Below, piece after piece: positions 1 through 64,000 of a stretch of DNA of 64,000 nucleotides. The first letter of the stretch is position 1, and each line of letters opens with the position of its first letter. A program made the position numbers and the translations under genes. Under the pieces are notes generated by a model. That model searched no databases. It worked only from the letters and a program-made list of their open reading frames with translations, and was not told where the DNA came from. The stretch covers positions 15,876,131-15,940,130 of the forward strand of contig NC_088644.1 of the NCBI RefSeq assembly GCF_964019385.1. The letters are read 5' to 3'. Source of the stretch: Sycon ciliatum. Lineage: Eukaryota > Porifera > Calcarea > Leucosolenida > Sycettidae.

Positions 1-1346
1 GCTTGTATGTGTGACAGATCATGCAGAGGCGCGCGTCGAATACATGTGTACCCGGCTCCGACCCGGTTGAAATGGTTGCGCCAGGTACACGTGTACCCTG
101 CTGTCCTACAATCCTAGAGCAGACGGTGCGCTTGTGTGCGCACGTACATGCACACACTCTCATGCGTGGCCGAGTTGGCCAGATGAACAGATCATGCACT
201 TGCACGAGGTGTCCTTCATGTCATTGGAATGCTGTACTTTATGACTTTATTCCAAAAGAGTATGTCTTGCCCCTGTCGAATGGAATTTGTGTCTCAGTGT
301 GCTCAGCGGGTATCGGACTACGACGCCACACTGCAGTCAGCGCTGCAATTAAAAGAGCACTGCATGGATTATTTTGACTAACTTCCTTTGCGTTAACTTG
401 GTTGAGCCCGTGGTTTCATTTCTGTGTTCTGTCATGATTGGCCCGTGGAAATAATCAGAGTGGATGTCATTTTGCCATATGTGTGTGCCTTGTGCAACAG
501 GTTCATGGCTAGATGCACTTCACATTCGGCGTGCGATCTCAGCGTCTGGGACCTGGTCAAGTCTTGGTTGAATGAGTGATCAAGGATGATACTACTCGGC
601 ACACCAATATACATGTCAATGTAATTTTTTTACTTTTTCAGAGCTGCACTATTTACGTGTTGATGCTCACTTCGGTGTTAGCGTGTTTTCCCCGGTTTGT
701 TTCTATCGTCATGCGTGTTCTTGGCCTGAGCGAGCACATGCACAAGTGTGCAGCTATAACGCTGTGTATCTTTGGTTACACTTTGTTCTGCAATGCATGT
801 ACCTTGTGATATTATGTGCTTGCACTGCTTTGTTTGGCCTTCATATTCCAGGACTATTCAGTGCATTAGACCCAGGTTGGTTTGGTTGCCGGATGATCTC
901 TTGTTGCGTCGCTCTGTGTTTTGTATTCATCATTTTTTGCATTTTTGGGCTTGAAAATTGAGCTGTTGTGTGCTTCCCAATATGAAAACATCATGCTGGT
1001 GCTCTGTGTTTCGATTATCGACTGTCCGAGCAGTCATGCATTTATTAGTAGAGCGTTCAATACTGCAGTCTGTTCACGTGTTTGTGTTTTCGCCGGGGGA
1101 ATTACCGGTGACGTTGTACACAGAACGGCAGTGTGGCATCACTGGACGACCCTGCCCCTGCATCTGACTTAATTTCCCCAGGATCTGGTACATGGTGCAG
1201 TTACACCCGACAGTCACTTCCTGTAAACACGCAAACAGCAAAAGAAGAGATCCCGCAAATCAGGAAAACCATTGTGGAAAATATAGGGTAGATCATACAC
1301 CATTCAAATCTGGAGTAATCACAGTGAGACGAACACTTCAAACAGT

Positions 1347-1347
<1 letters not shown>
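1..1347. other. No recognisable gene
   Basis: Only short unrelated reading frames occur on both strands and none resembles a known family. I see no repeat longer than a few CACGTGTAC-like motifs. It may be intergenic or intronic sequence. Confidence 0.5.

Positions 1348-1411
<64 letters not shown>
1348..1411. repeat. (CT)n microsatellite
   Basis: An uninterrupted CT dinucleotide tract of about 32 units. It creates an artefactual Ser-Leu repeat in translation. Confidence 0.98.
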
Positions 1412-1413
<2 letters not shown>

Positions 1414-2710
1414 GTCTCCATCCTTCCAAAAATACCCTGTGACAATTCCCTAGAATTATTTTATTTTATATTCTTAGTGCATCATTCTGAGCATAATAAC
1501 TTCTTCCATGGGTCTTCAATCACCACAGAAGGCGAACATATATCTAAGTCATGCAGTTACGGGAGGTGCGAGCTGTCATGGATATAGAGGCTGATATTGT
1601 GCCAGCGTGAGAGGCAGAGACAGAAAGAAGACACTGATTTCTTGAACGACTCACCTACTATATAATCGAATCCACAGGGAGCGCTCATACTTTGATCCAT
1701 CAGGACGCGAGAAATCTTCAAAGCACTCCCAAACACGGAGTTTTACAGTGGGCAGCCAATTTCACAGCCATCATGAAGGCCCTCGACGACTACAGGAGAT
1801 TTGTAGAGGAAAGAACAAGGAGTAAAGAGCGACAACAATCGCCTGAAGAAAAAGCAAAGAAAAACTGCTGTCTCTCCAGTCATTTAGATGCTGTTGCCCT
1901 TGACATCTGGTTCCATCCAGAGGACGCGACTTTTGTTTGTCCCCAGTGCTCTCCGTTGGTATCAATGACAATGGTATGGGTATCGAAGGAGCCGTGACGT
2001 CACACTTAACAGCCCCATTTTGGGGCAGTCGTTTCGAGCGCACATTCATTGTCATCCTGGATTGGCAAATATTGTGTACAGCAGTGCATGCGTCGGTTCA
2101 ACATCGTATTTTCGTTGTATACGCCGAAGTCGCTTCACAGGTAGAAGATCGACAGGGGGGCCCGGGGGGGGGGGGGGGGGGGGGGGATTAGAGAGGGAGC
2201 GGATCAACGGTACTTTACGGCACATCTACAATATACATGTAGGTGTATGTGGAAGATACTTCATGAGGCTGCTGCAGTACACTCAATACACGTTTCTCCC
2301 CGCCACCCCCTAGTGGGACCATTGTTATTAGGCTAGGGCTTGTTTTGGACTTCCCACTCTAAATAAAGAATACAAACAATACAAACAACAAAGCACCCCC
2401 ACCCCAACCCCCACCCCATGTACACGACTGGAGGATCGCTTGTCTTTATCTCAGACAACACGCCAGCAACAATGGTTTGATTAGTAGTTATAGTGGCACA
2501 GAGGATGAAACCAACACTGGTTTGATTAGTACTAGTTATAGTGGCACAGACTGGATGAAAGAGACTAAACCCAATCACGGTTCTACAGTAGATTCATTAT
2601 AGCAAATTTCTCCACTTGCCACTGGCCAATCGAGGCTTATGCTAGGGAATGCAAAGAAGAGATAATTCTATAGTTAGGCAAGAGGTCAATGAAAGACAAT
2701 TCTGTAGCTA
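1412..2710. other. Non-coding stretch with a 23-nt G run
   Basis: No supported gene. A frame at 1692-1997 (+) of about 100 aa has no recognisable family. A run of 23 G lies at 2164-2186, followed by a CA/CCCC-rich stretch near 2390-2420. Confidence 0.45.
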
Positions 2711-3184
2711 AGGCCAAGTAAAAAAAAATCCTAGTTTATCGTCCCCGCCCGCCCCATTTTTCGAGGCCGCCCGGAATTTATTTTTATTTTTTAAATCTAG
2801 AATTTTGCCAAAAAGCTTGATTTTTTACGTCGGCTAAGGCTGTCCTGACTGGTTCTTTCCCTTCTGCAGCTTTCTATCATTTATCTGGTGGTCTGTGTGA
2901 ACCAAACAGTATTGGGGTTTGTGTCTTATGAGTGGAGTGACAATCTGTCGATCCAAAGATTTTGCATGTAATTGTTTATGTACATATAACTGTTATAGCA
3001 TTGTGTATTCCATACACTACCACTATTCTGTTGCAGATTGTTGCACATGATGTGTCATTGTTTACCAAGAACTATACTAGTCTGTAGCACATCAAAAAAT
3101 AAAAAATAAAAATAAAATCCGCCCTCCCTCCCCGATTTTTGTGAAAAAAAGGACGATAAACTGGGATTTTATTTTACTTGGCCT
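2711..3184. mobile_element. TIR-bounded MITE, 474 bp
   Basis: Both ends carry inverted repeats of about 35-40 bp, starting AGGCCAAGTAAAA and continuing into an AGTTTATCGTCC block. The inside is AT-rich and has no ORF. I cannot define a clean target-site duplication, so the superfamily is open. It lies about 90 bp from the 3' end of paralog 1. Confidence 0.75.
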
Positions 3185-3274
3185 AATCATGACATGCAAT
3201 CATATCGAAATGCATACTGCAGGTTGGCGCAGTAATCCTGAATTTGATTGCTCAGACTGAGGAGAGCCAGACGC

Positions 3275-4087
3275 TTAAACCGGCTGATCCCTGATGCCTT
3301 GGATGTTGGATTCAAGCTGGGCCACCTGGAAATTAATTCCAGCGTTCTTCTTGATCGCATTATCCTGGGCATCCCATTTCTTCACGATGGCCAAGAAGGA
3401 GTCAGAGGCCGTCAGGAATGCGTCCTTGGTATCCTGGAGAGCATCCTCGATCTTTCCGATATTCTTCGTGGACTTGGAGACACTGCCAACTTTCAATAGG
3501 GGGCCTCGAATGGCTGAAAGAAACTCAGCGACCTTGGCATTCATTTCAGCACTGAAGAGATAACCAATATTGACTTCCACTCCGTCATCCAACTTCTTCG
3601 TCTCCGTCAGCTTTCCATCCTTGATGGCCTTGGCGATTTGGTCATTCCACGTCTTCATGTTGTTTTGTGCGTCTTGAAGAGCCTGGTTAAGCTTTTTGAG
3701 AAGTTTCTTTATTCTGTCCCCGGCTTGTGACGATTCAACAACGTTGATGACGCTTTTGATAAGTGTCTTAGCAAAGTCCACTATAGCAATAGAACGAATC
3801 ACCTGCCTAAAAATTGCATTTGAACCCGCGGGAACCACGCCTTCAATAGCAGCGTCGATCGCCCCCCTGGCTGCTGCTTCTCCCGCCGCTTCAGCAGCAG
3901 CTATGGCTGCTGCTCCTTCTACTGCTGCACCTGCAGCTGCATTAGCAGCCGCTTCCGCTGCATCAGCAGCCGCTTTCACTGCTGCTTCTGCTACAGCCGC
4001 TCCTGCAACCTCAGCTGCTGCTACAGCAGCGGCCTCAGCAGCAGCCTCAGCTGCAATCTCACCAGCAATACCAACGACAATACCCAT
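3275..4087 (-). CDS. Ala-rich NMKTWN-family protein, paralog 1
   Basis: Intronless 270-aa protein of a family I do not recognise, present seven times in this window. The frame stays open upstream of 4087, but the first real ATG is at 4087 (MGIVVGIAGEIA), in a good context (A at -3, G at +4). Residues 1-85 are an Ala/Glu-rich, probably helical segment. A middle segment (about 90-140) has alternating hydrophobic residues. The C-terminal 125 residues hold the family block NMKTWNDQIAKAIKDGKL, then YLFSAEMNAKV, KDAFL.AS..FLAIVKKWD and QLESNI. The MG start fits the loose N-myristoylation pattern. There is no signal peptide or metal-binding motif. The closest relative is paralog 6 at 41977, which also shares its promoter. 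The function is unknown; I infer an all-helical, possibly membrane-associated protein. Confidence 0.8.
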   Translation of the reverse strand: MGIVVGIAGEIAAEAAAEAAAVAAAEVAGAAVAEAAVKAAADAAEAAANAAAGAAVEGAAAIAAAEAAGEAAARGAIDAAIEGVVPAGSNAIFRQVIRSIAIVDFAKTLIKSVINVVESSQAGDRIKKLLKKLNQALQDAQNNMKTWNDQIAKAIKDGKLTETKKLDDGVEVNIGYLFSAEMNAKVAEFLSAIRGPLLKVGSVSKSTKNIGKIEDALQDTKDAFLTASDSFLAIVKKWDAQDNAIKKNAGINFQVAQLESNIQGIRDQPV

Positions 4088-4165
4088 ACTGGCGAGAAGA
4101 ACTTTGTGTAGGTTCAAGAAGTAAAATAAGTCAAAACCAACGATGTGTGCTTTAGCATTGGACGC

Positions 4166-4184
4166 GTCCGCCTTTTATTCGCTG
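4166..4184 (-). promoter_or_regulatory. TATA-like promoter of paralog 1
   Basis: The minus strand reads CAGCGAATAAAAGGCGGAC about 90 bp upstream of the ATG. The same 19-mer lies about 95 bp upstream of paralog 6 (41877-41895). Further shared sequence, TTATTTTACTTCTTGAA, lies between the box and the ATG. Conservation of both sequence and spacing supports a core promoter. Confidence 0.65.
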
Positions 4185-4187
4185 CCG

Positions 4188-4836
4188 TGTGTACAAAGTC
4201 CGATAAGGAACTGTGCAGCGCCCGCAGCCGTATGGCCAGTCTGTTTTCTTGGTCTTGGTCGCATCGTGACCTTCTTCAAATCAGCTATTAGCAGGGCGTA
4301 CCCGGCGTCGGCTTGTGTTGCTGTGCGTGCTTTTGTGAAATCCGATCGCGCCTCATCGCGCGGACCCATCGCATTTTGATGCGGTAGTCGCTCCATCCAG
4401 TCGTCAGTTGGTAACTTTGGGCGGGCTAATGCAATACAGGTCACAGGTGTGTCGAGGTGACACCGTGACCACGTGACGGTGCACTAAAGCAGTGTTTGCG
4501 GGGTTTACGGGGTCTTTTCCGTGAGCGATCGGTTCCACATCCGGAGTCTGCTGAGCTGGTTGTTGCTGAGGCCCAGGTTGCTCGCATGTGAGAATCTATA
4601 AATTGCAGCAGATTATATTTATTATAAACTAAGGGGGGTCTGGGGTGGTCCCCCGAAAAAATTTTGAATTTAGACGGCAAATCCTGCACTCTCGATCTGG
4701 GCGACTCCCTGTACAAAATCATACTCTCCCCGGTTTTGGACGTTCCACGTGGACTGACTTTTTGGGAAGTAGGTACGGCCATGCATGGCCGTACCGGCCG
4801 TACCAGTGGCGCCGGCCCTGTGACAGAGAGCCGACG
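4188..4836. other. Intergenic, no gene recognised
   Basis: Upstream flank of paralog 1. A 247-aa minus-strand frame crosses this span and the neighbouring transposon end; it has no domain and I treat it as chance. Confidence 0.4.
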
Positions 4837-6167
4837 GTACGAGGTGATTTGTAATAATTTTACATGAAAGTAAAAAAGGCTATCATTCCGTTGCCCTGGC
4901 GAGTTTTGAAGTGTGCATGGTCTCATTCTGTCACTATGTATGTCCTCTATCCACGTATGTAATTCTTGATCGAATACCACAAACATGAGAGACACAGTGT
5001 GGGGTTGCTTTGCATCCATTTTTTCACCAAGAAAAAGTGTGTACAAAATTTTACAAGTCAGTAAAATAGGGTCAAACATCAACAAATATGACTTTAATGT
5101 GTCAATAAGCATGCAATGGGAAATCAAAATACATCTGAAGCAATTCACATGCAGAGAAAGCAGACTGGTTTTGCAGGTTGCCAAACGTATTGGTTTCTCT
5201 ACGTCGTCAACTGCGGTTCAAAACGGTAGGGTATCTTTGACCGCCTGCCGGCATTGTAGAGCAGGAGCACGCAGACCTAATCTTGCTGCTCCATTTCTTC
5301 AACTTGCAGTGCATCCTCGTGCGTGAAATAACCACACTAAGCAAAGATACCATCCATGATGCGCGCCAGCCGTCCCACGACAGGGTGCCTTCGTACATCT
5401 GGGCCACAGTGCATTTAACCGGCACATACTGACAATGTCGGGGCTTCCATACTCTCCAAGACAAGTGCAGGCACTCCTTCACCTGATTCATATACTTCTT
5501 TGTTGGAAGAAGACTGCAGACCACCCTCAATGGGTGCTCCGCCGTCAACACCCAACATACATTCATGCCAGATTTCCTGCATTTGCACTTTGCCATCGTG
5601 AATCTCTACCAGCACTTCTGAGGTAGCAAGCTGAGTTTCATACGTAGATCTACTGAACAGCTAATTGTTCACCTGTATGCCATAAGCATCAGCAGCTTCG
5701 GACTTGGATTTGAATCACCTTTCATGATAGGTGAGTGAAAGACACCTTTTGTCAAAATTGCAGTTTCTGACCTTCACTTTTTTGGCTATCACTTCTTCAG
5801 CCCTGCTACTTTGACGGTGTGACAGACTCAATACTGGCATGGGTGACCAGCCTAGGGTTTCCACCTGCCGTAGAGTATGCTCGCTGGCTCTTGGACGTCC
5901 TTCAAGCATCCATTGAGGGATATTTTACCTCATTGACCACAAAAAAACACGAATTTCGATCCATGATTGATATCTCACAAGGCCGTGGAAGAAAACAATT
6001 CCGCTAAACGCTGCTGATACTTACAAACTACAGTACAATGGCAACTCACTTATCTGTCCAACTAACAAAAACAGTTCTTGGGAAGAATGCAACCGCCCTC
6101 AACAATGATATTTTACTCGATTTGTAAAATAATATGCCATGTAATTTTTTTACAAATCACCTCGTAC
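4837..6167. mobile_element. TIR DNA transposon, 1331 bp, superfamily unknown
   Basis: The ends are inverted copies beginning GTACGAGGTGATTTGTAA, with imperfect matching for about 30 bp. No exact target-site duplication is visible. Broken minus-strand frames at about 5207-5615 may be transposase remnants, but I recognise no catalytic motif. Confidence 0.65.
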
Positions 6168-6223
6168 ACAGTGGAAAAGCGACATAACACGAGGTGTGGT
6201 GTGGCAGTTCCATTATTGAGGCC

Positions 6224-6385
6224 GTGACACTGAATGGCACACTAAAAAGTGACACTGAATAGCACACTAAAAAGTGACACTGAATAGCACACTAAAAAGT
6301 GACACTGAATAGCACACTAAAAAGTGACACTGAATAGCGTAACGGCGTTATTCAGTGTCACTTTTTGATATGCTACTCAGTGTCA
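6224..6385. repeat. 25-bp minisatellite ending in an inverted copy
   Basis: About 4.6 direct units of GTGACACTGAATAGCACACT plus AAAAA, followed after GTAACGGCG by the unit in reverse orientation (TTCAGTGTCACTTTTT). The inverted end could fold the array into a hairpin. Confidence 0.9.
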
Positions 6386-7089
6386 TGTTTTTAATTTATT
6401 TTGCTATTTATTGTCAAACAAGTGGCAATTAGTGATTAATAAAGGCTTTCTGCGATGCCAAGAAAACATATCTGATTGGAATACCTGGCTGGAATACCAA
6501 TATCCCCAATTCCGTTCAGCGGAGGGAAAGTTGCAGGAGAAAGTGCGAACGTGGGATGGTGGTAACAGTTCCTGCAAACCAACAACCTTGCCACTTGCCA
6601 CTTGGAAGGCTCCGGTTAGGAAAGGTCAAGAGAGGGAAAGGAAAGCGCAACTAACCAACGAAAATGAGCACGAGCTACTGTATGTCCCACAAAGAATGCC
6701 GAACGTTACTGGATGATGACTAAACTAAGTAAAAAGCAAGTAGTCAGGAAATTAGACCTACTGGCCATGCTACAACTCGACACACTCGGCTAAACAACAG
6801 ACCGACACACTCGGCTAAACAACAGACCACCGCCCAACTTAGACTTGCCCTGTTTGGACCTTTTCTAACCTGTTACACTACAGTGTACCTTCCAAGTTAG
6901 TTGGAAGATGTTTTGGTTTGCGCCTCGTAGATGTGCTGGAGCTAGGTGTCAGGCCGTTGAATGTCTCTGTGATCCTTGTCAGTTGTATGCCATATTGTCG
7001 CACTAGTGGACTGTATATGATCTGGATACATCGGTGAAGAATTGTAGTCAGACCTCGCAACATTTGTTCTTCCTTTTATCCAGAAAAAT
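6386..7089. repeat. Diverged copy of the palindromic repeat at 54533-55223
   Basis: About 6590-7025 shares blocks with 54620-55150: the segment around AGGTGTCAGG(A)CGTTGAATGTCTC, the GGAAAGCGCAAC region and a GTTACTGGATGATGAC block. No gene is recognised. Confidence 0.45.
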
Positions 7090-7143
7090 ATCATTCATAC
7101 ATGTAGTTATGATAATTATGGAAGAAATGATGAAAAAAGAATA

Positions 7144-7179
7144 CTTCGAGCTAGTTTTCGCACAACACTTCTCAGGAAG
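7144..7179 (-). ncRNA. Degenerate hammerhead motif, type 3
   Basis: The minus strand shows stem I CUUC/GAAG, core CUGAGAA in place of CUGAGGA, a GUGUUGUGC stem II segment, GAAA, and a nearly palindromic stem III (AACUAGCU). The A in place of conserved G8 should inactivate it. The intact-looking relative is at 14315-14350. Confidence 0.5.
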
Positions 7180-7446
7180 CTACGTCGTACAAATGAAACA
7201 AATTCAAGAAAGGTAATAAACACCTATGAAAATGATAATATCCTTATATTCCTAGCACTATGGTGATAAAGAGGTTGGTGCGCTTCGGCGATACTTGGGG
7301 AATTGTGTGTTGCTCCGGACGTGGGAGCTTGCGCTATTCCTGCTGACTTGAATTCTCACTTGACTGACTCACGACTGCCATCGAGAGCACAGGATAAGTC
7401 CATCGAACCGTGCACGCGGAAAACCTGCACGAAAGCACCACTCCCT

Positions 7447-7495
7447 GCTCAATACGCAGTGTTTCGGGGAATTCACAACCGCTCATCAGTTGAGC
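7447..7495 (-). ncRNA. Hammerhead ribozyme, type 2, partly decayed
   Basis: Minus-strand architecture is a type I hammerhead: stem I GCUCAA/UUGAGC (6 bp), core CUGAUGA, stem II closed by a GCGG/CCCC pairing with one C-C mismatch, GAA, stem III ACAC-U-GCGU with one mismatch, then A at the cleavage position. The copy at 13647-13695 has better stems. The differences fall in stems II and III, so activity here is doubtful. Confidence 0.65.
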
Positions 7496-7734
7496 TTGAG
7501 TAGGCTGAGGAAGTTTGTGCCTGAAGAGCACGACTTACAATAATAATAGTGCTCTCCAGGCAAAAACATCACCAGGGATACAAATTTACAGAGACGCTCC
7601 GTGTCCAGCGCGACAAACTCCTCGTGAACACCAGATAGCAGCGTGAGTCAGTGTCGCTCATGGAGGTGCTGAACAAACGCTGAGGACCGTTGGCCATTCA
7701 CAACGTTGTTGCCTCCAAACCATCTTATTCGCAA

Positions 7735-7814
7735 GCCCGCGCCGGCGTGAAGAAGAGGTTGGTGTGTCGAAGTCGCACGAACCTCCTATTCACGTTGTTG
7801 TCCCCGGCGCGGGC
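7735..7814. other. Conserved GC-rich hairpin
   Basis: The 11-bp arms GCCCGCGCCGG and CCGGCGCGGGC enclose further pairing (CGTGAA/TTCACG and GAGGTT/AACCTC). The same hairpin occurs at 13928-14007, where the inner stem is perfect. It is probably a structured part of the hammerhead-bearing repeat. Confidence 0.6.
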
Positions 7815-8124
7815 TGGCAGGTGTGAGTCAGTCAAATGAGAATTCAAGTCGGCAGGAATAGCGCAAGCTCACACGTACGGAGCAACACACAATTCACTTA
7901 GGTGATAAGAGGAAAAACTGCCGAAGCAGCATCTAAGCGATATGTTGTGCAACAGTATAGTTTTGTTGACGTATAGTTCTTTTAGACGCTTTCGCAGTTT
8001 CTCCTGTTTTTAATATCACCTTAGTCCTAGGATATTATCTTTTTCATAGGTGTTTATTGAACTTTATTCTCACATCATTCCTCCTTATTAGTACCTTTCT
8101 TGAATATTTTTCATTAGTACAACA

Positions 8125-8295
8125 CAGCTTCCTGAGGAGTTATTATTGTTATTATTCTCAATTCATGGATGACATGGTGTCAACCAATATTATGAATGAG
8201 GGCTACCAGCCATGGAATAAAAGAACAAGAAGGCAAAAATGCACACGCAAAATATGGCAAGTTAAATGAAAATGTTGTGCGAAAACTAGTTCGAA
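8125..8295 (+). ncRNA. Hammerhead type 3 split by an insertion
   Basis: The 5' part (CTTC-CTGAGGAG, to about 8140) and the 3' part (GTTGTGC-GAAAAC-TAGTTC-GAAG, from 8274) match the intact motif at 14315-14350. About 133 bp of AT-rich sequence separates them. The ribozyme is disrupted in this copy. Confidence 0.55.
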
Positions 8296-8519
8296 GAATT
8301 GTTTTTTTCTTTTGAACGGATTGGGAGAACTTCAAATACTAAGGATCAGTTGGAATTGTTTTTTCATTGATAGTTATAATTTTGTTTTTCTTCGGCATTC
8401 AATTTCCGCTTCGTTAATACATTTCATCGCACATATAAAATTCAAATTTGGATTGAGGTTTTGGAAACCTTTCTCTTGGTCTCAGCTCAGACGACACTTT
8501 CAATTTTCCTAACGCCAAG

Positions 8520-9217
8520 AATATAATTATAAGCTCCTATTTACATTGTACTCTTGCTAATGCTTGTAATTGTACAAAACATTAAACATGCCTCTAGCGT
8601 GGAGTAGAGTCTAGCCTATTGACCCAAAGATGTTTGTACACATTCTGTGTACATGTACATGTACATGTATGTTGTAAGCAATCATGAAAAGAGTGAAGGT
8701 TGGGGGGGGGGGCTGTAAGTGCACAGCACCGATCTACATGTTCAGCTTAATGCCCGGCAAAAAACAATGTTCTCTTTACAGCGGATTTTTAATGTTCCTC
8801 TTGAGCAATTGGAATCGTGTCCGCCGTACAGGAGCGTCGTTATAACAGGGATGCAACAGCAAGCAACAAGGGGAGCACATATTAGATACCTGTAGGCAAA
8901 GAATGGCCTTGAATCTAAGGCTGATAGCCATAGATAAGAATAAAAAAAATTTTTTTCACGGTTCGCGTGAGACTCGGCCAAAGGCCCAGTTTTCCGCATC
9001 CGCAGGAACGCCACCACCCTCTTGGATCAAGAATAAGATAAGAATAAGAAAGCTATCAATTTAGAAAAAACATTGTTCACAAGCTCACGAAGTAACTGAC
9101 ACAAATGAACAGCCACACAAAAGAAGCACACACACGCAATTTCAATGAGAGTTGCTACAATCGGAATTAGTGAAATCACAATCAGTTGTTGTGGTAAATG
9201 TAGAAGGGGAGGTTTTC
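8520..9217. other. 3' flank of paralog 2, duplicated at 16.0-16.66 kb
   Basis: No gene. It contains ACATGTACATGT runs, a G run (8702-8711) and a piece (8957-9035) related to 40741-40825 (CACGGTTCGCGTGAGACTCGG). Confidence 0.6.
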
Positions 9218-10087
9218 TTATACGCTATGGCTCCTCACGTTGTTGATATTGGCCTCCAATTGGGGGATATGGAAATCCACGCCTGCTGCCGACTTGATAT
9301 CCGTGTCCAAACTATCCCAAACCTTGACGGCTGCCAGGAAAGTTTCGGATGCAGGTAAAAATGCATCCTTGGCGGCATTAGCTGCATCCTTGATCTTGCC
9401 TATATCCTTGGTCCTCCCAGCCACAACCACGTTCACCATGTGTGGCTTGACCGCATCCATGAAGGCTTGGATTTTAGTGTTCAACTCGACGCTGTATACA
9501 TTGCCCTCGTACAGCTCAACGCCGTCTGCAAGTTTAACGAGTTTCTGCAACTTTCCATCCTTGATTGCTTGCGTAATCTGATCATTCCATGTCTTCATGT
9601 TGTTGCTGACGTCATCCATGGCTGTGTGCAGAGCTTCTAATAGCGCCTTGATTTTATCGCCCTCCAGGAGCAAGTTGCCGATCTCAATTGCCTTCTCCAG
9701 AAGAGGTGGCATAAATGCAGTGGTGATATAAGCCCTCGCTGCCGCCTTGACGAAGTCTGCTGCTCCTGGTCCCAGCGTCTCTCCAACTGTTGCATCGATG
9801 GCATGATCGATAAGGCCTTCGCCAGCGTCGACAGTCACCGCTAGTTGCTCAACCGCCGTCTTGGCGGCGGCTTCACCGGCTGATGCAGCCTTTTTGCTAG
9901 CTGTAGAGAGCGCAGAAGCTGAAGCCTTTGCGGCTTCTGTTACCCCCTTCACTACAGCTTCTCCAGCTCTCTCTATGGCCTTGCCCGTATCTTCTCCGGC
10001 TTTCGTTATGCCTTTTCCGGCGTCTTCTCCAGCCCTTGCTATTCCTTTGCCAGCATCCTCAAACACCTTTCCTGGGGAATTTCCCAT
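9218..10087 (-). CDS. Ala-rich NMKTWN-family protein, paralog 2
   Basis: Intronless 289-aa member of the family. The first ATG is at 10087, giving MGNSPGKVFEDAGKG; the upstream open codons start only at TTG. Residues 10-55 are 11-residue repeats of the type AGKGI-x-x-AGED, recalling the amphipathic 11-mers of LEA-3 and synuclein-like proteins (resemblance only). An Ala/Ser-rich stretch follows, then a helix region with a single central hydrophobic patch (about 105-140). The conserved C-terminal domain contains NMKTWNDQITQAIKDGKL, YSVELNTKI, KDAFLPASETFLAAVKVWD and QLEANI. The last 220 or so residues are almost identical to paralog 3, while the 11-mer region differs. Function is unknown. Membrane- or lipid-surface association is my inference from the repeats and the Met-Gly start. 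Confidence 0.82.
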   Translation of the reverse strand: MGNSPGKVFEDAGKGIARAGEDAGKGITKAGEDTGKAIERAGEAVVKGVTEAAKASASALSTASKKAASAGEAAAKTAVEQLAVTVDAGEGLIDHAIDATVGETLGPGAADFVKAAARAYITTAFMPPLLEKAIEIGNLLLEGDKIKALLEALHTAMDDVSNNMKTWNDQITQAIKDGKLQKLVKLADGVELYEGNVYSVELNTKIQAFMDAVKPHMVNVVVAGRTKDIGKIKDAANAAKDAFLPASETFLAAVKVWDSLDTDIKSAAGVDFHIPQLEANINNVRSHSV

Positions 10088-10250
10088 TGTGGTACGCGCT
10101 AGAAAGAGCGTGGTTTTCAACACACTCTGAATACAGGCGACCAGCCTTAGCCTAACAGATATAACTAACTGTTACTTGCAAGCTCGCTCTTACGACTGAG
10201 GCTAAATTCGAATACAAGGAGGTGCAGTGATACTGAGCGGGACGTGCCAG

Positions 10251-10262
10251 CACATTTATACC
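10251..10262 (-). promoter_or_regulatory. TATA box of paralog 2
   Basis: The minus strand reads GGTATAAATGTG about 170 bp upstream of the ATG, followed by a block (GGCACGTCCCGCTCAGTATC) that is conserved, with one change, upstream of paralog 3. Confidence 0.55.
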
Positions 10263-10264
10263 AG

Positions 10265-11544
10265 AAACAGTGCAATCTACTTGAGTACAACACGTATTAG
10301 TTATTTCAACTGCAAGAAGCAAATGCCGTTCGAATGCTGTTCCTAGCACTACTGGAGCTGCGGCTTTGTGTGCTGACGGAGGGTGCGTATTTCTGATTGC
10401 CAAGGGTAGGTCCGAGTTCATCTGTGCTGGGATTTGAGACCATGCCATGCATGCCATGCATGACATGACATGTCATGCATGACGATCAACAAAGCGAGGT
10501 AAAGAGGCGCATGCAGCGATTTGCAAGTGCTAGTGCAGGGATCCGGTCTAATAATTCTGTTAGCACATGATGACAAAATAATGTGTAACTCAATATCAAC
10601 TGGAAATATATCATCACACATCCAAATACAGTGTACTTCAAGTACTATCTTATATTACCCGAATACCATAATACCATTATGATTATCAACTCCATCAGGA
10701 TTTAAACGGTAGCAATAGAATCACACCATCTATCACAATATCAACATGCAATGGTTGTTTTGACATGACTTGTTCCTTTCTTCTCAGTATTCTCGCTCGT
10801 ATAGTACTCCACTTCTATGATAATATTGCCTATGCTGTTGCTCATTATGATTTTGGCAAATTTTATCCTTCGCTTTCACATAACTGGGCCAGGAACCCGT
10901 TTGAAGTTGCGAAGTAAAATAAAATCAATCAATCAATAACTATCATAACGTATCGCATGCGATATCCATACTTATCCTGTCTTCTTTTTTCCGTCCCTCA
11001 TGTTGTTTTCTGCCTTGACATCAGCATCTTCCATAATTTGATTTCTGTTTACCACCACTCAGCATAAGCGAAATCATCAATCATTTGATTGACGATGACG
11101 CGAAAATGCAAATAATAATAATAATAGCACATGATGATGCCCTTTTGCTTTGTCACCTGTCGCGCAAACAGATAGAGACAAAAGATGTGATCATTCGTTG
11201 CGACTTTGCAGCGAATGATCAGCTGTGCGGATGTGGCCATTCAATGATAGAGTCTACCCCACGCAGTCCCACATCTTTATAGTCCTGTCAGAACATCCAG
11301 GGCTGTACTAGTAACTACTGTACGGACTCCGCAGTGACCCTTTTACTTTGTACCTCCTGTTGCTCCAATCATGCCAACAGTACGTTGTCACCTCATTCCT
11401 CATTCCTCAGATGGTGACCTGACAGCTGACAGCTGATAGTCTGCCACCACTATCTGTCTTGCACGAAACTCTAACCCCTCGATACTGCAACTCGTGTATG
11501 TTACAATTATAATTATTCAAATAATCTACGTGGAGATAAAAGTT
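10265..11544. other. Upstream flank of paralog 2
   Basis: No supported ORF. It contains a CATGCATGACATG-rich repeat near 10440-10485 and a hairpin at 11190-11222 (GATCATTCG...CGAATGATC) that is repeated at 18211-18245. Confidence 0.5.
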
Positions 11545-11624
11545 TAATAATAGCAATGAAAAGTATGAATGCCGCAGACATCACCACGCAACATGACAAT
11601 TTGTTCAAGGTTTGGTTTTGTGTG

Positions 11625-11664
11625 TTTCCAAAATCGATTTTCACGTTCCGATCATCAGTGGAAA
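11625..11664 (-). ncRNA. Hammerhead-like motif, left Penelope-like arm
   Basis: Order on the minus strand: stem I UUUCCA, core CUGAUGA, UCGGAACGU, GAA, palindromic AAUCGAUU as stem III, UU, stem I UGGAAA. Stems I and III and the core fit a type I hammerhead. Stem II is poor (U-U closing pair, two C-G pairs), so it may be inactive. Confidence 0.45.
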
Positions 11665-11835
11665 TACGGAACTAAAGAGATCAAGGGAAAAACAAAGGTT
11701 AAAAATCCAAAGAAGTGTGACACATGACGGGTAACTTGTGGTAAGTTTTACAAAAAATGAGAACTAAAATAAAGAGTAAGTGTGACAAACGGGCATGAAC
11801 AGTGCAGAAACAACTCATGAACACGGGGTGCAAAC

Positions 11836-12675
11836 TCACGAAAATAACCTAAGTGCTAAAACATGTTCTTTTTGCTTACACAAATCGGGCTTATGCGTAC
11901 GAATACAAACAGCTTCAAGGACCTTCAACTGCTGGACATAACGGGCACGACACAGTACAGAGAAGTGGGAATCATCATACACACTCAAACAATCGGGACG
12001 AGATAACAAATGCAAATACACAGCTGACTTCTTACGAATTTCACCCTCATCAGCTCCATCACCTTCCCTGCCACCTGACTCCTCCTCGTCCGTTTTATCA
12101 CCATCACCACCAGCCGTCTCACCGTCATCCGCCTCGTCTTCATCCGCCGCCTCGTCATCACCCGCCTCGTCGTCATCTGTATCCTCGCCGTCATCCGCCT
12201 CGTCGTCATCTGTATTCTCGTCATCCGCCGCATCATCACCCAACTCATATTCACCACCAGTCAGTCGTCTGATACCATCCATGTTCTCCTTCCTACGTCT
12301 GTCCCGTGTCACTGTCTTTACCTCATCTACGTCCCGAGATTGTGTTCCGTTTTGCCCCCGGCTTCCGGTCTCCTTCGATGCTCCGCGTGGGCCTTGGCCA
12401 TTCCTAGCATATATTTCGGTTGAATAATTGGCGGTCGACCTCCGTGGTCTCTGGACCCACGGATCAAGCGCCGGAGGGTGCTGCGGTGTCCGCACAGCCG
12501 GATACTGTGTCAAAGAAATGGGCTCAATGTCTGTGATTGGCGGTACTGTTGTTGTTGCCGACTCCTCCCAAACCCCAGCCACCAACGGCACTGGTGGTGG
12601 CTCCGGTGGCGGCAAGGGCAACGGTGGAGAAGGCACATTCGGTTGGCTTAGTGATCCACCACTCTTCCTCTGCAC
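11836..12675 (-). CDS. Acidic/proline-rich retroelement ORF fragment
   Basis: A minus-strand frame of about 280 codons that begins at a non-ATG codon and is open further upstream to about 12716, so I take it as a fragment. It has a Pro-rich first part, then a Q/R/S-rich segment with RPRRSTANYS, then a long Asp/Glu-rich tract with DDDEADDGED-type repeats. It ends in the Penelope-like tail inside the left arm. Codon use of the acidic part is repetitive (GAC/GAT GAG). I do not recognise the acidic protein; it may be a captured or 5'-truncated retroelement region. Confidence 0.4.
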   Translation of the reverse strand: MQRKSGGSLSQPNVPSPPLPLPPPEPPPVPLVAGVWEESATTTVPPITDIEPISLTQYPAVRTPQHPPALDPWVQRPRRSTANYSTEIYARNGQGPRGASKETGSRGQNGTQSRDVDEVKTVTRDRRRKENMDGIRRLTGGEYELGDDAADDENTDDDEADDGEDTDDDEAGDDEAADEDEADDGETAGGDGDKTDEEESGGREGDGADEGEIRKKSAVYLHLLSRPDCLSVYDDSHFSVLCRARYVQQLKVLEAVCIRTHKPDLCKQKEHVLALRLFS

Positions 12676-12997
12676 CGTGTGTTCGACTTGCTCTGGTTGC
12701 TCTGTACTGTGTCGTGCCCGTTATGTCCAGCAGTTGAAGGTCCTTGAAGCTGTTTGTATTCGTACGCATAAGCCCGATTTGTGTAAGCAAAAAGAACATG
12801 TTTTAGCACTTAGGTTATTTTCGTGAGTTTGCACCCCGTGTTCATGAGTTGTTTCTGCACTGTTCATGCCCGTTTGTCACACTTACTCTTTATTTTAGTT
12901 CTCATTTTTTGTAAAACTTACCACAAGTTACCCGTCATGTGTCACACTTCTTTGGATTTTTAACCTTTGTTTTTCCCTTGATCTCTTTAGTTCCGTA

Positions 12998-13037
12998 TTT
13001 CCACTGATGATCGGAACGTGAAAATCGATTTTGGAAA
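12998..13037 (+). ncRNA. Hammerhead-like motif, right Penelope-like arm
   Basis: Mirror copy of 11625-11664 on the plus strand, same bases and same weak stem II. It lies about 170 bp downstream of the stop of the LALRLFS tail, the 3' UTR/terminal-repeat position in which Penelope-like hammerheads are known. Confidence 0.45.
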
Positions 13038-13208
13038 CACACAAAACCAAACCTTGAACAAATTGTCATGTTGCGTGGTGATGTCTGCGGCATTCATACT
13101 TTTCATTGCTATTATTATAATTATTATTAGGCTATTTTCTACAATAATTTAATTTGTTTCCATGTAATTGGGCGACACTGCCCGTTTGGTTGTGTGAATT
13201 CAACATAT

Positions 13209-13243
13209 ACGTACGTACGTACCTACGTACCTACCTACCTACC
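13209..13243. repeat. TACG/TACC tetranucleotide microsatellite
   Basis: Short run of TACGTACGTACC/TACCTACC units at the left edge of segmental copy 2. Confidence 0.9.
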
Positions 13244-13323
13244 TACATGTACATGTTCCCGATCCTATGTACATGTAATTTCATAGTTATGACAATTGTG
13301 GAAGAAATGATGAAAAAAGAATA

Positions 13324-13359
13324 CTTCGAACTAGTTTTCGCACAACAGTTCTCAGGAAG
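13324..13359 (-). ncRNA. Degenerate hammerhead motif, type 3
   Basis: Same layout as 14315-14350 but in the opposite orientation. The core reads CUGAGAA and stem II starts with C opposite C, so it should not cleave. The palindromic stem III AACUAGUU is intact. Confidence 0.5.
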
Positions 13360-13646
13360 CTACGTCGTACTAATGAAAAAATTCAAGAAAGGTACTATTA
13401 AAGAGAAATGAAGGGTGAATAAACACCTATGAAAAAGATAATAATTATCCTTATATTCCTAGCACTAAGGAGGTTGGTACGTCTTCGGCGATACTTGGGG
13501 AATTGTGTGTTGCTCCGTACGTGGGAGCTTGCCCTATTCCTGCCGACTTGAATTCTCACTTGGCTGACTCACGACTGCCATCTAGAGCACAGGATAAGTC
13601 CATCGAACCGTACACTCAGAAAACCTGCAAGAAAGCACCACTCCCT

Positions 13647-13695
13647 GCTCAATACACAGTGTTTCAGGGAATTCACCACCCCTCATCAGTTGAGC
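13647..13695 (-). ncRNA. Hammerhead ribozyme, type 2, intact-looking
   Basis: A 49-nt type I hammerhead on the minus strand: stem I GCUCAA/UUGAGC, core CUGAUGA, stem II GGGG/CCCU around a 9-nt loop, GAA, stem III ACA-CUG-UGU, and A17 after GU, giving cleavage before UUGAGC. All core residues are present. Short stem III is typical of retrozyme and Penelope hammerheads. Confidence 0.8.
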
Positions 13696-13927
13696 TTGAG
13701 TAGGCTGAGGAAGGTTGTGCCTGAAGAGCACCACTTATATATTGCTCTCCAGGCACAAACATCACCAGGAATACAAATTTACAGAGACGCTCCGTGTCCA
13801 GCGCGACAAACACCTCGTGAGCACCAGAAAGCAGCGTGAGTCAGTGTCACTCGTGGAGGTGCTGAACAAACGCTGAGGACCGTTGGCCATTCACAACGTT
13901 GTTGCCTCCAAACAATCTTATTCGCAA

Positions 13928-14007
13928 GCCCGCGCCGGCGTGAAGAAGAGGTTGGTGTGTCGAAGTTGCCCCAACCTCTTATTCACGTTGTTGTCCCCGG
14001 CGCGGGC
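13928..14007. other. Conserved GC-rich hairpin, second copy
   Basis: Arms GCCCGCGCCGG/CCGGCGCGGGC plus inner AAGAGGTTGG/CCAACCTCTT. Counterpart of 7735-7814. Confidence 0.6.
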
Positions 14008-14314
14008 TGGCAGGCGTGAGTCAGTCAAATGAGAATTCAAGTCGGCAGGAATAGCGCAAGCTCCCACGTACGGAGCAACACACAATTCATTAAGGTGATA
14101 GAGGAAAACTCCGGAAGCAGCATCTAAGCGATATGTTGTGCAACGGTATAGTTTTGTTGACGTATAGAGTTCTTTTAGAGGCTTTCGCATTTTTTCTGTT
14201 ATCACCTTAGTGCTAGGATATTATCTTTTTTCATAGGTGTTTATTGAACTTTATTCTCACATCATTCCTCCTTATTAGTACCTTTCTTGAATATTTTTCA
14301 TTAGTACAACACAG

Positions 14315-14350
14315 CTTCCTGAGGAGTGTTGTGCGAAAACTAGTTCGAAG
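14315..14350 (+). ncRNA. Hammerhead ribozyme, type 3
   Basis: Plus strand: stem I CUUC/GAAG, core CUGAGGA (N7 = G), stem II GUG-UUG-UGC (one G-C and two G-U pairs), GAA, stem III AAC/GUU closed by UA (a full palindrome AACUAGUU), then C17. The core is complete. The weak stem II and 4-bp stem I reduce confidence in activity. Confidence 0.6.
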
Positions 14351-14443
14351 TATTGTTGTGCATTCGTAGTTATACTGTAAAATAGCAATGAAAAATATCA
14401 ATTGTGCACTCATAACCATGTATAAACAATTAAAATGAAACAA

Positions 14444-14479
14444 TTCCAGAACGTGTTCGTGTGACCATCATCAGTGGAA
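14444..14479 (-). ncRNA. Hammerhead-like motif, left arm of 14.4-kb palindrome
   Basis: Stem I UUCCA/UGGAA, intact core CUGAUGA, UGGUCACAC in the stem II position (pairs poorly), GAA, then CACGUU and C17. Position 15.1 is C, which breaks the A15.1-U16.1 pair. Confidence 0.35.
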
Positions 14480-14669
14480 CATCGTCACATAGTAAGAATC
14501 ACTAAAACAACCAGTTATATAGCTAGAGTAATATGAAAAGAAGCGTGAGAATGCAGCACAGCTAGCGGTTATGCATAACGCGTGTAGTGTGAACCTATAT
14601 ATTCATATATATTCATATTACTCTAGCTATATAACTGGTTGTTTTAGTGATTCTTACTATGTGACGATG

Positions 14670-14705
14670 TTCCACAGATGATGGTCACACGAAAACCTTC
14701 TGGAA
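14670..14705 (+). ncRNA. Hammerhead-like motif, right arm of 14.4-kb palindrome
   Basis: Stem I UUCCA/UGGAA and stem III AA-CC-UU are good, but the core is CAGAUGA (U4 to A). The two arms carry different single defects, as expected from decay of an intact ancestor. Confidence 0.35.
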
Positions 14706-14947
14706 TTGTTTCATTTTAATTGTTTATACATGGTTATGAGTGCACAATTGATATTTTTCATTGCTATTTTACGACTGTTGTCTCCTCGTCGGTTATTTAG
14801 TTTTACTGTAATTTTTGTTTTTCTTCAGCATTCAATTTCCGCTTAATACATTGCATCGCACATATAAAATTCAATTTTGGATTGAGGTTTTGGAAACCTT
14901 TCTCTTGGTCTCAGCTCAGACGACACTTTCAATCTTCCTAACGCCAA

Positions 14948-15085
14948 TAAAATTTGCTCACTAGATTCACCATCACCTGTCCCTCCCATGCTTCTCCGTC
15001 TTGACCATTACTTTTCTTCTTTTATTCACCATGGTTGGTTAACACCCACATCTCCCGTACTGGCTGATTTTCTTTTCATGCCATG
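14948..15085 (+). mobile_element. LINE 3' UTR fragment, left part
   Basis: Reverse-complement match to 56257-56410, the 3' UTR of the LINE at 56.4 kb (blocks TTGACCATTACTTTTCTTC and GGTTAACACCCACATCTCCC). It resumes at 16009-16041 with the (ATA)n tail after the ribozyme element. Confidence 0.8.
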
Positions 15086-15329
15086 GGGTTGATAACTATG
15101 GTGGTAAAGACACACCTGGCAATATGGCGGTAAACACACGCCTGCCCACACACGCTCTCTAACGTTAGGCTGCAAAGTTCTGGCACAGAGCTCTCCTTCT
15201 CACCACCACCACCACCATCAGTTCGCGCCTGGCGCCTGGTCGATGCATGGCTGGCGGTATCCGGCATAGCAGGCTGGTACATCAAGTAGCGCATGGCACA
15301 TAGATGATGATACAGCAACGACATAGCTC

Positions 15330-15373
15330 GATTGCGACGTACGCTTCGTCCCCGCTGGACTCATCAGGCAATC
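15330..15373 (-). ncRNA. Hammerhead ribozyme, type 1, minus copy
   Basis: Same as 15699-15742 except that position 15.1 is G (GAAG instead of GAAA), leaving a G-U wobble with U16.1. Stem I, core CUGAUGA, stem II and GUC cleavage triplet are intact. Activity may be reduced. Confidence 0.75.
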
Positions 15374-15698
15374 TTCTTCTTGGATGTCTTCATACGGAGC
15401 TTGACTCGGGAGCTGTACTTATGGTTGATAAATATGGTGGTAAAGACACACCTGGCAATATGGCGGTAAACACACGCCTGCCCACACACATGCTCTCTAG
15501 GCTGCAACGTTCTGGCACAGAGCTCTCCTTCTCACCACCACCACCTTCAGTTCGCGCCTGGCGCCTGATCGATGCATGGCTGGCGATATTTCCAGGTGTG
15601 TCTTTACCACCTTATTTATCAACCATAAGTACAGCTGCAGTGGTGTCTTCAACTTCATTCTCCCGAGTCAAGCTCCGTATGAAGACATCCAAGAAGAA

Positions 15699-15742
15699 GA
15701 TTGCCTGATGAGTCCAGCGGGGACGAAACGTACGTCGCAATC
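15699..15742 (+). ncRNA. Hammerhead ribozyme, type 1, canonical
   Basis: A 44-nt type I hammerhead: stem I GAUUGC/GCAAUC, core CUGAUGA, stem II GUCC/GGAC with loop AGCGG, GAA, stem III AC/GU closed by palindromic GUAC, and the preferred GUC triplet. Predicted cleavage is between 15736 and 15737. The self-complementary stem III (ACGUACGU) would allow a dimeric hammerhead. Confidence 0.93.
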
Positions 15743-16008
15743 GAGCTATGTCGTTGCTGTGTCATCATCTATGTGCCATGCGCTACTTGATGTACCAGCC
15801 TGCTATGCCGGATACCGCCAGCCATGCATCGACCAGGCGCCAGGCGCGAACTGATGGTGGTGGTGGTGGTGAGAAGGAGAGCTCTGTGCCAGAACTTTGC
15901 AGCCTAGAGAGCGTGTGTGGACAGGCGTGTGTTCACTGCCATATTGCCAGGTGTGTCTTTACCACCATATTTATCACCCATAAGTACAGCTGCAGTGGTG
16001 TCTTCAAC

Positions 16009-16041
16009 TTCATGCCATGAGGTGTTGTGTATAATAATAAT
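16009..16041 (+). mobile_element. LINE 3' UTR fragment, right part with (ATA)n tail
   Basis: Continues the LINE 3' end interrupted at 15085 (ATGAGGTGTTGTGTATAATAATA). The matching place in segmental copy 1 has no such tail, so the LINE fragment arrived after, or was lost from, one copy. Confidence 0.7.
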
Positions 16042-16665
16042 AAGAATGTAAGCACCCATTTACATTGTACTCTTGTTAATGCTTGTTATTGTACAAAAAT
16101 GCCTCTAGGGTGGAGTACAGTCTAGTCTATTCACCCTAAGATGTTTGTACAGTAACATATTTCATGTACATGTATGTTGTATGTTGCAAGCAATCATGAA
16201 AAGAGTGAAGGTGGGGGGGGGGGGGGGGGGGGGCTGTAAGTGCACAGCACCGATCTACATGTTCAGCTTAATTAATGCCCGTCAAAAAACAATGTTCTCT
16301 TTACAGCGGATATTTAATGTTCCTCTTGAGCAATTGGAATCGTGTCCGCCAGGTACAGGAGCGTCGTTATAACAGGGATGCAACAGCAAGCAACAAGGGG
16401 AGCACATATTGGATACCTGTAGGCAAAGAATGGCCCTGAATCTAAGGCTGATAGCCATAGATAAGAATAAGAAAGCTATCAATTTAGAAAAAAACATTGT
16501 TCTCAAGCTCACGAAGTAACGGACACAAATGAACAGCCACACAAAAGAAGCACACACACAAATCCTTCGGATGGCACACACACGCAATTTCAATAAGAGT
16601 TGCTACAATCGGAATTAGTGAAATCACAATCAGTTGTTGTGGTAAATGTAGAAGGGGAGGTTTTC
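16042..16665. other. 3' flank of paralog 3, with 21-nt G run
   Basis: Duplicate of 8.52-9.2 kb. The G run near 16213-16233 is longer than its counterpart. No gene is recognised. Confidence 0.6.
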
Positions 16666-17535
16666 TTATACGCTATGGCTCCTCACGTTGTTGATATTGG
16701 CCTCCAATTGGGGGATATGGAAATCCACGCCTGCTGCCGACTTGATATCCGTGTCCAAACTATCCCAAACCTTGACGGCTGCCAGGAAAGTTTCGGATGC
16801 AGGTAAAAATGCATCCTTGGCGGCATTAGCTGCATCCTTGATCTTGCCTATATCCTTGGTCCTCCCAGCCACAACCACGTTCACCATGTGTGGCTTGACC
16901 GCATCCATGAAGGCTTGGATTTTAGTGTTCAACTCGACGCTGTATACATTGCCCTCGTACAGCTCAACGCCGTCTGCAAGTTTAACGAGTTTCTGCAACT
17001 TTCCATCCTTGATTGCTTGCGTAATCTGATCATTCCATGTCTTCATGTTGTTGCTGACGTCATCCATGGCTGTGTGCAGAGCTTCTAATAGCGCCTTGAT
17101 TTTATCGCCCTCCAGGAGCAAGTTGCCGATCTCAATTGCCTTCTCCAGTAGAGGTGGCATAAATGCAGTGGTGATATAAGCCTTCGCTGCCGCCTTGACG
17201 AAGTCTGCTGCTCCTGGTCCCAGCGTCTCTCCTACTGTTGCATCGATGGCATGATCGATAAGGCCTTCGCCAGCATCGGCAGTAACGGCTAGTTGCTCAA
17301 CCGCCGTCTTGGCGGCGGCTTTACCGGCTGATTCAGCCTTTTTGCTAGCTGTAGAGAGCGCAGAAGCTGAAGCCTTCGCGGCTTCTGTTACCCCCTTCCC
17401 TATAGCTTCTCCAGCTTTCTCTATGGCCTTGCCCGTCTCCTCTCCGGCTTTCTTTACGCCTTTTCCGACGTCTTCTCCAGCCTTTGCTATTCCTTTGCCA
17501 GCATCCTCAAACACCTTTCCTGGGGAATTTCCCAT
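16666..17535 (-). CDS. Ala-rich NMKTWN-family protein, paralog 3
   Basis: Intronless 289-aa near-duplicate of paralog 2. It starts MGNSPGKVFEDAGKG at the only ATG near the 5' end (17535). Four imperfect 11-residue repeats (AGEDVGKGVKK, AGEETGKAIEK and similar) form the N-terminal region. The C-terminal domain with NMKTWNDQITQAIKDGKL and QLEANINNVRSHSV is the same as in paralog 2. From about residue 85 I see only an Arg/Lys change, whereas residues 15-80 contain a dozen or so changes, several exchanging Arg, Ile or Val. This is uneven divergence between fresh duplicates. It belongs to segmental copy 2. Its function is not known. Confidence 0.82.
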   Translation of the reverse strand: MGNSPGKVFEDAGKGIAKAGEDVGKGVKKAGEETGKAIEKAGEAIGKGVTEAAKASASALSTASKKAESAGKAAAKTAVEQLAVTADAGEGLIDHAIDATVGETLGPGAADFVKAAAKAYITTAFMPPLLEKAIEIGNLLLEGDKIKALLEALHTAMDDVSNNMKTWNDQITQAIKDGKLQKLVKLADGVELYEGNVYSVELNTKIQAFMDAVKPHMVNVVVAGRTKDIGKIKDAANAAKDAFLPASETFLAAVKVWDSLDTDIKSAAGVDFHIPQLEANINNVRSHSV

Positions 17536-17710
17536 TGTGGTACGCGTTAGAAAGAACGTGGTTTTCAACACACTTTGAATACAGGCGACCAGCCTTAGGC
17601 GGTCCGCAAACAGATATAACTAACTGTTACTTGCAAGCTCGCTCTTACGACTGAGGCTAGATTCGGACACAAGGAGGTGCAGTGATACTGAGCGGGACGT
17701 GCCCGCACAT

Positions 17711-17722
17711 AATTTATACCAG
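17711..17722 (-). promoter_or_regulatory. TATA box of paralog 3
   Basis: The minus strand reads GGTATAAATTAT about 180 bp upstream of the ATG; the counterpart of 10251-10262. Confidence 0.55.
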
Positions 17723-17724
17723 AA

Positions 17725-19197
17725 CCAGTGCAATCTACTTGAGTACAACAAGTTTGTTCAACTGCAAGAAGCCACCGCCGTCAGGGCAGGCCACCAATCC
17801 CTCACTTCATCGCACTAGGCGTCCACTGTACATATCCAGACAGGAATACCCATTCAAACGGACATATGACGCGCTGAAAGTCACAGGACGGGCTAAACGA
17901 CTTACGTCAACGGAGCAGCACGCTCGTTCGAATGCTGTTCCTAGCACTACTGGAGCTGCGGCTTTGTGTGCTGAAGGAGGATGCGTATTTCTGATTGCCC
18001 AGGCTTGGTCTGAGTTCATCTGTGCTGGCATTAGCGACCATATCATGCATGACGATCAACAATGCGAGGTAAAGAGGCGCATGCAGCGATTTGCAAGTGC
18101 TAGTGCCGGTATCCGGTCAATTAATTCTGTTAGCACATGATGATGCCCTTTGATGATGCCCTTTGTCACCTATCCGTATCGCGCACACAGATAATAGTAG
18201 AGACAAAGAGATGTGATCATTCGTTGCGACTTTGCAGCGAATGATCAGCTGTGCGGATGTGGCCATTCAATGATAGAGTCTACCCCACGCAGTCCCACAT
18301 CTTTATAGTCCTGTCAGAACATCCAGGGCTGTACTAGTAACTACTGTACGGACTCCGCAGTGACCTTTTTACTTTGTACCTCCTGTTGCTCCAATCATGC
18401 CAACAGTACGTTGTCATCTCATTCCTCAGATGGTGACCTGACAGCTGATAGTCTGGCACCACTATCTGTCTGGCACAAAGCTCTAACCCCTCGATACTGC
18501 AAATCCATTGTGTACATGTAACAATTTGTACAGCCTCCCCATCCCATTTCTGAGTATTCGTGGAGTCATTTCATTAGCGACACAGGTTGTGCATGCATGT
18601 AGCAATTGCACCGCTGCTATCATAATTATTTAGGCTATTTTTTACAATAATTTAATTTGTTTCAATTCGCTTCCATGTAATTGGGCGACACTGCCCGTTT
18701 GGTTCTGCGAATTCAATATACATACCTACCAACTATACATACCTACCAACTATCCCAGTGATATTCAGTCATTCAGGTAGTAGTTACCTGTGGATAATCT
18801 GCAAGGAGCCGGCTAGGATCTAGAAGAATATAGTGGACGATATACACTCGTACATCACAGAAAATGTACACAAAGTCATACATCCTGCTGAGAGCCAGGC
18901 CATCCTGATCCGCGTACATACATGTAATTCAAATCATGGGGTAATTGTAGTATTCGTTATCTTGAGTGAGTTGCAATTGTGTGTGTAATTGTGGTAATTT
19001 ACATCTTTAATGCCAACCCAGAACTGGCAGAAGGCACCTGACAGAGACATGCTACATTGTAATACGGAAGCTAACAAATAATTACCAGCATTGCGTGTGC
19101 AAGGACATGAACTAGTGGCACTAACGAAACTATAATGGTTTAGATTCAAACTCATTAACTTTGGAATAGGTCACACACTGAAAAATCTGGCCAGCTA
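17725..19197. other. Upstream flank of paralog 3 and spacer
   Basis: Contains the end of segmental copy 2 (to about 18490), a repeated block at 18615-18720 and short CATACCTACCAACTAT repeats. No supported ORF. Confidence 0.5.
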
Positions 19198-20043
19198 TCA
19201 ACAGCTTCGACTCTTGATGGCCTTGATATTTGCCTCTAGCTGGGCAACTTGAAAATCCACACCAGCTTCAGACTTGATCTCTGTGTCCTTGTTGTCCCAC
19301 GTTTTAACAGTGGAGAGAAAAGCTTCCGATGCCTCCAAGAATGCATCCTTCGCCTTTCTGAGAGCCTCCTCAATTTTGCGACTATTGGTATTTGTCTTTT
19401 TCGCCACACCTGCCAAGTTAATCATCGATGGCTGAATCGCAGCCAGAAATCCTTCCACCGCCTTGTTCATTTCAGCACTGAAAGCAACCCCCTCGGAGCA
19501 ACTGCTGCCATCAGGTAGCGTACACAACTTTCTGAGTTTTCCAGTCTTGATGGCCGCCGTGGTCTGTTCATTCCATGTTTTCATATTTGCCTTGGCGTCT
19601 CTAATGGCGCTCTGCAGAAGCGACAGCATCGGTCGGGTTCCTTCTTTAGTACGATGCAAGCCGTCGACAACAACAATGGTATCACTAAGTAACTCCTCGA
19701 TCATAGACACAGCAATCATGGCCTTCAACACTTTCCTGACCATTACAGTGGCATCGGTTTGGCTTTCGCCTGCTGTCTCTGTACCAGCCGTTGCTTGTAG
19801 AACAGCCTTCTGCCCAGCGTGCTGGCCTGATTTTGCAGCCGTCTTCGCAGCCATCTTGGCCACCATCCTACCAGCCTGCTCTGCAGATCCCTCTATCTGA
19901 TCTAGCGCAGTGGACATGGTCGTCATGTCTCTGGCTTCTGAAGGACAATCCGAGGCAGCACTTGCAGCTGTACTGGTGCTCACTGATGTCTCGTCCTGAA
20001 CTGCACTGGCCGCGAAAGGAACTGTGTGCCTTTCTTGCTCCAT
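19198..20043 (-). CDS. Divergent NMKTWN-family protein, paralog 4
   Basis: Intronless 281-aa member and the most divergent one. It starts at a true ATG (20043) with MEQERHTVPF, so it lacks the Met-Gly start and the long Ala/Glu helix. The first 100 residues are Ser/Thr/Ala-rich, then AEQAGRMVAKMAAKTAAKSG. The C-terminal domain is clearly the family type: NMKTWNEQTTAAIKTGKL, FSAEMNKAV, KDAFLEASEAFLSTVKTWD and QLEANIKAIKSRSC. It carries extra Cys residues (LCTLPDGSSCSEG and the terminal Cys) not seen in the relatives. No clear TATA box lies upstream. A replaced N-terminus suggests a different location or partner; this is inference. Confidence 0.75.
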   Translation of the reverse strand: MEQERHTVPFAASAVQDETSVSTSTAASAASDCPSEARDMTTMSTALDQIEGSAEQAGRMVAKMAAKTAAKSGQHAGQKAVLQATAGTETAGESQTDATVMVRKVLKAMIAVSMIEELLSDTIVVVDGLHRTKEGTRPMLSLLQSAIRDAKANMKTWNEQTTAAIKTGKLRKLCTLPDGSSCSEGVAFSAEMNKAVEGFLAAIQPSMINLAGVAKKTNTNSRKIEEALRKAKDAFLEASEAFLSTVKTWDNKDTEIKSEAGVDFQVAQLEANIKAIKSRSC

Positions 20044-21329
20044 ATCGCCACCACTCTGGCCTCAGCCCCGTGAGAGTGGAACAGCTGCTGTTACAGAACT
20101 GCTGTTTACTGTACAATGTAGATACGGTATGTAGTTAGCAGTGTCAGGAGCCAGGACTGTCACTGTACTATTGTCAGAGGAGAGGAGTACTCTTTAGCAG
20201 TGAGCAGAGATACTAACGTTATGCGTCTATGGAGCAGGAAGTGAGGTGGTTTGCCCAACAGAACAAGTACTAGCAGAATGATAATCTAACGCACTTATTG
20301 CCTTATTGCTCGTAATGAAATTACCAGTTATGAACAGTACATAATGATTGCATCTCTTGCATGTTGCGTTGCGGGGACCAGTACGAACAGTCACCACGCA
20401 ATAACTGTTTATAATGGCAAGTCCACTCAGATGAGGGGGCATCGCAGAAAATAATGTACTGACGCATTCAACTCTTCACGTTATTGTTCACTTACTCCTA
20501 GACCTAGAATGAGATCCTGGAAGTGCAAGGCTGCAGCTGCAGTCTTAGAGTTGTAGCAGCATTCACGTGTCAACCAGTCAGACATTGAGCGAACATTGTA
20601 CGTCAACGTCACGTCAGTTCATATCTAGTACAGTAGTTCGTACAATCTCGGCCAGGGCCTAGGCCAGGGAGGCTAGGGTATGCCAGTCACAATGGGTCTG
20701 CCAGTCGTCACGACGTCAGATCAGGCACACATGTCATTGTCAGCTAGGCTTTGTTATCAAAACACACACACACATCAGAAGAGCGGTACGCAGTGCAGGT
20801 GCAGAGTATTGAGCATTGTGTTTAGACTGCTTGGACTAAAGAGTAAAGACTATCAGTCGTGTTGTGCATGCCTGAATCATTTGCTGAATGATGAATTAAT
20901 TATTAAAATTTATTATTAAAATTTTTCTGGTGTGTGTGGGCGATGTGCATGTGCCAGGAACTGAATCATTACGTCACTATCATTAAGAACTACACTGTAC
21001 AGTCAGTGTATCAATATGAACTACGCCGGTGTACCATGGTGTAGACCTACAGTGTATTATTATGAACTACATGTACATACAGTGTACAATCATGTAGATT
21101 ATTTCCGGTGTCTGTTAGGCAGGCCATGATCGGTTGACCCTGGCCTGGACTGTACTGTAGTCAGTGTAGATCAACATGTGCGATTGCAGGTCACTGGACG
21201 AGGCATGATGAGAATACAATTTATTGCATGTCACGTGAGGGTTGCCTGTACTACAGCCAATGAGCGCTCTTGCTCAGCTGTCTGTATTTCTCGGTATTGC
21301 CCGCTCAGTTACATGTACTCGCAGGCGGA
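20044..21329. other. Intergenic, no gene recognised
   Basis: Short frames only. Contains AT-rich direct repeats (TATTATTAAAATTT) near 20895-20925 and several TACAGTGTA/TACATGTAC motifs. Confidence 0.45.
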
Positions 21330-21787
21330 CTGTTGTTGTTGTTGTAGTTGAAATTTTATTTTGTATCGCAGACCAAACGGGCAATGGTGCCCAATATTAT
21401 GATGGCGATAAAGTAACGGCCAAGAGCCAAGGATACAACAAGGAAGCCTCCACGAAAGAGAGAAAAACACAGAAAACACCGACTGCAAATACTCAAAAAA
21501 AAGAGAAAGGGAAAAAAAGACAAACATAACGAAAAAAATAAAAGCACAGTAGAGTCACAGTTGAGTCACGACTCCAAGTCCAAGCCTACAATGTAGATGC
21601 TGGCTAGCCATAAAATAAACCTTAAAAAGTCTCTTGAATGAGATCTATGGCAGGCGAGGAACGTGAACTCTTGGGGCAGGGCGTTCCATAATCTAACAGC
21701 AGAAACGAGCGGCCGACAGTCACCAGAGACTCGCCTGGTTGCAGGGACAACATACGCATTTGGATCATTGATCCGAGTGACTGTCAT
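21330..21787 (-). pseudogene. LINE 3' end fragment
   Basis: A minus-strand frame at 21566-21787 contains RLWNALPQEF followed by a FLRF..W element. This is the C-terminal signature seen after the RT domain in many Jockey/CR1-type LINEs. The sequence runs into an A-rich 3' UTR and ends in a (CAA)n tail at about 21330-21345. The RT core is missing, so this is a 5'-truncated copy. Confidence 0.6.
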
Positions 21788-22466
21788 TTTGGTACTTTGT
21801 GGTTCGTGATCAGATCAAGTGTCTACTGTTCGGAGTTTCAAATTTGAAACACAAAACAGCAACTTGATCTGACTACAAACTACAAAGCACGAGAATGACA
21901 GACCACACACGCGCGCATGTACATGCAAGTGAGCGGACAATAACTTACTTGTTCCAGCCACCTGAACCAGCCGCCTCAGCAGGTGAATGCAACCCTGACA
22001 TCGATGTCGATGCGTTGATGAGCAGCCGACGAACTACTTTCTCTCCATTTTCTGGAATGTTTTGAGTCAAGCATGCAATAAATGATTTACTGCGCCTCGT
22101 ACTTACTCGTAGATCTACGTGGCTGACGCCGTTCGGCGCGGTCATGTATCAGCCGGTATAGGGCTTGAAAGTGCTACGTCACAGCATAGCAACAATTTCA
22201 AAAATTCAAAACCTGGATCCACTTGGATCCAGTTTTTGTATGGATCCAAGCACATTTCAAGCTGTCTTACCCACAGCATGGTGATGTAGCCAGTGAAACT
22301 GACTGATTTGCCTACTGGGGGCGGGGTTACAACTGGTGGCGAAATAAAAGTCACACCTACATGCGACATGAGTGGGTTGCTATGCACCCACATACTTAGG
22401 CAATAGCTAAGTCACACCTTAGTGGATCCAAAAATAGAAATCTGATGTCAACTTACTACTCCCTGG

Positions 22467-23957
22467 TAGGCCCCGGCGGATAATGCTAGCATTATATCTG
22501 GCATATTTAGCACTTTCTGGAAACTAGCATTGCACTAGCACAATCAGCAGGTTTTGCAGAAAACTAGCATATTCTTGCGAAAACTAGCATATTGTTGCAA
22601 AACATGGGATTTTCAACTGTGTTCGCATCCGAAAACACTGGTTCACTTCAAATCTTCACTCTACTACTTGAACTAACTAACTATTTACTTGTAGGAGATC
22701 TATGACTCTGGCTCGGAGTCTGGGCACAAGCGTTGGGAAAAAAATTGTGATGGGTGTAGATCTACATGAGAAGCCGGTTAGAATGGGAGCGTTTTGTTTC
22801 CACCGTCGTTTGCCGCTTATTATTCTTTGTTAGCTGATGAAGAACACACGTCATGGCTATGTCCGAGCAAGCAGCCAGAGACATTGTTGATCTAGTAAGC
22901 AGTACCGATGATCGCTTTGATTCCGAGTTTGACGATGACGGCACCTCAGAATCAGAGTCCGAAGAGGACGAGGTCAGGACAGCGTGTGAACGTCTTCCCG
23001 AACCAGCCAGAGTAGCGATTCCCGAAAACGATCTTTCCAGAGAAGTGGGAAAGAGTCCGTTTACCAGTAGAAGTTCCACATTGACACCTTGTGGCAGCGT
23101 CCACCATCGCGTGCAGCAATTTCCAGGGGAATATTTGACCGTGTCCAGTGGGAAGATTTACTGCAGTGCTTGCAGCCAGACAGTTCAACCGAAGAACAGC
23201 ATTGTGAAATCACACATTTCGAGCCAAATCACAAGACGGCCAAAGAGCGAAAGTCACGAGCCCAGCTACACCAGCAAGCGCTAACAGCTTCGTGGGAGAA
23301 GTACACTACAGACCATAAGAAGGAGCTGCCAGGAACAGGGCTATCTGGTGATGTAGCCAATGATGTCCTCATTCGAAGAGCCAACTTCGAGTCTTTCCTC
23401 AAAGCAGGTGTGCCTCTGAGTAAGATAGACCACCTTCGTCCGTTGCTTGAAAGCAACCACTGTCGCATGACGTACAGCACTCACATGGCACATCTGGTGC
23501 CATTCCTGTTGCAGAATGAGCAGTCTACCATGAAGAAAGAGATTGCATCTGCAGCTCATCTCACCGTTATTTTTGATGGTACTTCACGCCTTGGTGAGGC
23601 ACTTGCTGTTGTCCTCCGCTACGTCGATGGCGATTTCAACATACACCAACGCCTTGTACGTTTCTCTGTACTGTCCAAAAGCCTAGCTGGTACCGAACTA
23701 GCTCGAGAGCTCATCACAGTTTTGTCAACACAGCTGCAAGCTTCAAGCCACACGGTTCTTGCCTTGGTCCCAGACTGTGCAGCTGTTAATGGTGTTGCTG
23801 TTAGGGTTGAAACAGATCTTTTTGACCCCATATAAAGTGGCATTAAATTGAGCATAACGAGCATAATGAGCATTAAAACTAGCATAATGTGCCACTTTTA
23901 CTAGCAGTGCTAGTAGCATAATTGCCGAAAATAACTAGCATTATCCGCCGGGGCCTA
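22467..23957. mobile_element. hAT transposon with 8-bp TSD, 1491 bp
   Basis: The terminal inverted repeats start TAGGCCCCGGCGGATAATGC, and both flanks are the perfect 8-bp duplication CTCCCTGG (22459-22466 and 23958-23965). Internal CTAGCATTAT/CTAGCATA repeats cluster at both ends. It carries a broken transposase. The length is too short for a full hAT element, so it is an internally deleted copy. Confidence 0.93.
22853..23835 (+). pseudogene. hAT transposase, CGGBP1-like N-terminal half, frameshifted
   Basis: The first frame (22853-23284) gives an acidic N-terminus and a BED/CGGBP1-type finger: VSSGKIYCSACSQTV, then KNSIVKSHISS. The coding then continues in another frame (to 23835) with FESFLKAGVPLSKIDHLRPLL and VIFDGTSRLGEALAVVLRY, the region of the first transposase Asp, and RLVRFSVLSKSLAG. 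The frame change lies near 23220-23240. The C-terminal dimerisation domain is absent. CGGBP1 itself derives from a hAT transposase, which fits. It is not functional as it stands. Confidence 0.8.
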
Positions 23958-24335
23958 CTCCCTGGCCGTTTTGACGTCATCACTTTCAAGCCCAATTGTA
24001 CTCGTTTGTACTCGTGCAGTAAATCACACTGTACACTGTACATGTACAGTGTACAGTGTAGAGTGTATTTTTTCATTTTTTTATCGAACGCACGCAGACT
24101 CCAACGAAACCCCTATAAGGCTATAGCCTGCCACATACATGTCGAACAATAATAGAAAAGCTGACACGATCGCTTTTCTAAATCTGCAATCACCAATCGT
24201 GATCTCTGTTACTCTGTGCTGCAAGCAAACGGCAACTGTACAGTCTGTAATTGGGGTATTATAGAATGCATTTCCGGGTTCATTGGTGAAACGAAATGGA
24301 ATTTTCAAATCAAGGTTTCACAGTACATCACGATT

Positions 24336-24798
24336 AGCCCTTTCCCCAAAGCCAAAGGTGCTCGCTCTTTTCTTCGCCCTTTTTTGGCCCTTTTTGGAAA
24401 AGCCCGTTTCTTTCGCCCTTTATTGCGTTTTTTTGGTGTCGCCCTTTTTGAGCTTTTTTAGCTGAAAAAGTGCTAAAATCTCTTTTCTCATGCATGCGAT
24501 CACAGTTTCCGAGTGCTCGATGGGCCTTGGCACGCCGCTTTTTTGGGGCAACAAGTTGGTGAAGCTTGTACCGGGTGTACACAATGCTGTAAAAAGTGGG
24601 TTTTTAAAACTTTACTTCCTGTTTTGCCTTTCGTGGACCCATAAATGGAAGAGTGCGTATTCATTTTTTCAGCTTGGGTTCATATCTGAACATGTATCAT
24701 GGCTATGCTTCACTGAAAAAAGAGCACTTTTGCAGCATATTTTGAGGGACGCGAAAAGCACTAAGTGCGAATTAAAAGAGCACCTTTGGGAAAGGGCT
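24336..24798. mobile_element. MITE-like element, 463 bp
   Basis: Ends AGCCCTTTCCC...AAAGGTGCTC and GAGCACCTTTGGGAAAGGGCT are inverted copies. Part of it (GGGCGAAAGAAACGGGCTTTT) also occurs inverted at 52485-52560 within the hAT element there. No reliable target-site duplication. Confidence 0.6.
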
Positions 24799-25298
24799 GA
24801 TCACGTGACACCGACAGGAGAAAGCTGGAGTGCGGAGACATCAGCAGACAAGCGAGAATAGTGACGAACAAAATGCTGAAATCTTGGTTGGGACAAATCA
24901 GACGTTCAGTATTTCCCCCAACTCTCTTTCGCATCTCCAGTAAACAGTCTCGTTTCTTCCTCTCTTGTCTTGCACGTAGGCATAACCATCCTTGACTAGT
25001 TAGGGTTTGCCTCACAAAATTCGGCCAGTAAAATCGGGATACTAGTAAGCGTCCATGATTGAGTCACTGGGAAAAAAAAGTAAAATAAAGGATTCCGCAC
25101 CCAAAGCTTACAGCTCTTCAGTGAAATTCGGCGACAGGGTCGGCGTTAACAATATAACTTCGTCGAAATGTACTCGCCGAATGTGTTATTCGGCGAAAAA
25201 ATCAAGCTGCGAAACAGCACAGTCGCGAAATGTCATTCGATGCATTGACCACCTTGAAATGTCTGGCAACAAAATGTCACGCGCCTAACTGACCGGAT
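24799..25298. other. No gene recognised
   Basis: Short frames without family resemblance. Confidence 0.4.
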
Positions 25299-26258
25299 AT
25301 CAATCTTATTATTATTATTATTATTATTATTTTTTCTTATTTTGTTAGGGATTTCCCAACAGGCAATGTTGCCTTTTTACTGGGAACCCTAAATGAGACT
25401 TTGTGTGAGCGCGAAACAAAGCAGGCGACTCGGCCAGGCGACAAGATGGAGGCAGCGCATTCCACCTGTCGGCACCAAGATACGCAATGGAATGGAAACC
25501 ATACCGGGAGTGGCAGGCAGGCAAGACAAGAGCAGCTGTAGCTTGGCCCCGAGTTGTGGCAGCAGAATGTGGGCCAGTGCAGCGGGGAGTGAATAGGAGG
25601 CTGAGAAGTGGGCTAGATAAACCATGCAGACAGCGAAAGACAAAGACGTATTGCTTGAAATTTAAGCGTTGCTCTAGTGTGTAGATCTTGGTGTAAGCGT
25701 ACAGGGTCTCAGTGGGAGTTCTGCGGTCAAGGGCAAATATTCTTTTAAGACTAGTACGGCTGGCTGTGATCAGCTGGTTGTATGAACGGTGAGATAGACA
25801 GTTAATGTAGGCAGAGCTAGCATACTCAAGGGTGGATTGAATAATAGATAGATAGAAAAGACGACGCGCTCTGTGGTTCAGGTTCTGCCTGGCATGCTTG
25901 TAGGCTCCGACCTTCTGCTTGACGGCAATGCAAACTCGCTCTACTTGAGCATCGAATGCCAAGTGCTCATCCACAATGAGGCCCAGGTATTTGGCTGTGT
26001 GCGCAGGATAGAGAGTGGAGTTGCGGCATGATATGGACACAGTGGTGGGTAAGGGACTAGTTGGGCGACGTAGTAGAAGAAATTGTGTCTTATCAGGGTT
26101 AAGAACCAGTCCCTTCCCTGTAAGGTAGCTGTCCAGAGCAGCAAGGTCCGCCGTGAGACGCTCCAACACAGTATCACAGTCACTATGCCGGACATAAAAT
26201 GCAATATCATCGGCATAATCTTCATCTTGTTGAGAATGGCATAAAAAATCTGCCTCCG
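25299..26258 (-). pseudogene. 5'-truncated LINE reverse transcriptase (Jockey/CR1-like)
   Basis: The minus-strand frame from about 26258 to the stop at 25345 includes the RT motif YADDIAFYVRHSD, LNPDKTQFLLL, AKYLGLIVDE, LFYLSIIQSTLEYAS and the C-terminal DRWNALPPSC...FRAHTKSHL. The 3' end has an (AAT)n tail at about 25303-25331. The 5' side stops at a TAA near 26258 and is bounded by a Kolobok-like end at 26287. Palm motifs before YADD are missing, so it cannot be active. Confidence 0.85.
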
Positions 26259-26290
26259 ATTACCATGCAATCGGTATGCATTTGACTTAA

Positions 26291-27390
26291 AGGGGCAATC
26301 CGGCTTCATTTTCGACGCCGAGTTTTCGATGCCAAGACGAAGGTAGGTGAAAGAGAAGACCCCTCGAACAAGAACGAGTCTCCAGAAGCGATCGAGTCGA
26401 GCAGGAAGACGACTTTTGAATTTCGCCGAGCGAGCGCTGATGACGTAATGAGGGATTAGCTTGCCAGTGGAAATGCATCTGCGTACATACATTTCACATA
26501 CTTTTTGGCCAATTTTCAATCGAAGAGGAGGTTGTTTTCTATGTTCTCTCAACGTCGTGAGCGATCCCGTCTTCTATACCCTTCCAGGTACCCTCAAGGT
26601 CCTCCAGAGGAGAATTTATCTCCAGCGAAGCGTTGTTGATCCGCTAAATTCGTCTCGAGACATATTCACCCAGTGCAGTGCTGATAAAATTAATGTAGAA
26701 TGTTGAATCTGTGATAATTGTCGACGATGGAGAGAGAGGTTGATAGCCGCTGTCGCAGCGGAAGTGAAGCTGCTGGAAGTAACAACGGGGAGCTTGTTAG
26801 CATCACATGTGCATCCAGACTTCAAAGCAGCTTGACGGAATCGGGGAGTACTGACTATTTGTCTCGCCCTCAGTTTAGTGGATTTTATGACCAGAAAATT
26901 ATTCGATCAGGATCCCTTCTACAAGATGTGTAGTACAGGTGATTTCTGAACTTGACGATATGGAGACCGACCAGTGGACCTACCAACAACGTGTACCTGC
27001 AGGAAATTCACCCAAGGCTATTGCTATCCTCTTCAGTGGCTGTTGTTTTTCAGTAAAAATATGTTCACTTCTCTCAACATACTCCTGCATGGCAGCAAGA
27101 AGGTGCGCTATGGAATTCAACGCCACAAACTTCGCCCAGCTGTGGATGAAGCATGGTCAAGTCATGGCAGTACATATACTTGAAATAGATGAGAAATTGA
27201 AGTTCATTTGTGATGGGAAGTTTGACAGCCCCAGTGACCGAGTCAAGCATTGTCTTTTGCCGTGGCACAAATTGCTGAAGAATCCGAGATGGTGTTGGAA
27301 CTATGCACATGGATACTACCAGAAATAATGGTGGCATGAACCATTGTGGAATGGGACAGCTCACGGAGAATACTGGAATAGCTCAAGTAT
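26291..27390 (+). mobile_element. Kolobok-like transposon remnant, copy A
   Basis: The left end is TTAA followed by AGGGGCAATCCGG, matching the TTAA target and AGGGG-type ends of Kolobok elements. The first 560 bp match 35580-36140 in reverse orientation (copy B). A decayed transposase follows. I cannot find the right terminal repeat, so the right limit is approximate. Confidence 0.65.
26974..27328 (+). pseudogene. Decayed Kolobok-like transposase fragment
   Basis: Two overlapping frames supply consecutive parts of one protein: YGIQRHKLRPAVDEAWSSH, then after a frame change KLKFICDGKFDSPSDRVKHC. These resemble the Kolobok transposase stretch with a conserved (G)DG.(F/C)DSPG...KY. Spacing and order agree with that family as I know it. 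Frameshifts make it non-functional. Confidence 0.55.
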
Positions 27391-27514
27391 CTCTAAGTGA
27401 TTGTAAATCCTGTTGTGGCTGATAGCTTCGGCCTGCTGCGCCCGTCCATGTACAATGATGGGAACATGCATTTCTGTTTTCTTCGTATTTGCCGGCTACT
27501 GTACTGTGGTATTA

Positions 27515-27700
27515 CCGTATTTTTCGGAGTATAGTGCGCACCTTTGTATAACGCGCACCCCCAATCTTCATTGGGGGTGCGCACTTCAATCTTCATTGAA
27601 GTACATGCATTTCATATTCGGAGCATAGTGCGCACCTGCGATTTAGGGCCTAAAATAGCACATCTAAAGTGCGCACTATACTGTACTCCGGAAAATACGG
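27515..27700. mobile_element. 186-bp MITE with TA duplication
   Basis: Perfect-looking ends CCGTATTTT(T)CGGAGTATAG and CTCCGGAAAATACGG lie between TA dinucleotides (27513-27514 and 27701-27702). An internal hairpin GCGCACCCCCAAT...ATTGGGGGTGCGC is present. TA duplication suggests a Tc1/mariner-type origin. Confidence 0.8.
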
Positions 27701-27702
27701 TA

Positions 27703-28501
27703 CAGCTGCAGGTCCCTTATATAAAAAATATGTTCAACCCCCTCCCACATACCCACATTATAAATATGAACTAACAATTTCACTGTTGGACTCGCAGGCG
27801 GCTAGAGAGCAAAGGAAAGGACCAGGGAACGACAAGTAAATTAGTTACGCTATAATGTCCACGAACAATTTCACTGTATTTGAAATAATTTTGTTTGATA
27901 CCCTGAGAACTCTGAAACTTTGGAGCACTGTAGATTATATGTGGATACAACATTTATGGAAGGAAAAGTGGAATAATTTCTAACACATTGTTCAAATAAT
28001 TATAGCACTGAATTGTTGAGATTGTGAGTACATTCCAATCAGCACTCTACATATTTATAAGCGGTGGAAATCGTTAGGAATAGGTCATGAGTTGTCAGAG
28101 TGCTCCAGTATATGAGAGAATGTTTTGTTTGTCTAATCGACGGCTCGTTTGAAGCCAGAGTTGTTTGAACTTGTTTCAGTCGACTTGATTCTAGATAGTA
28201 GTCGAAGGAGTACTATGAAGTACACACCACACGTAGTCCGTAAGGTATCTCGTGAGAATTCTGTCAGTACACATCAGGTATCAGCTTGCAAAGATGGATC
28301 CTCTCTGTTTCTTGAAAGCCTGTATAATTGGACTGTGGCTCCAGCGATTCCCTTCTCAGAGCAGATACCATACCCAATACCGTCAATGCATATTGGACAG
28401 ACCTATATGCACAACAGAAATTGTGGAGAAAAATCTCTCAGCTCATGAAAATGTCAGTGAAGTTTGAACTGCCCTTGTTTGTGGCCATCAGTATAAGCCG
28501 G
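27703..28501. other. Spacer left of the LTR array
   Basis: No supported gene. A block with GCTATAATGTCCAC near 27850 recurs at about 58210. A 7-bp ATAAGCC at 28493-28499 recurs right of the array. Confidence 0.45.
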
Positions 28502-29036
28502 TGTAGTATCCCTGCTTTACAGTTTACGCATGACTAGTACTTTGCATGACTCTTAATATTACTCTTGTTACTACTTTCGGACAAGTCCTACATCATGATT
28601 CATGTACCTCACATATGATTTGATTACATCAGGAGTACCGCGCTTCTAGAAGATCATAGATCTTCCATGCGTGCTGCTGTCATCACTTCTAGTATCACTT
28701 CCTTTTAGTTACTAGTTGGTACAGTCATGACTCATGTACACATGTATGTCATGTTATTCCGGACTATTCCAGACCTTCCACGTCATATGCCCGATGAGTA
28801 ATGTTGCTGACTAAATTGCATAATATAGATATCTCATCTTCTAGAATACCTCGCTTAGTCATTATGTTAATGTTACGTAATGCTCACTTCATCTACGTGT
28901 ATAGCAATGATGCTCTAGGTTTACTTCTCCACTATTCTAGAACTTGTACTAGGAGGATGATTTCGTAATCACTGCAATGGCTTACTAAACTTACTTTCCT
29001 ACCGCCGCCTGCTTTGCTATACATACTTTGCTTGCC

Positions 29037-29044
29037 TATAAAAG
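29037..29044 (+). promoter_or_regulatory. LTR TATA box
   Basis: TATAAAAG in LTR 1, repeated in every array copy and in the solo LTR at 58.8 kb. The expected transcript start is about 30 bp downstream, giving an R/U5 of roughly 170 bp. Confidence 0.65.
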
Positions 29045-29237
29045 CTGCTGTGTTTCTCTGCCGAGCTGAGCTGAGAGCTGAGATCGGAGAGATCCGATAG
29101 AGATCAGAGAGAGAGCAAGTTCACTTTCACTTTGATATAAGATAACCTCCAGGCCGTGCCGGAGTAAGTTCTGATACGTTACTGTAGTTGACTGACTGTG
29201 GGTAGTAGCCTCCTAGCCTCGCCGACGCACGTTACAT

Positions 29238-29282
29238 TGGTGGCAGCGGTGGGATTCGAACCCACGCCTCCGGAGAGACTGG
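29238..29282 (-). other. 45-nt copy of tRNA-Leu 3' end including CCA (extended PBS)
   Basis: The minus strand reads CCAGTCTCTCCGGAGG, then CGTGGGTTCGAATCCCACCG, then CTGCCACCA. This is the anticodon-stem 3' side, variable arm, T arm and acceptor end of a tRNA-Leu plus the untemplated CCA. It starts one base after the LTR end, where a primer-binding site belongs, but is far longer than the usual 8-18 nt. Further copies: 30017-30061, 32243-32287, 33022-33066 and 33801-33845. Confidence 0.88.
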
Positions 29283-30114
29283 TAGTATCCCTGCTTTACA
29301 GTTTACGCATGACTAGTACTTTGCATGACTCTTAATATTACTCTTGTTACTACTTTCGGACAAGTCCTACATCATGATTCATGTACCTCACATATGATTT
29401 GATTACATCAGGAGTACCGCGCTTCTAGAAGATCATAGATCTTCCATGCGTGCTGCTGTCATCACTTCTAGTATCACTTCCTTTTAGTTACTAGTTGGTA
29501 CAGTCATGACTCATGTACACATGTATGTCATGTTATTCCGGACTATTCCAGACCTTCCACGTCATATGCCCGATGAGTAATGTTGCTGACTAAATTGCAT
29601 AATATAGATATCTCATCTTCTAGAATACCTCGCTTAGTCATTATGTTAATGTTACGTAATGCTCACTTCATCTACGTGTATAGCAATGATGCTCTAGGTT
29701 TACTTCTCCACTATTCTAGAACTTGTACTAGGAGGATGATTTCGTAATCACTGCAATGGCTTACTAAACTTACTTTCCTACCGCCGCCTGCTTTGCTATA
29801 CATACTTTGCTTGCCTATAAAAGCTGCTGTGTTTCTCTGCCGAGCTGAGCTGAGAGCTGAGATCGGAGAGATCCGATAGAGATCAGAGAGAGAGCAAGTT
29901 CACTTTCACTTTGATATAAGATAACCTCCAGGCCGTGCCGGAGTAAGTTCTGATACGTTACTGTAGTTGACTGACTGTGGGTAGTAGCCTCCTAGCCTCG
30001 CCGACGCACGTTACATTGGTGGCAGCGGTGGGATTCGAACCCACGCCTCCGGAGAGACTGGTAGTATCCCTGCTTTACAGTTTACGCATGACTAGTACTT
30101 TGCATGACTCTTAA

Positions 30115-31557
30115 AGGGGAAGTCCGGTGAAAAATTTAAATTTCAGGTTCGGTAGAGTTTCGGGCGCTGAGTCGAATGGTGTTGGTCCCACGTGTCTCCG
30201 ACAAAGCGTTCTCGAGATATTTCCGTTTGAAAAACTGAGTTTCGGGGGCTGCGCCATGACGTCATGCGGCCGCGCCACACCCTCTGCAACGTCATAGCGT
30301 GCAGCTAGGTCAAAAGGAGTGCGTGAAAGCAATAGTGTCAGTGCTATTTCAAATGATTTGGCGACAGATAGTTTGGTGCAAGCGACCCCGAAGACCTGTA
30401 ACTCCTTGTGAGAGTGAGGATGCAGCCATGGCTGACCTTCATGAGTTCGGTCTGGGGCTGAGAACCTCGGTATTCAGCTGAAGAAATGGCCACGCGGGCC
30501 GGTCAAGAGTGAGCGCTACTGAGTTTCCGACTGATGAAGAAGCAGCAGCTATTGCAGACGAGGCTGATCAGATCGCTGGAGAGCAGGGTCGCCAAAATGG
30601 AGAAGAGTGATGCGAGTGCTCTAAATGTTGTTCCATACCGATTAGATTCGCTTAGACTCCAGTAGCCTGCCACATGGTGATGTTTTGGTGCGAACTAACT
30701 TACTTGGAATATTTCGGACTACTCAATTGGAGAACAGTGCAGGCTCTTTGAACCACGGGCACGACTCTTCGCTCGCAACGCTATGGAATCTGAAAGTTCT
30801 AGGTCCGGGAGCTGTTCGCTGTTTTGTCACTTGTCACGGTTGTGCACTCATCGCTGTAACAGAAAATAATGAGGCGGGTGCGGAAAACTAAAATTTTCTT
30901 TCTCAAAGCACAACCACCGGCACCGGCAAGGAGAAACGCACGTTCTCTGACTACATCATACATGACTGAACAATACGACTGATACGAGTGTACATGACAA
31001 GTCCGTGTGTTGACTAGTTTTCTGAGTCTTGTGTCAGTTGTGACTCAAGTCTTGTACAAGTCATACTACCCCAGAACGGCAGTGCGGGAGTAGTTCCGTC
31101 TGTGATGAGTTTGTTGACTGCACTACAGCTAGATAACACACTGCACGCACTGCATGCACGCAGCGCAGAGCGCGTAGAGGCTGACGGAAAAGTCCAACTC
31201 GGAAACGGCTATAATACGGTATAACCTCCAGGTTTACCGAGCTGAAAATCACAGGGTACGTAGTGTTTGTAACACTGAATCGAATGGTCTTGGTCCGAAG
31301 AAGCTGCGACAAACGGCTCCCCAATCGAACGCGCTCCGAATATGGCCATTTTTGTACACAACTAGATGGTGTAGCTACCTGGCTGCACGCTGTGACGTCA
31401 TCACCTGGATCTGGGTGATGTGCGCTCAAATTCGCACATGTTCGATTGGGCGTATCTGACGAACCATAAGCCGCAGCCTCCTCGGACAAAGACCATTCGA
31501 CTCAGCGACCCGAACTCTACGGACTGTGAAATTTAAATTTTTCACCGGACTTCCCCT
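30115..31557. mobile_element. Kolobok-like non-autonomous transposon, 1443 bp, TTAA TSD
   Basis: Inserted in LTR copy 3. TTAA at 30111-30114 and 31558-31561 flanks inverted ends AGGGGAAGTCCGGTGAAAAA. Weaker inverted homology (GCTGAGTCGAATGGT) reaches about 75 bp inward. A subterminal copy of that motif lies at 31270-31300. The empty site is seen in the five other LTR copies. No convincing transposase. Confidence 0.95.
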
Positions 31558-34500
31558 TTAATATTACTCTTGTTACTACTTTCGGACAAGTCCTACATCA
31601 TGATTCATGTACCTCACATATGATTTGATTACATCAGGAGTACCGCGCTTCTAGAAGATCATAGATCTTCCATGCGTGCTGCTGTCATCACTTCTAGTAT
31701 CACTTCCTTTTAGTTACTAGTTGGTACAGTCATGACTCATGTACACATGTATGTCATGTTATTCCGGACTATTCCAGACCTTCCACGTCATATGCCCGAT
31801 GAGTAATGTTGCTGACTAAATTGCATAATATAGATATCTCATCTTCTAGAATACCTCGCTTAGTCATTATGTTAATGTTACGTAATGCTCACTTCATCTA
31901 CGTGTATAGCAATGATGCTCTAGGTTTACTTCTCCACTATTCTAGAACTTGTACTAGGAGGATGATTTCGTAATCACTGCAATGGCTTACTAAACTTACT
32001 TTCCTACCGCCGCCTGCTTTGCTATACATACTTTGCTTGCCTATAAAAGCTGCTGTGTTTCTCTGCCGAGCTGAGCTGAGAGCTGAGATCGGAGAGATCC
32101 GATAGAGATCAGAGAGAGAGCAAGTTCACTTTCACTTTGATATAAGATAACCTCCAGGCCGTGCCGGAGTAAGTTCTGATACGTTACTGTAGTTGACTGA
32201 CTGTGGGTAGTAGCCTCCTAGCCTCGCCGACGCACGTTACATTGGTGGCAGCGGTGGGATTCGAACCCACGCCTCCGGAGAGACTGGTAGTATCCCTGCT
32301 TTACAGTTTACGCATGACTAGTACTTTGCATGACTCTTAATATTACTCTTGTTACTACTTTCGGACAAGTCCTACATCATGATTCATGTACCTCACATAT
32401 GATTTGATTACATCAGGAGTACCGCGCTTCTAGAAGATCATAGATCTTCCATGCGTGCTGCTGTCATCACTTCTAGTATCACTTCCTTTTAGTTACTAGT
32501 TGGTACAGTCATGACTCATGTACACATGTATGTCATGTTATTCCGGACTATTCCAGACCTTCCACGTCATATGCCCGATGAGTAATGTTGCTGACTAAAT
32601 TGCATAATATAGATATCTCATCTTCTAGAATACCTCGCTTAGTCATTATGTTAATGTTACGTAATGCTCACTTCATCTACGTGTATAGCAATGATGCTCT
32701 AGGTTTACTTCTCCACTATTCTAGAACTTGTACTAGGAGGATGATTTCGTAATCACTGCAATGGCTTACTAAACTTACTTTCCTACCGCCGCCTGCTTTG
32801 CTATACATACTTTGCTTGCCTATAAAAGCTGCTGTGTTTCTCTGCCGAGCTGAGCTGAGAGCTGAGATCGGAGAGATCCGATAGAGATCAGAGAGAGAGC
32901 AAGTTCACTTTCACTTTGATATAAGATAACCTCCAGGCCGTGCCGGAGTAAGTTCTGATACGTTACTGTAGTTGACTGACTGTGGGTAGTAGCCTCCTAG
33001 CCTCGCCGACGCACGTTACATTGGTGGCAGCGGTGGGATTCGAACCCACGCCTCCGGAGAGACTGGTAGTATCCCTGCTTTACAGTTTACGCATGACTAG
33101 TACTTTGCATGACTCTTAATATTACTCTTGTTACTACTTTCGGACAAGTCCTACATCATGATTCATGTACCTCACATATGATTTGATTACATCAGGAGTA
33201 CCGCGCTTCTAGAAGATCATAGATCTTCCATGCGTGCTGCTGTCATCACTTCTAGTATCACTTCCTTTTAGTTACTAGTTGGTACAGTCATGACTCATGT
33301 ACACATGTATGTCATGTTATTCCGGACTATTCCAGACCTTCCACGTCATATGCCCGATGAGTAATGTTGCTGACTAAATTGCATAATATAGATATCTCAT
33401 CTTCTAGAATACCTCGCTTAGTCATTATGTTAATGTTACGTAATGCTCACTTCATCTACGTGTATAGCAATGATGCTCTAGGTTTACTTCTCCACTATTC
33501 TAGAACTTGTACTAGGAGGATGATTTCGTAATCACTGCAATGGCTTACTAAACTTACTTTCCTACCGCCGCCTGCTTTGCTATACATACTTTGCTTGCCT
33601 ATAAAAGCTGCTGTGTTTCTCTGCCGAGCTGAGCTGAGAGCTGAGATCGGAGAGATCCGATAGAGATCAGAGAGAGAGCAAGTTCACTTTCACTTTGATA
33701 TAAGATAACCTCCAGGCCGTGCCGGAGTAAGTTCTGATACGTTACTGTAGTTGACTGACTGTGGGTAGTAGCCTCCTAGCCTCGCCGACGCACGTTACAT
33801 TGGTGGCAGCGGTGGGATTCGAACCCACGCCTCCGGAGAGACTGGTAGTATCCCTGCTTTACAGTTTACGCATGACTAGTACTTTGCATGACTCTTAATA
33901 TTACTCTTGTTACTACTTTCGGACAAGTCCTACATCATGATTCATGTACCTCACATATGATTTGATTACATCAGGAGTACCGCGCTTCTAGAAGATCATA
34001 GATCTTCCATGCGTGCTGCTGTCATCACTTCTAGTATCACTTCCTTTTAGTTACTAGTTGGTACAGTCATGACTCATGTACACATGTATGTCATGTTATT
34101 CCGGACTATTCCAGACCTTCCACGTCATATGCCCGATGAGTAATGTTGCTGACTAAATTGCATAATATAGATATCTCATCTTCTAGAATACCTCGCTTAG
34201 TCATTATGTTAATGTTACGTAATGCTCACTTCATCTACGTGTATAGCAATGATGCTCTAGGTTTACTTCTCCACTATTCTAGAACTTGTACTAGGAGGAT
34301 GATTTCGTAATCACTGCAATGGCTTACTAAACTTACTTTCCTACCACCGCCTGCTTTGCTATACATACTTTGCTTGCCTATAAAAGCTGCTGTGTTTCTC
34401 TGCCGAGCTGAGCTGAGAGCTGAGATCGGAGAGATCCGATAGAGATCAGAGAGAGAGCAAGTTCACTTTCACTTTGATATAAGATAACCTCCAGGCCGTG

Positions 34501-34579
34501 CCGGAGTAAGTTCTGATACGTTACTGTAGTTGACTGACTGTGGGTAGTAGCCTCCTAGCCTCGCCGACGCACGTTACAC

Positions 34580-34975
34580 CTGTCCCTGCGGGAGTTTGCG
34601 GAAAGAACTCTCGAAAACTTGCGCAAGAAATTACGGCAGAAAGTAACAAAAAATGCGACGAAAAGTGCGGAATGATGCAGAACTTGCCAGGAATTCGCGG
34701 AATTATTTTGCAGAAAATTGCGGATTTGGGCCAAATCACGAAGTTTGTTGCATTGTACATGTATACATGTATCTACTCGGGAGTCGTATAGTACTGTGCA
34801 ATTAACCTACAGGATCATGGAAAGAACTGCGTGAAAAGTGCAAAAAAATGTGAGATATAGTGCAGAAAACAACAAAAAAACGCGGGAAATCGCGGATTTT
34901 GCTGATAATCGCGGGTTTGGGCCAAAATCGCGAAATTTGTTGCATCCGTGGAATCGCGATTTCCTGGAGGGACAG
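34580..34975. mobile_element. MITE-like element abutting the LTR array
   Basis: The ends CTGTCCCTGCGGGA and the inverse of CTGTCCCTCCAGGA enclose two diverged internal repeats (GCGGATTT(G)GGGCC motifs). It begins two bases after the last LTR. There is no matching duplication at its own flanks. Confidence 0.55.
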
Positions 34976-35540
34976 ATAAGCCTATCGACTATAAGAATAA
35001 TGTGCAAACAAACTTCTATAACCACAGCTGGGGCCATGAGTTGCGTTCGAGGCCTGCAATTCATGATGGCTATAGTATGTTGCATTGACCTGAGATCATA
35101 TTATAAGACTTCCATGCCACATTGAAACACGCACCACTTTCGAGTACTTAGGTATCCCCCCACCAAATGGGCATTTGTTCTCGGGATGGCAGGCGTCACT
35201 ATTCGTTATGCCTGGATCAGATTTCATTGACCCCAACTGTCATGAAGAATCATTTTTACTTTGACTGGATTTCAGTACAAGTTGTAGAACTGCAGAATCA
35301 ATTTCGTTGTATTTGGGCACCCATTTCACTACAAACGCTCCATTGGGAAAATAGAATTTTTTAATAAATACATGTCCAAATTCCACATCTACCCAAATCG
35401 GAATACTTGATCACGTATTCAGTACGACACGGAATGTTTAGAAAACGCCATGGAATAGGAATTTGCTAACGAGAACTCCAGACCAGGGTACTAGCATACG
35501 AACAAAACAAGATAAAACTCACCAGTGTACTTGTGGTAAT
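34976..35540. other. No gene recognised
   Basis: Short frames only. Begins with ATAAGCC, the same 7 bp as just left of the LTR array. Confidence 0.45.
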
Positions 35541-36140
35541 TCATGTCGGTGTAATATTCACGATAAGCAACGAGGCACCCTCCGATTTGATCAAGCTGCT
35601 TTGAAGTCTGGTTGTTCAGGTGATACAAACGGGCTCCCCGTTGTTACTTCCAGCAGCTTCACTCTCCCTGCGACAGCGGCTATCAACCTCTCTCTCCATC
35701 GTCAACAATTATCACAGATTCAACATTCTACATTATCAGCACTGCACTGGGTGAATATGTCTCGAGACGAATTTAGCGGATCAACAACGCTTCGCTGGAG
35801 ATAAATTCTCCTCTGGAGGATCTTGAGGGTACCTGGAAGGGTATAGAAGACGGGATCGCTCACGACGTTGAGAGAACAAAGAAAACAACCTCCTCTTCGA
35901 TTGAAAATTGGCCAAAAAGTACGTGAAATGTATGTGCGCAGATGCATTTCCACTGGTAAGCTAATCCCTCATTACGTCATCAGCGCTCGCTCGGCGAAAT
36001 AATTCATTAATTCAAAAGTCGTCTTCCTGCTCGACTTGATCGCTTCTGGAGACTCGTTCTTGTTCGAGGTGTCTTCTCTTTCACCTACCTTCGTCTTGGC
36101 ATCGAAAACTCGGCGTCGAAAATGAAGCCGGAGTGCCCCT
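35541..36140 (-). mobile_element. Kolobok-like element, copy B (inverted)
   Basis: Reverse-complement match to 26291-26850. Its outer end reads GCCGGAGTGCCCCT followed by TTAA (36141-36144). Beyond the shared part it continues with DQIGGCLVAYREYYTDM in one minus-strand frame, then a GTGAGT that could be a splice donor. The inner limit is approximate. Confidence 0.65.
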
Positions 36141-36144
36141 TTAA

Positions 36145-37135
36145 GTATTTTCATTTGCGTCTTACTCAATCTGCGGACAGCATACTGTTCCGTTCTTTGT
36201 AAACTCATCAACGTAGCACAGAGAAAACGCGACCGTTTTCATGTTATTATGTTGATTTTACATGAAACATTTTTTGCTTTATGTGAAACAGAACTTTCGT
36301 GCACCGCCCTCCTGGATCCTGTAAGAAGACCAATGCCGCAATGGTCTGCAGGAGACATCAAGATAAAGGAAGAGAGGTTGGTTACGTTGATTTTGAGTGC
36401 TTCCTAACTTCCTGGGTAATTTCTGCTTCCCATGTTTTGAACAGAATCCACATGACTGTATCATTCGTGCAAAACATATACTTTTACTGTGTTTATACCA
36501 ACCCGCTTGACTTTTAAAATTGCTGTTCCTCCTTCTTTTCTTCGTTTTCTTTCTTTGTACTCTTGTAAACTTTCTTGAGCATAATTATGCAATTCTTTTG
36601 AGTAACAGGCCTAGAGTCTCAGGGTTATCCTTAAAACACACTAAATAAGAGAATAACAAAAAAATACATTGTAAGCCTGTCCCAGTCCCAGTTCAGTACA
36701 GAACCGTCGATTGCATGATTTGAAAAGCGCATTCACCCGATGATTGAGTACACCTTACTGTCTGTCACATGATGTGGTGCACCCTATTGAGAGACAGTAC
36801 ACAGTACACAGTCACAACCTGGACAAGTGAAGAGCTGGATGGAAGGTTTGTTCAGTACGGAATAAAAACATCCGTACAGATCGTGGGTAAACGAACGAAA
36901 GTTTCAAAATCAGCAACCATAGGCATAGAGCATTGAGCATGAAAACAGTAAGGCATTTAGAATTTTAGTAGAGAGAAGGCCATTGCTATACACGAAGGCA
37001 TTTAATATGGAGGACAGAAGACAAACCGGTGATGACTTGACTAAAGAAAACTGGAGAAACTAAGCTATTAGCGAAGGATACAAATTTTGAACAGACATAA
37101 AGTCATTCAAGGTGCAAGTTGACGTATAGGATGAC
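36145..37135. other. No gene recognised
   Basis: AT-rich spacer downstream of paralog 5; short frames without family resemblance. Confidence 0.4.
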
Positions 37136-38017
37136 TCAAACTTCCTGCGATTTGACAGCCGAGATATCTGCCTCCAATTGGGAACGGTGAAAGTTAACAC
37201 CAGCTTCAGACTTGATCTCCGTGTCCTTTCTATCCCACTTCTTCACAGTAGAGTGGAAGGTGTCCGCTGCTTTCACGAATTCGTGCTTAGCTGACTGGAC
37301 GGCTTTCTGGATCTTTCCTAGGTCTTTGGTCTTGGCAACGCCGGCTATCCTGATGATGGATGGCTGGAAGCTCGACAAGAACTCATCCACTTTAGAGTTC
37401 ATCTCCATACTGAACACCTTGCCCTCATAAAGCTTGTCACCATCAGGCAGTTTCTCCCACTTTCTCAGTTTTCCTTTTTGGATTGCTTTGTTGATCTGCT
37501 CATTCCAGGTCTTAATGTTTGTCTTCGTATGCTTCGTGGCCGTATGAAGAAGGTCCAGAATTTTCTTGATTCTCTCCTTGGCTTGAAGAGTGTCAACTAT
37601 CTTGATAGTGTTGCGAATGAGCTCTTCAACCATCGAGACTCGGATCATCGTCTTGATTACTTTCTTGACAATTTCCGTGGCTCCCTTCTGCGCCGTCTTC
37701 TCGGCTGCTTCCTCAACTGCTTTGTCCGCCGCCATTTCACCGGCTTCAGCACCGTCTTCAGCTGCTATGTCGGCTACAGTCGCGGCTGCTGTCTCTCCAG
37801 CTGCCGCTGCTGGGCCCTCAGCTGCAGCTGCGGCGGCGGCGTCCGCTGCTGCGTCTGCTCCTGCCGCTGCGGCTGCATCAGCAGCAGCCTGTGCCGCAGC
37901 TGCAGCCGCAGCAGTCGCGGCCTCACCGGCTGCCTCAGCCGCAGCAGCCGCACTAGCTGCTGCAGCTGTGGCTGCTTCGATAGCAATTTCCGCAGCAATT
38001 CCAATGATGATACCCAT
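37136..38017 (-). CDS. Ala-rich NMKTWN-family protein, paralog 5
   Basis: Intronless 293-aa member. The first ATG is at 38017 (MGIIIGIAAEIAIEAA). Residues 12-105 are one long Ala-rich stretch with spaced Glu, Asp and Gly, expected to be helical, and then EEAAEKTAQKG. A hydrophobic segment (VKKVIKTMIRVSMVEELI, about 115-140) leads into NTIKIVDTLQAKERIK, shared with paralog 7. In the C-terminal domain the signature is KTWNEQINKAIQKGKL, with FSMEMNSKV, KHEFVKAADTFHSTVKKWD and HRSQLEADISAVKSQEV. GC-rich codons dominate the Ala tract. The function is unknown. Confidence 0.8.
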   Translation of the reverse strand: MGIIIGIAAEIAIEAATAAAASAAAAAEAAGEAATAAAAAAAQAAADAAAAAGADAAADAAAAAAAEGPAAAAGETAAATVADIAAEDGAEAGEMAADKAVEEAAEKTAQKGATEIVKKVIKTMIRVSMVEELIRNTIKIVDTLQAKERIKKILDLLHTATKHTKTNIKTWNEQINKAIQKGKLRKWEKLPDGDKLYEGKVFSMEMNSKVDEFLSSFQPSIIRIAGVAKTKDLGKIQKAVQSAKHEFVKAADTFHSTVKKWDRKDTEIKSEAGVNFHRSQLEADISAVKSQEV

Positions 38018-38107
38018 TTTCGGGAAGACTGACGATACTTGCAAACTGTAATTTTATTGTTCACGTTGGAAATGTTGAGGAAATTGATTCTAGTGACTGT
38101 TTCCAAC

Positions 38108-38120
38108 TCTTTTATAAGCA
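38108..38120 (-). promoter_or_regulatory. TATA box of paralog 5
   Basis: The minus strand reads GCTTATAAAAGAG about 100 bp upstream of the ATG. The surrounding 5' region is duplicated without a gene at 40345-40690, where this box reads CTTACAAAAAGAG. Confidence 0.65.
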
Positions 38121-38880
38121 CAGCACAGGGAGTGCAATGTTGTTGGAGAGGAATCGGTATCAGACGAGCGCACCAGCCTCCATAACACCTGACAATAATC
38201 ACTGAATCTCCCAATAAACAATCCGGAGCTGTAGTGGAGTGTGTTGAGTAGGATGATGGCAGTAGTATCCGGCTCCCGTGATAGAAGCTCGGCTCCAGCC
38301 ATCCACTGGACCACTGGGGGCGGGCGAAGATACTAGAGCAACATTAGCAGTTAATGACGACCGAAATTATTATTCTCGGTGAAGTGTATTGTAGTCAGAT
38401 GCAGAACCCTGTATGGTAGTCGTGTGTCAGGCAGGTGTCAAATCAAGTTGGAGGAAACGAGCGAGCTGCAGTGTGGGAAAACACCTTTCCTGTAAAGAAT
38501 TTCCGGCGAGTCTCGAGTCTGTGCACAATCTGTTCATCTTCATCCAGGTTCATGAGTACTTGTCAAGTGGAGACTTCAGGAAGGAAGCCTTACTGAAGAG
38601 AGTGGCAGGACTCGCCAAAAGGTCAGCTGTTCACTAATCACCCCGTGACATTCGGGCTGTGGCTGGCACAAGACTGCCAGAAAAATTGAGCAATGACTCT
38701 ACTGTTCAACGTCCCCTATCAGACATCCCTCCGAGTGTCCCTTAACCTTACAGCTGGCCAAGCTGGCCTGCATGCTCTCGTACTCACCTTTTGTCTCCTT
38801 TTGTTCTGTTGGCCTGGGTAGCTACTTGCGCGCCCATAATTGCCATAGCTACCCAGGCCCTTTATCTTGCCGTTCACACT
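38121..38880. repeat. Upstream region of paralog 5, duplicated near 40.3-41.7 kb
   Basis: 38060-38340 matches 40355-40640. 38425-38740 matches 41080-41680 (blocks GGAGGAAACGAGCGAGCT and GGCAGGACTCGCCAAAAGG). No ORF is supported. Confidence 0.7.
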
Positions 38881-38881
38881 T

Positions 38882-40344
<1,463 letters not shown>

Positions 40345-40690
40345 GTGTCATTTTATTGTTCACGTTGGAAAGGTTGAGAAAATTGATTCTAGTGACTGTT
40401 TCCAACTCTTTTTGTAAGCACAGCACAGCGAGTGCAACGTTGTTGGAGAGGAATCGATATCAGACGAGCGCACCAGCCTCCATAACACCTGACAACAATC
40501 ACTGAATCTTCCAATAAACAATCCGGAGCTATAGTGGAGTGTGTTGAGTAGGATGATGGCAGTAGTGCCCTGCTCCCTTGAGAGAAGCGCGGCTCCAGAC
40601 ATCCACTGGACCACTGGATGCGGGCGGAGATACTGGAGTAACGTTAGCAGTTATTGACGAGCGAAATTATTATTATCGATATTGTAAGTA
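40345..40690 (-). pseudogene. Orphan copy of the paralog-5 promoter and 5' region
   Basis: About 300 bp resembling the sequence just upstream of the paralog 5 ATG, in the same orientation, with no NMKTWN coding sequence attached. The TATA box is mutated. It is a duplicated promoter fragment or the remains of a lost paralog. Confidence 0.65.
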
Positions 40691-40740
40691 TTGTCGTCAG
40701 ATGCAGAACCCTGGATGATAGTCATGAACCAAATTAAAAT

Positions 40741-41065
40741 TAAAAAAATTCACGGTTCGCGTGAGACTCGGCTGGAAGCCGGGTTTTCAGCATCCGTAGG
40801 AACGCCACCACCCTTCAAGGATCAAGGCGCAGATGCATCTCCTAAAGCGGTGGGAGGTGAGTAGATCAGCTCACCAGCAAGTGGTCAAAGACCGAAAATC
40901 CCATCCACTGCATCCATGTTTTCCTCATGCCAGGCCACGAGTTCCCAATTAACTGTGGGTCGCAGCACGGCTGGAAAAAATCCTTCCCCTTCCAAGCAGG
41001 ACTTGAACCTGGTACCCTCTGTTTCTCAATCATGGTCTTAGACAATCCCACTATGCCTGTCTGAG
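40741..41065 (-). mobile_element. tRNA-derived SINE-like repeat
   Basis: The minus strand shows a B-box (GGTTCAAGTCC near 40989) with a degenerate A-box region upstream, followed by sequence shared with 8957-9035. The tRNA part cannot form a proper cloverleaf. Confidence 0.45.
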
Positions 41066-41416
41066 TCAGTGAGTCAGGCAAGTGTCAAATCAAGATTGGA
41101 GGAAACGAGCGAGCTCCAATGTGGGGAAAGCACCTTTCCCATAAAAGATGTCTGAGTTAGAAAATATACTTCAAAGCGAACTGTTCAAGCACTATCCTCA
41201 TCATTTTAGTTTACTAGTATGGCTACAGCCCCAGACCTGTAACGGCACTCAGCTGCTCGAGTCCATGCACAATCTGTTCATCTTCATCCCACTAATTACA
41301 TCCCTCCCCAATTTCATTATTACTGCTTTCTATCTGCATTCGCCACCTTTTCATTGGGCAGATCTGCCTGTTTGATTTGCGAACTAAAATAAACACAACA
41401 ACAACAACATCTGGAT

Positions 41417-41491
41417 TCATGAGTACGTGTCAAGTTCATGAGTACGTGTCAAGTTCATGAGCATGTGTCAAGTTCATGAGTATGTGTCAAG
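41417..41491. repeat. 20-bp minisatellite, four units
   Basis: Units of CATGAGTACGTGTCAAGTT with small changes. Confidence 0.9.
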
Positions 41492-41876
41492 CGGAGACTT
41501 CAGGCAGGAAGCCGATACTGAAGAGATTGGCAGGACTCGCCAAAAGGCCAGCTGTTCACCTATCACCTTGTGAAATTTGGTCTGTGTCTGGCACAAGACT
41601 GCAGGAAAAATTGAACAATGCCCCCACTGTGCAACGTCCCATATCAGACATCCCTCAGAGCGCCCCTAAACCTTACAGCGTTTACTCCCCTGACCAGTGT
41701 GATAATAGAAGTTAATAATTAAAATTATGTTGGACTCAGTACTGAGACAGTTGGGCCCATATGAGGTTTGCCCCTTTCCATAGTTCACCTTCTTGACTAT
41801 AATATTATTATTTAGATAGCTGTCCTGGCGTAGCTATGGGCGCTGCATAGTTCCCTATCGGACTTCGTACACACAG

Positions 41877-41895
41877 CAGCGAATAAAAGGCGGAC
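41877..41895 (+). promoter_or_regulatory. TATA-like promoter of paralog 6
   Basis: CAGCGAATAAAAGGCGGAC, identical to the box upstream of paralog 1 and at nearly the same distance from the ATG. Confidence 0.65.
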
Positions 41896-41976
41896 TCATC
41901 CAATGATAGGCAGACATCCTTGGTTTTGAGTTATTTTACTTCTTGAAACTACAACGTGAAAGTTTTTCTCGCCAAT

Positions 41977-42777
41977 ATGGGTATTGTTGTTGGTGTTGCT
42001 GGTGAGGTTGCAGCTGATGCTGCTGCTGAGGCCGCTACTGAAGCAGCAGCTGAGGCTGCAGGAGAGGCTGCAGCCGAAGCAGCAGGGGAAGCGGCTGCTG
42101 ATGCAGCTGCAGAGGCAGCAGCAGAAGGAGCAGATGACGCAGCAGACGAAGCTGCTGTCGAAGCGGCGGGAGAAGCATCAGCCGAGGGAGCGGTCGAAGC
42201 TGCTGTTGAAAAAGCAGTTCCCGCGGGTTCGAGTCAAATTTTCAGGGAGGTGGTTCGTGCTGTCGTTATCGTCAGCTTGGTCAAGACAGCCATCACAGCC
42301 ACCATTAAAATTGTTAAAGCTTTACTAGCAAAGGATACAATACAGAAACTGCTCGAGAAGCTTCACAAGGCTCTTCAAGACGCTCAAAACAACATGAAGA
42401 CGTGGAATGACCAAATCGCCAAGGCCATCAAGGATGGAAAGCTGACGGAGATGAGGAAGTTGGAGGACGAGGTGGAAATGACTATAGGTTATCTCTTCAG
42501 TGCTGAAATGAATGCCAAGGTCACTGCCTTCCTCTCAGCTGTTCAAGGTCCCGTTTTGAATGTTAGCAGTGTCGCCAAGTCCTCGAAGAACATCGAAAAG
42601 ATCGAGGATGCTCTTGGGAAGGCCAAGGATGCATTCCTGAAGGCCTCTGACCCTTTCTTGGCCATCGTGAAGAAATGGGATGCCAAGGATAATGCGATCA
42701 AGAAGGAAGCTGGAGTTGATTTCCAGGTGGCCCAGCTTGAAGCCAACATTAAAGCCGTCAGGGACCAACCGGTTTAA
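41977..42777 (+). CDS. Ala-rich NMKTWN-family protein, paralog 6
   Basis: Intronless 266-aa member and the only one on the plus strand. The first ATG is at 41977 (MGIVVGVAGEVAADAAAEA); the frame upstream starts only at GTG. The N-terminal 85 residues are Ala/Glu-rich. A hydrophobic helix (VVRAVVIVSLVKTAI) follows at about 95-115. The C-terminal domain has NMKTWNDQIAKAIKDGKL, YLFSAEMNAKV, KDAFLKASDPFLAIVKKWD and QLEANIKAVRDQPV. It is the closest relative of paralog 1, including the promoter. The gene is divergent from paralog 5, and its upstream flank shares sequence with that gene's upstream flank. Function is unknown. Confidence 0.82.
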   Translation: MGIVVGVAGEVAADAAAEAATEAAAEAAGEAAAEAAGEAAADAAAEAAAEGADDAADEAAVEAAGEASAEGAVEAAVEKAVPAGSSQIFREVVRAVVIVSLVKTAITATIKIVKALLAKDTIQKLLEKLHKALQDAQNNMKTWNDQIAKAIKDGKLTEMRKLEDEVEMTIGYLFSAEMNAKVTAFLSAVQGPVLNVSSVAKSSKNIEKIEDALGKAKDAFLKASDPFLAIVKKWDAKDNAIKKEAGVDFQVAQLEANIKAVRDQPV

Positions 42778-43753
42778 TTGAGCGTCTGGCCCACCTGAAT
42801 GTGAGCCATCAAACTTATGATCGTTGCGTCAACCTGTAGTATTAATTTCGATAAGGATTGCATCTGAAGACTAGCTCCAAAATTGTCCTTCGTTGATCTT
42901 GTGCCCAATGCATTTCGATATGACACACTTGCCAACCCAGCCAAAGCAAATCCCTTAGTCACATACCCATTTTCCCTTAATTTTCTCTCATTTCCTTTAT
43001 TTTCCTGGTTTTCGCCAATTTCGGCCATTTTCTCTTTTTTGGGGCAATTTTTGATTAATTTTTGCGTATTTTTCCGCAATGTTTTGGCAATGTTTTATTC
43101 ATTTGGGACTCATTGCTCATTGGGGGACCAAAACCTGAGTTTCTTTTTTGTCAGATCGCCCCTACATGTGTGATTCTGTGAAATGCAGGGTCGCATGTGC
43201 CCTTGCCACACGATAAAACAACCTTTTTATGAACACTCATGGTTCAGTGCCGATTCCGGTAGTTTTTCGATTAAAGTCAAAAAGCCTCGGTAGGCCGGCA
43301 GTGACCGTAGTTTCCCGGTACAATACCGGGAAAACCGGTATTGTTGGCAAGTATGATATGATTGCGTCTCAAGACATCTCCTTAAATTAACACAGGTCTC
43401 GATTGGGTAGTGGCAAGTGGAGACTTATATCATACATGAATTCTGGTGTAGAACATTTTGTTTAGTGTCTTTCATCCACTATCACACTACTAGTATAACT
43501 ACATGACTGTGCTGATAAAACCATTACACTGTAGTGCTGGTGTGTTTTGTTTGAGGTCACAAACGATCCACCAGTTGTGTGCGAGGGGGCCAGTGGTTTG
43601 GGCCAGTGCGAGGTGGTCAGTGGTTAGGGCCAGTGCCACCAACCGCATCAGAGTCAAACCATGCACGACCCAGTGTCACCACTGTTTATCATATGCACCG
43701 GCTTACAACAATGTATAGATTTTTGGTTGGAGGAAAGCAAATCAGCACAAGAA
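42778..43753. other. No gene recognised
   Basis: Contains a tract with TTTTGGGGCAATTTTTG and CCGGTATTG motifs near 43020-43350, and short direct repeats GGGCCAGTGCGAGGTGGTCAG near 43590-43640. Confidence 0.4.
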
Positions 43754-43781
43754 GCACAGAAGCCATATACTTTCGACTAGG

Positions 43782-44870
43782 TTATAAGGACTTGCTTAGT
43801 AATAATACAGCACGCATATAGCTCATGAAAAATCCAATGAGGGTCATGCATCTGTCGACAACGTCGAGCCAGTGCGTTCTGTCTGAGGCAAGTTGCTCCG
43901 CTTCCAAAAGAGATATATTGAGAAGTAAAAGGTCATTCCTAATATTGTCCACCCATCTGGTCACCGGGCGACCTCTGGGCTTCTTTATATCTGTTATATT
44001 CATTGCCATGTGAAGGGCTTTGTAGGACACAGCGTCCTTCCCTTCGCGAATGACATGTCCAAACCATAATAAGCGCCGGCGTCTACAGACTTCACTTATT
44101 GGGCACTGAGCAGTTTTAGCATAAAGAGAATTATTCGAAATTTTATTGGGAAAGATGATTCCAAGTATGTATCTGACTTTACGGCGGTGCCATACATCAA
44201 TTTTGCTTTCTAAGGCTTTTGTTAGAGTCCATAGCGCGCAGTTATATAGGAGAACTGGCAAAATGAGACAGTTGAACATGCTTAAGCGGGACTGCGGGGT
44301 ATGGCGTTTCCATGATACACTGGAAAATGCCCGTTTCGCTGCTATTACACGTGCTTCAATGTCCTCCGCTGACCCCAGATGAGAACCCAACAGTTCAACC
44401 GACCTCCAGGAGGCATCTGACTTTGTAGCTGTTACAAATTGTGTTTCGCTGATATTTAGTTTTAAGTTGTCTTCTGCGAAGATGGGTTCGCATTTCTCTA
44501 CGGTTGCTTCAACTGCTGTCCGGCTGTGGTCATGCACTGTTGTATCATCTGCATACAGGGTGAACTTAGTAGGTAGATTGACTTGTTCCGGGCAGGCTTC
44601 TCTGATCCTCTGCATTGCACCTTCTGCGTAGACAATATACATAAGGGGTGACAGGGGTCCCCCTGCACCACTCCAACATTAGTTGGAAATGACTGATTGA
44701 GCTGCTTTCCCAGCTTCACGCGAGCAGAGGTTTCGGAGACTAGTTGTTGAATAGTGCTAACACAGGCTTGCTTGCTACCTTGTTAATCACCATTGTATTC
44801 GACTTGAAGAGCAATGGTACGAAAGGCGTAGTCGAAAGTATAATGGCTTCTGTGCTTCGTGTGCTGCTTA
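43782..44870 (-). pseudogene. RTE-like LINE reverse transcriptase fragment, frameshifted
   Basis: The main frame (to 43782) has YADDTTVHDHS, SWKRHTPQSRLSMFNCLILP, LLYNCALWTLTK, HRRKVRYILGI, RRRRLLWFGHVIRE and RGRPVTRWVDNIRND, typical of RTE/“craft” endonuclease-RT C-termini. Upstream, ARVKLGKQLNQSFPTNVGVVQG is in another frame and joins PLSPLMYIVYAEGA after a one-base shift in the G run near 44660. The catalytic YADD is intact, but the N-terminal endonuclease is absent. An inverted copy of a short upstream piece lies at the 3' end (43754-43785). Confidence 0.85.
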
Positions 44871-45890
44871 CAATGTACATTCCACATGCTGTTTATCATG
44901 GACTGCCACTGCTAACGACTTCAGGAATATCGACGCCTCCGGCGCACACTGCCCATTGGTGGCGAAAACCAACGGCGTGAACGAGCCGCGGTCGACGTTG
45001 TTGATCCGGCTCGAGTAATGGCACTTCTTTTGCCTCTCATTGTCAAACAACTGGCTCGCTACTCCCAAACGCGGCAGCAAAGACGGCCTTGGGTGGGTAA
45101 TCCGAACATCAAAAAAGGCGTTTTGGTGTCGCATCCCGAAACCGCGGGCCCATATGTCTGCACGAGCGGCATCAGCTCTAATACTCGAGACCGTTTCACG
45201 GTGGAGAGGCAGCAGAACAGGCTCCAACTCGACATCATACGCCACCTCGGACATGGCACCAGCCAGCAGGTCCCGAACCTCGGTGTGACGTTGCGTTGGG
45301 TACCCACCACAGGGGCATGTCATAGCGTGGTGGCTTGCCATGTCTTTGCCACACACGCATGATGTTGACAAACCTTCCAAGGGATGGCCATATCGTAGAT
45401 CCACCGCATCACGGAAATCCGTCTTGCTTAAAACGGTCCCAGGCATTGCAGTTGCAGGTGGAGTTGTCAACCAACTTGAGACGCCATCTTTACCTGCGAC
45501 CTCTACCAGTAGCCGTTGCGTGGGCAGGAGGCCGGATCGGATCTCCTCCAAGTTCCGCTGCTGAACACGGCGCGCTGCTCGAGCACCTGCAGCCAATGTC
45601 CTGCATGCTGTTACCATAGCCGACACCTCATGCGTGGAGCTGCCACCGACTACCTACTCCACCATAGATGCAATGGCGTCTCGGCACAAGGTGCGCTCAG
45701 CGGCCGCCTGTGACACATAGCTGCGCACCGCAAGACCACCACCAAGCTTTGCCGGAAGGGAAAGCAATGCTCGTAAACCTCCCTCAACCGGCACAGAATG
45801 GCCCGTGAATGCAGGCAGCAGCTGATCATTAATGACGCGATCCAGGGGTGCGTATAGTGCCCCGTCAGCATTAGTGGCCGTGCTCCGACT
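44868..45890 (-). pseudogene. Retroelement pol C-terminus with zinc knuckle and nuclease-like motif
   Basis: Two adjacent minus-strand frames. The first (45654-45890) has LDRVINDQLLPAFTG and LPAKLGGGLAVRSYVSQA. The second (44868-45626) has SSWLTTPPATAMPGTVLSKTDF and CVCGKDMASHHAMTCPCGG, a C-x-C...H...C knuckle, then HTEVRDLL, DIWARGF and FFDVRITHP. This order is common downstream of RT in a group of invertebrate retroelements. The D...DVR pattern could be a PD-(D/E)XK nuclease as in R2-like LINEs. The RT domain is missing and a stop separates the frames. Confidence 0.65.
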
Positions 45891-45985
45891 GCATGCGCAG
45901 CAAGTGCACGCGCCCGCAGTCGCATGCGCAGCAAGTGCACGCGCCCGCAGCACGTGACTGGGGCATGACTGCACAACACCAGCAA

Positions 45986-46529
45986 ACTGTTACTTCAAGC
46001 TAGCACGACGGTGAAGCCAATATGTGCCTCACCAGCGTGCAGTAGTAGTAGGTACTGCGAACATGACATGCAACAACAGTCCCGCAAGAGGTGCAAAAAC
46101 CGCAGGTGAGGAACACACACACGCCGCAAAGGGATAACCCTACCAGCAAGTCCCCCACGCCCAAAGCGGGCCTGCACGGCAAGGCACAGCCGCCCCTAGG
46201 CAAAGTCAGCAACAGGAAAACAGGGAAATTACAATGGCTACTCAGCGGATAGACAGCCCATCTGGCTTTAAGAATGGCCTATAGTCTGTTTCAAAAAGAT
46301 TTACAATCAGGTTTGGGTCTTAAAAAGTATGAAGATAAGGGAAATTTGGACAACAAAGTACATAGAATGGCCGACACGGCAAATTGTTCTGTGAAGGTTT
46401 CGGAACAATTGGATCAGCCATTAAGGAGTTAGAATTTCGGCCAGGTTTCCGGCCTTTTCCCATGGTTTACAATTTGCCCTGGAAGCCAGTATCGATTTTT
46501 TATCAAAACCCACGATTTATCCTTTCCTT
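45986..46529. other. No gene recognised
   Basis: A direct repeat of the CATGCGCAGCAAGTGCACGC type lies just left (45889-45945). The rest has short frames only. Confidence 0.4.
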
Positions 46530-46710
46530 TTTGGCCTTGTGGTTCTGAATGCTGTCTGCTGACCATGAAGTTGTGAGTTTGAATCCCAACCTATCCTTAA
46601 GTCAAACTTTTGTTCTTCATTGTTTTGGTGATAAAGCTGGTACATTGTACAAGACAAAGAAGATGGCTGCACCAAACGACTTGTTGTTGTTGTTGGAGCT
46701 CGCGCTTCCT
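46530..46710 (+). mobile_element. tRNA-derived SINE
   Basis: A-box-like TGGCCTTGTGGTT and B-box GTTTGAATCCC are about 35 bp apart, followed by a body and a (TTG)n tail at 46680-46695. The cloverleaf is degenerate. Confidence 0.55.
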
Positions 46711-47309
46711 GCCAAACTGACTGACACTTGACCGGCTCACGCCATGTGAACACACCCACAACACTGCAATGGTGTGAGTGACTATGGAAGTCATTGCACT
46801 GTAACTTTTTGAGATTTATTCTAGTATTTCAAGATCGCCAATTTTTTTGAATTTAGCAGTCAACGCTGTCTTCTATCAGCGTTCACAAGCGTCTGCTTTT
46901 CTCAAAATGTCGTCGAAGTCACACGGATAGCTTTGCCAAGTCATGGCCTTGGGAATGAGTCCGTGTCGATGTCGTTTTCGTCACACGGTGAGTAAATTGC
47001 ATCGCAGCTCAAAGAAACTATTTTGGTCACAAAACGAATTGGGATCCATGCCGCTCGTCAACATTTACAACACTTTCGTTTCGACATGTCCTCTCTGACT
47101 CCATTATCGATACGAGGAAGAACTCGTTTGTTGTAAACCAGACGTACATGACTGTATCCACGACTACGTGAGTGAGTTGTCATTTTTCCTGCTTTCGCGC
47201 GGAATATTTCTTCGTTCGGCCGACTTTGCTTCGTCCTCGTTGAAAAGTGATCCTGAAAAAAAGGTCGATTCGCAAAATTATGTTGATTTTCAATGTACGA
47301 GATGACATG

Positions 47310-47790
47310 CGATTGCTGGCTATGATAGGGCTTTCAAATGCAAGATCATAACGTGAAGCAACTTGGAAGAATGAGTATGAATGCAAAATGTATCGGGTAA
47401 TGCATGTAGGGCGATTGTGCGGGTTCGTCCCAGGTAATGCCTTGAAAAAATTAGGAGAATTGAAAAATTTATAACATGGCCCTATGCTTTTTTGCCTAGG
47501 TCATCAAGGTGGTAGACAGTGTCGTATTACCCTCGACCGTACCTGTCCCGTATCGTACCATCAAAGACGGCTGGCCACAAAAAGCTGGCCACAATATTCT
47601 AATAGGGCTTTCAAATGCAAGATCATAACGTGAAGCAACTTGGAAGAAATAGTATGTATGTGAAGTGTATCGGGGGGGGGGGGGGGGGGGGGGGTGCATG
47701 CAGGGCGATAGTGCGGGTTATGTCCTAAAAATAAAGAGGAGAAATGATAAATTTACTGTGCTCTTTTTGCCTAGGTCATCAAGGCAAAAA
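47310..47790 (+). repeat. Two copies of a B-box repeat (SINE-like)
   Basis: Copies at about 47325-47500 and 47605-47790 share AGGGCTTTCAAATGCAAG, CGTGAAGCAACTTGGAAGA, GGGCGAT(A/T)GTGCGGGTT and a CTTTTTGCCTAGGTCATCAA end. The second copy holds a G run of about 22. Related copies are at 52030-52300 (minus) and around 52380-53870 (split). Confidence 0.7.
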
Positions 47791-48619
47791 AGCGTAGCGC
47801 CCTGAGCTTCCAAGCTCTCTCGTCATGAAACACAAATTGATGATACACTGTAGGTTGAAGATTGATACACATTCCTTGAGAACTGTAAAGCCTAGTTCAC
47901 ATTCAACGCAACGCTGATGGTACGGGACGTAAGGGCCTGTGCGGACGGCTGGGGTGAGCTGTAAAATCTTGTACGATTCGTACGACGCGATGTGCTGCAG
48001 TCGTTGCTTTATCACATATCAGGTGATGGTTTCCATGGATTGAACCAATCAGAGGCCTTCGTAGGCGGGTGATATAGGCCGATATCACCCCGCCTAGCCC
48101 ATATCACCCCTGCTGCTCTATATCACCCCTGCTGCGTACACCGTACGCATATACTCGAAAGCGTACTATAAATGCACTCCATATTTAGCACTTGATTGTT
48201 CCTGCTAGGCCCTACGCTACAGGCCCTACTGCCGCGCCTACCCCCCCCCCCCGCCCCTTTGGCCTTGCTGGCGAAAGCGGTGGGGGGGGGGGGGGGGTCT
48301 ACCAGGTAGGCTCAGTAGAGCCTGAAACATAGGGCTAGAAGGAGCAATCAAAATGCTAAATATGGAATGCAATATAGTACACTTTAGAGGAATTGGAATT
48401 TATACTAAAAGTTAGTAAACAAGAATTCCGAGAATAGTACGCCTAAGTTGCAGGAAATACAACATGACCAAGGAAAACACTTACCAAGAATGGAGTCATT
48501 GATTCCGTTCCTAGAACAATGAGCCAAGGACCCTCATGGTTTGTGCACACGTACACAGAAAGCACAAATACTTGACAATACTTCTGGGTCTGGTCACTTT
48601 CGGTATTCTTACCAGTAAG
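47791..48619. other. Spacer left of the Crypton-like gene
   Basis: No gene. Contains ATATCACCCC(T/G)GC repeats at 48068-48130 and opposing C and G runs (48240-48251 and 48282-48297) inside a GGCCCTAC...GTAGG-type inverted segment. Confidence 0.45.
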
Positions 48620-50077
48620 ATGGCTAGCTTTGACTTGGGTGCAAGTGATATTGACTTGGAAGATGCAGAAGTTTTGGATGCCGCTTCCAACTACTTCAAC
48701 TTTTTATCTACAGATGAAATAGCCAACATGTCAGGATTCTCTTTATCATCTACAGCAACTGCGACGTTAGCAACTGGTGAGGTGGTGGAAAAGACCACTA
48801 CTGAAAAGCGCGTTTCGTCAGAACAGCACAGCAGTGAAGAAAGAGTTAAGCGATTTGTGCAAGTGTCTGAGTCAGATCTGGATAGGATACGTGAAAGTCG
48901 TGTTCCCGCAAACACCAAACGAGCTACTAAGAACTGGATGCGTGTTTTTGACACTTGGTGTGTGGAGAACAAGAAAACGTGCGACTTGAAAACAATACAA
49001 GCGACTGATCTAGCATCTATCCTGAAGCATGCCTATGTTGAAATCCGTCAAGTCAACAAACAGCCGTATTCTAAGAACAGCTTACTGCAGTTTCGGAGTG
49101 CCATTCACCGTGAACTGCAAGAGCTGAAGCGCACCATCAATCTCTATACTGATAGTGAGTTTATCGAGGCTAACCAAGTACTTGATGGCTACCTAAAGCA
49201 GTTAAAGAAAGACGGCCTGGTAGCACCAACGCAGCACAAGCCTCCCATCTCCGATAGCGACAAAGAAAAGATCTACAAGCACCTCGGTGACTGGAAGACA
49301 AATGCGGATCACCTCACCTACCTTGTCTGGTTCGTCATCACTTACCACTTCTGTCTGCGTGGTTCGGAGATTCAGGCGTATCTAACATCCGACGACCTGG
49401 ATGTGAAGACCAACGACAAAGGCAAAAGATACATCACATTAGCCACAGCATTCGCCCAGAAGAACCAGCAAGGCGGCATTAAAGGAAAGGACACGGTGTC
49501 TGATGGGATGATAGTGTCCGACTGGCAGGTGGAAGCCGTCCTACTCCTCACTTCAAAGTTGTCTGTGAAGTCCAAGCGACTCTTTCAGATACCACGCAAA
49601 CATTACCAGCCAGAGGATGCAGAATGGTACACAGGCCAAGTGTTTGGTAAAAACAAAATCGATGGCATGATGAAGAAGATGAGCGAAACAGCGCGACTAA
49701 GCCAGATCTACACCAACCACAGTGTGCGCGCCACCGCCATTACGACCTTGGCTAAGCAAAATGTGAGTGCCACTACAATCATGCGTACTTCCGGCCATCG
49801 GAATGCCCAAAGCCTAGACTCGTACTTGCAGCCAAGCGAGCATGACAAGATGAAAACTGCTCACCTGTTGGACGTAGACGCCATTGATGAAGCACTGCAG
49901 TGTGCGACTCCGGAGGAACTGCAGGCCTTGGAAGAGCCTCAGGCACCTCCCCCGTCAGCTTCTGTCACTACCAGTTCATCCACGGTGACGTCGGAGAATA
50001 GCGCAAAATTCATATTCTCTGGCAACTTCAGTGGTGCCGTTCACATACATGTGAACGATGTGAAGGAACTGCGCTGA
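48620..50077 (+). CDS. Crypton/KIAA1958-like tyrosine recombinase
   Basis: Uninterrupted 485-aa frame from ATG 48620 (MASFDLGASDIDLED); 28 more codons upstream are open but look non-coding. An acidic N-terminus and a Ser/Thr-rich linker lead to a SAM-like core-binding region (TKRATKNWMRVFDTWC...SLLQFRSAIHRELQ). The catalytic domain follows: box I Arg in HFCLRGSEIQAYL, HxxR in TNHSVRATAITTLAKQ, GHR in MRTSGHRNAQSL, and Tyr in LDSYLQP. The R, H-x-x-R, H and Y residues are therefore all present. The tail FSGNFSGAVHIHVND resembles those of animal KIAA1958/ZMYM-type (DUF3504) relatives. It would cut and rejoin DNA. It could be an intact Crypton transposon gene or a domesticated copy. Confidence 0.85.
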   Translation: MASFDLGASDIDLEDAEVLDAASNYFNFLSTDEIANMSGFSLSSTATATLATGEVVEKTTTEKRVSSEQHSSEERVKRFVQVSESDLDRIRESRVPANTKRATKNWMRVFDTWCVENKKTCDLKTIQATDLASILKHAYVEIRQVNKQPYSKNSLLQFRSAIHRELQELKRTINLYTDSEFIEANQVLDGYLKQLKKDGLVAPTQHKPPISDSDKEKIYKHLGDWKTNADHLTYLVWFVITYHFCLRGSEIQAYLTSDDLDVKTNDKGKRYITLATAFAQKNQQGGIKGKDTVSDGMIVSDWQVEAVLLLTSKLSVKSKRLFQIPRKHYQPEDAEWYTGQVFGKNKIDGMMKKMSETARLSQIYTNHSVRATAITTLAKQNVSATTIMRTSGHRNAQSLDSYLQPSEHDKMKTAHLLDVDAIDEALQCATPEELQALEEPQAPPPSASVTTSSSTVTSENSAKFIFSGNFSGAVHIHVNDVKELR

Positions 50078-50375
50078 AGTTGGCTCGTTTCTGCAATGCA
50101 GTGTTCCATTTACAATTTACAATACTCCATTTCAATCAACTCTTCTATTTCCACTCCTCTATACTTTTCCTTCCTACCCTTTGCTTTACCTAAGTTCAAA
50201 CTAAACTCTACTGTGGCAATGTAGTTGTGTAGCAGGAAGAGCATTAAGTACGGTGCACATGGTGTGTAGGGTCATATGGGATAAGACACATGGTGTGTAG
50301 GGTCATATGTGATAAGAAGACACATGGTGTGTACATGGTGTGTACATGGTGTAGGGTCATATGTGATAAGTAGAA

Positions 50376-50592
50376 TATCACCCTCGTAGCTCGGGTGATA
50401 CCGTACCCTCATATCAATCCCTTCTGCTTCGCAGTCGGGATTGATATTCGCCGGTATCACCCTCGTACTCATGAGATATTCTTTACACCCTCGTAGCTCG
50501 GGTGATACCGTACCCTCATATCAATCCCTTCTGCTTCGCAGTCGGGATTGATATTCGCCGGTATCACCCTCGTACTCATGAGATATTCTTTA
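50376..50592. repeat. 107-bp tandem repeat with nested hairpins
   Basis: Two near-identical units, each with GATACCG...CGGTATC enclosing ATCAATCCC...GGGATTGAT. They lie about 300 bp right of the recombinase. Before them, TAGGGTCATATG(T)GATAAG occurs three times (50265-50370). Confidence 0.85.
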
Positions 50593-51726
50593 CTTGTTCA
50601 ACAGCGAACGGCGCAAGTCAAAAGGCAAGGTACGTGACGGGGTGACTTTCGCACTTAATTTCTTGTTTTTCAGGACTTCTTTTTAGTTATTTCTCCTTGA
50701 ATGAAGCGGCATCAAGTTCACAATACCAATTTTTCCTGAAGACCAAAAAATAGGCCTGAAAGTTGTGCCATTCAAATAATAACCCCAGGAAATGATACAA
50801 CAGTTCATCTGTCACGCCCCTCAACTGTCCTAAAATTCCGTAAGTGTCATCAGATCTTATCTTGCTAAAATTCAACCCAAGTTCTGTTAGCCAGTCTGCG
50901 AGTTATCATGGGAAGCGCAGTGTTTGAAGTGCTAAACATGTCCAAGTACGAATCGGGAGTAGTCGGCGCATGACGCCGTCTCCTGTTCACACTCAAGCGA
51001 GATTCACAGATGTTTTTTTTTGCGATGCGACGGGCGATGCGACGCGATCTGCGACGGAGGCGTGCGATGCGAACTCGCGAGATACCCTTCACAGAAGAAG
51101 TCAGCGATGCGACGCCTTGCGGATTTGGCTCGGAGTTCAATGCAGGTGGGTACGTCACCATGGTATTCGCATGGTTTGGTACAACTTTTACAAATTTACA
51201 GACAACTCTTGAACCTTTGTACAACATTGCTGCAGAAAAGGTCAAAATCGTACGCCAAATTGCTTGTCGCATCGCGAAGGTTGAGCCGAGCTCAACTTCT
51301 GCGATGGCTCAATTGCGGTTGCGTGTGCTGCGAGATGGCTACGATTTGGGGATTTCCCGGTTTCGCGACCGTCGCATCGCGCATCGCATTGCAAAATGCT
51401 GTTGTGAACCCCGCTTCAAAATGCAGCCGTTCTGTACGCTTGCGTCCCCGTCTACACCCGTCTACGGTATGAAAGTTGAACTGATCCAACTCTTCCTGTC
51501 GCGTGCTGATCCGTAGACTACAGTAGTACGGTTGCGTTCCCATTCCTGGTGTTAACATTGGACGCCGTCAGACAGTCCTGTCGCTTCCCGTCTATCCTTA
51601 CGTCGCGTCCCGTCGTGCCCCGTCGAATGTGAGCTAGGCTTTATTAGAGTCACGCAACTATTACGAAGTCGTTGATTACTTTTAGGGCATTCATTCAAGC
51701 AACATAAAACAAACGCGATACGCTCC
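50593..51726. other. No gene recognised; GCGATGCGAC-rich
   Basis: Repetitive GCGATGCGA/TCGCATCGC motifs at 51020-51390 on both strands suggest a decayed inverted element, but I cannot place its ends. Confidence 0.35.
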
Positions 51727-51790
51727 TTGAATATGGACAATAATTCCTTGAATATGGAAAATAATTCCTTGAATATGGAAAATAATTCAA
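51727..51790. repeat. 21-bp minisatellite, three units
   Basis: Units of TTGAATATGGAAAATAATTC. Confidence 0.9.
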
Positions 51791-52029
51791 GCACTACGAC
51801 AGAGCAGCAGAAGCCGAGTAATAATGTCCTTACCTCAGCGTCTTGCGATGTAGTTTCACAGTCTTTTGCAACAGTGGTACAGGCAGCTCTTGTCCGGTCA
51901 AACCGTGCATGACATCATTGTGGCGTCGAACGAAGGAGAGTGTCAGTGTACCTGACTGACTCTTTGAACCTTTCTCGCTCTCCGATTTCTGCTTCCATCC
52001 CGCACCCTGCCGAAACGGGAACTACTATA

Positions 52030-52310
52030 AATACGAGAGAGCTTGGAAGCTCAGGGCCCTGCGCTATGCTTTTTTGCCTTGATGACCTAGACAAAAAAAA
52101 GCATAGGGATGTTTTCTTAAAAAAAATCCTTTTTTTAAACCTGGGATTCGAACCCGCACTATCGCGCGCCCTGCATGCAGCCCCCGATACACTTCGCATA
52201 CATACTAATTCTTCCAAGTTGTTTCACATTGTGATCTTGGCTTTGTTGCATTTGAAAGCCCTATTTGAATATGCATTGTGGCCAGCCATCTTTGATGGCA
52301 CGGTACGGTA
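52030..52310 (-). repeat. B-box SINE-like repeat, minus copy
   Basis: Reverse-oriented relative of the copies at 47.3-47.8 kb, with GGGATTCGAACCC (B-box complement) at 52143-52155 and the AAGCATAG...TTGCC end at 52060-52110. Confidence 0.65.
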
Positions 52311-52544
52311 GGGAATAGGTACGGGACAGGTACGATCGAGGGTAATACGACACCGTCTAGCTGCCCGCAATATTCAAATAGGGCTTTCAAACGCAAGATT
52401 AACGTGAAGCAACTTGGAAGAATGGCAGGGGCGGATCCAGGATTTTTCCAAGGGGGGTTCAGTTTTCTTCCGCCCTTATAAAGGGCGAAAGAAACGGGCT
52501 TTTCCAAAAAGGGCCGAAAAGGGCGAAAAAAGGGCGGGCACCTT

Positions 52545-52870
52545 TGGGAAAGGGCTAGAGGATAGGCGCTCTGATCCCATTGTCGAGCGCTCGAGCGCAG
52601 GTAGTGCTTCAGCCATTTCAAGGCAGTGTTGCTGCGCTCATTCTCCGCAGAGGTGACGGGTAGTGTTGAAACAATCCGGAGGAGGACGTGGATGTTCGGG
52701 AAAACATCAGTATCGCAATGCACAAGAGCTCGTGGGGTAGCTGGAAGTGCACGAGACTTCTCTGCTGCGTCCTTCCATTTCCTGACCCACTTTCGGATGT
52801 CAGTTGATATAGTTGAAGAGCTTGGCAGATCATCAGAGTACGTGTCGGCCAAGCGTTGAATGTTGGCAAG
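52545..52870 (-). pseudogene. hAT transposase C-terminal fragment (hATC)
   Basis: The minus-strand frame reads ANIQRLADTYSDDLPSSST, KWVRKWKDAAEKS and then FPNIHVLLRIVSTLPVTSAE, NERSNTALKWLKHYLRSS. This is the hAT dimerisation domain with its LPVTSAE-ERS signature. Upstream the gene is interrupted by the MITE at 52871-53528, beyond which the frame has stops. The DDE core is deleted. Confidence 0.88.
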
Positions 52871-53528
52871 TAGGCCTTTCCCATATCGGCCGGCCGAAAA
52901 ATTCGCCGAAAGTAGCCTTTTCAGAATATTGCCGATCTTTTCGCCGAATTCTGAGATTTTACCAAGAAATCGCTGAATATACATGTACATGTAATAATAA
53001 TAATATCTTTATTAGGATGACCCAGAGGCTTGTCGCCTATCAATACCTTATTCCTTGGACTTTTGCTGACTTGGCTCCTAGACTACAAGTACAAGGGGTT
53101 CACCGCTTTGAAGGGTGTACATGTACATGTACATGTATATGCATGAGCTAAAGTGAAAGTAGTACAATGTACATGTTTTGCAGGGTCGTGGGCAACTGGG
53201 CATGACCGCTCGTGTGCGCCTGCGTCACGGCCCGTGGGCATTTCCCAAATCTGCCGGCCGAAACATTGGCCGAAAAGTGGTTTTGAAGAAATCACCGATC
53301 TTTTAGCCGAATACGCAATTTTCGCACTGAATTCGCCAAAAAATTGATGTTTTAGTGCCTCAATAGCATGCAAATACAATTTCTGTAATCATTATCTGCG
53401 AAAGGTGGCTGCGACTTTAGAGCCGAATTTCCACCTTTTACAGAAATTTTCAGCCGATTCTGGCGATTTTTTCAGCCGATCGAAAAGCCGAAAAGGCCAA
53501 AATAAATGGCCGATTTGGGAAAGGCCTA
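52871..53528. mobile_element. Nested hAT-type MITE, 658 bp, perfect 8-bp TSD
   Basis: Ends TAGGCCTTTCCC...GGGAAAGGCCTA with TTGGCAAG on both sides (52863-52870 and 53529-53536). Rich in GCCGAAA motifs. Inserted into the hAT transposase gene, so it is the youngest of the three layers. Confidence 0.95.
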
Positions 53529-53886
53529 TTGGCAAGGTGTTCGTCTGAGGATCATATCAATGTAACATCTGCATGATTCAGCTCGGGCTATATATGCGCT
53601 ACGTCAGGATCCTAGGAGCAATTCGCATGCCTGGCTTTTGTAAAAATAAAAAATAAAAAATAAAAATGCACCATGGTCGGAAAAAATTTAGGGGGTTCGT
53701 TCGAACCCCCCGAACCCCCCCTGGATCCGCCCCTGAATGGGTATGAATGCGAAGTGTATGGGGGAATGCATGCAGGGCGATAGTGCGGGTTCGAATCCCA
53801 GGATATGCCTGAAAAAAAAGGAGAATTGAAAAATTTATAACATCCTATGCTTTTTTGCCGTCAGATACGGATAGCGCCAGGCGTGA

Positions 53887-53925
53887 CACAAACAAACAAA
53901 CAAACAAACACACAAACAAACAAAT
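53887..53925. repeat. (ACAA)n microsatellite
   Basis: About nine ACAA units with one interruption. Confidence 0.95.
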
Positions 53926-54364
53926 ACCAAATTAAAGCTGTGTGGACCCTGGCTAGCGCCAGACGTTACTGAAGTAACGTCTTCTGCATAGCTACGGGAA
54001 TAATTTTTTTATACTTTCCAGATTTGATTTTGAACGTTTCCTCTTCCTCCTTGGTTACCTCAATCAATGCAGATGACCGTCAGCAACTATGCAACAAGAA
54101 CTGGTAGCCATGGATGAAGTGAAGAAAAGTACGTGCTGCCACGTGGTCGCAAACTGAGCTGAGGTGTTCTCTTTCTGACAGAAATTTCTTTTGAACCGTC
54201 CACCAGTGCAGTGTACAGTGGATCTACAGCGGTGTAAATCTTTTTTCAAACCGTGTAGATCTAGGGCAGTTCGCGACTCGCAGACCACACCCCTCTACTC
54301 TGTTATCGGCCCTCTTAAGAGTTGTGTTCATCACTGTTGAGGCTTCCGATAGAAAATAAAAGAA

Positions 54365-54403
<39 letters not shown>
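54365..54403. repeat. (TAC)n microsatellite
   Basis: Thirteen TAC units. Confidence 0.95.
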
Positions 54404-54419
54404 CGTACTACAGTGCTGG

Positions 54420-54480
54420 CAACTGAAATCCGACCCCCTTGCCGGGGCGCCGCGCCGGCAAGGGGGTCGGATTTCAGTTG
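54420..54480. other. Perfect 26-bp hairpin
   Basis: Arms 54420-54445 and 54455-54480 pair without mismatch (CAACTGAAATCCGACCCCCT... and its complement) around a 9-nt loop GGCGCCGCG. Confidence 0.9.
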
Positions 54481-54532
54481 AAATCAACAACGGTATTAAT
54501 ATTTGAAACTCGGATGTTGAGCCATAAATAAA

Positions 54533-55223
54533 TGTGGAAAGGAAAAGGACATATGGATACGAGTTAAGAGTAACTCTCCATCACTGTAATTGGATACTAT
54601 AATATAGTATCCAATTACAGTACAGTCAGAAAGTGCAATAACTAGGCACAAAACTGACAAGAGTACTGAGACATTCGACGTCCTGACACCTAGCTTTAAC
54701 ACATCTCCGTAGCGCTAACCGACAGCCTTCCAACTTGGAAGGTTCAAGGTTATAGAAATACCGAAGAGGGGAAGGTAAGCGCAACGAAAACGAGTAAAAG
54801 CTATAGTCCCAACGAAACAAAGAATGTCGATTGTTACTGGACGATGACGAGACCAGTACGATATTTGACAAAGCGGTCTAACTACAATTCGAAGCAGCAA
54901 AGCAGCACACCACCCAACTTGGGTGGGTCATAAATATCAAAGATAAGTAAAGAAAAGGGAAGCTTTGCGAAAACGAATTGTACAAGCCGAAAGCCAAACT
55001 CCTACAGTACTCCTCATGCATGACACTGTGATGGACAAGTTGACTACGAAAGTTGTTTCACACGACGTACGTTTCCAAAGCTAGGTGTCAGGACGTCGAA
55101 TGTCTCAGTACTCTTGTCAGTTTTGTGCCTAGTTATTGCACTTTCTGACTGTATATAGTATCCAATTACAGTGATGGAGAGTTACTCTTAACTCGTATCC
55201 ATATGTCCTTTTCCTTTCCACAG
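54533..55223. mobile_element. Palindromic MITE-like repeat
   Basis: 54533-54700 is inverted at 55080-55223, sharing GGACATATGGATACGAGTTA and TGACAAGAGTACTGAGACAT blocks. A 39-bp palindrome (CTGTAATTGGATACTATA type) lies inside the left arm. A diverged relative is at 6590-7025. No transposase. Confidence 0.7.
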
Positions 55224-55228
55224 GTATT

Positions 55229-55272
<44 letters not shown>
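55211..55272. repeat. (ATT)n microsatellite
   Basis: About 20 ATT units, adjoining the SINE copies. Confidence 0.95.
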
Positions 55273-55273
<1 letters not shown>

Positions 55274-55274
<1 letters not shown>

Positions 55275-55935
55275 GGTTCGAGTCCTGGTGGTGACAGTCA
55301 ATTTTTTCTTCAGACTTTTCCCGTTTGTCTCTTTCCCTCAAACTAGTGAAGATGTTATGACTTGGGGCTCCCCGCGTGCTAGAGTGTACGTGAAGTGTGT
55401 GGGTACAGTGAGGGCTGCGTCCCACCCGCCTGTGTGGATTCACAGGAAGTGTGAGTTACGAAGTCTGAAGAAAATGTTGAACAGTCTCTGCTGGGATGAC
55501 GACTACACCATAGCTCAGTGGTTAGAGCATCGCTAGCTACAAGCGAGGGTCCCTGGTTCAAGTCCTGGTGGTGACAGTCAATTTTTTCTTCAGACTTTTA
55601 CCGTTTGTCTCTTTCCCTCAAACTAGTGAAGATGTTATGACTTGGCCTTGGGGCTCCCCGCGTGCTAGAGTGTACGTGAAGTGTGTGGGTACAGTGAGGG
55701 CTGCGTCCCACCCGCCTGTGTGGATTCACAGGAAGTGTGAGTTACGAAGTCTGAAGAAAATGTTGAACAGTCTCTGCTGGGATGACGACTACACCATAGC
55801 TCAGTGGTTAGAGCATCGCTAGCTACAAGCGAGGGTCCCTGGTTCGAGTCCTGGTGGTGACAGTTAATTTTTTCTTCAGACTTTTCCCGTTTGTCTCTTT
55901 CCCTCAAACTAGTGAAGATTATTATTATTTGAACT
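55274..55935 (+). mobile_element. Tandem tRNA-derived SINE copies
   Basis: Two units of 280 and 286 bp. Each contains a tRNA-like head, with A-box TAGCTCAGTGGTTAGAG and B-box GGTTC(G/A)AGTCC (copies at 55503-55575 and 55789-55861), and a body with CAGACTTTT(C/A)CCGTTTGTC. The anticodon loop reads AGCTACA, so U33 is missing and a functional tRNA is unlikely. Fragments occur at 62460-62520. Confidence 0.75.
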
Positions 55936-56025
55936 TGTATCCATATGTCTTTTTCTCTTCCACATTTATTTATGGCTCAACATCCGAGTTTCAAATTATT
56001 ATTATTATTATTATTATTATTCAAA

Positions 56026-56205
56026 GGATCAGTTGGGGAAGTGAACTGCCTGAAAAGAGAAAAAATCGCCAGACCCACCAGGACTCGCCGGGACCTTGCT
56101 TGTCATGAGCAATGCTCTAACCACTGAGCTATGGGACCAGGCTGAACCTAGAAGGCGATTTTTTCTCTTTTCAGGCAGTTCACTTCCCCAACTGATCCTT
56201 TGAAT
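56026..56205 (-). mobile_element. tRNA-derived SINE within an inverted repeat
   Basis: The minus strand has CATAGCTCAGTGGTTAGAGC and a B-box-like GCGAGTCCTGG, followed by a GGCGATTTTTTCTCTTTTCA body. The body is present again, inverted, on the other side, so the unit is flanked by 45-bp complementary arms. The end resembles 8305-8350. Confidence 0.65.
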
Positions 56206-56249
56206 TTGAAGTTCTCCCAATCCTTTCAAAAATTATAATAATTATTATT

Positions 56250-57408
56250 ATTATAGACAACACCTCATGGCACGAGAAGAAAATCAGCCAGTACGGGAGA
56301 TCTGGGTGTTAACCAACCATGGTGAATAAAAGAAGAAAAGAAGAAAAGTAATGGTCAAGACGGAGAAGCATGGGAGCGACAGGTGATGGTGAATCTAGTG
56401 AGCAGATTTAAATGCGTCCAGGGTACTGGCATTGCGCGTAGTAGCGGGTAGCGCAAGCCAAGCAGAGTAGGCAACAAAGAGTGGAGAGCGTACAAGGGAG
56501 GACGTTTTAGCCAAGGGGAGGGTAACAGAGCATCTTGTCTGGGAGCCATCTGTGATTCGGAACCAGTTATACACGCTAAGATGAGGAGGATGTAGAGCTA
56601 GTTTAAATTTCTGAGCAAAAGTGCAAATTAATTTTTGACGGTGGGTCGACAGTGGGCAAGCATTTGCAAGGACATACAGGGAAGCAGAAGAGTAGAGAGG
56701 GGGTAGACTAAACAGGATACGAAGAAGTTTTCTATGGTGGATTTCGAGACGCTCAGCGAGAACCGAGGACAAGCCACACCAACTAACAGCAGCGTACATC
56801 ACAAGAGGCAGGATGTACAGTTTGTAAAACAAAATTTTACATTTGACAGGAAGATGGAAACAATGGGGACGTATAACACCTTGGGCAGAGCTTGAACGGC
56901 TGCAAAGAGCATCAATATGGTAAGACCAAGAGAGACGATCATCAAGCATTATTCCCAGGTGTTTATGGTTGGAAACAACCTTTATGGGTTCTGGGAAATC
57001 AGGATGGTGTAAAAGTGACATGGATGAGATTGGGGGAAGGAACATTATTTCGGTTTTAGTCAGGTTGGGTCTAAGTCGCCATGTTTGCATCCAGCGTAGG
57101 ACACTGCATATCTGAGCCGACACTCGAGGTACAAGAGCCGCTGAGGACGAGGATGCTGACAGTAGGGTTGTATCATCAGCAAATAACGAGACACCTGGGT
57201 CTATAGAGGGTAAATCATTTACGTATGCTACGAACAAAAGAGGTCCAAGTATGGAGCCTTGGGGAACTCCAGAAGACACTGGTAGGGGGTCAGAGTTGAT
57301 GGAGAGGGCAGAAATAAACTGTGATCGGCTACTCAGATAGGACTCCAGCCAGGACAGAGCAGGGCCAGACACACCAAAGACAAGGAGCAAGGAGGCCACG
57401 ATGGTACG
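56250..57408 (-). pseudogene. 5'-truncated LINE reverse transcriptase (CR1/Jockey-like)
   Basis: The frame (stop at 56395) contains VFGVSGPALSWLESYLSSRS, SSGVPQGSILGPLLFVAYVN, FADDTTLLS, LNLTKTEIMF-like RPNLTKTEIMFLPP, HKHLGIMLDDRLSWSYHI, and the C-terminal SWCGLSSVLAERLEIHHRKL. The catalytic FADD is intact, and the frame is open across the preserved part. The 5' boundary is near 57408, where RT homology stops. The 3' UTR (56250-56394) ends in (ATA)n and is related to the fragment at 14948-16041. Confidence 0.88.
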
Positions 57409-57528
57409 GCATTGGCCGTCGATTTCCTGAACTGCGTAGACCTCTACAGGCCTATGAAGTATACGAGGGAGGGGGGGGGGGGGGTGCTGGACATCATAAT
57501 GCATAAACTTTCTGAGTCCTACATACAT

Positions 57529-58761
57529 GTACCATAATTATTATTAATTTTATGTCATGTACAGTCACGTAGATCTACATTAGCAATGCGTTAATTAGCT
57601 GCACACAATGTACTTCGATATACATGTAGATCATTACATGTACAGTGTACAGTACATGATATAGTCCAAAACTGGTAAACCAGTATTAGATAAACCTTGT
57701 TGTAGTTCACGCAATTGTTAGATTGACAGCATGAAACAACATGGGCAGGAGTTGAAAATAAAAATAAAAATAAAAAGAAGTTTTTATACAAGTTAAAAAA
57801 GAGCAAAGGCAACAAGACGACATCAGGAGTAGTCTCCTAACCCCTAGCATAACGAGGGTCAGAACCGGGTGTGATACCCATATGGTTCAAATGGTCCGCG
57901 GGGACCGGGGCTCTGCCAGCCGCGGAAGGTTGTAGTAAGGTCACTGTCACTGAAGAAAAGAAAAAGAAGTAAGGTCACTGTTTTCGAACACAGTGTCCTC
58001 CACCTTGTTTCATGCTGTCAATCTAACAATTGCATGTACAGTACATGTACATGTAGCTCTCGGATCAAGATTCTGCCCATACCCATACATTCACACATCA
58101 CATATTTTACAGACTCAGTGCAGCTCAAAGTAATCCAAAAAAGCAGCGTGTAAAACTCGGATGGAGAGCCAAGGATTATTTTATAGTAAAGAAAAGGACC
58201 AAAGAACTACAAGCCACGCTATAATGTCCACTGACACCACCAGTTACTAAACAATCAGCTCAAGCGATAACGTTGCATGATACTGACCGACGGTACTGAC
58301 GTTCTACAACTAACTGGCATATCAGCTCTAGCACGTCTTGGATGCCCACTCCAACAGCCTTCCAACTAGGGTCCAGCGGATAATGCTCCGAAAATGTTCG
58401 TATAATGCTACTCATAATGCTCCAAAAGCTACCTTATAATGCTGATTATAATGCTTCAACAAGGGCTATAATGCTCTTGGGTTGGGTCAGAAAGGAGGAA
58501 TGGCTGCACATATTCAATCTGCCGCTGAATCCGGCGCAAATTTCCCACAAGCTCCACCACATCGTAGCACTTTGACATAATCGAGTCGCCAGTGGTTACT
58601 CTACATAGCAGCTTTGACACAGGGCTGTGGCTGAATAGTTATATCATATACATGTACATGTACTAGTACTTCGGAAGTACTATCCCGACATTATCCAGGG
58701 AGTGGCAGGTGTAAACTATGGTAGGGATCATCGGGATGAGGCTTATCATGGCAATGGGTAG
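57529..58761. other. No gene recognised
   Basis: Contains TACATGTAC motifs and, at 58368-58480, GTCCAGCGGATAATGCTCC with five CTATAATGCT/TATAATGCT units. This recalls the ends of the hAT element at 22467, but no second end is visible. Confidence 0.45.
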
Positions 58762-59520
58762 TGTAGTATCCCTGCTTTACAGTTTACCCACATGACTAGT
58801 AGTAGTACATGTATTTTGCATGACTCTTATAATTACTTTTGTTACTACTTTCGGACAAGTCCTACATCATGTACCTCACACATGACTTGACTACATCAGG
58901 AGTAACGCACTTCTAGAACTAGTAGAAGATCATAGATCTTCCATGCAGGCTGCTGTCATCACTTCTAGTATCACTTCCTTTTAGTTACATGTACATTTAG
59001 TACAGTCATGTGCAGTCATGTATGTCATGTTGTTCCGGACTGTTCAAGACCTTCCACGTCATACAGTGTATGCCCGATGAGTAATGTTGCTGACTAAATT
59101 GCATAATATAGATATCTCACCTTCTAGAATACCTTGCTTAGTCATTTAGTTAATGTTACGCAATGCTCACTTCATCTACATGTATAGCAATGATGATCTA
59201 GGTTTGCATTCTCCACTATTCTAGAACTTGTAGAAGGATGATTTCGTAATCACTGGCTTACCAACTATAGTTTCCTACCTTCGCCTGCTCTGCTATACAT
59301 ACTTTGCTTGCCTATAAAAGTTGCTGTGTTTTCTCCGCCAAGATCACATTAGTGAAGAGATCGGAGAGATCCGATAGATCAGAGAGAGAGCAAGATAGAG
59401 TTCTGTACACTTCGGAATATTGAATATAAGATAACCTCCAGGCCGTGCCGGAGTAAGTTCTGATACGTTCGTTGACTGACTGTGGGTAGTGCCTCCTTGC
59501 CTTAGACCGTGCATACTACA
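58762..59520 (+). repeat. Diverged solo LTR of the array family
   Basis: Begins TGTAGTATCCCTGC and ends GCATACTACA (759 bp). It matches the array LTR throughout with many substitutions and small insertions. TATAAAAG is at about 59312. No tRNA-copy segment follows, and no target-site duplication is clear. Confidence 0.85.
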
Positions 59521-59556
59521 GCAGTCCTGCCTGCAGACAGGCTGTCACTGCACTGT

Positions 59557-60003
59557 TTAGTGAATAATCTTTTCATCTGAAACAGCAGATATTCTGCTGA
59601 TCTTGGATCCAGATCCCTTCCATTTGCGGTGAGCGTGAAAAAAAGTGGGCAGATTATTGTGCTGCTCAACTTCCTTTACTTTCATAGTCTTCTTCTCCTT
59701 GTGGTGTTGCTCCTTCTGTTGTGGGTGGCAATATTGACAAGAATACTCTTCTTCGTTAAAAGCATTAGTCTCAGTGACTGCTCTCTTGGGAGCACAGCCG
59801 TCCACATCTTACTGTACGTGTTTCATCCGGAAACTCAGACACGCGCTGCTGCAGAGTGCTCATAACGACTTGGTGCTGAATCCATGAGCAATTCTAATTC
59901 TTTTCGAGCCAGTTCGGCTGGACTTCGCAACAGTTCGTCGGAACAACATGCATCTCTTTCTGCTTGTAGCTTCTCTTTAAGCCTGGTCCAAATTTATCAA
60001 AGG
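59557..60003 (-). other. Possible gene remnant, two short frames
   Basis: Minus strand: KLQAERDACCSDELLRSPAE followed by LARKELELLMDSAP-RYEHSAAA near 59860-59990, coiled-coil-like. Another frame (59557-59805) has EEEYSCQYCHPQQKEQHH. Neither is recognised and no splice pattern is firm. Confidence 0.25.
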
Positions 60004-60811
60004 ATCGGCGTCTACTTTAGTATCGCGACTAGCCTAGTGACGATATCTTCAGAGCCTGAGGCACAGCGAGAAACTTCTCTTCGGCGTTTCGATATTCACT
60101 TTGCCAACATGACTCTCTATGTTTTCAACAAAACAGTTTCCTCCTTGCAAATCCTTGTTGCGAATTTTTGCAATAGCTTTGGTTGGGCGCACGTAGAAAG
60201 TCATTGTATTGACAAGACTACATATCGTACAATCATGTAGTCATTTCTGCATCAAGTGCTAAAAAGTGTTACGTGTCTACACAAAGTGATCCAAGATCCA
60301 TAGAGAGAGAACGCGGAATCAGATGAGATGCGGAAGGATAAGTTCGGATTGAGATTTTGATGACAAGAGTTTTCCTAGATTGCTAGAAGAGCCTATTCAT
60401 AGCGCATTCATAGCGTATCATGATGATGCCAACGGATCACGCGATATTGACAGTACTAGACGCTTGAGGTACACATTTACATGTACATGTACATGCAACA
60501 TTAACTCTGAAACCAAGATAAAAACCACCTCAAACTTACATGTACATGAGGTATGCATACAAAGACAAAGTGTGTACCCACAGTATGATTCAGGCAATCT
60601 ACTAATTTTTTAACCCTCTTTACGGGCAATCACAGAACATGATTTCACTGGCCTGACCACGCCAACAACTGCAAAGCAAAACAAAACAAAAATGTAAATA
60701 AATAGTTCAGTCAATCGGCATGCTACAATTAACACAGCAAGAACACAACCACATTATCTGTGTGAGGCGCAAACATGGGTGATGGAAAATGTGGAGGACG
60801 GGAGACACTGT
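60004..60811. other. No gene recognised
   Basis: Short frames only; 3' flank of paralog 7 with ACATGTACATGT runs. Confidence 0.4.
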
Positions 60812-61750
60812 TCAAGCATCGTGCGTTTTGACGGCATTAATGTTCGCCTCGAGTTGGGCAACCTGGAAGTTGATGCCAGCTTGCGACTTGATATCTGTGT
60901 CCTTGCTATCCCATGTTTTCACTGCTGTCAGGAATGGCCCCGACGCCTTCATGAAAGCATCCTTGGCCTTCTTGACAGCATCCTCAATCTTGCCAACATC
61001 CTTCTTTTTGGCCACACCTGCTACGTTGATAACGGATGGTTTAATGGCGGCAAGAAAGTTTTCCACTTCAGTGTTCATCTCGGAGCTAAACAGAAGTCCT
61101 TCCGACAGTTTGAGGCCATCAGGCAGTTTTGTGACTTTTCTCAGTTTACCTTTCTTGATGGCAGCCGTGATCTGATCATTGCACTGCTTCAGATTTGTCT
61201 TGGCATCTTTCATGGCCTTGTCAAGTAGTTGGAGCATCGTCTTGATTCTGTCCTTGGCTTCCAGAGTATCCACTATCTTGATGGTGTTTCGGATGAGTTC
61301 TTCGATCATGGATGCGACAATTACTGCCTTGATAACTTTCTTGACGATTTTACTGGCCCCCTTACCGGCAGCCTCCTCAACGGCCTGATCGACGGCTTCT
61401 TCTGCCGCTTGTTCACCTGCTTCCTCACCAGACTCCGCTGCCACGTCAGCTACTGTTTCGGCCGCTGCTTCTCCAGCGGCTTCGGCCGCTCCTTCGGCCG
61501 CTGCAGCTGCTGCAGTCTCAGCAGCAGCCTCGGCACCTGCTTCAGCTGCTGTCTGGGCAGCCGTCTCAGCGGCTGCTTCGGCCGCACCTTCGATTACTTC
61601 TGCCGTATCAGAAGCCACCTCAGCAGCCACCTCAGCAGCCGCCTCAGCTGCTGCTTTCTTTTCAGCTCCTGCTTTTGCAGCCGCCTTAGGTGCTGCCACA
61701 ATGGCTGCTTGAATGGCTACTTCAGCAGCAATTCCAACGACAATACCCAT
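60812..61750 (-). CDS. Ala-rich NMKTWN-family protein, paralog 7
   Basis: Intronless 312-aa protein, the longest member. The first ATG is at 61750 (MGIVVGIAAEVAIQAAIVAA). Residues 12-125 are a long Ala/Glu tract with a Lys-rich patch (AEKKAAAEAA) and periodic Gly. A hydrophobic helix (KVIKAVIVASMIEELI) and NTIKIVDTLEAKDRIK follow. The C-terminal domain is of the family type but with TNLKQCNDQITAAIKKGKL, so Met, Thr and Trp of the NMKTWN signature are replaced (Leu, Gln, Cys). FSSEMNTEV, KDAFMKASGPFLTAVKTWD and QLEANINAVKTHDA complete it. Closest to paralog 5. Function unknown. Confidence 0.8.
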   Translation of the reverse strand: MGIVVGIAAEVAIQAAIVAAPKAAAKAGAEKKAAAEAAAEVAAEVASDTAEVIEGAAEAAAETAAQTAAEAGAEAAAETAAAAAAEGAAEAAGEAAAETVADVAAESGEEAGEQAAEEAVDQAVEEAAGKGASKIVKKVIKAVIVASMIEELIRNTIKIVDTLEAKDRIKTMLQLLDKAMKDAKTNLKQCNDQITAAIKKGKLRKVTKLPDGLKLSEGLLFSSEMNTEVENFLAAIKPSVINVAGVAKKKDVGKIEDAVKKAKDAFMKASGPFLTAVKTWDSKDTDIKSQAGINFQVAQLEANINAVKTHDA

Positions 61751-61841
61751 GTTCTTTGTCAAAATGTAGAATGCACTATTCCTCTCAGATTGTGCGATGG
61801 GAACACAAAGTGAATAAGTGGTCGGAGTGGCGCATGCAAGT

Positions 61842-61854
61842 CAAATATATACTC
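61842..61854 (-). promoter_or_regulatory. TATA box of paralog 7
   Basis: The minus strand reads GAGTATATATTTG about 100 bp upstream of the ATG. Confidence 0.6.
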
Positions 61855-61984
61855 TTCTCTTCCCGCAACCCACAGCAAGGCGAGGACAGCAAGGCGAGGA
61901 CGCGCAGTGCTCCTGACTACAACCATAACCCGGTTGGCAGAGTGCCGGTCTTGCGACCATTGGAACCGTATTGGGAAAACGAGG

Positions 61985-63085
61985 TCGCAAGACCGGTGAC
62001 CCTTGCAAAGGGGACATCAGGCGCGTGCACCGCGTGGTTTTCTTGGAGCCCGGAAACCACCTTTTTGCGGCCAGCGATATTTTTGCTGCAAGCGCAACAT
62101 GCGGTGCGTGTGCACTGTCACAGTGATCCATAATCCCCCGGGGATTTATGGAATCTTGGACTCTTGGCCCTATAACACATTCCTTGGCTTGGGCGTGGTA
62201 TATTACTACATTGGGCGCTTTCGATTACACGCATTTCGGTCAACACGCTAAAATATGACCACAGACCAAAAATTCGATTTTCAGTTTATTTTGTTCAAAA
62301 ATGACTGTCACAGTGTGCGTAGATGCACGCAGGGATAAGCCTTACTATATCTTGTATAGTCCAGTCTACAGTGGCAATAAGTGACTCGTTTTATCTAATA
62401 GTTGTCAAAATCGAAAAGCTCCGTACATGCAGTACTAATAATAATAATAATAATAATATTGACTGGTTTGAGGGAAAGAGACAAACGGGAAAAGTCTGAA
62501 GAAATAATAATAATAATAATAATAACAGCTCGCATGTACCCCATGGGTGAGATCACCCATGGGGCTAACGCATCTGTCGGCAAAATAGTTAGAGAAAACG
62601 AGAAATACATGACACACACCTTCTTCATTCTGTTATTGCAGGGAAAAACTACCTCGACTCCACCATGAGCCTAGGCATGAGGAATATAATATTAAGTACA
62701 GAATGTTATTTACCAAAAGGATATTCAAGTAAGCGCAGATATTTTTTTAGCATGATAAGTTAGTACATTGATTCACAATGCCGAGCCAAGCTTCCCTGTC
62801 TTGGGAAATAGCTTCCGCTTCGGCAATGGAAACGTTTATTCACGGTCTTTAAGTCATTACTACTGTACATGTTATTGTACACTGTACTCAGCAGTAGCGG
62901 TGGGTACGTGCACTACTGTACACTTTCCTGCCTTTCACACGAAAAGTGCATCTACGCACACAGTGCACGCGCACCGCATGTTGCGCACGCAGCAAAAATA
63001 TCGCTGGCCGCAAAAAGGTGGTTTCCGGGCTCCAAGAAAACCACGCGGTGCACGCGCCTGATGTTCCCTTTGTGAGGGTCACCAG
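61985..63085. repeat. Inverted repeat pair with about 130-bp arms
   Basis: 61985-62122 and 62955-63085 are inverted copies (blocks GTGCACCGCGTGGTTTTCTT and CGGCCAGCGATATTTTTGCT). A separate direct repeat (TATCTTGTATAGTCCAGTCT) occurs at about 62350 and 63112. Short frames only in between; a SINE fragment with AAT tails is at 62436-62524. Confidence 0.75.
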
Positions 63086-63231
63086 CACGCCGGGATAAGC
63101 CTTGACTGTATCTTGTATAGTCCAGTCTGCAGTGGCAATGAGTGACTCGTTTTATCTAATTAATATTTGCACGTACAAAGTGAGTCTCTCTTAGTTCAAC
63201 CAAGACTTTGGCAAGAGTACATAACCCCGGG

Positions 63232-63414
63232 TGTAACAGGTTTAATCAAACTTGAAAAGTAAGAGGCCTGGTTGAGCGTGCCTCGACCAGTTATATGCAA
63301 AATGTGATAGTATACATGTGGCAATGGCGCCAATGAAGGTGCTAATAGACAGGCGTAAGACGCATGAGGTGCGAGGGAGTGTAAAGTTATAGAGAACAGG
63401 GGAAAACTGTTACA
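63232..63414 (-). repeat. Ty3/Gypsy 3' LTR, 183 bp
   Basis: On the minus strand it begins TGTAACAG and ends CTGTTACA, an 8-bp terminal inverted repeat. It is preceded by a polypurine stretch (GGAGGGGGATGA, within 63415-63435). It lies about 200 bp after the pol stop codon. Confidence 0.8.
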
Positions 63415-63613
63415 TCATCCCCCTCCTATGGAGAGGAAGGAGCTTATAACCCAAATGCTCAAGTGGAATAGAGTACAATAAGCGCAAACACGTGCGAGAC
63501 GAAAAAAGGCTTCGCACTGAAGTAACACAATAAGACGACTGAAACTCCATGCAAATAAAGTGTAATAAGCTCAACAAATGTGTAAGGTGAAACTAGAAGT
63601 TCAACTGCAAAAC

Positions 63614-64000
63614 TCAGCGGGCAGAAGCCAAGGTTTTGTACTTCTGAAGTGGAACAATGTCATTACCAGATTCATCCAACAAATAATGTTCAGGCTCCCA
63701 AGTGGCATCAGAGTAGCCTTGCCACTTGACTAGGTACTGAAGCTGATTCTGCCGGCGGCGGTGACTGAGAATGTTCTCCACCACATAGCGGGCATGACCA
63801 TCAAGGTCCGTGATAGGCGGAGGCGTAGGCTGTCTCCTATTAGGAATAGCGTTCTTCTCGTAGGCACGGAGTGCCGACACATTAAATACCGGGTGACAGC
63901 GGCTGGTATGAGGCAACTTGAGCTTGTAGGCATTCGGGCCGACCACATGGGTTATAGGAAAGGGGCCAAACCACTTGGGGCGTAATTTATGGGATGGTCG
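63614..64000 (-). CDS. Ty3/Gypsy integrase C-terminus with chromodomain (partial)
   Basis: The frame is open to the window edge, so the start lies outside. In order: the GPF/Y module (KLRPKWFGPFPITHVVGPNA), YKLKLPHTSRCHPVFNVSAL, a linker, then a chromodomain (YVVENILSHRRRQNQLQYLV, KWQGYSDATWEPEHYL). This domain order marks a chromovirus, whose chromodomain targets integration to modified histones. The stop at 63614 is followed by the polypurine tract and 3' LTR. No frameshift is seen in the visible part, so the element could be complete beyond the window. Confidence 0.92.
   Translation of the reverse strand, partial: RPSHKLRPKWFGPFPITHVVGPNAYKLKLPHTSRCHPVFNVSALRAYEKNAIPNRRQPTPPPITDLDGHARYVVENILSHRRRQNQLQYLVKWQGYSDATWEPEHYLLDESGNDIVPLQKYKTLASAR

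Follow-up and report, generated by a model that had tools for sequence, protein, structure and literature searches.

The window, that is, the whole 64,000-nucleotide stretch of Sycon ciliatum DNA analysed here, contains a palindromic retrozyme-like insert whose sampled relatives in the same genome are mostly built in the same way, with two arms placed head-to-head and the outer ends falling at two fixed sites of the copied RNA, A and B. Based on sequence comparison, we consider it likely, with a probability of about three in four, that such inserts arise from two-sided priming of reverse transcription on one circular RNA template.

The earlier note on this DNA had described a palindromic, retrozyme-like insertion flanked by a target-site duplication (TSD) of 11 bp, and this description is borne out by the hammerhead, the inverted repeats and the alignment to a sibling sequence in which the site is empty. 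The insert is composed as follows.

15086..16008, no strand: palindromic retrozyme insert of 923 bp, recognised by its inverted repeats, its TSD and the empty-site sibling
15075..15085, no strand: left copy of the 11-bp TSD, TTCATGCCATG, present as a single copy in the empty-site sibling
16009..16019, no strand: right copy of the TSD, TTCATGCCATG, from border comparison
15087..15589, minus strand: minus arm, 503 nt or 1.43 monomers, ending outward, on the RNA 3′ side, at site A (about 240 in the consensus)
15583..16008, plus strand: plus arm, about 1.2 monomers, ending outward, on the RNA 3′ side, at site B (about 269-274 in the consensus)
15583..15589, no strand: inversion joint, an imperfect 7-nt overlap of the arms at which the RNA 5′ sides meet, from alignment in monomer register

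When the 5 nt common to arm and TSD are counted, the plus arm extends to 16013 and measures 431 nt (1.22 monomers). The long inverted repeats consist of 247-nt arms (15166-15412 and 15660-15906) that are 99% complementary, which led us to reject a chance palindrome; two nested insertions were also rejected, given the single TSD pair and the A/B ends. An assembly hairpin artefact is disfavoured by the unique flanks with TSDs and by the empty-site sibling, the palindromes being known from one assembly. The monomer is 352 nt long by the family consensus and 355 nt in the plus arm of the window, instead of the approximately 335 nt first proposed, and the minus arm is without about 25 nt that the plus arm has. 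It had also been supposed that one strand carries a partial plus a full monomer and the other a single inverted monomer. In fact both arms exceed one monomer, and each has thus been copied past the ribozyme cut site. The tandem copies in the window diverge by about 5%, and the idea that they stem from different templates was rejected because, at the five variable sites comparable in four part-copies, every difference in the alignment is a singleton, as would be expected for one template followed by separate decay.

Each arm contains a hammerhead ribozyme.

15699..15742, plus strand: type I hammerhead of the plus arm, 35.4 bits with the Rfam model; cut site between 15736 and 15737, read from the sequence
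15330..15373, minus strand: weaker type I hammerhead of the minus arm, 31.4 bits with the Rfam model; cut site between 15336 and 15335, read from the sequence

In the Rfam covariance search of the window, the plus-arm ribozyme, already pointed out in the earlier note, scored above the type I gathering score of 34. The hammerhead announced in the opposite orientation is indeed present on the minus strand (E 1.4e-5 in a 1.1-kb search), where it falls below the gathering score and carries a single change within the conserved GAAA stretch. Folded as a circle, the 352-nt consensus (GC 52.8%) reached -101.4 kcal/mol versus a mean of -109.2 for shuffled sequences (z +1.5; 96/100 shuffles at least as stable), and the hammerhead stretch and the stretches around the start sites showed nothing unusual in their stability. 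Viral contigs searched with the hammerhead pattern gave no match, and a search of viral contigs for relatives of the LINE reverse transcriptase described below found none.

The insert interrupts a LINE fragment, for which the window also provides an uninterrupted sibling.

14950..16043, plus strand: LINE 3′ end fragment holding the insert (14950-15085 and 16009-16043), from alignment to the sibling
56242..56409, minus strand: sibling LINE 3′ end without the insert (empty site), from alignment over the joined flanks

The sibling aligns straight through the joined flanks, with one target copy and two substitutions, indicating that the retrozyme insertion was clean. An ORF that encodes a reverse-transcriptase domain (56395-57528, minus strand) ends just inside the sibling, which continues 3′ of it, so that the LINE 3′ UTR had been correctly named as the target. 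The window further contains a local duplication, 7300-10245 and 13500-17700, whose aligned pieces are about 87-95% identical. The LINE 3′ fragment with its retrozyme is found only in the second copy (13500-17700), which gives duplication, LINE and retrozyme as the order of events. Seven related ORFs of about 273-316 codons (3275-4117, 9218-10123, 16666-17571, 19198-20043, 37136-38044, 41956-42777 and 60812-61762) begin with alanine/glutamate-rich sequence and resemble one another in their C-terminal parts; the one at 16666-17571, the sole one of the seven compared with Pfam, had no match there. Two near-identical tRNA genes (55506-55573 and 55792-55859, plus strand) lie 286 bp apart, both above the Rfam cut-off. 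A 513-codon ORF (48536-50077, plus strand) gives weak matches, below the cut-off, to a QRICH1 domain and a phage-type integrase, and might possibly belong to a tyrosine-recombinase mobile element.

To place the insert among its relatives, the genome (538 million bases in 313 contigs) was searched with 331 nt of the plus arm, which gave at least 152 matches from the best 40 of 1239 candidates; the sampled copies, 40 candidates having been scored of the 1239, are those most similar to the query. The match rows were grouped by hand into 39 places (the window, L052-L071, L072-L081 and L082-L089), all of which were read, and leaving out L052, which is rearranged, and L075, a duplicate of L074, yields 37 independent loci. 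The insert of the window, at first taken for a singular integrant, turned out to have the usual build among the sampled loci, since 29/37 are head-to-head. Eight loci have a single orientation (L054, L065, L067, L071, L084, L086, L087 and L089), and tail-to-tail placement within one insert was seen in 0/37. An additional minus piece in L078, 38 bp past the plus end, was read and treated as a neighbour. LTR-like ends were seen in none of the 39 places. The family repeats a small, hammerhead-bearing monomer in many genomic copies (consensus from 67 full monomers). These copies run head-to-tail inside an arm, and the head-to-head build of whole inserts is a variant of this retrozyme arrangement. 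Arm content ranges from 0.13 to about 14 monomers, and 44/57 arms reach at least one circumference, a count that omits L052, L056, L075, L082, L085, L088 and the minus arm of L070. In the plus array of 14 monomers at 3003-7568 of L061, the variants recur every five monomers (1755 bp), which is probably due to a later tandem duplication. In several loci (e.g. 2119-2610 of L079), an open frame of about 165 codons in the monomer extends beyond a full circle, 352 not being a multiple of three.

Each outer end of the head-to-head inserts corresponds to a 3′ end of the RNA stretch that was copied, and RNA 3′ sequence facing outward at both ends implies that both target strands would have primed cDNA. 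Both ends are in view in 26 head-to-head loci, L082, L085 and L088 having been dropped as incomplete in the fetched stretch. In 24 of these 26, one end lies at site A (228-250) and the other at site B (273-288); the end of L057 at 228 was assigned to site A after reading of the sequence, and the B end of L056 was read across an apparent later nested insertion. The pairing has a chance probability of 5e-6 if ends are taken as independent and equal. B/B ends occur in 0/26 loci, and the two exceptions, L072 (A/A-like, 247/252) and L070 (260/278), are both without a TSD. The strand of site A varies, with A on the minus arm in 16 loci and on the plus arm in 8. After trimming of the TSD at the 20 loci where it is clear, simple-repeat targets being omitted, the A ends fall at 230-243 and the B ends at 269-281, with medians of 240 and 276.5. 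The sequences thus point to a fixed pair of starts separated by about 36 nt, a distance within the 30-40 nt spacing of a Penelope-type tail at one end. A Penelope-type start would be expected in an AC-rich stem-loop; in the predicted fold, site A coincides with the loop CAACC (236-240) of a hairpin, within a consensus fold that as a whole is no better than shuffles; this gives a hint that A and B may be positioned in hairpin loops.

The borders of the inserts were examined in 35 loci, namely the window and L053-L089, with L075 kept together with L074 (one duplicate) and with L082, L085 and L088 omitted. A word of at least 10 bp common to both sides was found at 25/35 loci versus 0.67% of 1190 mismatched pairs, the TSD being ambiguous at a few simple-repeat targets such as L059, L079 and L081. 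Thus, in most loci the palindrome would have been inserted as one event. Long inverted repeats with a TSD are also what a palindromic DNA unit, such as a foldback or inverted-repeat DNA transposon moving as such, would present, and we regard this explanation as extremely improbable: a moving unit would keep its joint, whereas joints, arm lengths and A/B orientations vary among loci, an identical joint with identical arm lengths occurs only in the duplicate pair L074/L075, and eight loci have one orientation only.

The joints also bear on the possibility that one cDNA folds back and serves as the template of an inverted second arm. At the joints, the arms overlap by at least 1 nt in 19/29 loci, abut in 5/29 and are separated by a gap of 1-22 nt in 5/29. 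On the monomer, the arms meet within 20 nt of each other in 6/29 loci (3.4 expected by chance), which is the configuration that a snap-back of the cDNA would produce. This process predicts symmetrical joints and equal outer ends, whereas the meeting points of the arms differ by more than 20 nt in 23/29 loci and the outer ends are of the A/B type in 24/26, and we therefore give it very little credit. The same two observations disfavour strand switching by the reverse transcriptase, one of the two explanations offered in the earlier note.

The other explanation offered there, the integration of two molecules derived from circular RNA, is better replaced by one template sequence. The arms of the 29 head-to-head loci share 25 non-consensus states, far above chance, since permutation gave a mean of 4.95 and a maximum of 15, with 0/20,000 permutations reaching 25. 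At least one shared state was found in 17/29 loci and none in 12/29, the window included; for the window copy itself, whose arms share no non-consensus variant, a single template would be an inference from its relatives. Among the 67 full monomers, the variants of a locus were found in every monomer of both arms in L079 (5/5; 2 minus, 3 plus), L061 (16/16) and L064 (9/9), and sharing within an arm extends to 6/6 full monomers in L076 and 8/8 in L089. Some of these variants (269C>T, 147G>A) recur at other loci, as subfamilies would. Near-identical monomers would also result if both strands were primed on a linear multimer transcribed from a genomic array, with no circle involved, and in vitro the Anolis Penelope protein acted chiefly on uncut RNA (PMC11167929; this and the other papers are cited from the portions of their text available to us). 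We consider such a linear template unlikely: variants common to both arms and to up to 16 monomers favour one small template, and a multimer with intact hammerheads should presumably cut itself at every copy.

According to the preferred reading, two-sided priming on one circle, the RNA of a non-LTR retrozyme would cut itself via its hammerhead and presumably close into a circle of about 352 nt. At a new site, the two DNA strands would be cut with a stagger of about 12 bp, and the 3′ ends thus released would each prime reverse transcription on a shared RNA circle in one event, one cDNA starting at A (about 240) and the other at B (about 277), about 36 nt downstream. Each cDNA would round the circle, for a fraction of a turn up to about 14 turns, and the two cDNA ends would be joined, often via a few common bases. 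Repair of the staggered cut would create the TSD, and the product would be a head-to-head palindromic array with the RNA 3′ ends outward. Given the fixed A/B starts, the many arms of at least one circumference and one haplotype per locus wherever this can be told, two-sided target-primed copying of one circle appears to be the simplest account. We counted in its favour the head-to-head majority, the border words, the A/B ends, the shared variants and the overlaps at the joints, as well as the published behaviour of Penelope protein and Penelope copies described below (PMC11167929, PMC3846280). We counted against it the single-orientation loci, L072 and L070 with their unpaired ends, and the 12 loci whose arms have no shared state. 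A further point against it is that at least 3 bases are common to target and RNA at 20/40 ends (the 20 clear-TSD loci), the start of the Anolis Penelope being described, in the text available, as non-homologous to the cut DNA (PMC11167929).

A different mode of two-sided priming is known from LINEs, in which copying from the first nick begins at one RNA site and the second target strand primes elsewhere by chance, leading to a 5′ inversion. Several observations would suit such twin priming, namely the TSD lengths of 8-14 bp, the presence of LINE reverse transcriptases in the window and in sampled loci, and, at half of the 40 ends, a short stretch of homology of the target with the RNA. In L1 twin priming the position of the second start is variable, and this expectation was not borne out, the second start lying at a fixed distance from the first, with the same site pair in 24/26 loci. 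A second retrozyme family of the genome speaks against it as well. It has a monomer of 226-228 bp (L001-L012 and L014-L021; e.g. 707-1349 of L003 and 928-1554 of L004), without detected similarity to the 352-nt family outside the ribozyme; its 3′ end keeps a constant position some 12 nt beyond the ribozyme cut, the extent of 5′ truncation varies, and several loci have TSDs. This fixed single 3′ end is what LINE-type movement would give, and both orientations are found in only 1/20 loci (L019) versus 29/37 head-to-head loci in the 352-nt family (Fisher P 8e-8), as a rough control in which the second family was sampled by Rfam score and the 352-nt family by DNA similarity, and in which many second-family loci are short. 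Two pairs among the 20 loci, L011/L012 and L017/L018, look like duplicates, and seven further multi-match places of the second family are all of one orientation by their position rows. We therefore hold LINE twin priming to be about as unlikely as the linear template. The locus L019 (1269-2070 and 2573-3043) is complex and has no clear TSD; one of its stretches is head-to-head, and flanking bases form part of an inverted repeat there. The window has its own relic of the second family, a decayed sequence at 36164-36235 (minus strand) that is 80.6% identical, across 72 nt, to the monomer's ribozyme end and stops at the usual 3′ end of that family.

Taken with two-sided priming on one circle, the arrangement of the inserts directs attention to the enzyme. 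No motif pointing to the enzyme that moves retrozymes is known according to the available part of PMC7761336. Penelope elements have been named as strong candidates (PMC7229834), and a circular RNA template together with a Penelope enzyme has been proposed for animal retrozymes on general grounds (PMC7229834). The head-to-head layout with two nearby starts corresponds to the published signature of Penelope-like elements, which is why a Penelope-type enzyme is suspected here. By this analogy, a Penelope-like reverse transcriptase-endonuclease is the leading candidate for the mobilising enzyme, and we somewhat favour it. In Adineta vaga, the pLTRs of Penelope are inverted and mostly head-to-head, with TSDs of 8-10 bp in the examples given and an optional 31-bp tail on one inverted pLTR, for which the authors favour self-priming (PMC3846280). 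Purified Anolis Penelope protein cuts and extends both strands, using two adjacent internal start sites whose interval equals the tail, with no difference of start between strands (PMC11167929). More tentatively, a two-subunit Penelope-type complex could perform a concerted two-ended integration, each subunit having its own strand and its own start on one circle and rolling until the cDNAs are joined. Palindromes would then be the normal product, and the same act would explain why Penelope elements have inverted ends and a tail on one side; we are more reserved about this model than about the type of enzyme.

An inverted palindromic retrozyme integrant, which was not known to the earlier note, was found nowhere in the literature searched, a body of text that most subscription papers lie outside. 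The terms "inverted", "head-to" and "opposite orientation" are absent from the main text of PMC7229834, supplements aside, and an inverted retrozyme insert was not found in the accessible text of PMC7761336, PMC6155905 and PMC4918200. The palindromes might be considered as a fossil record of the reaction, in which two start sites are fixed, both target strands prime and the arms are tied to one template sequence, and they make the enzyme and the circle directly testable.

The family described here shares several characteristics with the metazoan non-LTR retrozymes, i.e. a type I hammerhead, tandem monomers of 150-450 bp and an apparent lack of LTRs, as well as TSDs exceeding the 4 bp found in plant LTR retrozymes (15 bp in Nematostella, 11 bp here). 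Rolling-circle reverse transcription of a circular RNA has been proposed for them, as we propose it here, and the common 20-nt indel of Acropora retrozymes recalls the 25-nt difference between the arms of the window. In contrast, metazoan retrozymes have been described head-to-tail in the sections consulted, and the inserts presented here are mostly head-to-head palindromes with two fixed starts (PMC7229834, PMC4918200, PMC7761336). They are also reported, as far as the text available goes, to have a GC content below 50% and a highly stable, self-paired RNA, whereas the GC content here is 52.8% and the RNA is not unusually self-paired in silico. The W-elements of Schistosoma are likewise repetitive, transcribed elements that carry a type I hammerhead and internal inverted repeats, one example having a TSD (PMC8490949). 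Their inverted repeats, unlike those of the sponge, flank predicted small-RNA parts within the element, and head-to-head inserts of whole monomers are not described in the part of the paper available (PMC8490949). Twin-primed L1 inserts are described as inverted, truncated and TSD-flanked (PMC2837659). They resemble the palindromes in that both target strands prime on one RNA and leave an inverted joint with a TSD. The two differ in that here the second start is fixed and 44/57 arms are at least one template length long.

The Penelope-like elements are also a close parallel to the palindromes, with head-to-head inverted ends, TSDs, an optional tail of about 31 bp at one end, two adjacent starts, a hammerhead and tandem copies (PMC3846280, PMC11167929). 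These elements differ from the present family in being kilobases long and encoding a reverse transcriptase with a GIY-YIG endonuclease, whereas the retrozyme of about 352 nt is too small to code for them. Their hammerhead is described as a minimal form (PMC7761336), and the one found here is canonical by Rfam. Finally, two-sided priming offers a mechanism for the inverted ends of Penelope itself, which have hitherto been attributed to self-priming (PMC3846280).
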